43,230 nt of DNA from Acidimicrobiales bacterium (GTDB lineage: Bacteria; Actinomycetota; Acidimicrobiia; Acidimicrobiales; CADCSY01): positions 1 through 43,230 of the forward strand of contig JAOBWJ010000379.1 in the NCBI GenBank assembly GCA_025463335.1, in the 5' to 3' direction. Shown here piece by piece: positions 1-43,230 of this stretch; within the stretch, counting starts at the first letter, position 1, and every line of letters starts with the position of its first letter. The notes below the pieces were generated by a model. The model saw only the letters and a list, made by a program, of their open reading frames with translations. It was not told the origin of the DNA and searched no databases. Made by a program: the position numbers and the translations under genes.

Positions 1-59
1 CCGGGGCGACCTCCACCTAACCCGCGACGTAATGACAAGGTAACTGTTGACCATTCGTC

Positions 60-73
60 GGGGGTACGCCCCC
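60..73. terminator. GC hairpin GGGGG-TACG-CCCCC downstream of the helicase gene (possible factor-independent terminator, no U-tract)
   Basis: Perfect 5-bp stem with 4-nt loop read directly at 60-73, 50 nt beyond the helicase stop codon. Confidence 0.4.
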
Positions 74-122
74 GGGAGGGGGCGATCCCATGGGCCCCGC
101 TCATGTCGCTATCCGCTCACCC

Positions 123-1799
123 CTAGCCCGACTTGGGGTCGAAGCGCTCCCGGCGGATCGAGCGCTTCTTGCCGGCGATGGTGCTGGCGTTGACGCGGGC
201 GATGACCTCGTCGACGGCATCGTCGGGCACCTCCACCAGCGAGAACTGATCGGTGATCTCGATGGCGCCGATGTCGCGTCCGCTGAGGCGGGTCTCGTTG
301 GCGATGGCGCCCACGATGTCGTTGGGTCGGATCCGGGCCGCTCGGCCGGCGTTGATGTAGAGGCGGGTCATGCCCTGACCGACGCGGGACGGCTTGGCGC
401 CGACCTTGGTGCGGTCGGGCTTCGACCCCTTGCGTTCCTCCTGCAACGAGACCTCGGGGATCTCGACCTGGTCGTCGTCGGACCCGACGCTCGCCTCGTG
501 GGCCAGCTTCACGGCGGCGAGGGCGATCTCCATCAGGTCGAACTCGTCGGTGAGGGTCTCGACCACGACGCGGAAGTGGTCGAGGTCGTCGCTGACGATC
601 GATTCGCGCACGGAGGCCAGGGTCCCTTCCATGCGGCGGTTGCGAAGGTCGGCGATGGTGGGGACCTTGGCGATCTCGATGCGCTGCTTGGTGATGCGCT
701 CGATGTTCTTGAGCATGCGGTGCTCGCGCGGCTCGGCCAGGGTGATGGCCACGCCCTCACGCCCGGCCCGGCCGACGCGGCCGATGCGGTGGACGTACGA
801 CTCCGGCGCGGAGGGGACGTCGTAGTTAACGACGTGGGTGAGCTGGTCGATGTCGAGGCCGCGAGCGGCCACGTCGGTGGCCACCAGCAGCTCGGCGGCG
901 CCGGCGCGCAGGCGGTTCATGACCCGATCGCGCTGGCCCTGGTCCATGCCGCCGTGCAGGGCCTCGGCCCGGTAGCCGCGCCCGTTGAGCGTCTCGGTGA
1001 GGGAGTCGACCTCGTGGCGGGTCCGGCAGAAGACGATGGCCGCTGTGGGGGCCTCGACATCGAGGATGCGGCCGAGCGCCGCCGGCTTGTGCGAGCGGGG
1101 GACGACGTAGGCGCTCTGGCGGACCTGGGGCGACGCCCCGGCCTCGGCTGCCTCGCGCTTGATCTCGATGCGGACGGGCTCCCGGAGGTGGCGCTTCACG
1201 ATCCCGGTGATGCGCGGCGGCATGGTGGCCGAGAAGAGGACCGTCTGGCGGTCGTCGGGCGTGGCCTGGAGCAGGGCCTCGATGTCTTCGGCGAAGCCCA
1301 TGTCGAGCATCTCGTCCGCCTCGTCGAGCACCACGATGCGGATGCTGTCGAGCGACATGGTGCGGCGCTTCAGGTGGTCAAGGGCCCGGCCCGGGGTGGC
1401 CACGATCACGTCGACCCCATGCTTGAGGGCCTGGAGCTGGCGGACGATCGGTTGGCCGCCGTAGATGGGCACCACTCGGGCGCCGAGCTCGCGGCCGTAG
1501 CGGTGGATGGCCTCGGACACCTGCATGGCCAGCTCGCGGGTGGGCACCAGCACCAGGGCGGTGGGATCGGTGCCACCCACCGTCAGTCGCTGCAGGACGG
1601 GCAGGGCGAACGCCGCCGTCTTGCCGGTGCCGGTCGCCGCCTGGCCGAGCAGGTCGCGACCCTCGATGATCGGCGGGATCGACTCCCGCTGGATCGGGGT
1701 GGGTTCCTCGTAGCCCAGCGTGGTCAGGGCCTGCAGGAGCTCGGGCCGGAGCCCGAGGTCGGCGAACCCCGATGCGTCGTCGATGGGGGGCGCAGTCAT
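123..1799 (-). CDS. DEAD-box ATP-dependent RNA helicase with C-terminal DbpA-like RNA-binding domain
   Basis: GQAATGTGKTAAF (Walker A), VLDEADEML (DEAD), FSATMP (SAT), YVHRIGRVGRAGREG motifs; C-terminal GMTRLYINAGRAARIRPNDIVGAI...; start reassigned to internal Met (MTAPPIDDASGFADLGL). Confidence 0.95.
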   Translation of the reverse strand: MTAPPIDDASGFADLGLRPELLQALTTLGYEEPTPIQRESIPPIIEGRDLLGQAATGTGKTAAFALPVLQRLTVGGTDPTALVLVPTRELAMQVSEAIHRYGRELGARVVPIYGGQPIVRQLQALKHGVDVIVATPGRALDHLKRRTMSLDSIRIVVLDEADEMLDMGFAEDIEALLQATPDDRQTVLFSATMPPRITGIVKRHLREPVRIEIKREAAEAGASPQVRQSAYVVPRSHKPAALGRILDVEAPTAAIVFCRTRHEVDSLTETLNGRGYRAEALHGGMDQGQRDRVMNRLRAGAAELLVATDVAARGLDIDQLTHVVNYDVPSAPESYVHRIGRVGRAGREGVAITLAEPREHRMLKNIERITKQRIEIAKVPTIADLRNRRMEGTLASVRESIVSDDLDHFRVVVETLTDEFDLMEIALAAVKLAHEASVGSDDDQVEIPEVSLQEERKGSKPDRTKVGAKPSRVGQGMTRLYINAGRAARIRPNDIVGAIANETRLSGRDIGAIEITDQFSLVEVPDDAVDEVIARVNASTIAGKKRSIRRERFDPKSG

Positions 1800-1909
1800 G
1801 ACCCCAGGTTCGCAGACGAGCGGGCTCGGGCCATGTTCGGTTCCTGGCCATAGCGCCGCGACGCGCGTCATGATTGGAGAGACACAGCCAAGTGGTGGGG
1901 GGAGGGACC

Positions 1910-2380
1910 ATGCAGGTCTCGATCGCACTGAACGGCGCGACCAGCGAGCACGAGGTCGAACCCCGGCTCCTCCTGGTCCACTACCTGCGCGACGTCGCCG
2001 GGCTCACCGGCACCAACGTCGGCTGCGACACGTCGTCGTGCGGGGCCTGCACGGTCCTCCTCGACGGCATGTCGGTGAAGTCGTGCACGGTGCTGGCTGT
2101 GCAGGCCGACGGTCGGGCGGTGACCACGATCGAGGGCTTGGCCACCAACGGGGAACTCCACCCGATGCAGGCCGCCTTCCGGGAGCACCACGGGCTCCAG
2201 TGCGGCTTCTGCACGCCGGGGATGGTGTTGGCCGCCGTGTCGCTCGCCGCCGAGGGCGGGGCCGGTGACGAGGCGGCGGTCCGCGAGGGCCTCGAGGGCA
2301 ACCTGTGCCGCTGCACCGGCTACCAGAACATCGTCGCCGCCGTCCTGGACGGGGCCAACGGGAACGGAGTTCGGTCATGA
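1910..2380 (+). CDS. coxS: 2Fe-2S iron-sulfur subunit of CO dehydrogenase/xanthine dehydrogenase family (CoxS-like)
   Basis: [16 protein letters not shown] and CGFCTPGM...[20 protein letters not shown] upstream of ATG 1910. Confidence 0.92.
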
Positions 2381-4743
2381 CCGCTGTCATGGGCACCGTC
2401 ATGGGCACGTCGCTGCGGCGGAAGGAGGACCCCCGGCTGCTGACGGGTGAGGCCCGATTCGTCGACGACCTGGTGCTGCCCGGCGCCCGGTGGCTGGCCA
2501 TGGTGCGCAGCCCCGAGGCGCACGCCCGCATCACCGCCATCGACGCCACCGCGGCGCTGGACACCCCTGGCGTCGAGGCCGTCCTCACCGGGAAGGAGCT
2601 GCGGGAGGCGTGGACCCAGCCCATGCCGTGCGCCTGGCCGGTCACGGACGACATGAAGAACCCCGTCCATTTCCCGGTCGCTGTCGACGAGGCGTGCTAC
2701 GTCGGCGACATCGTGGCCGTGGTCGTCGCCAGCAGCCGATACGCGGCTCGCGACGGCGCCGAGGCGGTGGACGTCACCTACGAGCGGCTCCCGGCCGTCG
2801 TGGACTTGGAGGACGCCCTGTCCGATCGGGTCCTGGTGCACGAGGGGCTGGGCACCAACAGGTCCTACACCTGGACGCTGGCCCCCGACCCGCCGGCCGT
2901 CGACCGGGCGTTCGCCGGGGCGGCCCACACGGTGCGGGCCCGCTACGTGCAGCAGCGCCTGATTCCCGAGGCCATGGAGCCGCGCGGGGTGGCCGTCGTC
3001 CCCCAGCCCGTGGGAGGCGAGATCGTCCTCTACTCCTCGACCCAGATTCCGCACATCCTCCGGGTCATGGTCGGGCTGACGCTCGGGATCCCGGAGCAGA
3101 AGGTCCGGATCATCGCCCCGGCTGTCGGCGGCGGCTTCGGTTCCAAGCTCAACGTCTACGCCGAGGAGCTCATCGCCGTCGCCCTGGCCCGCCGACTCGG
3201 TGGCCCCGTCCGGTGGACGGAGGAGCGGCGGGAGAACGCGGTGGCCACCATCCAAGGCCGGGGTCAGATCCAGGACATCGAGCTGGCGGCCGACGCCGAC
3301 GGCAAGGTCACCGCGGTGCGGGTGCAGATCCTCGCCGACATGGGTGCCTACCTGCAGCTGGTGACGCCCGGCATCCCGCTGCTCGGCGCGTTCCTCTATC
3401 ACGGCGTGTACGCCATCCCGGCCTACTCGTTCGAGTGCACGGGCGTGTTCACCACCAAGACGCCGACCGACGCCTACCGGGGCGCCGGCCGGCCCGAGGC
3501 CAGCTATGCCATCGAGCGGGCCATGGACGAGATGGCGCATGAGATCGGCCTGGCCCCCGACGAGATCCGGCGCCGCAACTACATCCAACCTGAGCAGTTC
3601 CCGTACGCCTCGCCGGCCGGGCTGACGTTCGACTCGGGCGACTACGAGCCGACCCTCGACCGGGCCCTCGAGCTGGTGGGCTACGAGGGGATCCGCAAGG
3701 AGCAGGCCGATCGCCGGGCGAGCGGCAGCACCCGGCACCTCGGTGTGGGCATGGCCACCTATGTGGAGATGTGCGGGCTGGCCCCGTCGCGGGTCCTGGC
3801 CTCCCTCAACTACGTGGCCGGGGGGTGGGAGTCGGCGACCGTCCGGCTGCTGCCGACGGGCAAGGCCCAGGTGGTCAGCGGCACGACCCCCCACGGCCAG
3901 GGCCATGAGACGTGCTGGTCGATGATCGTGGCCGACAAGTTCGGCATCGATCCCGACGACGTCGAGGTGCTGCACTCCGACACCGCCGTGTCCCCGCTCG
4001 GCCTCGACACCTATGGCTCCCGCTCCCTGGCCGTGGGCGGGGTGGCCGTGGAGCTGGCGGCCCAGAAGGTGCTGGACAAGGCCCGGCTCATCGCCGCCCA
4101 CCAGATGGAGGCCAACGAGGACGACCTCGAGTTCGTCGGCGGCGCCTTCCAGGTGAAGGGGAGCCCGGCCAGCGCCGTGCCCATCCAGGCCCTCGCCTTC
4201 GAGGCGTTCACCGCCCACAACCTGCCTGACGGGATGGAGCCCAACCTGGCCGAGCAGGTCACGTTCGATCCTCCGAACTTCGTGTTCCCGTTCGGCACCC
4301 ATGCCGCCGTGGTGGAGGTCGACGAGGAGACGGGCGAGATCCGCCTGCTCGACTACGCGGCCGTCGACGACTGCGGGAACCAGGTGAACCCGATGATCGT
4401 CGCCGGTCAGTTGCACGGCGGGATCGTGCAGGGCATCGCCCAGGCCCTCTGGGAGGAGGCCGTCTACGACGAGGACGGCCAGCTGCTGAACGCCACGCTG
4501 GTCGACTACCTCGTGCCCACGGCCGCCGAGCTGCCCAACTTCAAGCTGGACCACACGGTGACCCCATCGCCCACCAACTCCCTGGGCGTGAAGGGGGTGG
4601 GGGAGGCCGGCACCATCGGCTCGGCTCCGACGATCATCAACGCCGTGGTCGACGCCCTGTCCCACCTCGGGATCCGCGACGTGACCATGCCGGCCACACC
4701 TCAGCGGGTCTGGAAGCTCATCGAGGAGGCGAAGGCACGATGA
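2377..4743 (+). CDS. coxL: Molybdopterin-binding large subunit, CO dehydrogenase/xanthine dehydrogenase family (CoxL-like, form II type)
   Basis: Starts in the ATGA overlap with the upstream gene; [28 protein letters not shown] motifs; about 790 aa. Confidence 0.92.
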
Positions 4744-5561
4744 TCACTGCGCCGTTCGACTACGTGCGGGCCGACTCGGTCGACCATGCCGTGCAGCTCC
4801 TGGGCACCCACGGCGAGGACGCCAAGCTCCTGGCCGGCGGCCACTCGCTGCTCCCGCTCATGAAGCTGCGGTTGGCCACCCCTTCCGTGCTGATCGACGT
4901 GGGCCGGCTCGCCGAGCTGTCCTACGTCCGGGATGGCGGCGATCACGTGGCGATCGGGGCGCTGACCAGCCACCACGACGTGGCGACCTCGGACATGGTG
5001 GCCACCGATGTGCCGCTCCTGCGCCGCGTGGCCGGGCAGATCGGTGATCCTCAGGTCCGTCACCTCGGCACCATCGGCGGCTCGGTCGTCCACGGCGACC
5101 CGGCATCCGACATGCCGGCTGCGATGCTGGCGCTCCGGGCCACGTTCGTGACCGTGGGCCCGGGCGGTCAACGGGAGCATTCGGTCGATGGCTTCTTCAC
5201 GGGGTTCCTGGAGACGGCGATCGGCGCCGACGAGGTGCTCACCGAGATCCGCGTGCCCAAGGTTCCCATGGCGGGCTGGTCGTTCCAGAAGTTCCAGCGC
5301 CGGGCCCAGGACTGGGCGGTCGTCGGTGTGGCGTGCGTGCGCAACGACACCGTTGGCATCGGGCTGGTGAACATGGGCTCGACCTCGCTCCGGGCCACCG
5401 CCGTCGAGGACGCGCTGGGCTCGGGCGCGTCGATCGCCGATGCTGCCGCCCTCGCCGACGAAGGTACGGAACCCGTCGACGATCTCAACGCGTCGCCCGA
5501 GTATCGGCGCCACCTGGCCCACGTCCTCGTCCGCCGCGCCCTGGAGGAAGCCTCCCGCTGA
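4740..5561 (+). CDS. coxM: FAD-binding medium subunit, CO dehydrogenase family (CoxM-like)
   Basis: AKLLAGGHSLLPLMKLRLA and HLGTIGGSVVHGDPASDMPAA FAD-binding motifs; ATGA overlap with coxL-like gene. Confidence 0.92.
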   Translation: MITAPFDYVRADSVDHAVQLLGTHGEDAKLLAGGHSLLPLMKLRLATPSVLIDVGRLAELSYVRDGGDHVAIGALTSHHDVATSDMVATDVPLLRRVAGQIGDPQVRHLGTIGGSVVHGDPASDMPAAMLALRATFVTVGPGGQREHSVDGFFTGFLETAIGADEVLTEIRVPKVPMAGWSFQKFQRRAQDWAVVGVACVRNDTVGIGLVNMGSTSLRATAVEDALGSGASIADAAALADEGTEPVDDLNASPEYRRHLAHVLVRRALEEASR

Positions 5562-5566
5562 ACCCG

Positions 5567-5944
5567 TCAGGTGGGTTCGAGTAGGTCCCAGCGGTTGCCG
5601 TAGAGGTCCTCGAACACGGCGACCGTGGCATAGGGCTCGTGGCGGGGTGGTTCGAGGAAGTGCACGCCGGCGGCGGTCATGCGGTCGTGGTCGGCGGCGA
5701 AGTCGTTGGTCTCCAGGAAGAAGCCGACCCGGCCACCGGTCTGGTCGCCGACCCGGGCCTCCTGCTCGGGTCCGCTGGCCCGGGCCAGCAGCAGGCCGGT
5801 GCCGCCGTCACTCGGGCCGACCACGACCCAGCGCTTGCCGCCGCCGAGGTCGGTGTCCTCTCGGAGGGTGAAGCCCACGGCGTCGACGTAGAAGCGGATG
5901 GCCTCGTCGTAGTCGCGCACGACGAGCGTGACGTGGGGGATCAC
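5567..5944 (-). CDS. VOC/glyoxalase superfamily protein
   Basis: VIPHVTLVVRDYDEAIRFYVDAVGF...DLYGNRWDLLEPT; GTG start overlaps upstream stop (GTGA). Confidence 0.85.
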   Translation of the reverse strand: MIPHVTLVVRDYDEAIRFYVDAVGFTLREDTDLGGGKRWVVVGPSDGGTGLLLARASGPEQEARVGDQTGGRVGFFLETNDFAADHDRMTAAGVHFLEPPRHEPYATVAVFEDLYGNRWDLLEPT

Positions 5945-6744
5945 GTGCCGGTGAAGTTGGGCGGCCGCTTCTCCACGAACGCCTGCATGCCTTCCTTGGC
6001 GTCGTTGCTGCGGGTGACCATCCCGGCGTAGCGGCCCTCGATGGGGCGGGCCTCGTCCTCGGGAAGCCAGCCGGTCTCGATGGCCGACGCCTTGGTGGCG
6101 GCCACCGACAGCGGGCCACAGCTGTTCACCAGATCGGCGATCTCGAGCGCCTTGGCCAGTCCCTCGCCCGTCGGCACCACGTGGGTGACGAGCCCCCAGC
6201 GCAGCGCCTCCTCGGCGTCGAGGATCCGCCCGGTGAGCAGCATCTCCAGGGCGACGGCGTAGGGGATCTGGCGCTTGAGTCGCATGGTTGAACCGGCCCC
6301 GGCGATCAGGCCGCGGCGGGCCTCGGGGACGCCGAAGCGAGCGTGCTCCTCGGCGACGCGGATGTCGGTCTGCTGCAGCATCTCGCACCCGCCACCCATG
6401 CAGTCGCCGTTGACGGCGGCGATGATCGGCTTGCGCAGCCAGTGCGACAGCAGCAGGCCCTTCCCGATCAGGCTCGGGTCGGCCTTGGCTCGCTCCTCGT
6501 GCTCGGACGCCGCCGTCCCGCCACCGGCCATCCACCCCGACTGGAGGTCGCCGCCCACGCAGTAGTGGCCCTCGGCGCCGGTGAGGATGGCGCAGCGGAT
6601 CGAGTCATCCGACTCGATGCGCTCCCACGCGTCGGCCAGGCGCACGATCATGTCGAGCGACAGGGCGTTGCGGCGCTCCGGCCGGTTCATGGTGAGGATG
6701 GCCGTCGGTCCCCGGAGGTCGACCAGCAGGCTCTCGTCGGACAT
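5941..6744 (-). CDS. Enoyl-CoA hydratase/isomerase family protein
   Basis: Crotonase pattern ILTMNRPERRNALSLDM, GGGCEMLQQTDIRVAEEHARFGVPEARRGLIAGAG. Confidence 0.92.
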   Translation of the reverse strand: MSDESLLVDLRGPTAILTMNRPERRNALSLDMIVRLADAWERIESDDSIRCAILTGAEGHYCVGGDLQSGWMAGGGTAASEHEERAKADPSLIGKGLLLSHWLRKPIIAAVNGDCMGGGCEMLQQTDIRVAEEHARFGVPEARRGLIAGAGSTMRLKRQIPYAVALEMLLTGRILDAEEALRWGLVTHVVPTGEGLAKALEIADLVNSCGPLSVAATKASAIETGWLPEDEARPIEGRYAGMVTRSNDAKEGMQAFVEKRPPNFTGT

Positions 6745-6766
6745 GTCGCTCCCAAGGGCTGGCCGA

Positions 6767-7411
6767 TCAATCGGGGGCGACAGTAGCGGTGGCCATCACC
6801 GCCAGCAGGCGGGCGGTGGCGGCCACCTCGGCCTCGCAGATCTCGTGACCCATGCCCTGGTAGACGGCGAGCTCGACCTCGGCCCCGCGACGCCGGAATG
6901 CCTCGGCCGTTTCCTGGACCCGGGGGAGGGGCACCCACTCGTCGGCGTCGCTGGTGCCGAGGAACACGGGTGTGCGCTCGAGAGACGGCCCGTCCCACGA
7001 GGTGCCGGGCGGGCCCACCAGCCCGCCGGTGAGGCCGACGATCGCGCCCCAGCGGGTCGGGTGGTCCGACGCGTACTGGAGCACCGAGCAGGCGCCCTGG
7101 GAGAAGCCGACGAGGGCCACCCTCTCCGGCGGCAGCGCGAGAGCGTCCACCAGCCGACTGATCCGCTCCATCGTCCAAGACAGCCATGGCTCGTTGGCCT
7201 CGCTCGGCTCCATGAACCGACCCGGGTACCAGCTCTGGCCGTCGGCCTCCGGCACCACGTACGCGAGCGGGAGCTCCGGGAGGCGGTCGAGCAGGTGCTC
7301 GAACATCCATTCGGGGCTCTGGTCGCGCCCGTGCACCACCACGGCGCCGGCGGCTGGGGACGCCGGGCCACGGCGGTGCACGGCACACCTCAGGTGGGCG
7401 TTGCCGGCCAC
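6767..7411 (-). CDS. Alpha/beta hydrolase of the phospholipase/carboxylesterase (MhqD-like) family
   Basis: VVVHGRDQSPEWMF, nucleophile elbow ALVGFSQGACS, Asp (TSDADEWVP) and His (GMGHEI); adjacent to ring-cleaving dioxygenase gene. Confidence 0.82.
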   Translation of the reverse strand: MAGNAHLRCAVHRRGPASPAAGAVVVHGRDQSPEWMFEHLLDRLPELPLAYVVPEADGQSWYPGRFMEPSEANEPWLSWTMERISRLVDALALPPERVALVGFSQGACSVLQYASDHPTRWGAIVGLTGGLVGPPGTSWDGPSLERTPVFLGTSDADEWVPLPRVQETAEAFRRRGAEVELAVYQGMGHEICEAEVAATARLLAVMATATVAPD

Positions 7412-7415
7412 GGGC

Positions 7416-8372
7416 TCAGTAGCGCAACGGCTCGAGGTACCCCATGATCCACTCCCGCTGGTCGGCGAACACCGGCGGCACCTGGAACTCCCGGCCGAGC
7501 AACCCGACTGTCTCGTCGATGGTGAAGCCGGCGGGCTTGGACACGGTGGCTTCGAACATGGCGCCGGCGGGCGTGCGGACGTAGACCGAGTCGAAGTACC
7601 CGCGGTCCTTGCGGTCGGAGGTGTCGGTGTAGCCGAGGCCCTCGAGGTAGGCCTTCACGTGGTCCTGCACGTCCAGGGACTCGACCTGGAACGCGGTGTG
7701 GTGCACGATCCCCTCGCCGAACGTCCACGTGCCGGGGGCCAGGCCGGGTTCGAGGACGAAGTCGACGATCCGGCCCGTGCCGCCCTCGGCGATCTCGAAG
7801 CGGATGTGGTCGCCGTCCTCCTGGGTCTGGCGGGCGTTCCAGCCGTCCTGCATGAACTCCTGGGACGCCTCGAAGTCTCGTACGGACACGGTGACGCCAT
7901 GAGTCCCCCGGATGGCGTTCTCGATGGGGACCGGTCCGGCGGTGTGCGGCGTGCGGCCGTCGTCGGCCACGCCCACCAGCTCGTACTCGATGCCGCACGG
8001 GTGCTCGAAGCGCAGGATGCGCTCGCCGAAGCGCGACGTCTCCTCGACCTTGACGCCGGCGTCGTGCAGGCGGGTGTGCCAGTACTCGAGCGACTCCTCC
8101 GGCACCGACAGGCTGATGGTCTTGGTCTGGTTGGTTCCCCGCCGCCCCATCCGGCCGGACTGCCGCATCGGGAAGCAGGTGACGAGCGTGCTCTCGTCGC
8201 CCACGTCGTTGCCGTAGTACAGGTGGTAGATGGGCACCACGCCGTCGTAGAGCGCCGTCTTCTTCACGCTCTTCATGCCGAGCAGCTTGGTGTGGAAGTC
8301 GTAGTCCTCCTGGGCGTCGCCGACGCACAGGGTCAGGTGGTGGTGGCGTTGGATGGCCTTGTTGGGTTCCAT
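7416..8372 (-). CDS. VOC-superfamily ring-cleaving dioxygenase, PcpA/LinE-type (hydroquinone 1,2-dioxygenase-like)
   Basis: HHHLTLCVGDAQEDYDF, YDGVVPIYHLYYG, GRRGTNQT, GTWTFGEGIVHHTAF, TSDRKDRGYFDSVYVRTPAGAMFEAT; candidate Fe ligands H12 (or H11), H225, E274; AAGGAGG RBS. Confidence 0.85.
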   Translation of the reverse strand: MEPNKAIQRHHHLTLCVGDAQEDYDFHTKLLGMKSVKKTALYDGVVPIYHLYYGNDVGDESTLVTCFPMRQSGRMGRRGTNQTKTISLSVPEESLEYWHTRLHDAGVKVEETSRFGERILRFEHPCGIEYELVGVADDGRTPHTAGPVPIENAIRGTHGVTVSVRDFEASQEFMQDGWNARQTQEDGDHIRFEIAEGGTGRIVDFVLEPGLAPGTWTFGEGIVHHTAFQVESLDVQDHVKAYLEGLGYTDTSDRKDRGYFDSVYVRTPAGAMFEATVSKPAGFTIDETVGLLGREFQVPPVFADQREWIMGYLEPLRY

Positions 8373-8393
8373 TGGTCCTCCTTGGTGTCTAGG

Positions 8394-9107
8394 TCAGTGC
8401 AGCGCCATGGCTGCCGGTCGCAGCGATCGCAGCGCCTCCAGCTCCACCGCCGTGGGGGGTGGTGTCTCGCCGAGGTCGTCGGCCACGAGGAGGGTCCAGC
8501 CGGTGGCGGCCCGGGCCATCTCGACGGTGGCGCCCGGGTGGAGGCACGTCAGGACCAGCTCCTCGCTGCCGGGCTCCCGGCGCAGCTCACCGAGGTCGGT
8601 GATGACGGTCGAGACGCGGTCGCCCACCGAGGTCCGGAAGGCGAGCGGGTCCACGAACGTTCGGGGCGACTGGCGCACGATCACGATGACCCGCCGACAG
8701 GACGTGGCGATCTCGGGAGCCCCGCCGGCGCCCGGCAGTCGGACGGTGGGTTTGGCGTAGGGGCCCACCACCGTGGTGTTGATGTCGCCTCGCCGGTCGA
8801 TCTGGGCGGCGCCGAGGAACCCCACGTCCATGCGCCCGGCCTGCAACCAGTAGTTGAAGATCTCCGGGACCGAGACAACGGCATCGGCGGTCTCGGCCAG
8901 CTCACCGTCGCCGATGGAGAGGGGGAGTGAGCGGGGCTTGGCGCCGATCGTGCCCGACTCGTACACGAGCACCAACCCGGGGGCATGGGTGCGCCGGGCC
9001 AGGTTGGCTGCCCGGGACGGCAGCCCGATGCCGACGAAGCAGACCTCGCCGTTCGCCAGGTGGCGGGCCGCCGCCACCGTCATCATCTCGTCGGTCGAGT
9101 AGGTCAC
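8394..9107 (-). CDS. CoA-transferase subunit B (CatJ/glutaconate CoA-transferase beta-type)
   Basis: VTYSTDEMMTVAAARHLANGEVCFVGIGLPSRAANLARRTHAPGLVLVYESGTIGAKP; E(S)G active-site pattern; GTG start overlaps previous stop. Confidence 0.87.
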   Translation of the reverse strand: MTYSTDEMMTVAAARHLANGEVCFVGIGLPSRAANLARRTHAPGLVLVYESGTIGAKPRSLPLSIGDGELAETADAVVSVPEIFNYWLQAGRMDVGFLGAAQIDRRGDINTTVVGPYAKPTVRLPGAGGAPEIATSCRRVIVIVRQSPRTFVDPLAFRTSVGDRVSTVITDLGELRREPGSEELVLTCLHPGATVEMARAATGWTLLVADDLGETPPPTAVELEALRSLRPAAMALH

Positions 9108-9568
9108 CGGTCGTCGAGCCACGGATAGCGGGCCCTGTCCTGGCCGGCGTAGTCCGGATCGAGGTAGATGAAGACGCGCTGGATGAGGAAGTCGCGGATC
9201 TCGAACACATCGCACCAGCGCCCGGCCGACCACTCGGGCTCGCCGGCCTGCCATGGGCCATCGCGGTGCTCGCCGTGACTGGTGCCCTCGCAGGCCAGCA
9301 CGTCGGTGCCGGTGAGGACCCAGTTGAAGAGGGAGTAGTCGTGCGTGATCCCCTTGATCGTGGCGCCGACGTCGCCGAACATCTGGCCGATCTGGGCCTT
9401 GCCGTTGGCCAGACCCCACTTGGGGAAGTACGCCTGGGCGTCCTCGGCGAAGAGGTCGAGGATCGAGCCGGCGGTTGAGGTGACCCCGCCGTTGTCGAAC
9501 GCCTTGAGGTACTCGAGAGCGACCGACTTCCGCTGCTCGTCGGTCATCGTGCTTCGGGTGATCGCCAT
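9104..9568 (-). CDS. SnoaL-like/NTF2-fold protein
   Basis: MAITRSTMTDEQRKSVALEYLKAFDNGG...LDLFAEDAQAYFPKWGLANGKAQIGQMF; GRWCDVFEIRDFLIQRVFIYLDPDY. Confidence 0.78.
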   Translation of the reverse strand: MAITRSTMTDEQRKSVALEYLKAFDNGGVTSTAGSILDLFAEDAQAYFPKWGLANGKAQIGQMFGDVGATIKGITHDYSLFNWVLTGTDVLACEGTSHGEHRDGPWQAGEPEWSAGRWCDVFEIRDFLIQRVFIYLDPDYAGQDRARYPWLDDR

Positions 9569-9579
9569 GGCTGCTCCTC

Positions 9580-10401
9580 TCAGGTTGTGCTCGGCACCAG
9601 GTCGAGCACGTGGGTCCGCATCCAGCCCAGGAACGTGTCGCGGTCGCGACTGATGACGTCCCACGCCTCGTAGAAGGCGTTGTCCCGGGTCGAGTAGTCC
9701 TGGGCGTAGCTCGGCTGGGCGCCGCCCGGCACCTCGGCCACGGCGCTCAGCACCCAGCCCGGGAGGACGATGGCACCCGGACGGGGCTGCAGCTCCTCGA
9801 CGACCTCCTCGACGGTCACCACGGCCCGGCGAGCGGCGAGCACGGCCTCCTTCTGCACACCACAGATGCCCCAGAGCTGGACGTTGCCCGCCCGGTCGGC
9901 CTGCTGGGCGTGGATGACGGTCACGTCGGGGCGAAGGGCGGCCACGGCGGTGAGCCGCTCGCCGGTGAACGGGCAGGCCAGCGGGGCCACGTTGGCGGTG
10001 TGGTCGACGAGGTCGGTGCCGACGTACCCGCGGAGCACGGCGAACGGCAGGCCGGAGGCGCCGGCGACGTAGCGGTTGGCCATGCCGGCGTGGCTGTGCT
10101 CCTCGAGCTGGAGGGGCCGGGGCCAACCGTGCTCGACGGCGTCGCGGAACCGGTGGAGCGAGCCGACACCAGGGTTTCCGCCCCACGAGAACACCAACCG
10201 GGCGGCAACCCCCATGCCGATGAGCTGGTCGTAGAGCACGTCCGGCGTCATCCGCACGAGCGTGAGGTCCTGCCGGCCCTGGCGAACGATCTCGTGACCG
10301 GCAGCGAAGGGGATCAGGTGGGTGAAGCCCTCGAGGGCCACCATGTCCCCGTCGCCCACGTTGGCGGTGATCGCCTCGGCCAGGCTCGTGAGCACGGCCA
10401 T
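9580..10401 (-). CDS. CoA-transferase subunit A (CatI/glutaconate CoA-transferase alpha-type)
   Basis: DGDMVALEGFTHLIPFAAGHEIVRQG...GNPGVGSLHRFRDAVE; GGAGGGG RBS. Confidence 0.87.
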   Translation of the reverse strand: MAVLTSLAEAITANVGDGDMVALEGFTHLIPFAAGHEIVRQGRQDLTLVRMTPDVLYDQLIGMGVAARLVFSWGGNPGVGSLHRFRDAVEHGWPRPLQLEEHSHAGMANRYVAGASGLPFAVLRGYVGTDLVDHTANVAPLACPFTGERLTAVAALRPDVTVIHAQQADRAGNVQLWGICGVQKEAVLAARRAVVTVEEVVEELQPRPGAIVLPGWVLSAVAEVPGGAQPSYAQDYSTRDNAFYEAWDVISRDRDTFLGWMRTHVLDLVPSTT

Positions 10402-10402
10402 G

Positions 10403-11890
10403 TCAACCCCTCCGGTAGAAGGGTGGGAGGTCGGCGTCGACGTTGACCCACACCGATTTCGCCTCCGTGGCCTCGTGGACGGCCTCGAAGCCCATCTCCC
10501 GGCCGTAGCCGGACTGGCCGGTGCCGCCGAACGGCGAGCCTGGATTCACCCGCTTGTACGAGTTGATCCACACCATTCCGGCCCGGAACGCGCGAGCCAT
10601 GCGGTGGGCCCGGGAGAGGTCGCGGGTCCAGAGGCCGGCCCCCAGGCCGTACTCGGTGGCGTTGGCCAGGGCGACGGCCTCGGCGTCGGTGCGGAAGGTC
10701 GTCACCGTCACGAACGGGCCGAAGACCTCCTCCTGAGCCACCCGGCTGGCCGGGTCGGCACGGACCACGGTCGGCTCGACGTAGCAGCCCTGTGCGAGGC
10801 GGGGGTCGTCGGGAGAGCCGCCACCGGTGAGGATCTCGGCCCCCTCGTCGAGCGCCACCTTCACGTAGGACAGCACGCGGTCGCGGTGCATGGGTGACGT
10901 GAGCGGCCCCATCTCGGTGCTCAGGTCCAAGGGGTGACCGAGGCGGATGGACCGAGCCAGCTCGAGGAAGCCGTCGAGGAACTCCTCGGCGACGTCCTCG
11001 TGCAACAGCAGCCGGCTGCCAGCGATGCACGCCTGCCCCTGGTTGTGGAAGATGGCGAACGCCGAACCGTTGCGGGCCGCATCCAGGTCGGCATCGGCGA
11101 ACACCACGTTGGCGCCCTTGCCGCCCAGTTCGAGCTGAACCCGCTTCAGGTTGGTGGCCGACGCTTCGACGATGCGGCGCCCCGTCGCCGTCGACCCGGT
11201 GAATGCGATCTTGGCCACGTCGGGATGCTCGGCGAGGCGCTGGCCGGCGGTCGGTCCGTAGCCGGGCACCACGTTGACGACTCCGGGTGGGAAGCCGACC
11301 TCGGCGATCAGCTCGGCCAGCCGCAGCGACGACAGCGGGGTCAGCTCGGCCGGCTTGAGCACGGTGGTGTTGCCGGTGGCCAACGCCGGCCCCAGCTTCC
11401 AGCTGCAGAACATGAGAGGAAAGTTCCACGGCACGATGGCTCCGACCACGCCGAGGGGCTCGCGCTCGACGTAGTTGAGGAACCCGCGCTCCACGGGGAT
11501 GACGGCGCCCTCCACCTTGTCGGCCATGCCGCCGAAGTACCGGAACGTGGCGGCGGTCCTCGGGACATCGAGGGCGGCGGTGTCCCGCAAGGGGTGGCCG
11601 GTATCGCGGGTCTCGAGGTGGGCCAGCTCGTCGGCATGGGCCTCCACGGCGTCGGCGAGGCGCAGGAGGAGCCGACCTCGCTCGGCGGCGGGCATGGCCG
11701 CCCACGCCGGGAACGCGGCGTGGGCGGCGGCCACGGCCCGGTCGACGTCCTCGGCCCTCGCCTCGGCCACCTCGGCGAGGACCGAGCAGTCGTGGGGGTC
11801 GAGCACCTCGATGGTGCCGCCGGCGAGGGCGTCGACGAAGTCCCCGCCGATGGAGAGCTTCGTCGCCACCGCCCCGCCGGTCCCGGTCAC
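10403..11890 (-). CDS. Aldehyde dehydrogenase; candidate 4-hydroxymuconic semialdehyde dehydrogenase by context
   Basis: VVGAIVPWNFPLMF, FTGSTATGRRI, VQLELGGKGANVVFADADLD, NQGQACIAGSRLLLHE (catalytic Cys), KSVWV; GTG start overlaps upstream stop. Confidence 0.93.
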   Translation of the reverse strand: MTGTGGAVATKLSIGGDFVDALAGGTIEVLDPHDCSVLAEVAEARAEDVDRAVAAAHAAFPAWAAMPAAERGRLLLRLADAVEAHADELAHLETRDTGHPLRDTAALDVPRTAATFRYFGGMADKVEGAVIPVERGFLNYVEREPLGVVGAIVPWNFPLMFCSWKLGPALATGNTTVLKPAELTPLSSLRLAELIAEVGFPPGVVNVVPGYGPTAGQRLAEHPDVAKIAFTGSTATGRRIVEASATNLKRVQLELGGKGANVVFADADLDAARNGSAFAIFHNQGQACIAGSRLLLHEDVAEEFLDGFLELARSIRLGHPLDLSTEMGPLTSPMHRDRVLSYVKVALDEGAEILTGGGSPDDPRLAQGCYVEPTVVRADPASRVAQEEVFGPFVTVTTFRTDAEAVALANATEYGLGAGLWTRDLSRAHRMARAFRAGMVWINSYKRVNPGSPFGGTGQSGYGREMGFEAVHEATEAKSVWVNVDADLPPFYRRG

Positions 11891-12561
11891 GCCGGGACGG
11901 TCGGGGCTGTCGGGGCGGTCGGGGTCGGAGTGGCGGGCGCCGGGGGCTCGTGCACGGTCGCCGGGCGGTGCAACTCGGCGAACGTCCGCTCCTCTTCGGA
12001 GAGCGGGTTGTAGATGAGGCCGACGTGCAGGCCGTAGATGGCGTGCCACAGGTAGACGGCGGCGATGTACTTCCAGCCCAGGTTGTTGCTGAAGAACCCG
12101 TTGTGGAACTCGGGCACCAGCTCGGGCGTCACCCACAGGCAGCTGAGGGTGCCGAGGAAGAGCCCCCACACCATGGCCTTGGCCAGGTTGCCTAGCACCG
12201 TGTTGCGCCACGGCAGCAGCGGGTGGACGGCGATCATGAAGACCACGGTCAACACCACGCCGGTGAAGGCGTGAGCCACCCAGCCGAGCACCAGCCGGGT
12301 GGTGTCGGAGACGGCGAGGATGTCTGTCGGGTTCGGTCCCAGCACCGTGCGCATGAGCAGGTAGCCGTTGAACCGGGGCCAGTCGACGTCGGGCAGACCG
12401 ATGCCGTGGAACCAGAAGCCGGTGATGGTCGCGATGTGCGTGGCCACGATCCCGGCCAGGACCGCGGTGCCGAGTCGATGCGTCGAGACGGTTTCCCGCC
12501 ACTCGAAGATCTCCTCGTGGTTGTCGCGTCTCATTTCGTCGTGGTGCCGGGTGATCCGCAT
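11887..12561 (-). CDS. Uncharacterised multi-spanning (about 4 TM) membrane protein
   Basis: Hydrophobic stretches LGTAVLAGIVATHIATITGFWF, VLGWVAHAFTGVVLTVVFMIAV, AMVWGLFLGTLSCLWV, YIAAVYLWHAIYGLHVGLIY; GGGAGG RBS. Confidence 0.8.
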   Translation of the reverse strand: MRITRHHDEMRRDNHEEIFEWRETVSTHRLGTAVLAGIVATHIATITGFWFHGIGLPDVDWPRFNGYLLMRTVLGPNPTDILAVSDTTRLVLGWVAHAFTGVVLTVVFMIAVHPLLPWRNTVLGNLAKAMVWGLFLGTLSCLWVTPELVPEFHNGFFSNNLGWKYIAAVYLWHAIYGLHVGLIYNPLSEEERTFAELHRPATVHEPPAPATPTPTAPTAPTVPA

Positions 12562-12630
12562 GCTGCGCCTCCCTCGTTGGATGGCTGGACGCCTCCGGTT
12601 CGCTGTCTGGGTGTGCGTGGGGGGGGGCAG

Positions 12631-13611
12631 TCAGAAGTCGACCGGGTACGTCGGTGCCCGGCCTTCGGCGATCATGCGGGGGAGGGCGGCCGAGCCGTTC
12701 TCCCAGACGAGCAACATCGAGCGCTTGGGGGAGAAGCCCTGGTGGCGGATGTCGGCGGGCATGGCCGCCACGTCTCCCGCCTTCATCGTCACCCTTGCCC
12801 GGAGGGCATTGGTCTCCTTGTCGGCGACGACCCACTCGATCTGGTCGGAGAGCTGGACGAACCACTCGACCCGGTCGTTGCCGTGGATGATGGGGAGGAT
12901 GAACTCCTCGGTCGTCGGGCAGTAGAGGCTGTCCTCGCAGACCGACACGACCGATGGGTTCCAGGTCACGTCCGAGCGCGAGAGGTAGGCAAAGAGGTTG
13001 AAGCCGCAGACCTCCTCCTCGAAGCCGGGCTCGGGCTCGACGTCGGGCTCGTCCTGGGGCACGTCCGCGAACATCCGGTTCACCGGGTGGCCGGTGGCGT
13101 CGCTGCGGGGCACCTCGTCGCCGGGGACGCCCACCATGCGCTTGGCCGTCACCCGTCGGCGGGTCACGGCCTTGGTGTTGGAGCCCTGCTTGTCACCCCA
13201 CGGCGAACCCGTCTCCTCGGGCGCGGCGAAGGGGTCGAACCCCTCGATCGTCCAGTCGTCGAGAATGGCCTGGAACGCGGCGTGGATGTCCTCGTGGGGG
13301 AAGCGCTCGACGTAGTCGAGGCCGGCCCCGCGGTACGACTCGTTGAAGGAGCCGGCGAAGAGGTCGACTTCGCCGTAGTGGTTCACGGTGCCGATGACGG
13401 CATCGAAGTTGACCACGCCATAGAAGAACCCCCACGCCACGTCGCGCTGAAGGGCGCGGAGGAAGGCGTCGATCGACAACACGTCCTTGCCCGAAGGCCA
13501 GGCCACATGAGCGAAGTACTCGTCCCGGTCGAAGGTGAACTCGCCGAGCCGGAACGAGCGGTAGCCATGCTCGTTGCGGTCACCGACGACGGCGGGTGCG
13601 GTGTCGGTCAT
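12631..13611 (-). CDS. Hydroquinone 1,2-dioxygenase large (cupin) subunit, PnpD/HapD/HqdB-like
   Basis: 326 aa; FRLGEFTFDRDEYFAHVAWP; N245-x3-E249 ... H290 (HGNDRVEWF...DIRHQGFSPKRSMLLVWENGS) matches recalled PnpD Fe-ligand spacing; paired with a small cupin gene and an ALDH. Confidence 0.82.
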   Translation of the reverse strand: MTDTAPAVVGDRNEHGYRSFRLGEFTFDRDEYFAHVAWPSGKDVLSIDAFLRALQRDVAWGFFYGVVNFDAVIGTVNHYGEVDLFAGSFNESYRGAGLDYVERFPHEDIHAAFQAILDDWTIEGFDPFAAPEETGSPWGDKQGSNTKAVTRRRVTAKRMVGVPGDEVPRSDATGHPVNRMFADVPQDEPDVEPEPGFEEEVCGFNLFAYLSRSDVTWNPSVVSVCEDSLYCPTTEEFILPIIHGNDRVEWFVQLSDQIEWVVADKETNALRARVTMKAGDVAAMPADIRHQGFSPKRSMLLVWENGSAALPRMIAEGRAPTYPVDF

Positions 13612-13627
13612 CGGAGCTCCTCTTCCC

Positions 13628-14125
13628 TCAGTCGGTCTGGCAGATCTCGGACCAGCGGTAGACGGTGTCGGCGCCGGCGATCGTCTGGAGCAGGATCACG
13701 GATGGCTCGTCGGCGCGGAACCGGTGGGCGGCGTTGGCGGGGAGGAGCGCCATGTGGCCCCGGCGGGCCACGACGCGGCCCATCGGCCGGCCGTCGGGTT
13801 GCTCGGCCAAGGCGATGGACCCCCGGGTACCCGCCGGGACGACCGGTTCGGTCAGGGACCGCAGCTCGACCACGACCGTGCCGTCCATCACCAGGGCGAA
13901 CTCGTCGTGGGCAGCCGAGCGCCACCCGGAGACGCCCTCGGCCCGGATGACCTCGAGCACGTACTCCTGGTTCTTGGCGACGGCGATCTTCTCCCAGGCG
14001 ACGGCGCCCGAGGCCACCTCGAACATGTTGGAGAACGTGTAGTGGCGCGGGTCGTCGTCGATGATCTCGACGCCGCCCTTCTCGTAGTCGACCAGGCTGC
14101 CGAAGCGGGTCGCGTACGTCGTCAC
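13628..14125 (-). CDS. Hydroquinone 1,2-dioxygenase small (cupin) subunit, PnpC/HapC/HqdA-like
   Basis: VTTYATRFGSLVDYEKGGVEIIDDDPRHYTFSNMFEVASG; 165 aa from GTG with GGGAGG RBS (upstream ATG at 14161 lacks RBS); immediately precedes large subunit. Confidence 0.75.
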   Translation of the reverse strand: MTTYATRFGSLVDYEKGGVEIIDDDPRHYTFSNMFEVASGAVAWEKIAVAKNQEYVLEVIRAEGVSGWRSAAHDEFALVMDGTVVVELRSLTEPVVPAGTRGSIALAEQPDGRPMGRVVARRGHMALLPANAAHRFRADEPSVILLQTIAGADTVYRWSEICQTD

Positions 14126-14171
14126 GGGACCTCCCGAGACCGGAGCGAACCCCTGCGACATCGTTGCCAGT

Positions 14172-14205
14172 GTTCGCTATGCGAACTAATGTGCGCTACA
14201 CGAAC
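14172..14205. promoter_or_regulatory. Tandem IclR-type operator candidates GTTCGCTATGCGAAC (14172-14186) and GTGCGCTACACGAAC (14191-14205)
   Basis: First copy is a perfect 6-bp-arm palindrome; second matches it at 12/15 positions, 19-bp phase; lies in the divergent intergenic region between the dioxygenase operon and iclR-like gene. Confidence 0.65.
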
Positions 14206-14254
14206 AAAAGTAGAGAAGCGCGACATCCGTGTCAAGGGTGGGTGGGAGGGACGA

Positions 14255-15028
14255 GTGCCGAACGAGGAGCGCGACGGCGAGTTCGTCCAGTCGCTGGAAC
14301 GGGGCCTGGCCGTGATCCAGGCGTTCTCGGCTGAGCACCCCCAGCAGACGCTGGCCGACGTCGCCCGTCGCACCGGTCTGACCCGGGCCACCGCCCGGAG
14401 GTTGCTCCACACCCTGGTGGCATTGGGCTATGCCCGGACCAACGGGAAGTCCTTCGAGCTGGCGCCCAAGGTCCTCGACATCGGCTACGCCTACCTGTCG
14501 TCGCTCGATGTCGAACGTCTGGCCGAACCGTCCATGGAGGCGCTGGTCGAACAGACGCACGAGTCGTGCTCGGCGGCGGTGCTGGACGGCGCCGAGATCG
14601 TGTACGTGGCCCGGGTGCCGACCAAGCGGATCATGACGATCGCCCTCGGGCTGGGATCGCGCCTGCCGGCCTACCTCACCTCCATGGGTCGGGTGCTGCT
14701 GGCCGAGCTCGACGATGACGAGGTCGACCGTGTGCTCGGCCCGGGTCCCTACGAGGCCCGGACCTCCCGGACGGTCATCAAGCCCGATGACCTCCACGAG
14801 GAACTGGCTCGGGTGCGGCGCCAGGGCTGGGCCCTGGTCGACCAGGAGCTCGAGGACGGCCTCCGTTCCATTGCGGCGCCGCTCCGCGACCGGAACGGGA
14901 GGGCGATCGCGGCGGTGAACATCTCGAGCCACGCTGGTCGGGTCAGCCTCGAGACGGTGCGGCGGGAGTTCCTGCCGGCGCTGCTGTCCACGTGCGCCGA
15001 GATCAACGAGCGCCTGGCCCGGCGCTGA
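14255..15028 (+). CDS. IclR-family transcriptional regulator (PcaR/PobR-like class)
   Basis: FVQSLERGLAVIQAFSAEHPQQTLADVARRTGLTRATARRLLHTLVALGYA; IclR effector domain; GTG start with GGAGGG RBS. Confidence 0.93.
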   Translation: MPNEERDGEFVQSLERGLAVIQAFSAEHPQQTLADVARRTGLTRATARRLLHTLVALGYARTNGKSFELAPKVLDIGYAYLSSLDVERLAEPSMEALVEQTHESCSAAVLDGAEIVYVARVPTKRIMTIALGLGSRLPAYLTSMGRVLLAELDDDEVDRVLGPGPYEARTSRTVIKPDDLHEELARVRRQGWALVDQELEDGLRSIAAPLRDRNGRAIAAVNISSHAGRVSLETVRREFLPALLSTCAEINERLARR

Positions 15029-15035
15029 CTCCTCA

Positions 15036-15058
15036 GGTCGGCCTGTACGAGGCCGACC
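15036..15058. terminator. Hairpin GGTCGGCCT-GTACG-AGGCCGACC downstream of iclR-like gene
   Basis: Perfect 9-bp stem with 5-nt loop, 8 nt after the stop codon; no U-tract. Confidence 0.75.
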
Positions 15059-15106
15059 AGGATCCGTCACGAGCCACGGACCGGCTCGGTGGAGCACAGG
15101 AGTGGC

Positions 15107-17815
15107 ATGAGGCGGATCGCAGTCGCAGTGGCCGTGGTGGCCACGCTGTTGGTTGCCGTCCGGGCGCTGGCCCCCGAAAAGGTTGCCGCCGCCGCCACCG
15201 TGCCCGAGCTGCGGTCCCGTCCCGCCGACGTGGTGCTCGACGATGGGTTCCGCCACCTGGTCGTGCACGCCGAGGCCGGCCCGCCCGCCGGCGTCGACGC
15301 CCGTCCCATGGGTGGTGGCGACTGGTCGGTGCGGACCAAGCTGAGTGACGAGGCCGTCCGGGCCCTGCCAGGCGTGGCCGCCGTGTCCCACGACGTGTGG
15401 GCCGACCCGTATGCCGCCGATCCCGACCTGGGCGCGGCGTGGGGCCTGGAGAACGACGGCCGCTCGGCCGGTGGTTGGGCGGGCCGGGTCGACGCCGACA
15501 TCGACGCGTCCTCGGCGTGGGACCGCACGCGCGGCGAGGGCGTGGTCGTGGCCGTGATCGACACCGCCGTCGATCGGACCCACCCTGAGCTCGCTGGGCG
15601 CATGTGGCGGAACGCAGACGAGGTCTGCGGCAACAGCGTCGACGACGACGGCAACGGCTACGTCGACGACTGTGACGGCTGGGACTTCGCCCGGAACGAC
15701 AACACGCCCTACGACCTCGGCGTCGAAGCCGACCATGGGACCCACATCGCCGGCACCATCGCCGCCGAATCCGACAACGGCCTTGGCATCTCGGGGGTGG
15801 CGCCCCGGGCCACGATCATGCCGCTCAAGGTGGGCGACACCGGCTCGTTCTCGCTGTCGGCGGCGGCCGCCGCCATCAACTACGCCGTCGACAACGGTGC
15901 CAAGGTCATCAACGCCTCGTGGGGGACCACCGGCGTCACCCGGGCTCAGGTCCCGTGGCTCGAGGCGGCCGTCGAGCGGGCCCGCCAGGCCGGTGTGCTG
16001 ATCGTGGCCGCCGCCGGCAACGACGCCCGCAACATCGATGCCTCGCCGTCGTTCCCGGCGTCGTTTCCCGAGGACAACGTCATCACCGTCGGGGCGTCCA
16101 CCAACGCCGATGCGGCCGCCTACTTCTCCAACTACGGGGCCACGTCGGTCGACGTGTACGCCCCCGGCTGGTTCGTCTACGCCACGCTGCCCGGAGGCCG
16201 CTACGGCACCATGAGCGGCACGTCGATGGCGGCCCCCCATGTGGTCGGGGTGGCCGCCCTGGCCATCGCCGCCGACCCGTCGGCGCCGTACACGACGATC
16301 AAGGGCAACCTGCTCGCGACCGTCGACCGGTCCGACGCCTTCGCCGGCCGCTCGGTGAGCGGCGGGCGGGTGAACGCGGCGGCCGCCGTGGGCGAGTCCG
16401 ACCAGCCGGTGACCCTCAACTTCTCCGGCTTCGCCGGGCTCGAGGCGGGCCGGGCCGGCCAGTGGCAGGTGCGGGCCCAGGCCGACGCCGCGCTGGGCGC
16501 CTCCGGTTACGAGCTCAGCCTGGTGACCGAGGAGGCGGGAGACGTCTACGCCGTGAGCGGCCACGCCGTCACCGTGGGCGGGACATCGCTGCGCACCGAT
16601 GACGGTGGCTGGGTCCGGGTGCCGACGTCGTCCGCGCTCACGAGCGGGGGCGAGACGCTGACGGTGGGGACCACGCTGCCGGCCGGGCAGTACGTGCTCG
16701 CCGCCCGGCTGGTCGACGCCCAGGGGGCGCCCGTGGCGCCGGCCCAGGCGCTGTGGTTCTCCGTGGCCGGTCCGGCCGCCGAGGTGCCGCCGGTTCCCCC
16801 GACCCCACCGGTCTCGGAGCCGGCGCCGGCCCCGCAGACCCCGGGGGGTGGCTACCAGCCGGCCCCGCTGCCGAACGAGGGCCAACCCGTCCCGCCCGCC
16901 CCCACCACGCCGCCTCCGTGCTCGAGCTGCGGCCAGCCGGGGCCCCAGGTGCCGGTGTTCGTGCCGCCGCCGCCCGCCCCGAGCACGCCGTCCACCCCCG
17001 CGCCACCTACGCCGCCGCCGTCCACATCGACGCCGTCGACAACTTCGCCCTCGACGCCCTCGACGCCCACGACGGCTGCGTCGGCACCGAGCACGCCGAC
17101 GACCGCGGCCGGCCCGCCGAGCACGCCGACCACCGCGCCATCGACGCCGACCACGGCGGCGTCGGCGCCGACCACCGCGCCATCACCGAGCAGCACCACC
17201 ACCACGACCGTGGTCCCCTCCCCGGCGGCCCCTGCTCCGACGCGCCCCCTGCGGATCGTGTCGGTGTCCCCGGACAACGGTTCCCGCTCGGGCGGCAGCA
17301 CGATCGTGATCGGTGGCGAAGGCTTCCCCGAGCGTCCGGTGGTCCGCCTCGGCGGAGCCGTGGCCCAGGTGTCGGTGGCATGGCCGACCATGCTCCTGGT
17401 GCACACGCCGGCCCACACCCCGGGTGTGGTCGACGTGTCGGTCTCCGACGGGACCACCACGGTGGTGTCCACCGGGGCCTACACCTACCTGAGCGACGCG
17501 CCTGCCCCGAGCCAGCCGCCGGCCGGGTCGCCGACACCGTCGCCCAGCACGACCACCACGACGTTGGCGGCAGGACCCACGACGACAACCACGACCGAGG
17601 TTCCGTCGCCGTCGACCACCCCTACGACCGAGGCACCCACCGCGTCGTCCACCACCTCGACCACAGCCGGGCCCCGCGTGCCCCAGCCCATCGACGCTCG
17701 CGGGCTGCACCTGGTGCCGTTGGCCAGCGGCCACCCGCTCATCGGCGTCAGCCCGAGCGGCTGGCCCCAGCGCCGGTGCACCTCCGGCTCGTGCGCGGGA
17801 TCGCAGGTGGGCTGA
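15107..17815 (+). CDS. Secreted subtilisin-like (S8) serine protease with Thr/Pro-rich linkers and IPT/TIG domain
   Basis: N-terminal signal-like MRRIAVAVAVVATLLVAV; D (VAVIDTAVDRTHPEL), H (DHGTHIAGTIAAES), S (MSGTSMAAPHVVG); RIVSVSPDNGSRSGGSTIVIGGEGF TIG domain; AGGAG RBS. Confidence 0.93.
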   Translation: MRRIAVAVAVVATLLVAVRALAPEKVAAAATVPELRSRPADVVLDDGFRHLVVHAEAGPPAGVDARPMGGGDWSVRTKLSDEAVRALPGVAAVSHDVWADPYAADPDLGAAWGLENDGRSAGGWAGRVDADIDASSAWDRTRGEGVVVAVIDTAVDRTHPELAGRMWRNADEVCGNSVDDDGNGYVDDCDGWDFARNDNTPYDLGVEADHGTHIAGTIAAESDNGLGISGVAPRATIMPLKVGDTGSFSLSAAAAAINYAVDNGAKVINASWGTTGVTRAQVPWLEAAVERARQAGVLIVAAAGNDARNIDASPSFPASFPEDNVITVGASTNADAAAYFSNYGATSVDVYAPGWFVYATLPGGRYGTMSGTSMAAPHVVGVAALAIAADPSAPYTTIKGNLLATVDRSDAFAGRSVSGGRVNAAAAVGESDQPVTLNFSGFAGLEAGRAGQWQVRAQADAALGASGYELSLVTEEAGDVYAVSGHAVTVGGTSLRTDDGGWVRVPTSSALTSGGETLTVGTTLPAGQYVLAARLVDAQGAPVAPAQALWFSVAGPAAEVPPVPPTPPVSEPAPAPQTPGGGYQPAPLPNEGQPVPPAPTTPPPCSSCGQPGPQVPVFVPPPPAPSTPSTPAPPTPPPSTSTPSTTSPSTPSTPTTAASAPSTPTTAAGPPSTPTTAPSTPTTAASAPTTAPSPSSTTTTTVVPSPAAPAPTRPLRIVSVSPDNGSRSGGSTIVIGGEGFPERPVVRLGGAVAQVSVAWPTMLLVHTPAHTPGVVDVSVSDGTTTVVSTGAYTYLSDAPAPSQPPAGSPTPSPSTTTTTLAAGPTTTTTTEVPSPSTTPTTEAPTASSTTSTTAGPRVPQPIDARGLHLVPLASGHPLIGVSPSGWPQRRCTSGSCAGSQVG
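17040..17220 (+). repeat. In-frame low-complexity STP-rich linker repeats (STPTTA/SAPTTA-type units)
   Basis: Translated PSTPTTAASAPSTPTTAAGPPSTPTTAPSTPTTAASAPTTAPSPSSTTTTT. Confidence 0.8.
17508..17680 (+). repeat. Second in-frame Ser/Thr/Pro-rich low-complexity tail
   Basis: Translated PPAGSPTPSPSTTTTTLAAGPTTTTTTEVPSPSTTPTTEAPTASSTTSTTAGP. Confidence 0.75.
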
Positions 17816-17836
17816 CGCCTCGAGAGCGGTGGTCGG

Positions 17837-19009
17837 TCAGGGTTGCAGCACCACCTTCACGCACTCGTTCTCCTTGTGCTTGAAGGTGTCGTAGCCCGCC
17901 GGCGTCTCTTCCAACGGCAGGCGGTGGGTGACGATGAAGCTCGGGTCGATGCGGCCCTGCTCGATGTGGTCGAGCAGCGGACGCATGTACCGGTGCACGT
18001 GGCACTGGCCCGACTTGATGGTGAGCGACCGGTTGACCACGGCGCCCATCGGAAACTTGTCGAGGAACCCGCCGTAGACACCTATCACCGACACGGTGCC
18101 GCCGTTGCGGCAGCTGGTGATGGCCTGGCGCAGGGCGTGGGGCCGATCGGTCTCGGCGCGGAGCGCCTGCTTGACGCGGTCGTAGGCGGCGATGGGTCCG
18201 GTCCCGTGGTCGGCCTCCATGCCCACAGCGTCGATGCACGCGTCCGGCCCGCGTCCGCCGGTCAGCTCGAGGAGCTCCTCTCGCACGTCCGTCTGGTCGA
18301 GGTTGATGGGGGTTGCGCCCACCTGCCGTTCCGCCATGGCCAGCCGGAAGTCCACGTGGTCGATGGCGATCACCTCCTCCGCCCCGAGCAGGCGGGCGCT
18401 GGCCATGGCCAACTGGCCGACCGGACCGGCGCCCCACACCGCCACGACATCGCCGGGCTGGATGTCGCACATCTCGGCCCCCATGTAGCCGGTGGGCAGG
18501 ATGTCCGACAAGAACAGCACCTGCTCGTCGGGCAGGTCGTTCTCGATCTTGAGCGGTCCGATGTCGGCGAACGGCACCCGGACGTACTCCGCCTGGCCAC
18601 CGGCGAACCCGCCCAGCATGTGGGAGTAGCCGAAGATCCCGCAGGGCGAGTTGCCCCACATCCGCTCGGCCAGCTCGGCGTTCGGGTTCGAGTTCTCGCA
18701 GAGCGAGTACTCCTCGCGCTCGCACGCCAGGCAGTGGCCGCAGGCGATGGGGAAGGGCACGACGACCCGGTCGCCGATTTGGAGGTTGTCGACGCCCGAG
18801 CCGACCTCGACGACCTCGCCCATGAACTCGTGCCCGAGCACGTCGCCCTCCTTCATGGTGGGGACGTAGCCGTCGTAGAGGTGGAGGTCGGAGCCGCAGA
18901 TGGCCGAGGAGGTGATGCGGATGATGGCGTCACGGCGGTTGAGGATCTTGGGGTCGGGCACCTCTTGGACCTCGACCTCGTTGACGCCCATCCAGCAGTT
19001 CGCCCTCAT
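17837..19009 (-). CDS. Zinc-dependent medium-chain alcohol dehydrogenase
   Basis: [24 protein letters not shown], structural Zn site [24 protein letters not shown] Rossmann motif. Confidence 0.92.
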
Positions 19010-19548
19010 CGCAGCGCTCCCAACTCGTCCAGTTCGGCGTCGGACAGGGGCCGGGCCGGGCGCTGATGGAGAAGCCGCCAGCTGTCCGGACCCTCGGGGC
19101 TCCCGTCGGAGCGGAGCACCTCGCCGGCCTCGAGCACCTGCTTGAACCGGCGCAGGTCCTCCTTCAGCTGCATCCCCGGTTCGTCACCGCGGAGCTTCTT
19201 CACCAGCGAGGCGACCTTGGGCTCGCTGGACTGGTAATCGACCTCGACCACGACCTCGGTGCCGCGGTCACCGGGAGCCGGGGCGAACCGGACGGTGCCT
19301 TCGCTGGCGACGTCGGAACCAGCGACCGACCGCCAGGCGATCACGGCCGCCTCGTCCGTGACGATCTCGATGTCCCACTCGGCGACCTCTTCGTCCCGGG
19401 CCTTCGACCGCCAGTGCCATCGACCGCCGCCGCGGTCTTCCACCGACCCCACGTTGGTCATGAAGTCGGCGAGGTGGGCGAAGTCGTGCCAGTACTGGTA
19501 CACCTCGGCCGGTGGCCGGTTGACCGTGACCGCTGTCTTGCCGTGCAT
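19006..19548 (-). CDS. SRPBCC-family (polyketide cyclase/START-like) protein
   Basis: [46 protein letters not shown]; 4-bp overlap with ADH gene. Confidence 0.82.
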
Positions 19549-19645
19549 GCGCGCCTCCCCAGATCACCCGATCACCGGGCCGCTATCCCGATCGGCGCGG
19601 CTCCAAACTGCGTGGTCTCGTAGTGCCCAACCCGACTCGGCCGCG

Positions 19646-20065
19646 TCAGGCGGGGGTGTGCACGTCCTGGGCGACGACGTGGGTGACCGGAAGCCCGAAC
19701 GCCCCGAGCCGGCGGACCACGTTGTGGCTCAGCCATCGGCTGAGCCCTTTCGGCAGCGTCGACACCACGATCTCGTCGAAGGCCTGGCGCCGCAGGACGT
19801 CGGCGACGGCCGTGACCGGGCTCGGGTCGCCGATCTCGCCTGCGGCCGGAATCCCCTCCTCGCCCAGGGCGCCGATGATCGCCGTCAACCGCTCCTGGGC
19901 CTCGCGCTCCGCCTGGGCGTCGGTCCAGAACCCCGACGGGTGCGACGCCGGCACGACCAGATGGAGCTGCACCGGCCCGTCCCGGGAGCGCGCTCGCAGC
20001 ACCTGGAGTAGCGCCGAGTCGCAGAGCGTTCGGTTGGCGACGACGAGCACCCGTCTCATGCCCAT
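19646..20065 (-). CDS. Universal stress protein-like alpha/beta protein
   Basis: RRVLVVANRTLCDSALLQVL...FDEIVVSTLPKGLSRWLSHNVVRRLGAFGLPVTHV. Confidence 0.65.
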   Translation of the reverse strand: MGMRRVLVVANRTLCDSALLQVLRARSRDGPVQLHLVVPASHPSGFWTDAQAEREAQERLTAIIGALGEEGIPAAGEIGDPSPVTAVADVLRRQAFDEIVVSTLPKGLSRWLSHNVVRRLGAFGLPVTHVVAQDVHTPA

Positions 20066-20131
20066 GAGTCCTCGTGCTCATCCAACGCCCGATCCCGGCG
20101 CGGGTCAACCCGGACCTGCGACGCTGCGGGC

Positions 20132-21058
20132 GTGCTCGACGCGCTGGCTGACCAGGCCTTCGACGAGGCGGGGCCGCTGGCTCCCACCTACGCCCTGCTG
20201 GTGGTCCAGGGTGGCGAGGTGGTGCTGGAGCGATACGGCACCCTGCCCAATGGGCAGCCGGTCGACGCCGACACGCCGCTGCGGTCGTGGTCGATCGCCA
20301 AGTCGATGCTGCACTCGGCCGTCGGGCTGCTGGTCGGCGACGACCGTCTGCGGGTGGAGGACCCGGCGCCGGTGCCGGCATGGCAGGGCGACCACCGGGC
20401 GGCCATCACGATCGACGACCTCCTGGCCATGCGCGACGGCCTCGACTTCACCGAGGACTACCTCGACGAGCGGGCGTCGGACGTCATCGAGATGCTGTTC
20501 GGCTCGGGCGGCGACGACGTGGCCGCCTATGCCACCAGCCGGCCGGCGGTGGCCGCACCGGGCCTGCGGTTCAACTACTCGAGCGGGACGTCGAACATCC
20601 TGTCGTCCCTCGTCGCCGGCGTGGTCGGTCCGGGGGAGGCCTATCAGCGGTTCCTGCACGAGCGGCTGTTCCGGCCGCTGGGCATGACGTCGGCCCGGCC
20701 CGGCTTCGATGCTGCCGGCACGTGGGTGGCGTCGACGTACGTGAACGCCACCGCCCGGGACTTCGCCAGGTTCGGCGCCCTCTACCTGCACGGCGGCCGG
20801 GACCTGCTGCCCGACGGCTGGGTCGAGCACGGCATCCGCGTGCGCTCGATCGACGAGGAGAGCGGCCACGGCTACGGCGCCCACTGGTGGTTGCCGCCCG
20901 GCGACCAGGGCGTGTTCGAGGCCCGAGGGTATGAAGGGCAGTCGATCACGGTGGCGCCAGACCTCGACGCCGTCGTGGTGCGGTTGGGGCGCACGCCGGC
21001 CACCCGCAACGGTCCGCTGCGGGCCTGGCGGGCGGCCATGGTCGACGCCCTAGGTTGA
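20132..21058 (+). CDS. Serine hydrolase, beta-lactamase (class C)/esterase fold
   Basis: SWSIAKSML (SxxK), YSSGTSN, HGYGAHWW; GTG start. Confidence 0.88.
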   Translation: MLDALADQAFDEAGPLAPTYALLVVQGGEVVLERYGTLPNGQPVDADTPLRSWSIAKSMLHSAVGLLVGDDRLRVEDPAPVPAWQGDHRAAITIDDLLAMRDGLDFTEDYLDERASDVIEMLFGSGGDDVAAYATSRPAVAAPGLRFNYSSGTSNILSSLVAGVVGPGEAYQRFLHERLFRPLGMTSARPGFDAAGTWVASTYVNATARDFARFGALYLHGGRDLLPDGWVEHGIRVRSIDEESGHGYGAHWWLPPGDQGVFEARGYEGQSITVAPDLDAVVVRLGRTPATRNGPLRAWRAAMVDALG

Positions 21059-21068
21059 CAAACTGTCA
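21055..21068. promoter_or_regulatory. Inverted repeat TGACA-AAC-TGTCA upstream of monooxygenase operon (operator candidate overlapping TTGACA)
   Basis: Perfect 5-bp arms at 21056-21060/21064-21068, also overlapping the previous stop codon. Confidence 0.4.
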
Positions 21069-21136
21069 GCTTCTTTTCACGGACGAGCAGCGCGGCGTCC
21101 TCTGACTTGAAACACGGTCCAACCCATCATCTCCGG

Positions 21137-22438
21137 ATGACGACGTCGCCGTTCCACCTCGGGTGGTTCATGAACTTCACGGCCCTGCAGTGGAACGACC
21201 AGTTCGGCAGCACCGAGAACCCGTGGACCGGCCAGTTCTACGTCGAGATGGCGCAGGCGCTGGAACGAGCCTGCTTCGACTACATGCTCATCGAGGACAC
21301 GTTGATGGTGCCGGACGCCTATGGCGAGTCGTTCGACGCCTACCTGAAGCACGCCATGATGACCCCCAAGCACGACCCGGTGCCCCTGGCCACGCTCATG
21401 GCGGGCGCCACCTCGCGGCTGGGGCTGGTGGCGACGATGTCGACGAGCTTCTACCCGCCGTTCATGCTGGCCCGGCTGGCCTCCACCGTCGATCACATCT
21501 CGAGCGGTCGGTTCGGCTGGAACATCGTCACGTCGGGCGAGGACTCGGCGGCGCAGAACTTCGGGATGGACAAGCTCACCGAGCACGACCTCCGCTACGA
21601 CATCGCCGAGGAGTACCTCGACCTGGTCTGCCAGCTGTGGGACTCGTGGGACGCGGATGCCGTGGTCATGGACCGCGAGACCGGCGTGTGGGCCCAGGGC
21701 GACAAGGTGCGGACCATCGACTTCCAAGGTCGCTGGTTCAAGTCTCGGGGCCCGCTCAACACGGTCCGTCCGCCCGCCGACCGGCCGGTGTTCGTGCAGG
21801 CGGGTGGCTCGCCCAAGGGTCGGCAGTTCGCCGCCAAGTGGGCCGACTCCATCGTGGCCATCGCCAACGGCGTCGAGGGCATGAAGGCGTACCGCGACGA
21901 CGTGCGGGCCCGGGCCGAGGCCATGGGCCGCAAGCCCGACGACATCAAGGTGCTGTTCCTGGTGTCGCCGGTGCTGGCCGAGACCACGGCAGAGGCCCAC
22001 GCCAAGAAGGAGCGACTCCAGACCAGCGACCGCTACGCCGAGCAGACCCTCCTGCTCATGTCGTCGATCACGGACATCGACTTTTCCCAGTTCGACCTCG
22101 ACGAGGTCCTGCCGCCGCTCACGACCAACGGCGAGCGGGCCTCGCTGGAGAAGTTCATGCAGGTCGGGAGCGGCAAGACGCTCCGGCAACTGGCCAAGGA
22201 GGGCACGGCCAACTCCGTCCACTTGGTCGGGACACCCGACGACGTGGCCGACCAGATGGGCGAGATCATGGAGGAGGTGGGTGGTGACGGCTTCCTCCTG
22301 ACCTCCAACGCCGTCTCGCTGGACCGGCGCTACATCGCCGAGATCACCGACGGCCTGGTGCCGGCCCTGCAGCGGCGTGGTTTGGCCCGCACGTCGTACA
22401 CGCACGAGCACTTCCGCGACAACCTCCTCGAGTTCTGA
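21137..22438 (+). CDS. LLM-class flavin-dependent monooxygenase, NtaA/SnaA/DszA-type
   Basis: FHLGWFMNFTALQWN, VDHISSGRFGWNIVTSGEDSAAQNFG, RYDIAEEYLDLVCQLWDSWD, GRWFKSRGPLNTVRPPADRPVFVQAGGSPKGRQFAAKWAD. Confidence 0.93.
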   Translation: MTTSPFHLGWFMNFTALQWNDQFGSTENPWTGQFYVEMAQALERACFDYMLIEDTLMVPDAYGESFDAYLKHAMMTPKHDPVPLATLMAGATSRLGLVATMSTSFYPPFMLARLASTVDHISSGRFGWNIVTSGEDSAAQNFGMDKLTEHDLRYDIAEEYLDLVCQLWDSWDADAVVMDRETGVWAQGDKVRTIDFQGRWFKSRGPLNTVRPPADRPVFVQAGGSPKGRQFAAKWADSIVAIANGVEGMKAYRDDVRARAEAMGRKPDDIKVLFLVSPVLAETTAEAHAKKERLQTSDRYAEQTLLLMSSITDIDFSQFDLDEVLPPLTTNGERASLEKFMQVGSGKTLRQLAKEGTANSVHLVGTPDDVADQMGEIMEEVGGDGFLLTSNAVSLDRRYIAEITDGLVPALQRRGLARTSYTHEHFRDNLLEF

Positions 22439-22924
22439 ATGGGCACCGTCGCCGTGGTCGTCGGCAACCCCAAGCCGAAGTCACGCACGTTCGAGGCGGC
22501 CATGCTGGTGGCCGAACGCCTGGCCGATCGGCCCCCCGACGTGGTGGTCGACGTGGTCGACCTCGGGCCGGGGCTGCTGGGCTGGGGCGACCCGGCTGTG
22601 GCCGAGGCCGTGGCGTCGGTGTGCGCCGCGTCGCTCGTGGTGGTGGCCAGCCCGACGTACAAGGCCACCTACACCGGCCTGCTCAAGCTCTTCCTCGACC
22701 AGGTGCCGACCGACGGGCTGGCGGGGGTGGGGGCAGTGCCGCTCATGCTTGGTGCCGGTCCCGGGCATGCCCTGGCTCCGGAGCTGCTGCTCAAGCCGGT
22801 GCTGGTCGAGCTCGGGGCCACCTGCCCGACCCGGGCGCTGTACCTGCTGGACTCGGACTGGTCGAACGAGGAGGTGCTCGGACCGTGGTTGGCCACGGCT
22901 CGGACGCAGCTCCCGCGCCCGTGA
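22439..22924 (+). CDS. NAD(P)H-dependent FMN reductase (SsuE-like); probable partner of upstream monooxygenase
   Basis: VVVGNPKPKSRTFEAAMLVAERLA, VVVASPTYKATYTGLLKLFLDQVP; ATG directly abuts upstream TGA. Confidence 0.85.
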   Translation: MGTVAVVVGNPKPKSRTFEAAMLVAERLADRPPDVVVDVVDLGPGLLGWGDPAVAEAVASVCAASLVVVASPTYKATYTGLLKLFLDQVPTDGLAGVGAVPLMLGAGPGHALAPELLLKPVLVELGATCPTRALYLLDSDWSNEEVLGPWLATARTQLPRP

Positions 22925-22936
22925 CAGGATCGGGCC

Positions 22937-23773
22937 GTGCCCAACGCCATCGTCACCGGAGCGAACTCAGGGATCGGCCTGGAGACGGCGAGGGAGCTGG
23001 CCCGAAGCGGGCACCACGTCGTCCTCCTGTGCCGCAACCGTGAGCGGGCGGAAGCGGCCAAGGCCGACATCGACGGCTCGGTCGAGGGTGCGTCGACCGA
23101 GATCGTGCTGGCCGACCTCGGGCTCCAGGCCGACGTGCGCCGGGCGGCGGCCGAGCTCGCCGACCGGCTCGACGGCCTCGACGTGCTGGTCGACAACGCC
23201 GGGCTGAGCGTCCGCAGGCGGGAGCGCACGGCCGAGGGCCACGACCAGATGCTGGCCGTCAACCACCTGGGCCCGTTCCTGCTCACCAACCTGCTGCTGC
23301 CCCTGCTGCAGGCCTCGGCACCCAGCCGCATCGTGGTGGTGGCCTCCGAGGCCCACAAGTTCCGGAAGCTCAACATCGACGACCTCGAGGGCGACACCCG
23401 GGGCTACGGCATCGGCGGCCTGCCCCGCTACGGCGAGACCAAGCTCATGAACATCCTCTTCACCCGGGAGCTGGCCCGTCGCATCGAGGGCACCGGGGTG
23501 ACCGTGAACGCGGTCCACCCGGGCACGGTGAGCACCAACCTCGGCTCACCGCCCGCCATCCTGGCCGGCCTGATCGGCCGGTTCATGAAGACGCCCGAGC
23601 AGGGCGCGTTCACGTCCCTGGTGGTGGCCACCGACCCCGCGCTCGACGGGGTCAGCGGCAGCTACTTCATCAACGGCAAGCGGGCCGACGACAAGCTCAA
23701 CGCCCAAGCCCGCGACGACGCCCTCGCCAAGGAGTTGTGGGACCGCTCTGCGGCCCTGGTCGGCCTGCCCTAG
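22937..23773 (+). CDS. Short-chain dehydrogenase/reductase
   Basis: AIVTGANSGIGLETARELA, VDNAGLSVRRR, YGETKLMNILFTRELA; GTG start. Confidence 0.93.
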   Translation: MPNAIVTGANSGIGLETARELARSGHHVVLLCRNRERAEAAKADIDGSVEGASTEIVLADLGLQADVRRAAAELADRLDGLDVLVDNAGLSVRRRERTAEGHDQMLAVNHLGPFLLTNLLLPLLQASAPSRIVVVASEAHKFRKLNIDDLEGDTRGYGIGGLPRYGETKLMNILFTRELARRIEGTGVTVNAVHPGTVSTNLGSPPAILAGLIGRFMKTPEQGAFTSLVVATDPALDGVSGSYFINGKRADDKLNAQARDDALAKELWDRSAALVGLP

Positions 23774-23778
23774 CGAGC

Positions 23779-23792
23779 TCCGGTTCGCCGGA
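23779..23792. terminator. Bidirectional hairpin TCCGG-TTCG-CCGGA between convergent genes
   Basis: Perfect 5-bp stem located in the 23-bp gap between convergent stop codons. Confidence 0.5.
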
Positions 23793-23796
23793 CGGC

Positions 23797-24300
23797 CTAC
23801 GCCTCGGCCGCCTGCTTGAGCTTGGCCAGGGTGGCGGCCATGCCGTCACGGGCCATGGCGGCCATGCCGTCGATGTTGGCGGTCACATCCATGTCGGGGT
23901 CGTCGCCCCGCACGAAGTCGACGTAGTCGGGCAGGACCTGCCAGGACTCGACGACCTCGGTGCCGTCAGCGGTCGGCACGAACGAATAGCCCCAGCGCAC
24001 GAGCTCGACGTCACCGGCGGCGCCGCAGTTGACGAACACGAACTCGACGCCTGGCTCGGCGACCTCGACGCGACACCGGGTGTCCCAGGTGAACTCGCCG
24101 ATGGCGTTGTGGCCCGTGAACCAGGCACCGGGCGTGGCGCCGGCAACAGCGTCGTCCCACACGCCCGAGGCGCAGACCGGGCTGAGCTCGCCGATGCGAC
24201 TGACGTCGGCCACCACGGCGTACACGGCCTCGGGCGGGCGGGCCACGGTGATGCGATCGGTGTGCTGATAGGCGGTGAGGTCCATGGCCGGCAGCTTCAC
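23797..24300 (-). CDS. SRPBCC-family protein
   Basis: TDRITVARPPEAVYAVVADVSRIGELSPVC...; GTG start overlapping upstream stop (alternative ATG 24285). Confidence 0.8.
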   Translation of the reverse strand: MKLPAMDLTAYQHTDRITVARPPEAVYAVVADVSRIGELSPVCASGVWDDAVAGATPGAWFTGHNAIGEFTWDTRCRVEVAEPGVEFVFVNCGAAGDVELVRWGYSFVPTADGTEVVESWQVLPDYVDFVRGDDPDMDVTANIDGMAAMARDGMAATLAKLKQAAEA

Positions 24301-25031
24301 ACGACCACGGTCTCGGTGCCCTCGAAGGCGAGCACGTCGGGACGGCAGCAGTACCGCACGGGCGGCAAGGTGGCCCGGCCCACGGCGATCGAGGCCGACA
24401 CCGGGTACCAGGGGTCGAGCAGGTCGTTGCCCCAGCCGGCGGCGTCGAACGCGCCGATCGCGGGTCGCAGCCGCTCGACGCGGTCGGCGTCGACCTCGAG
24501 GTCGAGCTGCACCAGTCGCAGCCCGTTGGGGGTGTGGGCCAGGTTGAGGGTCGACGAGTACCCGACGTCGTGCGGGCCGAGCGGGTCGGGATCGGCGCCG
24601 GCCAGGCGCAGGACAGGGTGGCCGTCGAGGTCGACCTCGGCTGTCGTCTCGTCGTAGTAGCGCCGCAGCCGGACCTCGCCCAGGGTCGGCGCGAAGCCCC
24701 ATCCGGCGGCCAGTCCGGAACCGGCCGCCTCGTTGTCGACGACGGCGCCGATGACGAAGCCTCGCGGCCGCAACCCGCTGCGGCACTGGACCCGCACCTG
24801 GGCCAGCTCGAACGGTCCCCACGGCGATCCGGCGCACCGCCACACCTGGACCACAAGGGTCGGCGGGTTGGTGGGGTGCAGTGCGGGCGGCAGCACCGAC
24901 TGTCGCCCGGCCGTGCGCAGCTCGAACAGGGCCTGGACGATCTCGAAGCCGTCGAGGGTCACCGGCTCGATGTCCCACGTCGGCACGGTGCCGGCGGGCA
25001 GGTCGTCGATGGTGGCGGTGCCGGTGAGCAT
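24297..25031 (-). CDS. Acetoacetate decarboxylase-fold-like protein (uncertain)
   Basis: LPPALHPTNPPTLVVQVWRCAGSPWGPFELAQVRVQCRSGLRPRGFVIGAVVDNEAA resembles ADC-like proteins; coupled on both sides by overlaps. Confidence 0.5.
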   Translation of the reverse strand: MLTGTATIDDLPAGTVPTWDIEPVTLDGFEIVQALFELRTAGRQSVLPPALHPTNPPTLVVQVWRCAGSPWGPFELAQVRVQCRSGLRPRGFVIGAVVDNEAAGSGLAAGWGFAPTLGEVRLRRYYDETTAEVDLDGHPVLRLAGADPDPLGPHDVGYSSTLNLAHTPNGLRLVQLDLEVDADRVERLRPAIGAFDAAGWGNDLLDPWYPVSASIAVGRATLPPVRYCCRPDVLAFEGTETVVV

Positions 25032-26116
25032 CAGGCGCCCTTCTGGAAGCGAGGCATGACCTCGGCGGCGAACAGGCGCATGCTGTCCAGGACCTGGTCC
25101 TGGGGCAGGACCTCCAAGGCGTTGACGAGGAAGTTCACACCGTCGACCCCCACCGACTCCCAGCGCTCGATGGCCTTGTAGACGAGGTCGGGATCACCGA
25201 CCACGATCCCCTCCGGGATGCCGTACTTCTCGCCCGGGCTCCCGGACCCGGACCGAGCGCCGGGGGAGAGGTTGCCGAGCGACTGGTACGCCCGGGTCGG
25301 GTACGCCTCGCGGGTCCACAGCAGGTGCGAGTTGGCCAGGCCGAACAAGCCGACCATGCCCATGCCCCGCTTGGCGGCGACGGCCGGATCCTCGTGGCAG
25401 TAGAGGAAGTTCAACGTCGTCACCTGGTCGTTGACCACCGAGCTGACCGGGTCACACTGCTGGATGCGGCGGTGGTACTCCTTGGTCCGACGCTCCTGCT
25501 CGTCGTAGCCGGCGGCGGCCACGCCGAGGCAGCCGAGGCCCCGGTCGGCGGCGTCGAGCTCGGTCCCTGGGCTGGTGACGGTGACCCACAGGGGAGGGTG
25601 GGGGTCCTGCAGCGGCTTGGGCAGGACGTTGCGTTCGGGCATGGAGAAGGCGTGGCCCTGGTGAGACACCGGGCCCGGCCCCCACAGCTTGGGCAGAACC
25701 CGGACGTACTCGTCCCACGTCTTCTTGGTCTCGTCGGGGTCGGCCTCGAAGCCGCCGAGCTCGGTCCACGTCGAGGAGCGGGCGGTGCCGAGCTCGAGCC
25801 GGCCGCCCGAGATGATGTCGAGCACGGCAGCCCGCTCGGCGACCCGGATGGGGTGGTTCATCTCCGGCACGCAGACCACGGCGCCGTGGCCCACCCGGAT
25901 GCGGCTGGTCTGCCCGGCGATGGCGGCCAGCACCACCTCGGGCGCCGAGCAGTGGGAGTACTCCTCGAGGAAGTGGTGCTCGACCGCCCACACCGTGTCG
26001 AAGCCCAGCTCGTCGGCCAGGCGGGCCTGCTCGAGGGCGTTGTCGTACACCTGGCGCTCGATCCCGCCGGTGAACGGCCGGGGCGTGCTCATCTCGAAGA
26101 AGATCCCGAACTTCAC
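25031..26116 (-). CDS. LLM-class (luciferase-like) flavin-dependent oxidoreductase
   Basis: VKFGIFFEMSTPRPF, LADELGFDTVWAVEHHFLEEYSHCSAPEVVLAAIAGQTSRIRVGHGAVV, DIISGGRLELGTARSST; GTG start with GGGGGAG RBS. Confidence 0.92.
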   Translation of the reverse strand: MKFGIFFEMSTPRPFTGGIERQVYDNALEQARLADELGFDTVWAVEHHFLEEYSHCSAPEVVLAAIAGQTSRIRVGHGAVVCVPEMNHPIRVAERAAVLDIISGGRLELGTARSSTWTELGGFEADPDETKKTWDEYVRVLPKLWGPGPVSHQGHAFSMPERNVLPKPLQDPHPPLWVTVTSPGTELDAADRGLGCLGVAAAGYDEQERRTKEYHRRIQQCDPVSSVVNDQVTTLNFLYCHEDPAVAAKRGMGMVGLFGLANSHLLWTREAYPTRAYQSLGNLSPGARSGSGSPGEKYGIPEGIVVGDPDLVYKAIERWESVGVDGVNFLVNALEVLPQDQVLDSMRLFAAEVMPRFQKGA

Positions 26117-26230
26117 GGCGTGCTCCCCCTGTGCATGACCCTTGTTAGCGCGCCACCGCCATGCGCGCTCGCGCAGGAAGGAAATGTGACGCCTGTCGCA
26201 GGAGCGGGTTGGCCCGCCGACGAAGTCCAT

Positions 26231-26246
26231 CGAGAACCGGTTCTCG
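26231..26246. promoter_or_regulatory. Perfect 16-bp palindrome CGAGAACCGGTTCTCG, candidate operator upstream of livG-like gene
   Basis: Read directly in the divergent intergenic region, 15 nt before GTG start 26262. Confidence 0.65.
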
Positions 26247-26261
26247 TCGGGGGGTGGGATC

Positions 26262-26993
26262 GTGTCGGTGTTGCACGTAGCGGATGTCTCCGTGTTGTTC
26301 GGGGGCGTGCTGGCGCTCGACGACGTCGAGCTGGCCGTGGACGCCGGTCAGGTCACTGGCCTGATCGGTCCCAACGGCGCCGGCAAGACCACCTTGTTCA
26401 ACGTCGTCTGCGGCCTCCAGCCTCCGACCCGCGGCCAGGTGGCGCTCGACGGTGACGACATCACCGCCCTGCGCCCCTTCGACCGGGCCCGGCGTGGCGT
26501 CGGCCGCACGTTCCAGCGGCTGGAGATCTTCGGCTCCATGACGGCGTACGAGAACGTGCGGCTCGGCGCCGAGATCCGTCAGCAGTGGGACCGGTCGTGG
26601 CCGGATCCCGACGAGAAGGCCGCCGAAGTGATGGCGCGCGTCGGTCTCTGGCATGTCGCCGACGAGCGGGCCGACGCGTTGCCCACCGGGCATGCCCGGC
26701 TGGTCGAGCTGGGTCGGGCGTTGGCGGCCGGGCCACGGGTGCTGCTCCTCGACGAGCCGTCGTCGGGTCTGAGTGAGGACGAGAGCGACCAGCTCGGCCT
26801 GCTGCTCCGCGACCTGGCCGGCGACGGGTTGGCCATCCTGCTCGTCGAGCACGACGTCGACCTGGTGATGGGCGTGTGCGATCGCATCCACGTGCTCGAC
26901 TTCGGCCACATCCTCGCCGTGGGCACGCCGGGCGAGGTCCGACGCAGCGAAGCGGTGCAACAGGCCTCCCTGGGCACCACGGCCGCGGTGTGA
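26262..26993 (+). CDS. livG: Branched-chain amino acid-type ABC transporter ATP-binding protein (LivG-like)
   Basis: GPNGAGKTTLFNVVCGL Walker A, VLLLDEPSSGL Walker B, LLVEHDVDLVM switch His. Confidence 0.92.
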   Translation: MSVLHVADVSVLFGGVLALDDVELAVDAGQVTGLIGPNGAGKTTLFNVVCGLQPPTRGQVALDGDDITALRPFDRARRGVGRTFQRLEIFGSMTAYENVRLGAEIRQQWDRSWPDPDEKAAEVMARVGLWHVADERADALPTGHARLVELGRALAAGPRVLLLDEPSSGLSEDESDQLGLLLRDLAGDGLAILLVEHDVDLVMGVCDRIHVLDFGHILAVGTPGEVRRSEAVQQASLGTTAAV

Positions 26994-28417
26994 TGCGCCG
27001 GTACCTTCGCCTCCTCGCCATTCTGGTGCTGCCCGTGCTGGTCGGCGCCGCCTGCGGGTCGCGCCTGCCGGACAAGACGCTCGAGACGATCGACGCCGAG
27101 CTGACTGGCGCTGGCACCCGGCAGGCTGGCTCCGACCAGGCCTTCGCCCCCCGCTCGGGCGAGACCACCGAGGTCGCGCCCGGTGAGGCTCCCGCCGAGC
27201 TGACCACAACTTCCACGACGACCGCTGCCACCGGCGCCGCCTCCGCCCCCGCTGGCGCCGTCGCCACCAACTGTCGCCCGGGAGCCGCCACCAGCCCGGG
27301 TGTCACGCCGGGTGAGATCAAGGTCGCGTCGATCGTCACCGACTCTGGTCCGCTGCCCGGTGCGACCGAGGGTTCCTACCGAGGGGCCGCCGCCTACTTC
27401 GCCATGGTCAACTCGCAGGGCGGCGTGTGCGGTCGCAAGCTCACGCTGGTCAAGGGCGACGACGGCCTCGACCCGGCCCGTGCCCGCGGCGAGTTCCTCC
27501 GCCTCGAACCCAAGGTGCTCGGCTTCGTGGGCTCCTACTCGGTGGCCGACTCCGGCTACGTCGACCTGATCGAGAAGTCGAAGGTGCCCTACGTCGGGCT
27601 CCCCATCGACCCGTCGGGCCGCAGGCTGGCGAACGTCTTCCCGAAGACCCGGGAGGACATCATCAACACCGGCCCATTCGCCTGGTGGAAGCAGCAGCAC
27701 CCGAAGGTCACCAAGGCCGCCATCCTCTTCGCCGATGTCGGCGGCGTGGCGGCCAACATCGATGGCACGGCCAAGGCCATGCAGAAGGCAGGCTTCCAGC
27801 TCGTCGAGCCGCCGATCGCCGTGGGTGTGGCCGACCCCGATTACACCGGCCAGGTCCGCAACCTGCAGGACAAGGGCGTCGAGTTCGTCTACCTGTTCGC
27901 CTTCGAGGTGAACATGCACGTGCGCTTCAACCGCAACATGCGCCAACAGCGTTACGAACCCGAGATCAAGGGCTCGAACGTCGCCTTCAACGACCGCTTC
28001 TCGAAGCTGTTGAAGACGGATGGCGACGGGTGGGAGAACAACCTCGCCTACCTGCCGTTCCTCGACCCCGGCGAGGCGAAGCGGTCGAAGCCGGTCGCCG
28101 ACTTCCTGGCCTGGAACCAGCGGGTGTTCCCCGGCTCGCAGCTCGACCTGTTCAACGTCGCCGGCTGGGGCCGGGCGGCGATGTTCGTGGAGGCGCTGCG
28201 CAAGGCCGGCGGGGAGGTGAACCGGACCTCGCTGCTCCAAAGCCTCGGGCAGGTGCCGGTCTACGACGACGGCGGCATCGGCGTGAAGATCGCCCAGCCT
28301 TCGGGTGCCATCGACCGGTGCTTCGTGATGGCCCGCCACGAGGGCGGCAGTTGGAAGCGGAAACACCCGGCCAACGGCTACGAGTGCGGCCTCGGTGAGA
28401 CGTTGAAGTTCAAGTAG
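26993..28417 (+). CDS. ABC transporter substrate-binding lipoprotein (Peripla_BP_6/LivJ-like)
   Basis: Lipobox-like VLVGAAC; PGVTPGEIKVASIVTDSGPLPG...VSGYS/periplasmic-binding pattern; TGATG coupling with livG-like gene. Confidence 0.9.
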   Translation: MRRYLRLLAILVLPVLVGAACGSRLPDKTLETIDAELTGAGTRQAGSDQAFAPRSGETTEVAPGEAPAELTTTSTTTAATGAASAPAGAVATNCRPGAATSPGVTPGEIKVASIVTDSGPLPGATEGSYRGAAAYFAMVNSQGGVCGRKLTLVKGDDGLDPARARGEFLRLEPKVLGFVGSYSVADSGYVDLIEKSKVPYVGLPIDPSGRRLANVFPKTREDIINTGPFAWWKQQHPKVTKAAILFADVGGVAANIDGTAKAMQKAGFQLVEPPIAVGVADPDYTGQVRNLQDKGVEFVYLFAFEVNMHVRFNRNMRQQRYEPEIKGSNVAFNDRFSKLLKTDGDGWENNLAYLPFLDPGEAKRSKPVADFLAWNQRVFPGSQLDLFNVAGWGRAAMFVEALRKAGGEVNRTSLLQSLGQVPVYDDGGIGVKIAQPSGAIDRCFVMARHEGGSWKRKHPANGYECGLGETLKFK

Positions 28418-30382
28418 ATGGACGTCGAGAAGCTCTTCGTCTTCCTCACCATCGGCGTCAGCGTCAGCGCGATCTACGCGGTGTCGGCCACAGGCCTGGT
28501 CGTCACCTACATCACGTCCGGCGTGTTCAACTTCGCCCACGGCGCCATCGGCATGTTCCTGGCGTTCGTCTACTGGGAGCTGAGCGTCAACCAGGGATGG
28601 CCGGTCCCCTTGGCGCTGGCCGTCACCCTCCTGGTGATCGCCCCGGCCATCGGTGTGGCCCTCGACGTCCTGGTCATGCGCCGGCTGGTCCAGGGAGCGT
28701 CGTTGGCAACCAAGCTGGTGGTCACGCTCGCCCTCCTGGTCGTGTTCCAGGGGGCGGTCCTCGGCATCTGGGGCGTCGAGCTGCGGACGCTGCCCGCGTT
28801 CCTGGAGGGCCGGCAGTACTCCCTCGCCGGGCTCCAGATCACGTACCACCAGACGATCACGGTGCTCGCCGCCCTCGTCGTGGCGTTCGGCCTCCGATTC
28901 CTCTTCAAGCGCACCCGACTCGGCGTGGCCATGCGGGCCGTCGTCGACAACCCCGAGCTGTGCGCCGTGAAGGGCCTGAGCCCGAACGTGGTGACGGCGG
29001 CGTCCTGGGCCATGGGGTCGTCGCTGGCCGGTCTGGCCGCCATCCTCATCGCCCCCGGCCTGAACCTCGAGGTCAACACGCTGAGCCTGCTCGTCGTATC
29101 GGCGTACGCGGCGGCGGTGGTCGGCCGGCTCCAGAGCCTGCCGGCCACGTTCGTCGGTGCGCTCATCCTCGGTGTGAGCGGCGAGCTGGTCGGGGCCTAC
29201 GTGCCCGCCGGCAACGAGTGGCTGGCCAACCTCCGTCCGGCCCTCCCGTTCGTCCTGCTTTTCGTGGCCCTCTTGGTGCGCAGCGAGACGCGCCTGCCGG
29301 AGAAGTTGAAGACCCACGCCGAGCCGGCGCCACCGCCCCTTCGCACCGGCATCGTCCTCGGGGGCCTCGCCGTGGGCGTGGCCCTCACCGTGTCCGGCGG
29401 CCTGTCGCCGTTCCAACTGCTGATCGGCTCCAAGGGGCTGATCTTCGCCTGCATCGTGCTCAGCCTGGTGCTGCTCACCGGCCTGTCGGGTCAGGTGTCG
29501 CTCATGCAGATGTCGTTCGTCGGCATCGGTGCCGTGCTGGTCGGCAAGCTGCCCGAAGCGTTCCCCTATCCGGTGGCGCTCGCGGTCGCCGGCCTGGTGA
29601 CCGGGCTGGTCGGCGTGCTCGTGGCCCTCCCGGCCGTCAGGTTGCGAGGCATCTACATCGCCCTGTCGACCTTGGCGTTCGCCATCCTCATGGACAAGAT
29701 CGTGTTCGGGAACCGCGACGTGCTGGGCGGTGGCACCACCCTCGCCGTCGAGCGCCCGAACGTCTTCGGCCTCGACTTCTCGAGTGAGCGGGCGCTGTTC
29801 GTCGTGCTCGCGGTGGTGGCCGTGGTGTTCGCCAACCTCTTCCTCATCGTGCGGCGCAGTCGCTTCGGACGGCTGCTCACCGCGGTCCGGGACGCCCCGA
29901 ACGCCTGCCAGACGCTGGGCATGGACGTGACCAGGGCCAAGCTCAAGGTGTTCTTCCTGTCGGCGACCATGGCCGGGGTCGCCGGTGCCTTCTTCGGCGG
30001 CCTGCAGTCCCGCGTCGGCCAGCTCGACTTCCTCTACTTCCGATCGCTGACCGTGCTGCTGGTGGCGACCATCTTCGGCATCACCAGCGTGTCGGGCGCC
30101 TTCCTCGGGGCGGCGTTCTTCGTGGTGCTGCCGGAGCTGACGCGCAACGCCGACTCGGCCGGCGGCCAGGCGCTGCAACCGCTGATCATCGGCCTGCTGG
30201 CCATCCTCACCGCCCGGCGCCCCGAAGGCCTGGCCGGTCGGCTGCGGGCCGCCCTACGCCCGGCCCTGCGTCGGGTCATCGGGTTCCGGCCCGTGGCCAG
30301 CCGGCCGGAGCTGCCCATCGAGCTGTCGACCACGCCGGAGATCGACATCCGGGAGGTGGGGACCGTTGGCGCTGCTCGATGA
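28418..30382 (+). CDS. Fused LivH-LivM-like ABC transporter permease (654 aa)
   Basis: LivH half GLVVTYITSGVFNFAHGAIGMFLAFVYW; LivM half LTGLSGQVSLMQMSFVGIGAVLVGKL...AVRLRGIYIALSTLAFAILMDKIVF; single uninterrupted ORF. Confidence 0.93.
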   Translation: MDVEKLFVFLTIGVSVSAIYAVSATGLVVTYITSGVFNFAHGAIGMFLAFVYWELSVNQGWPVPLALAVTLLVIAPAIGVALDVLVMRRLVQGASLATKLVVTLALLVVFQGAVLGIWGVELRTLPAFLEGRQYSLAGLQITYHQTITVLAALVVAFGLRFLFKRTRLGVAMRAVVDNPELCAVKGLSPNVVTAASWAMGSSLAGLAAILIAPGLNLEVNTLSLLVVSAYAAAVVGRLQSLPATFVGALILGVSGELVGAYVPAGNEWLANLRPALPFVLLFVALLVRSETRLPEKLKTHAEPAPPPLRTGIVLGGLAVGVALTVSGGLSPFQLLIGSKGLIFACIVLSLVLLTGLSGQVSLMQMSFVGIGAVLVGKLPEAFPYPVALAVAGLVTGLVGVLVALPAVRLRGIYIALSTLAFAILMDKIVFGNRDVLGGGTTLAVERPNVFGLDFSSERALFVVLAVVAVVFANLFLIVRRSRFGRLLTAVRDAPNACQTLGMDVTRAKLKVFFLSATMAGVAGAFFGGLQSRVGQLDFLYFRSLTVLLVATIFGITSVSGAFLGAAFFVVLPELTRNADSAGGQALQPLIIGLLAILTARRPEGLAGRLRAALRPALRRVIGFRPVASRPELPIELSTTPEIDIREVGTVGAAR

Positions 30383-31100
30383 GACCCTGATCGAGACGCC
30401 GCTGCTCGAGCTGCGAGGCGTGCGGGCCGGTTACGGCGGCGTCGAGGCCCTCCACGGCATCGACCTGACCGTGCCGGGCGGCTCGATGGTGGCCCTGCTC
30501 GGGCCCAACGGTGCCGGCAAGACCACCACGCTGCGAGTGGTCAGCGGGCTGGTGACGCCCACCGCCGGCAGCGTGCAGCTGGAAGGCAACGAGGTGGCCG
30601 GGGCGTCGACCGTGGCCCTGGCCCGCGCCGGTGTGTGCCTGATCCCCGAGGGGCGGGGCATCTTCCCGAACCTCACCGTGCGGGAGAACCTCCTGATGGA
30701 CACCTACGCCGCCGGGCGCAGCGTGAGCCAGGTCGAGGAGGTCGCCTACGCCCGGTTCCCACGGCTGGGGGAGCGGCGCGGCCAGGTGGCCGGGACGATG
30801 TCGGGCGGTGAGCAACAGATGCTCGCCCTGTCGCGGGCCCTCTCCAGTGATCCCGCCCTCCTGCTCCTCGACGAGCTGTCGATGGGCTTGGCGCCGCTGA
30901 TCGTCGAGGAGCTCTTCGCCGTCGTCCACGATCTGACGACGACTGGCGTGACGATCCTCGTCGTCGAGCAGTTCGCGAGCGTCGTGCTGGACGTCGCCGA
31001 CCACGTGGTCGTGATGGCCCAGGGGACCGTGCGCCTCGAGGGTCGCCCCGACGACGTGCGGGACGCCCTGTCAGCCGCGTACCTCGGAGGTGAGGGTTGA
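30366..31100 (+). CDS. livF: Branched-chain amino acid-type ABC transporter ATP-binding protein (LivF-like)
   Basis: GPNGAGKTTTLRVVSGLV, IPEGRGIFPNLTVRENL, MSGGEQQMLALSRAL, LLLLDELSMGLAP; TTG start overlapping permease end. Confidence 0.93.
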   Translation: MALLDETLIETPLLELRGVRAGYGGVEALHGIDLTVPGGSMVALLGPNGAGKTTTLRVVSGLVTPTAGSVQLEGNEVAGASTVALARAGVCLIPEGRGIFPNLTVRENLLMDTYAAGRSVSQVEEVAYARFPRLGERRGQVAGTMSGGEQQMLALSRALSSDPALLLLDELSMGLAPLIVEELFAVVHDLTTTGVTILVVEQFASVVLDVADHVVVMAQGTVRLEGRPDDVRDALSAAYLGGEG

Positions 31101-32317
31101 AGCGCATGCTGGTGGCGTTCGCGGTGGTCGCCGTGGCGCTGGGGATGACCCCGGTGGCCGGTGCCCAGGACGCCGAGGAGGAGCTCGCCGGCTACGTCGG
31201 CATGGCCTCCGGCGCCGCCTTCTCGCTCCAACCGATCTTCCCCGGGCTCCTGCCCACGGGCGACGCCCCGTTCGAGGTGACCGGCGGCCTCACCGCCGCC
31301 AACGTGAAGTCCGGCGGCAACGCCTACGGGCAGGCAGCCGCGCTGTGGCCGGGCTCCGCCGCCGCCAACCTCGGGCCCCTCCTCGGCACCGCAGCCGGCC
31401 AGCCCATCTTCACCGAGCTGATCCCGCCCTATCCGCTGGCGGTCGACGCCAACCAGGACGAGGGCGAGCAGTCGCAGGGCGCGCCGCCCGGGCCGCTCCT
31501 GCGGGCCAAGGGCGAGGCGGGCGCGTCGGACGCCACATCCAGCGCCGGTGGCCTCGACGTCCCCGGCATCGTGCACGCCGATGCGGTGACGTCGACCAGC
31601 CGGACCGCGGTGGAGGGCCGCCTGCTGATCTCGGAGGCCGCCGTCACCCTGACCGGGGTGGTGCTCGGCGACGGCGCCGTCACCATCGACTCGCTCAAGA
31701 CCGTGGCCCGGGCCACGAGCGACGGTGACCACAGCACCTCCACCGGATCCACTGTCCTGTCGGGGCTCGAGATCGCCGGCCGGGCCGCCGAGCTCTCGGA
31801 GAAGGGCCTGACGTCGGCCGGGCTGCCGGTGGCGATCCTGGAGAAGGCGCTGGATGACGCCGGCCTGACGGTGTCGATCACCGAGGCCGGTGGCAGCGCC
31901 GACGGTGGCAGCGCCGATCGCGTTTCGTCGGGCCTGGTCGTCACTCTCGTGAACCCGGCGGCCGCCGCCAACCCGCAGTTCGAGGGCAGCAAGTTCGTCC
32001 TCCTACTCGGCCCCACTGCGGTGGGTGCCCTGGCCAGCCCGCCGTTCGACTTCGAGTTCGTCGACCAGCTCCCGCTCGCCGGTGTCGACTCCGGCGGGGG
32101 CTTCAGCACCGTCGCCAGCACCGTGACCGACACGTTCGCCGGCGGCGGTACCCCGGCCGGCACCGCGACGCCGATCGCCTTCGAGCCGGCCCGCCGGGTC
32201 CTCGACGGGGTCGGCGGTGTCTCGGCCGGCCTGCTGCTCGGCCTGCTGCTCGTGACCGTCCTCGGCGCCCGGTGGCTGAGCCGGTACGTCCGCCGGCTCG
32301 TCTCCATCGAGGAGTGA
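31097..32317 (+). CDS. Secreted/membrane-anchored protein of unknown function, operonic with Liv genes
   Basis: Signal peptide MLVAFAVVAVALGMTPVAGAQ; C-terminal TM GVSAGLLLGLLLVTVLGARWLSRYVRRL; TTG start overlaps livF-like stop with GGAGG RBS. Confidence 0.75.
   Translation: MKRMLVAFAVVAVALGMTPVAGAQDAEEELAGYVGMASGAAFSLQPIFPGLLPTGDAPFEVTGGLTAANVKSGGNAYGQAAALWPGSAAANLGPLLGTAAGQPIFTELIPPYPLAVDANQDEGEQSQGAPPGPLLRAKGEAGASDATSSAGGLDVPGIVHADAVTSTSRTAVEGRLLISEAAVTLTGVVLGDGAVTIDSLKTVARATSDGDHSTSTGSTVLSGLEIAGRAAELSEKGLTSAGLPVAILEKALDDAGLTVSITEAGGSADGGSADRVSSGLVVTLVNPAAAANPQFEGSKFVLLLGPTAVGALASPPFDFEFVDQLPLAGVDSGGGFSTVASTVTDTFAGGGTPAGTATPIAFEPARRVLDGVGGVSAGLLLGLLLVTVLGARWLSRYVRRLVSIEE
31889..31918 (+). 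repeat. 15-bp tandem duplication (GGTGGCAGCGCCGAC/T), encoding GGSAD-GGSAD
   Basis: Two adjacent copies differing at the last base. Confidence 0.85.
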
Positions 32318-32321
32318 CCCC

Positions 32322-32732
32322 ATGACCTCCGTTCCCATCGACACCACGACCGAGCTGCGGGTCGACGCCCGCCGGGCCCGCTTCCGAGAGGCCGTGAGCG
32401 CGCTGTCGACCCGCGCCCGCTCGGGCGACCTGCTGCGCATGCTCGTGCTTCCGGCCAGCACCCTGGTCGTGGTCGGCTTCGGCCTCATGCTGCTCGGGTG
32501 GTGGGGTGCCGCGCACACCCACCGACAGATCGAACAGATTCCCTACCTCATCTCGGGTGGGCTGATCGGCCTCGGGCTGGCCATGCTCGGGGGCCTGCTC
32601 CTGGCCACGGCGGTCTGGATGGCCGGCCTGCAGCGGATGCGCCAGCAGTCCGACGAGCGCAGCCGGGCCCAGCTGGCCGAGCTCATCGCCGCCATGCCCC
32701 AGCCAGCGCCTGCACGGTCGAAGCGCACGTGA
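32322..32732 (+). CDS. Small membrane protein of unknown function (2 TM)
   Basis: MLVLPASTLVVVGFGLMLLGWWGA and YLISGGLIGLGLAMLGGLLLATAVWMAG segments; operon position. Confidence 0.75.
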   Translation: MTSVPIDTTTELRVDARRARFREAVSALSTRARSGDLLRMLVLPASTLVVVGFGLMLLGWWGAAHTHRQIEQIPYLISGGLIGLGLAMLGGLLLATAVWMAGLQRMRQQSDERSRAQLAELIAAMPQPAPARSKRT

Positions 32733-34069
32733 CCGAAGCGGGCCAAGGCGCCGCGATCACGACGGTCGCCGGCCCCACCATCAACAGGTCGGACCGCCGT
32801 CGCTGGATTCCTGATCTCGGGGGAGCGTCGGCCACGCCGTTGCTGGTGCTCTTCGGCTTGAACCTGGTCGACGAGTTCGACCGTGTGGCCTTCGCCACCC
32901 TGACGCCCGAGATCCGGGAGACGTTCGGGCTGGCCGACGCCCAGATCGTCGCCGTGGGCGCCCTGTCGGCCGTCTTCATCCTCGTGGGCGCCCTACCCCT
33001 CGGCTACCTGGGCGACCGGTACCCCCGCACCCGAATCGCCGGTGTGGCCGGGATCGTGTGGGGCTCGATGGCCGTGCTCTTGGGGCTGGCGTGGGCGGTG
33101 CCGGTCCTGTTCGTCGCCAAGCTGTTCGGCGGGACGGCCCGGACGTCGAACGAGGTGGTGCACCCGAGCCTGCTCGCCGACTACTACGCACCGACCGTCC
33201 AGCCCAAGGTCTTCCAGCTCCACCGCCTCGCCACCCCGCTCGGCGCCGGGTCCGGCCTCCTCATCGGCGGGCTGGGCGCCCTCGTCGGTTGGCGCCTCAC
33301 GTTCGTGCTCGCCGCCGTGCCGACGTTCGTCCTCCTGTCGTTCCTGCTCAAGCTCCACGAGCCTCGGCGCGGCGGCAGCCTGGACCTGTTCGCCGACGAC
33401 CAACCCGAGGCGCCGCCGCTGAGCTTCCGCGAGGCGCAGCGCTCGCTGTTCGCGGTGCGGACGCTGCGCCGGTGCTGGATGGGCGGGTTCTTCCTCGGCG
33501 TGGCCTTCATCGCCAACGCCCAGCTGCTCTCGCTGTTCTTCGAGCACGTGCACGGCTTCGGGCCGTTCCAGCGGGGCGTCGTTCAGTTCGCCTACGGCAG
33601 CGGCACCATCCTCGGGATCGTGCTCGGCGCACGCGCTGCCGGCCGGGCCGCCGGGTCGGGCAGGTTCGATCGCCTCACCTACGTGATCGGCGGCTCGTTC
33701 CTCACCAGTGCCGCCGCCCTGCTCGGCATGGCCCTGACGCCGTGGGCGCCCGGCGGCGTGATCCTGGTGTTCGTGCTCGGCATCGGGCTCGGCGTCTACC
33801 AGCCGGCGTTCTATCCGCTGGTCGCCCGGATCGTGCACCCCCAGATCAAGACCCAGGCGTACGGCTGGACGCTGCTGTTCGTCGGCTTCGGCGCCATCCT
33901 GGCCATCCCGCTGGCCCGTTTCGGCGAGCACGGGAGCTATCGGGTTGCCTTCGCCATCCTGGCCGGGCTCATCGCCATGGGTGCCCTGATCATCGCTTCG
34001 GCGTCACGCCGGGTGGTGGCCGACATCGAGCGGGCTGACACGGCCGCGTTCAGCCCGCCGGCGAACTGA
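32729..34069 (+). CDS. Major facilitator superfamily transporter
   Basis: GALPLGYLGDRYPRTRIAG motif, about 12 TM segments; GTG start overlapping upstream stop. Confidence 0.9.
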   Translation: MTEAGQGAAITTVAGPTINRSDRRRWIPDLGGASATPLLVLFGLNLVDEFDRVAFATLTPEIRETFGLADAQIVAVGALSAVFILVGALPLGYLGDRYPRTRIAGVAGIVWGSMAVLLGLAWAVPVLFVAKLFGGTARTSNEVVHPSLLADYYAPTVQPKVFQLHRLATPLGAGSGLLIGGLGALVGWRLTFVLAAVPTFVLLSFLLKLHEPRRGGSLDLFADDQPEAPPLSFREAQRSLFAVRTLRRCWMGGFFLGVAFIANAQLLSLFFEHVHGFGPFQRGVVQFAYGSGTILGIVLGARAAGRAAGSGRFDRLTYVIGGSFLTSAAALLGMALTPWAPGGVILVFVLGIGLGVYQPAFYPLVARIVHPQIKTQAYGWTLLFVGFGAILAIPLARFGEHGSYRVAFAILAGLIAMGALIIASASRRVVADIERADTAAFSPPAN

Positions 34070-34117
34070 CCGGCCGGGAGGGTCACGGCGGCGGCCGAGG
34101 GAGGTACGGTCCGGCCC

Positions 34118-34576
34118 ATGGCTCTCACCGTGCTCGACGGCCCCCAGGCCGTCCTCGACGCCACCGGCACCCACCTCGGCTTCAGTGACTGGCTGGAGAT
34201 CACCCAGGAGCGGGTCGACCTGTTCGCCGAGGCCACGGGCGACCATCAATGGATCCACGTCGACCCGACGAAGGCCAAAGACGGGCCCTTCGGCGGCACC
34301 ATCGCCCACGGCTACCTGACGCTCTCACTGTCGAACCTGTTCCTGCCCCAGATCGTGGAGATCACCGGCTTCTCCATGGGGATCAACTACGGGGCCAACA
34401 AGGTCCGCTTCCCCGCGCCGGTGCCGGTCGGATCCAAGGTTCGCGGCGGCGCTGAGCTGCTGGCCGTGGAGGAGATCCCCGGCGGGCTTCAGACCACGGT
34501 GCTCATCGCCATCGAGATCGACGGTGGCACCAAGCCGGCCTGCGTCATCGAGTCGATCTCCCGCTACCTCGTCTGA
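34118..34576 (+). CDS. MaoC-family (R)-specific enoyl-CoA hydratase
   Basis: FAEATGDHQWIHVDPTKAKDGPFGGTIAHGYLTLSL hydratase-2 motif. Confidence 0.93.
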   Translation: MALTVLDGPQAVLDATGTHLGFSDWLEITQERVDLFAEATGDHQWIHVDPTKAKDGPFGGTIAHGYLTLSLSNLFLPQIVEITGFSMGINYGANKVRFPAPVPVGSKVRGGAELLAVEEIPGGLQTTVLIAIEIDGGTKPACVIESISRYLV

Positions 34577-34578
34577 CA

Positions 34579-34606
34579 CCACGTTTCCCCCGGCCGGGGG
34601 TTGTGG
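34579..34606. terminator. Hairpin CCAC-GTTT-CCCCC-GGCC-GGGGG-TT-GTGG downstream of maoC-like gene
   Basis: Perfect CCCCC/GGGGG stem plus outer CCAC/GTGG pairing immediately after the stop codon. Confidence 0.7.
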
Positions 34607-34663
34607 AACGGTTCACGCGGACGCGCGTTCGGTCAAGAGGTTGCGTCCGGACAGCGAGGGGCC

Positions 34664-35776
34664 ATGCCCGAGCAGATGCTCACCCGACAGACCACGTTCG
34701 CGTGGCTCGGGCTGCTGGCGTCCTCGGCCCACGCCGATCCCAACGATCCGGAGTTCGAGGCCCTGGCGAGGAGTTGCCCGTTCCCGGTGGGGGTGGTCGA
34801 CCTGGCCGGGCGCCGGCTGGTCACCGGCAGCCCCCGGCTCCTCTCGGTGCTCGGCATCGACGGCGAGGATCCGGCGTCGGTCGACCTCCGGGTCCTGGTG
34901 GGAAAGGGCCACCTGCTCGACGCCCTCCTCGACCTGGTCGCCGAGGGGGCCATCGACAGCTACGTGGCCCGGCGCCGGCTCCACCGACCGCACGGGGAGC
35001 CGCTGGAGGCCGACAGCTGGGTCACTGGCTGGCACCTTCGCGACCGGGGGCTCGCCCTGTGGCTGGTGGCGCCACTCGAGGAGGTGGACACAGGTGACTC
35101 GCTGCCCACGCCGGAGTCCTGGCCCACCAGCCTTGCCGGCGTCGCCATTGGCACGTTCGACTCCGACTGGCGGGTGGAGCGGGTGAGCGTCGGCATCGAG
35201 CGCCTGCTCGGCCGTCCGGCGGAGCAGGTGCGCAACGCCCGCTTCATCGATCTGATCGAAGAGCGCGATCGGCCTCGCTTCCTGGGCGCCGTGGGCCGGG
35301 CCATCGCCGACCAGGCCGGGGTCTCGACCGATCTGCGGTTGTCCGCCGAGGAGGGCGGCCAGCGGAGGGTGCACGTGCTCGTCGTTCCGCTGATCGACGA
35401 GCGCCTCCGGTTCGGCTTCGCCATCGCCAACCACCTCGACGTCGGCCACGACGCCGCTGCCCGCATCTCCACCCTCGAGCAGCACCTCTGGCGCATCGCT
35501 CGGGAGGTCGAGGAGGCGGGGGTCGTGCACGGCTTCGACCGCGTGCCCGACCCGGCGGCGGTGCCGGGCCTGGAAGGGCTGTCCGGCCGCCAGTGGGAGG
35601 TCCTCACCCGGCTGCTTCGGGGTGAGCGGCCGCCAGGGATCGCCAAGTCCCTGTTCGTCAGTCAGAGCACGGTCCGGAACCACCTCACCGCCATCTTCCG
35701 GAAGCTGGGCGTCAACTCCCAGGAAGAGCTGCTCGAGCTCCTGCACGGATCGGCAGACGCGCGGCCATTGAGCTGA
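34664..35776 (+). CDS. PAS-domain LuxR-family transcriptional regulator
   Basis: C-terminal HTH LSGRQWEVLTRLLRGERPPGIAKSLFVSQSTVRNHLTAIFRKLGVNSQEELLELL; PAS-like ERLLGRPAEQVRNARFIDLIEERDRPRFLGAV. Confidence 0.88.
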   Translation: MPEQMLTRQTTFAWLGLLASSAHADPNDPEFEALARSCPFPVGVVDLAGRRLVTGSPRLLSVLGIDGEDPASVDLRVLVGKGHLLDALLDLVAEGAIDSYVARRRLHRPHGEPLEADSWVTGWHLRDRGLALWLVAPLEEVDTGDSLPTPESWPTSLAGVAIGTFDSDWRVERVSVGIERLLGRPAEQVRNARFIDLIEERDRPRFLGAVGRAIADQAGVSTDLRLSAEEGGQRRVHVLVVPLIDERLRFGFAIANHLDVGHDAAARISTLEQHLWRIAREVEEAGVVHGFDRVPDPAAVPGLEGLSGRQWEVLTRLLRGERPPGIAKSLFVSQSTVRNHLTAIFRKLGVNSQEELLELLHGSADARPLS

Positions 35777-35778
35777 GG

Positions 35779-36969
35779 TCAGCCGGCCAACTGGCCGACC
35801 GGGACCACCCGGCATCGGGGCGTCTCCGGGTCGTGTTCGGGCAGGAGGAAGCGCCAGAAGACCGTGCCCCGGCGGTGGCCGCCGGTGTCCAGCCAGTTCG
35901 GCACACCCGGGTCGGTGGCGCTGATGACGATCCGGTAGTGCCCGTCGGCGTCGGTGACCATCTGGGCCGAGTTCAGCGAGGAGCGCCGGGAGCGGTACTC
36001 GAGCGTCTGCATGTGGACGTTCCAGAGCATCACGTTGGTGAAGCGGCTGGGCGGGAGCGTGCCATCCATGACCAGGGCCTGACCCGGCTCCAGCGAGAAG
36101 CTGCCCGAGGAATAGAAGATGTCGACCGCCCCGGCCGCATCGACGCCGGCGTTGCGGAAGCTCCACGGGGTGCCGACCGAGTTCGGCTCGTTGGACACGA
36201 ACGGCACCTTCACCGGCGACGGCGCCCCGAAGATCCGTGAGCCTGCCGTCGCGGCGTGGAGGAAGGCGTTGGCGTCGCGCAACCGGGCGGCGAAGGTGGC
36301 GTCGTCGAGGGCGGGCGCCGGGCCTGGATCGTCGAGCGGTTCGATGTGGAGGCGGACGGCGATGTTGGGGTCGTTCTGGGCCGAGCGCTGCTGGAGCCAG
36401 TAGTTGCGCACGAACACGTAGCGGGCCTCGGACGGTAGCCGGACCCATGTTCCCGGCTGCTCGTCGGGGCTGAGGAGCAGCTCGAAGGTGCCGTCCTCGG
36501 CGATGTCGAGGTCGGCGTCGTTGATGTCGGCCAACACCGGTCCGTTGATGCCGCCGGCCGGGTCGGCCCCGTGGACGGTGAACGACACGTAGCACTGCTC
36601 GTCCCGTCGGCCGGTGATGCGGTAGCCGCGATCGCCCCGGATCAGTGCCTGGAAGTAGATGGCATCGGGGTTGTCACCGAGGTACTTGCGGGACGGTGTG
36701 ACCATCGAGGTGAACCGCGGGCGCTCGGCGTCACCCTCGATGAGGAGGTCGTTTGCCTCCGACAGCAGGTGCATGGCGTAGCGGAAGCCCTCGACCGCCT
36801 CGAGCTCGTCGAGGTTGCGCTCGGGGGCGTTGACGTAGCCGTCACGGATGTCGGTCAGCGTCGAGAGCAGCTCGTCGAACGCGGCGGTGGAGCGCGGGGC
36901 CCGGGCCATGTCCATTGCTAGCGCGAACGAGGGGAGCCCGGCGGCCTGAACGACACTGTTGTCACCCAT
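35779..36969 (-). CDS. DUF1214-domain protein
   Basis: C-terminal FRNAGVDAAGAVDIFYSS...LEPGQALVMDGTLPPSRFTNVMLWNVHMQTLEYRSRRSSLNSAQMVTDADGHYRIVISATDPGVPNWLDTGGHRRGTVFWRFLLP. Confidence 0.78.
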   Translation of the reverse strand: MGDNSVVQAAGLPSFALAMDMARAPRSTAAFDELLSTLTDIRDGYVNAPERNLDELEAVEGFRYAMHLLSEANDLLIEGDAERPRFTSMVTPSRKYLGDNPDAIYFQALIRGDRGYRITGRRDEQCYVSFTVHGADPAGGINGPVLADINDADLDIAEDGTFELLLSPDEQPGTWVRLPSEARYVFVRNYWLQQRSAQNDPNIAVRLHIEPLDDPGPAPALDDATFAARLRDANAFLHAATAGSRIFGAPSPVKVPFVSNEPNSVGTPWSFRNAGVDAAGAVDIFYSSGSFSLEPGQALVMDGTLPPSRFTNVMLWNVHMQTLEYRSRRSSLNSAQMVTDADGHYRIVISATDPGVPNWLDTGGHRRGTVFWRFLLPEHDPETPRCRVVPVGQLAG

Positions 36970-37519
36970 GCACCCGCTGCGGTAGCAGGCCGAGCGGCGC
37001 CAGCCGGCTCACCAGGCTCAGCCGGTCGGTGGCGTCGAGGGTGCGGAGCAGCGTTGCCACCTCGCGCTTCACGGTCGCCTCCGAGACCCGGAGGCCGCGG
37101 GCGATGAGGAGGTTGGTCTGCCCGGCGGCGATGGCGCCGGCGATCTGCCGCTGCCGGGCCGATAGCTCGGGCAGCGTCGCCGCCTGCTCGAGCACCCGAG
37201 CCGGGATCAGGCACCAGACGTCGTCGAGGGCGTCGAGGGCGTCGGTGAGACTGTCGGGTTCGTCGGCGCACACGACCGCGCGCACCTGTCGCCCGACAAC
37301 GGCGTCCATGCCCGTTCGACAACCGAGCGGGGTGGGCTCGACCACGAGGATGTCGACGTCGTCGCCGCTCGAGAGGCGGTCGCTCACCACGGCGACGTCG
37401 TGGCGGTGCCGGGTCGTCCGCCAACCGGCCGCTTCCACGACGTGCAGGAGGGCGTGCTCGAGCACACGGCTCTCGACGTCGATGTGGACGCTCGGCTCGC
37501 GCACCTCGGAGGTCAGCAC
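36962..37519 (-). CDS. Small LuxR-type HTH regulator
   Basis: LSARQRQIAGAIAAGQTNLLIARGLRVSEATVKREVATLLRTLDATDRLSLVSRLAPLGLL; GTG start inside upstream stop overlap. Confidence 0.8.
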   Translation of the reverse strand: MLTSEVREPSVHIDVESRVLEHALLHVVEAAGWRTTRHRHDVAVVSDRLSSGDDVDILVVEPTPLGCRTGMDAVVGRQVRAVVCADEPDSLTDALDALDDVWCLIPARVLEQAATLPELSARQRQIAGAIAAGQTNLLIARGLRVSEATVKREVATLLRTLDATDRLSLVSRLAPLGLLPQRVHG

Positions 37520-38277
37520 GCCCGGTACTTCTTGATCGGCTTCGGGGGGATCTCCCGGCCGTCGGGCGTGAGCTCGGCGATGGCCTGGTGGGCGTCGAAG
37601 GCGACGCCATAGGCGACCCGGTAGCCCGCGTAGGCGCTGCTGCGCACCTCGGCGAATGGAACGTCGCGGCGGGTGACGAAGGTGTCGGGGTCGGTGAGCC
37701 ACCACCGGACGGTGACGCCTTGTCGCTCGGCGGCCGCCGCCACCGCCTCGGCCGTGGATCCCTGCTGGCAGGCCAGAGGTTCGCCCGGCGCGAGGGCGTC
37801 GCTCGGCTGGCCGTAGGCCTCGCCTCCCCGGGCCGGGCGCCCGATCAGCAGACCGAGTCGGCCCTTCCAGTTCAGGGGGAAGCTGATGGTTCGGGACCCG
37901 TGGGTGATGCCGCCGGTGAAGTCGACCTCCGGGGGGACCACGGTGCTCGGGAACATCTGCCCGACCAGCGACGGCCCCACCGGGACCTCCGTCACGTCGA
38001 TGTTGAGCCCATTGCGATGGGCGATCTCCTGGATCTCCGACGCCGGTGGCGCAGTGCCGAAGACGCGGAGCACGACGTGGGCGCCCGACCGGCGCACGTC
38101 GACCCCGGCGCTCACCGGCTCGGACCGCCAGGCGCTGAAGGCAATGACACCGAACGCGATGACCACCACGGCGGCGGCGACCCGGAGCACGAGCCCGGTG
38201 TGGCGGGCTGGGGGCGGGGGGGTGGCGTGCCGGAGCTGGTCGCCGAGCCGGTCGAGGAAGGGGATGTCGTCGGTCAT
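37513..38277 (-). CDS. Single-TM protein, candidate anti-sigma factor
   Basis: Short cytosolic N-terminus, TM VLRVAAAVVVIAFGVIAFSAW, large extracytoplasmic domain; overlaps ECF sigma gene (ATGA-type). Confidence 0.65.
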   Translation of the reverse strand: MTDDIPFLDRLGDQLRHATPPPPARHTGLVLRVAAAVVVIAFGVIAFSAWRSEPVSAGVDVRRSGAHVVLRVFGTAPPASEIQEIAHRNGLNIDVTEVPVGPSLVGQMFPSTVVPPEVDFTGGITHGSRTISFPLNWKGRLGLLIGRPARGGEAYGQPSDALAPGEPLACQQGSTAEAVAAAAERQGVTVRWWLTDPDTFVTRRDVPFAEVRSSAYAGYRVAYGVAFDAHQAIAELTPDGREIPPKPIKKYRAC

Positions 38278-38846
38278 CCGATCTCCATCACGGCTTGGAG
38301 GCGGGCCAGGCCACGTGAAACGCGGACGCGGGCGGCGCCGACGCTGCAGTCGAGGCGGCGAGCGACCTCCTCGTAGGTGAGGTCATTGCCGATCCGCAGG
38401 AGCACCGCGTCGCGTAGCAGGGGTGAGAGATCGGCGAGTGCGGCGGTGACCGCCGCCTGGAGCGGCGCGAAGTCGACCAGGGCGTCGATGCGCTCGAGGT
38501 CCTCGGAGCTGAGCTCGATGGGTTGGATGCCCATCCGGCTCCTGGCCCGATCGGCGACCCGACCCCGCCGGAGCCACTGCCGGTACTCGTTGCCGGCGAT
38601 GCCGTACAGCCAAGAGGTCGCCGTGCCCCGCTTCGGCGAGAAGCGATGGATGCTGGCCAGGGCCTCGGCGAACGTCTCCGCCGTCAGATCGGCCGAGACG
38701 AACGGGCAGGCCGTCCGCCGGTAGAAGAACGCGAGGATGCGTGTGCTCTGGTCGCCGTAGAAGGCGGCAAAGGCGTCGCGGTCACCGCGGGCGGCGAGGA
38801 GGAGGCGGTCCTCCTCCTCGCCCACGGGGAACCGGCCGCTGCTCAT
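38274..38846 (-). CDS. ECF-family RNA polymerase sigma factor
   Basis: Region 2 AFAAFYGDQSTRILAFFYRRT...TAETFAEALASIHRFSPKRGTATSWLYGIAGNEYRQWLRR; region 4 LSPLLRDAVLLRIGNDLTYEEVARRLDCSVGAARVRVSRGLARL. Confidence 0.92.
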   Translation of the reverse strand: MSSGRFPVGEEEDRLLLAARGDRDAFAAFYGDQSTRILAFFYRRTACPFVSADLTAETFAEALASIHRFSPKRGTATSWLYGIAGNEYRQWLRRGRVADRARSRMGIQPIELSSEDLERIDALVDFAPLQAAVTAALADLSPLLRDAVLLRIGNDLTYEEVARRLDCSVGAARVRVSRGLARLQAVMEIG

Positions 38847-38895
38847 GACCAGTCATTGAACTTCACCACCCGGTTCGTTACATGACCCGCGGCGC

Positions 38896-39381
38896 TCAGC
38901 TCGTGTACTGGATCGACCAGGCGTGGTGGTGGTACGGCGGGACGAGGTTCCCGCCGGACCCAGTCGTTGCCTGCGACGCCCCGGCGAGGTTCTGCCCGTA
39001 GAAGTGCCTCACCACCGAGCAGCCGTTCTGGGTCGACTCCATCTCATTGGCCCAATACGTGCTCGTGTTCAGCCAGCCGCCGAGGCAATCCGAGCCGTAG
39101 ACGGCGGTGGAGGACCCGGTCCAGCTCGGCCCGTCGTAGTGGGTGGCCAGCACGAACGAGCTGGCAGCCCGCTGCTGGGAGGTGGACGACGTGGCGGCTT
39201 GGCGGGCCTGGGCGGCGGTCGCGTAACAGGCCGGCTCGGTGGTGACCAGCTCCCCGTCGGCCTGTTGTCCGATGACTCGGACGTAGCAGTGCTTCCCGCG
39301 TGGGGTCGCGGCACCCGCGGGATCGGCGGCACCGAGCAGGGCGACGACTGTCACCAGCACCGACACGGGCATTCGGTTCAT
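38896..39381 (-). CDS. Secreted Cys-containing protein, possible beta/gamma-crystallin/peptidase-inhibitor I36-like fold
   Basis: Signal peptide MNRMPVSVLVTVVALLGAADPAGA; HYDGPSWTGSSTAVYGSDCLGGWLNTSTYWANEMESTQNGCSVVRHFYGQNLAGASQ; AAGGAG RBS. Confidence 0.6.
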   Translation of the reverse strand: MNRMPVSVLVTVVALLGAADPAGAATPRGKHCYVRVIGQQADGELVTTEPACYATAAQARQAATSSTSQQRAASSFVLATHYDGPSWTGSSTAVYGSDCLGGWLNTSTYWANEMESTQNGCSVVRHFYGQNLAGASQATTGSGGNLVPPYHHHAWSIQYTS

Positions 39382-39401
39382 GGAGGTCTCCTTCGCCTGG
39401 A

Positions 39402-39417
39402 GCAGCCGGGCGGCTGC
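39402..39417. other. Hairpin GCAGCC-GGGC-GGCTGC in the 5' region of the secreted-protein gene
   Basis: Perfect 6-bp stem, about 20 nt upstream of start codon 39381 on the minus strand. Confidence 0.4.
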
Positions 39418-39550
39418 GCAGGGTGAGGAGCATCCAGTGGGCGGCGGCGCACCGACAGGAACCGTGTGGCGCATCGAATGAGCCGGTCGGCGCACGGTGT
39501 GATCCCAGGGTCCCCATCCCGTGGGCCGGGTTCGGGCAACGTGTCGGGCG

Positions 39551-39976
39551 GTGAACTTCCGCGTCCCGGTTGAGGCCGGCCACATCCTCCAGTTCCGCCG
39601 AGCCGTCGGGCAGCTCGACGCTGCGTTGGCCGACGACGCCGTGGCCCCGCCGACCTACCTGATGGCGGCCGATCACTTCGCTCCCGACTACGAGCGCCGA
39701 CCGCAGGCCGGACGACCCTGGCCCGGCCCGGTCGTCGCTCCGGCCGGCGGCGGTGGGGGTTTCCACGCCGAGCAGGTGTTCGAGTACCACCGCCACGTGC
39801 GGGCGGGTGACGTCCTCACCGCCACGGTGCGCCCCGGGCGCACGTGGGAGAAGGCGGGCCGCCGGGGAGGCCGGCTCGAGTTCCACGAGACGGTGACCGA
39901 GTACCGCGACGCGGCCGGTGAGCTGGTCGTCACCGCCACGTGGGTGTCGGTCGCCACCGAACGGATCCCCGAATGA
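39551..39976 (+). CDS. FAS1-like/MaoC N-terminal-type dehydratase subunit (HadA-like)
   Basis: VNFRVPVEAGHILQFRRAVG...PPTYLMAADHFAPDYERRP...FHAEQVFEYHRHVRAGDVLTATVRP. Confidence 0.82.
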   Translation: MNFRVPVEAGHILQFRRAVGQLDAALADDAVAPPTYLMAADHFAPDYERRPQAGRPWPGPVVAPAGGGGGFHAEQVFEYHRHVRAGDVLTATVRPGRTWEKAGRRGGRLEFHETVTEYRDAAGELVVTATWVSVATERIPE

Positions 39977-40365
39977 CTGCCGTGTTCCACGTTGGCGACT
40001 CGTGGGAGCGGGTCGTGGTCCACGACCTCACCCGCACCCAGATCGTGATGTACGCCGGGGCCTCGGGGGACTTTCACCCCCTCCACCACGACGAGCCGAC
40101 GGCGGTCGCGCTCGGATACCCGTCGATCTTCGCCCACGGCATGCTCACCATGGGCCTGTCCGGCCAACTGCTCACCGATGTCGTCGGCGACGAGGGCCTG
40201 ACCCGCTACGCCGCCCGCATGGTGGGCCAGGTGTGGCCGGGCGACACGCTCACCACCACGCTGACGGTCGACGCCGTACGTGCGGGCGAGGTCGACCTGG
40301 CCGTGCGCACCGTGAACCAGGACGGCGCTGTCGTGCTGCTCGGTTCGGCCACCGCTCGTCAGTAG
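39973..40365 (+). CDS. MaoC-like hotdog dehydratase subunit (HadB-like)
   Basis: YAGASGDFHPLHHDEPTAVALGYPSIFAHGMLTMGLSGQLLTD; ATGA overlap with HadA-like gene. Confidence 0.87.
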   Translation: MTAVFHVGDSWERVVVHDLTRTQIVMYAGASGDFHPLHHDEPTAVALGYPSIFAHGMLTMGLSGQLLTDVVGDEGLTRYAARMVGQVWPGDTLTTTLTVDAVRAGEVDLAVRTVNQDGAVVLLGSATARQ

Positions 40366-40374
40366 GGTCGCCCG

Positions 40375-41457
40375 GTGCGCGCTGCCATCTTCGTCGGCCA
40401 GGACCAGCCCCCCTCGATCGAGGATGTCATCGCCGTGGAACCGGGCCCGGGCGACGTGGTCGTTCGGGTCGGCGCCAGCGGCGTGTGCCACAGCGACCTG
40501 TCGGTGCTCAACGGCACGCTGCCGGTGCCGCCGCCCATGGTGCTCGGCCACGAAGGCGCCGGGACCGTCGAGTGGGTTGGGAGCGAGGTCACCCGGGTGC
40601 GGTTGGGCGACCGGGTGATCGCCTCACTCACCCCGGTGTGCGGCTCGTGCTGGCATTGCATCCGGGGCGAGACCCATCTGTGCGAGGCGGGGAGCGCCTT
40701 CGGCCGGGTCACCCGGGTGCATCGCCACGACGGCTCGACCGCCCCTGCGCTGTCGGGCCTGGGCACGTTCGTTGACGTGATGACCACGAGCGAGTTCGCC
40801 CTCGTGCCGGTGCGCACCGACCTGCCCGACGAGCAACTGGCCCTCATCGGATGCGGTGTCACGACCGGAGTGGGCGCTGCCCTCAACACGGCCAAGGTGT
40901 TCCCGGGGGCGACCGTCGCCGTCATCGGGTGCGGCGGCGTAGGTACGGCGGTCATCCAGGGGGCCCGCATCGCCGGCGCCGCCCGAATCGTGGCCATCGA
41001 CCCGGTCGCGGCCAAGCGGGAGGCCGCCCTCGGGTTCGGCGCCACCGACGCCGTCGACCCCGCCGACGATCCGGTCGAGCAGGTGAAGGCCCTCACCGAC
41101 GGGCGGGGCGTGGACTTCGCCTTCGAGGTGGTGGGCGCCGAGACCCTGATGCAGCAGGCCATGGGCATGACGCGCCGGGGCGGCACGACCGTGCTGGTCG
41201 GGGTGCCCCGCTTCGACGCGGCCCTGGCCGTCCCGGTGTTCCCGCTGATCCTGGCCGACCGGACGATCAAGGGCAGCTACTACGGCTCGGCGCAGGCCCT
41301 GCGCGACTTCCCGAGGTTCATCGCCCTCATCGAGAGCGGGCGGCTCGACCTCGGTTCGATGGTCTCGCAACGCCTCCCGCTCGACCGGCTGGAGGACGCC
41401 TTCGAGACCATGCGGACCGGCGACGCCATCCGCTCGGTGATCTCGGCGACGTCCTGA
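40375..41457 (+). CDS. Zinc-dependent medium-chain alcohol dehydrogenase
   Basis: GVCHSDLSVLNGTLP, GHEGAGTVEWVG, CGSCWHCIRGETHLCE, GCGGVGTAVIQGARIAGA; GTG start. Confidence 0.93.
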   Translation: MRAAIFVGQDQPPSIEDVIAVEPGPGDVVVRVGASGVCHSDLSVLNGTLPVPPPMVLGHEGAGTVEWVGSEVTRVRLGDRVIASLTPVCGSCWHCIRGETHLCEAGSAFGRVTRVHRHDGSTAPALSGLGTFVDVMTTSEFALVPVRTDLPDEQLALIGCGVTTGVGAALNTAKVFPGATVAVIGCGGVGTAVIQGARIAGAARIVAIDPVAAKREAALGFGATDAVDPADDPVEQVKALTDGRGVDFAFEVVGAETLMQQAMGMTRRGGTTVLVGVPRFDAALAVPVFPLILADRTIKGSYYGSAQALRDFPRFIALIESGRLDLGSMVSQRLPLDRLEDAFETMRTGDAIRSVISATS

Positions 41458-42302
41458 ACTCGGAGAGACGCGCCGTATGCGATGGCGCCGAGCGTCACGA
41501 CGAACCCCGTGAGCTGCAGCGGCGACAGTGACTGGTCGAGGACGACCCAACCGAGCACGGCGCCGGTGACGGGTGCGGCCAGGCCCAGCAGGGGCGGAGC
41601 CGCGGAGGGCAGGCGGCGGATGCCGTTGAACCACAGCACGAAGGCCAGCGCCGTGCCCACCAGGCTGAGGTAGCCGAACCCGGCGACGTTGCGTCCGGTC
41701 AGCGACGGGGGCAGGCCCTCGACGATTGCGGTCAATGGGACCAGCACCAGGCCGCCCATCAGCAGCTGCCAGCCGGTGGCTGCCACCTGGTTCGACGGCG
41801 TCGGCCAGCGCTTGGTGAGCACCACGCCGACGGCGAACGAGAGATTGGCTCCGACGGCGGCAACCAGGCCGACGGGGTCGAGGTCGGCACCGGGGCGGAT
41901 CACGACCAGGCCGACGCCGAGGGCGGCGACCATTCCGACGACCAGCCCCAGCGCCCGGGGCCGGCGCCCGTTGACCAGCCAGGACAGGCCGGCCACGAAG
42001 AGGGGCTGCAGGCCGCCGACGGCGGCCGCCACGCCACCGGGCAGCCGGTACACGGCGGCTACCAGCAACGGGAAGAAGACGCCGAAGTTGAACACGGCCA
42101 GCACGCCGGTGCGCCACCACTCGGCACCCCGCGGCCGCCAGCGGGAGGCGAACAGGCTGGCGGCGACCAGGGCCAGGCCGGAGGGCACGACCCGCATGGT
42201 GGCCACCAGCAAGGGGCGACCTTCGGGGAGCAGCTCGGTGATGGTGACGTAGGTGGTCCCCCAGGCGATGGGTGCCAGCACCGTCGCCGATGACGCCTTC
42301 AT
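41280..42302 (-). CDS. EamA/DMT-superfamily permease (RhaT/YdcZ-like)
   Basis: WGTTYVTITELLPEGRPLLVATMRVVPSGLALV, GVAAAVGGLQPLFVAGLSWL, repeated hydrophobic helices; ORF continues antisense into the neighbouring ADH gene. Confidence 0.88.
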   Translation of the reverse strand: MKASSATVLAPIAWGTTYVTITELLPEGRPLLVATMRVVPSGLALVAASLFASRWRPRGAEWWRTGVLAVFNFGVFFPLLVAAVYRLPGGVAAAVGGLQPLFVAGLSWLVNGRRPRALGLVVGMVAALGVGLVVIRPGADLDPVGLVAAVGANLSFAVGVVLTKRWPTPSNQVAATGWQLLMGGLVLVPLTAIVEGLPPSLTGRNVAGFGYLSLVGTALAFVLWFNGIRRLPSAAPPLLGLAAPVTGAVLGWVVLDQSLSPLQLTGFVVTLGAIAYGASLRVQDVAEITERMASPVRMVSKASSSRSSGRRCETIEPRSSRPLSMRAMNLGKSRRACAEP

Positions 42303-42304
42303 GG

Positions 42305-42326
42305 TCAGTATCTTAACATCGAGACG
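42305..42326. promoter_or_regulatory. Degenerate inverted repeat ATCTTAACATCGAGAC, candidate MarR operator
   Basis: Located between divergent EamA and MarR genes; resembles ATCTTGACATCAAGAT-type symmetry only imperfectly. Confidence 0.3.
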
Positions 42327-42863
42327 ATGACCGTCAAGGCGTCCCCTCGCTACAGTGCCGCCGTGGCACGCCAACAACCCGACGCCGTCGACCGGATCAC
42401 GAGCCAGTGGCAGGATGTGCGCCCCGACGTCGACTCGTCACCGATTGCGGTGATCGGCCGAGTGTCTCGGCTGTCGCGGCTGGTCGACCGGCGCCTGACC
42501 GAAAGCTTCGCCCGCTACGGCATCGAGAGCTGGATGTACGACGTGCTGGCCACGTTGCGCCGATCGGGCGAGCCCTACGAGCTCAGCGCCGGCGACCTGG
42601 TGCGCCACACCATGGTGACCACGGGCGCCATCACCAACCGGATCGACCGGCTCGAGCAACGGGGCCTGGTCGAGCGGACGAGCACCGACGACCGCCGCAA
42701 GGTCATCGTCCGCCTGACGGCGCAGGGCCTCGCCGTCGTCGACGAGGTCGTGGTGGCCCACATGGCCACCGAGCGCGACCTCCTGGCCGCCCTGTCACCC
42801 CGCCAGCAGGACGACCTGGCCAAGCTCCTGCGCACCACCCTCGTCGCCCTCGGCGACGCCTGA
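42327..42863 (+). CDS. MarR-family transcriptional regulator
   Basis: Winged helix ELSAGDLVRHTMVTTGAITNRIDRLEQRGLVERTSTDDRRKVIVRLTAQG; start could also be GTG 42363. Confidence 0.92.
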   Translation: MTVKASPRYSAAVARQQPDAVDRITSQWQDVRPDVDSSPIAVIGRVSRLSRLVDRRLTESFARYGIESWMYDVLATLRRSGEPYELSAGDLVRHTMVTTGAITNRIDRLEQRGLVERTSTDDRRKVIVRLTAQGLAVVDEVVVAHMATERDLLAALSPRQQDDLAKLLRTTLVALGDA

Positions 42864-42993
42864 CAGGCCGAGCGGAGAGCCGGCACGGGCGAGGTCCTGA
42901 TACCGCCCCTTCCCTAGGGCCTCAAAGACAAGGACGCAACCACGGGGGCGAGGGTCACATGACTCACGTCGGTGCCGCCCGCCGATCCGTTCT

Positions 42994-43033
42994 GGGGCCC
43001 TAGGAAGGCCGATGATGGTCGGATCTGGGCCCC
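42994..43033. other. Nested inverted repeats (GGGGCCC...GGGCCCC enclosing CCGA...TCGG) in convergent intergenic region
   Basis: 7-bp outer arms at 42994-43000/43027-43033 and 4-bp inner arms at 43009-43012/43019-43022. Confidence 0.45.
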
Positions 43034-43134
43034 GGAATGGCTGAAGACCCCGCGACGACCTTCGGCCACCCCGCCTCTGGGCGCGTCTTTGTCCTTTGGC
43101 GTAACCCCCGCAGTACGCCCGAACTCCTGGGCCT

Positions 43135-43230
43135 CTAGGCCGGACGGAGGACGACGGCTTGATCGGGGGCCAGGGTGCCCGTCCAGGTGGTGGCGCCGTC
43201 ACTGGTGACGTCGAGGTCCCAGTCGCCGTC
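43135..43230 (-). CDS. C-terminal end of a CDS truncated by the window edge
   Basis: Minus-strand reading frame open from the window end: ...DGDWDLDVTSDGATTWTGTLAPDQAVVLRPA-stop (TAG at 43135-43137). Confidence 0.5.
   Translation of the reverse strand, partial: DGDWDLDVTSDGATTWTGTLAPDQAVVLRPA

Follow-up and report, generated by a model that had tools for sequence, protein, structure and literature searches.

Type I and type II hydroquinone 1,2-dioxygenases are both known families, normally described from separate pathways, and type I enzymes are known mostly from pollutant degraders. The closest described type II systems are PnpCD of Pseudomonas WBC-3, HapCD of P. fluorescens ACB and the enzyme of Sphingomonas TTNP3, in which the small and large subunit genes are adjacent and share a unit with a semialdehyde dehydrogenase gene. 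The closest type I enzymes are PcpA, LinE and the aminohydroquinone dioxygenase MnpC. Chlorohydroquinone is split between C1 and C2 by LinE-like enzymes and between C1 and C6 by HapCD-like enzymes (PMC5604080), and a type II enzyme acting on methylhydroquinone prefers to cut next to the ring hydrogen (PMC3222310). In the mnp cluster, the proposed product of MnpC is an amide, and a gene for an amidase is found close by (PMC5604080). An operon combining both types appears to be unreported in the literature searched. Here we describe such a candidate in a window of 43,230 nucleotides, the whole stretch of DNA analysed, from an Acidimicrobiales bacterium. The source is a soil-type actinobacterium, and its genome is 91% complete.

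Organization of the operon

The genes and sites of the locus are as follows.

14255..15028, plus strand: divergent IclR-family regulator, PcaR/PcaU/PobR subfamily (TIGR02431, 332.7 bits, cut-off 284.75)
14172..14186, no strand: palindrome GTTCGC-TAT-GCGAAC (GTTCGCTATGCGAAC), 5′ of the first gene, putative operator
13628..14125, minus strand: PnpC/HapC, small cupin subunit of a type II hydroquinone 1,2-dioxygenase (best PDB match 5m21_A, 4.4e-59; 4zxa_A, 1.1e-44)
12631..13611, minus strand: PnpD/HapD, iron-binding large subunit, type II (PF18191, 5m21_B, ligands N245/E249/H290)
11887..12561, minus strand: TM224, conserved membrane protein with homologues in several other PnpCD clusters
10403..11890, minus strand: aldehyde dehydrogenase, PnpE/HapE-like 4-hydroxymuconic-semialdehyde type (4go3/4go4, 2e-237)
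9580..10401, minus strand: CoA-transferase subunit A, glutaconate-CoA-transferase type (1poi_A, 2.8e-27; PF01144)
9104..9568, minus strand: SnoaL-like (NTF2-fold) protein, between the CoA-transferase subunits (PF12680, 2.7e-06)
8394..9107, minus strand: CoA-transferase subunit B (1poi_B, 9e-26)
7416..8372, minus strand: type I hydroquinone dioxygenase, VOC fold, PcpA/LinE/MnpC clade (4huz, tree, ligands)
6767..7411, minus strand: alpha/beta hydrolase, phospholipase/carboxylesterase family (PF02230, 6e-16; 4h0c_A, 7.5e-27)
5941..6744, minus strand: enoyl-CoA hydratase/isomerase (PF00378, 1.6e-53; best NCBIfam model EchA19, below cut-off)
5567..5944, minus strand: small single-domain VOC protein (PF00903, 4.2e-21)

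The minus-strand unit from 14125 to 5567 comprises 11 co-directional ORFs with gaps of -4 to +69 bp, and terminator-like sites within it occur at chance level (2 observed, 1.7 expected in shuffles). Judged by this anatomy, the unit looks like an operon. The original prediction had placed genes for both dioxygenase classes in one operon; all three of its ORFs are where it put them, but the unit is larger than it had supposed and continues to 5567. A divergent IclR gene adjoins PnpC in many related loci, and GTTCGCnnnGCGAAC, as in the window palindrome, recurs in the IclR-PnpC gap of loci L047, L050, L059 and L085. The palindrome at 14172..14186 is likely the operator of the IclR regulator.

The type II dioxygenase and its pathway neighbours

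The cupin pair had been read as PnpC/PnpD on the spacing of its putative iron ligands, and database matches and alignment agree with that reading. The large subunit matches PF18191 (PnpCD_PnpD_N; 6.7e-57, 191.8 bits, cut-off 25) and has as its best PDB match 5m21_B, the large subunit of a hydroquinone dioxygenase (1.9e-151, 68% identity in the alignment). Residues N245, E249 and H290 show no variation in the alignment, where they correspond to N258/E262/H303 of 4zxa. The small-subunit gene precedes the large-subunit gene by 16 bp, the same adjacency as in the three described type II systems, whose large subunits are 61-68% identical to that of the window and have the three ligands in common. 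From its class, the window PnpCD is predicted to turn hydroquinone into 4-hydroxymuconic semialdehyde.

As in those systems, a semialdehyde dehydrogenase gene shares the unit. Only one structure, an aldehyde dehydrogenase with no specific name (4o6r), matches its product better than gamma-hydroxymuconic semialdehyde dehydrogenase (4go3/4go4), and the next group of matches lies ~320 bits below 4go3/4go4. The window differs from the described systems in the insertion of genes for TM224 and the SnoaL-like protein. Relatives of TM224 with 30-45% identity occur in L007, L012, L013, L018, L039, L047 and L050; the protein matches no Pfam family over cut-off, and its fair AlphaFold2 model (pLDDT 83.6) has no Foldseek match in the PDB at E<=0.001. 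A relative of the SnoaL-like protein with 76% identity adjoins PnpCD in L046. We rejected an IpdAB-like, ring-opening hydrolase role for the CoA-transferase pair, since its closest structures are glutaconate CoA-transferase and members of that family; the occurrence of the same pair between the aldehyde dehydrogenase and maleylacetate reductase genes of related clusters also disfavours it.

Compared with pnpCDEF and hapCDEF, the operon thus has a PnpE/HapE counterpart and no maleylacetate reductase (PnpF/HapF), a gene present in most related clusters. Across the about 91%-complete genome, no iron-dependent alcohol dehydrogenase (Fe-ADH) scored above cut-off and nothing matched the reductase of the related clusters. 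The sole Fe-ADH-like match in the genome, L003, was discarded, as its ORF (129-1271) fits no Pfam or NCBIfam family.

The type I dioxygenase

The VOC protein, a two-domain protein of about 320 aa, had been likened to PcpA/LinE with the histidine-glutamate spacing of PcpA H227/E276, and PDB match, clade and ligands all bear this out. Its best PDB match is PcpA (4huz; 1.4e-84, residues 7-310), which scores 287 bits, twice the 144 bits of MhqO (3oaj). PcpA, LinE and MnpC are 44-47% identical to it over their full length. Ligands H12/H225/E274 align with PcpA H11/H227/E276, and H11, H224, R257 and Y264 are conserved too, so that three ligands and four further active-site residues are common to the VOC protein and PcpA/LinE/MnpC; these residues are also conserved in MhqO and do not discriminate between the clades.

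Phylogeny does. The VOC protein falls in a 20-row PcpA/LinE/MnpC clade with support of 100/100, MhqO lying across that split, and within an Acidimicrobiia clade of its own (98/92); the branching order inside the PcpA/LinE/MnpC clade is less certain (86-91% bootstrap). An MhqO-type identity is therefore disfavoured. No NCBIfam model scored above cut-off for either the type I or the type II dioxygenase. The AlphaFold2 model of the VOC protein, built from a 5-row alignment, was poor (pLDDT 52.7) and was set aside, homology to 4huz being sufficient to establish the fold. In contrast to its described relatives, the window gene stands outside chlorophenol, lindane or nitrophenol clusters and in one operon with a type II enzyme. 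Its product is predicted, from its class, to open (substituted) hydroquinone between C1 and C2. Taken together, sequence, ligands, phylogeny and pathway neighbours support the view that this operon encodes hydroquinone 1,2-dioxygenases of both classes, which are not homologous.

A hydrolase beside the type I gene

The hydrolase at 6767..7411 has a GFSQG nucleophile motif, and its triad is likely completed by D155 or D157 together with H189. Of the type I genes inspected in context, drawn from different phyla, about half have a PF02230 hydrolase gene as immediate neighbour. Same-strand neighbours of this type occur in the window and in L143, L145, L146, L147, L149, L133, L134, L135 and L137, and at LinE such a gene lies one gene further on. 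The hydrolase is likely the partner of the type I dioxygenase.

Recurrence of the pairing

A search of genome neighbourhoods, which the original prediction had proposed, found that six further genomes (L007, L012, L018, L020, L055 and G797), which are Acidimicrobiia and Proteobacteria-labelled MAGs, also combine the two types in a single cluster. The type I gene and pnpCD share a strand in two of the six (L007 and L020), whereas in L012, L018 and G797 the former sits in a convergent block on the opposite strand, unlike in the window. The Acidimicrobiia clusters L007, L012, L018 and G797 share with the window PnpCD and a type I gene; TM224 is likewise found in L007, L012 and L018, and the hydrolase in L012 and L018. 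These four clusters keep maleylacetate reductase (or an Fe-ADH relative) and hydroxyquinol 1,2-dioxygenase, both of which the window operon lacks. In a 395-genome sample of the class, both type I-positive genomes were among the 7 type II-positive ones. Among 50 PnpD-bearing genomes, which are not independent, 8 carried a type I homologue of at least 42% identity, compared with one other genome in a 397-genome sample of the phylum.

A proposed pathway and its alternatives

We lean, by a small margin of confidence, towards an operon for hydroquinone degradation, controlled by a PcaR/PcaU-type regulator, with two convergent ring-opening branches between which substrates would be divided. PnpCD would open hydroquinone between the hydroxyl carbon and an unsubstituted carbon to give 4-hydroxymuconic semialdehyde, which the neighbouring dehydrogenase would oxidize to maleylacetate. 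The PcpA/LinE-type enzyme would act on ring-substituted hydroquinones, breaking the bond from C1 to the substituent-bearing C2, so that the substituent would end up on the new carbonyl, giving an ester from methoxy, a ketone from alkyl and an acyl halide from halogen. Such a product would not be an aldehyde, and the dehydrogenase could therefore not use it. The adjacent hydrolase would instead remove the substituent, in an esterase or C-C hydrolase reaction, to yield maleylacetate or a close analogue, and both branches would reach the 3-oxoadipate route via the CoA-transferase. We infer the substrate division and the role of the hydrolase, and our guess is that the natural substrate is a hydroquinone with a methoxy or alkyl group, derived from plants or lignin.

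The original prediction had offered sequential or substrate-partitioned ring cleavage. Sequential cleavage found no support; partitioning of plain and substituted hydroquinones is favoured by the class-specific regiochemistry (PMC5604080) and by the pairing of type I gene and hydrolase here and in other phyla. The mnp cluster, with MnpC and an amidase, follows an analogous logic. Counting against the preferred reading are the absence of a type I gene, at a threshold of at least 42% identity, from 42 of the 50 PnpCD genomes searched, of a PF02230 neighbour from two clusters with both dioxygenase types (L007 and G797) and of maleylacetate reductase from the operon. More tentatively still, and with considerable doubt, the pathway may be bifurcated: two regiochemistries, each with its own processing enzyme (aldehyde dehydrogenase or hydrolase), would within one regulon merge plain and lignin-type substituted hydroquinones at maleylacetate, methoxyhydroquinone for example giving a methyl ester by type I cleavage, and in this organism the merged route might also avoid the customary maleylacetate reductase step.

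Overlapping substrate ranges in the literature also count against a division of substrates. MnpC accepts plain hydroquinone and degrades chlorohydroquinone (PMC5604080), and PnpCD and related type II enzymes also take methyl-, methoxy- and chlorohydroquinone (PMC3222310; PMC4879640), as expected if both dioxygenases were overlapping isoenzymes for the same hydroquinone(s), serving, for example, different concentrations or oxygen levels. We consider such redundancy rather unlikely, because the type I gene is accompanied by a hydrolase that would be superfluous for a plain-hydroquinone branch and because chlorohydroquinone is cleaved at a different bond by each class (PMC5604080).

An mhqO gene next to an alpha/beta hydrolase gene is a known arrangement (PMC12673573), and the MhqO/MhqD pair of Bacillus and Paenibacillus resembles the window pair in this respect. 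Hydroquinones are toxic, and with metal ligands common to both VOC clades, the pair could act as MhqE/MhqD or MhqO/MhqD do, ridding the cell of harmful quinones or (methyl)hydroquinones instead of supplying the pathway with carbon. The window differs from MhqO/MhqD in VOC clade, regulator and operon setting: the 100/100 split from MhqO, the place in a catabolic operon whose regulator is of the beta-ketoadipate type and the lack of MhqR, nitroreductase or DoxX genes alongside make detoxification improbable. Least probable is a fused module in which the type I enzyme, the hydrolase, the enoyl-CoA hydratase and the small VOC protein serve another aromatic (e.g., a larger alkyl- or aryl-substituted para-diol) and share only regulation with the hydroquinone operon. 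The convergent blocks of L012, L018 and G797 outside the pnpCD transcript, the absence of the latter two genes from the surroundings of PnpCD at almost every other locus and the poor acceptance of hexyl or larger groups by a type II enzyme (PMC3222310) might suggest such a module. Against it, pnpCD and the type I gene run in one direction in L007 and L020, where no enoyl-CoA hydratase gene accompanies them.

Significance

The presence of both types in one regulated unit, its recurrence in Acidimicrobiia and the tie between hydrolase and type I gene across phyla would explain in simple chemical terms why both enzymes are kept. They suggest that plain and ring-substituted hydroquinones are shared out between the two types, and that type I enzymes have an older role in the breakdown of natural aromatics in soil and peat. 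The natural, non-pollutant substrates of both dioxygenase types thereby become directly testable.

Operon structure and surroundings

The window has a GC content of 71% and forms contig C255 of an actinobacterial assembly of 3.98 Mb that is 91% complete. Judging from the closest relatives with names, the organism probably belongs to the Acidimicrobiia. A minus-strand run from 14125 to 5567 contains 11 ORFs spaced −4 to +69 bp apart, in the order PnpC, PnpD, the membrane protein TM224, an aldehyde dehydrogenase (ALDH), CoA-transferase A (CoaA), a SnoaL-like protein, CoA-transferase B (CoaB), a 318-aa VOC protein, an alpha/beta hydrolase, an enoyl-CoA hydratase and a small VOC protein. Terminator-like sites within the run occur at chance level only. 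The features discussed here are as follows.

14172-14186, palindrome GTTCGCTATGCGAAC in the IclR-PnpC gap
11887-12561, minus strand, TM224, a conserved helical membrane protein
9104-9568, minus strand, SnoaL-like gene separating the CoaA and CoaB genes
7416-8372, minus strand, 318-aa VOC protein (type I dioxygenase)
6767-7411, minus strand, PF02230 alpha/beta hydrolase
1910-5561, plus strand, CoxS/CoxL/CoxM-type molybdenum hydroxylase (2Fe-2S, molybdopterin and FAD subunits), convergent with the operon end
19006-32317, upstream of the operon, two luciferase-like monooxygenases (one of the NtaA/DmoA type), an FMN reductase, an acetoacetate-decarboxylase-like protein and a Liv-type ABC transporter; these may feed in aromatic or other substrates

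A relative of the SnoaL-like protein (76% identity) follows the ALDH gene in locus L046. TM224 had no Pfam family over the cut-off and no PDB fold match; it recurs in PnpCD clusters at varying positions and is possibly a hydroquinone or quinone transporter. Its relatives lie at the following positions.

L007, 5233-5808
L012, 17316-17855
L013, 7952-8512
L018, 17325-17861
L047, 17039-17617
L050, 15844-16410

The divergent regulator beside the operon is an IclR protein of the PcaR/PcaU/PobR type (TIGR02431, over the cut-off). The GTTCGCnnnGCGAAC form of the palindrome was found again in the IclR-PnpC gap of L047, L050, L059 and L085; shuffled versions of these gaps held a perfect 6+6 palindrome of any kind in 3-6% of cases. 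A perfect copy was absent from many other loci compared. The GTTCGCnnnGCGAAC palindrome, which lies between the divergent genes, is likely an operator.

Both dioxygenase classes are encoded

The large cupin is PnpD (PF18191 at 6.7e-57), with 68% and 61% identity to the large subunits of 5m21 and 4zxa, respectively, and the small cupin matches 5m21_A (4.4e-59). At the alignment positions tested, PnpD N245/E249/H290 align with N258/E262/H303 of 4zxa, which we take to be its metal ligands. For the VOC protein, the match to PcpA (4huz) covers the full length (1.4e-84), with MhqO far lower; all three ligands and another four conserved residues of the active site are retained. In a tree of 51 sequences it grouped with PcpA, LinE and MnpC (100/100), apart from MhqO, and within that clade fell in an Acidimicrobiia-type group (98/92) with L143, L144, L145, L146 and L154 (genome G797). 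The motifs, spacings and coordinates of the original prediction were all correct, and the matches, ligands and tree confirm its observation that one operon encodes both classes.

The pairing recurs

Both types were found together in one cluster at other loci.

L007, PnpC-PnpD-ALDH-TM224-VOC, single strand
L020, PnpC-PnpD-ALDH-CoaA-CoaB-MAR (maleylacetate reductase)-VOC, single strand; the contig breaks inside VOC, the rest apparently lying at the end of contig L151
L012 and L018, PnpC through TM224, then hydrolase-VOC, convergent
L055 (Proteobacteria MAG), VOC-hydrolase on the strand opposite to the type II genes
G797, gene order as in the window, about 9 kb between types, convergent

Additionally, the genome of L004 carries a VOC-hydrolase block at the end of a contig (L143), next to genes for CoA-transferase and reductase. 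Several paired genomes are MAGs, so organism labels, such as Alphaproteobacteria for L020, could be mistaken. Among the 395 genomes of a class sample, PnpD occurred in 7 and VOC (E ≤ 1e-60) in 2, both within the 7 (Fisher P = 2.7e-4; P = 0.015 without the window's own genome). A type I homologue (at least 42% identity) was present in 8 of 50 PnpD-bearing genomes versus one other in a 397-genome phylum sample (P = 1e-7). Kinship is not accounted for in these P values, and the 50 genomes were selected by closeness to the window's PnpD; the values therefore show an association and not its strength. The majority of PnpCD genomes carry no type I gene, and we therefore regard the pairing as a recurrent option, not a rule.

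Pathway genes

The aldehyde dehydrogenase is near the gamma-hydroxymuconic semialdehyde dehydrogenase 4go3/4go4 (~792 bits; next group ~472). The CoA-transferase belongs to the glutaconate type; CatI/CatJ of Pseudomonas B13, which are 3-oxoadipate CoA-transferases, are similar in size. The 80 related PnpD loci typically show the arrangement IclR / PnpC-PnpD-ALDH, frequently joined by the same CoA-transferase pair. Genes that, judged by sequence and an Fe-ADH Pfam match, are probably of maleylacetate-reductase and hydroxyquinol-dioxygenase type occur in 53/80 and 36/80, respectively, and neither is in the window operon. Searches of the window's genome with PF00465 and a maleylacetate reductase query gave no maleylacetate reductase or Fe-ADH over the cut-off, which is no proof of absence in a genome ~91% complete and lacking ~9%. 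The hydroquinone operon otherwise looks complete.

A proposed division of labour between the two dioxygenases

In several phyla the type I gene has a hydrolase of the PF02230 phospholipase/carboxylesterase type next to it on the same strand: in the window, L143, L145, L146, L147 and L149, and also in L133, L134, L135 and L137. These cases include plasmids from Pseudarthrobacter, Shinella and two Rhodococcus. For LinE such a hydrolase lies one gene further along; it is missing from L007 and G797, which have both types in the cluster. The hydrolase is possibly a general partner of type I enzymes.

LinE-like enzymes cleave chlorohydroquinone at C1-C2 and HapCD-like enzymes at C1-C6 (PMC5604080). 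With methylhydroquinone, one type II enzyme prefers the bond beside a ring hydrogen, and it hardly accepts large groups (PMC3222310); the rule is not absolute, since an older type II study found fluorohydroquinone cut between C1 and C2 (cited in PMC3222310). Type II cleavage of plain hydroquinone yields an aldehyde, which the operon dehydrogenase would fit, and type I cleavage of a substituted hydroquinone yields an acyl derivative or ketone, which the hydrolase would fit; both branches would converge near maleylacetate. The type I enzyme of the mnp cluster is proposed to form an amide (PMC5604080), and that cluster has a gene for an amidase close by. Based on this fit of products to enzymes, the recurrent hydrolase neighbours and the mnp precedent, we favor a split of plain and substituted hydroquinones between type II and type I. 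The main rival is that the two dioxygenases are redundant, because their published substrate ranges overlap (PMC3222310, PMC5604080, PMC4879640). The originally predicted sequential or substrate-partitioned cleavage is partly supported. Under a division of labour, we infer that the natural substrate could be methoxyhydroquinone, with an ester product and an esterase, or a small alkylhydroquinone.

The components are recognisable members of two enzyme families that are already known. We found no report in the open-licence literature of both classes in one operon; what is new is their combination within one operon, its recurrence and the coupling of type I enzyme and hydrolase.
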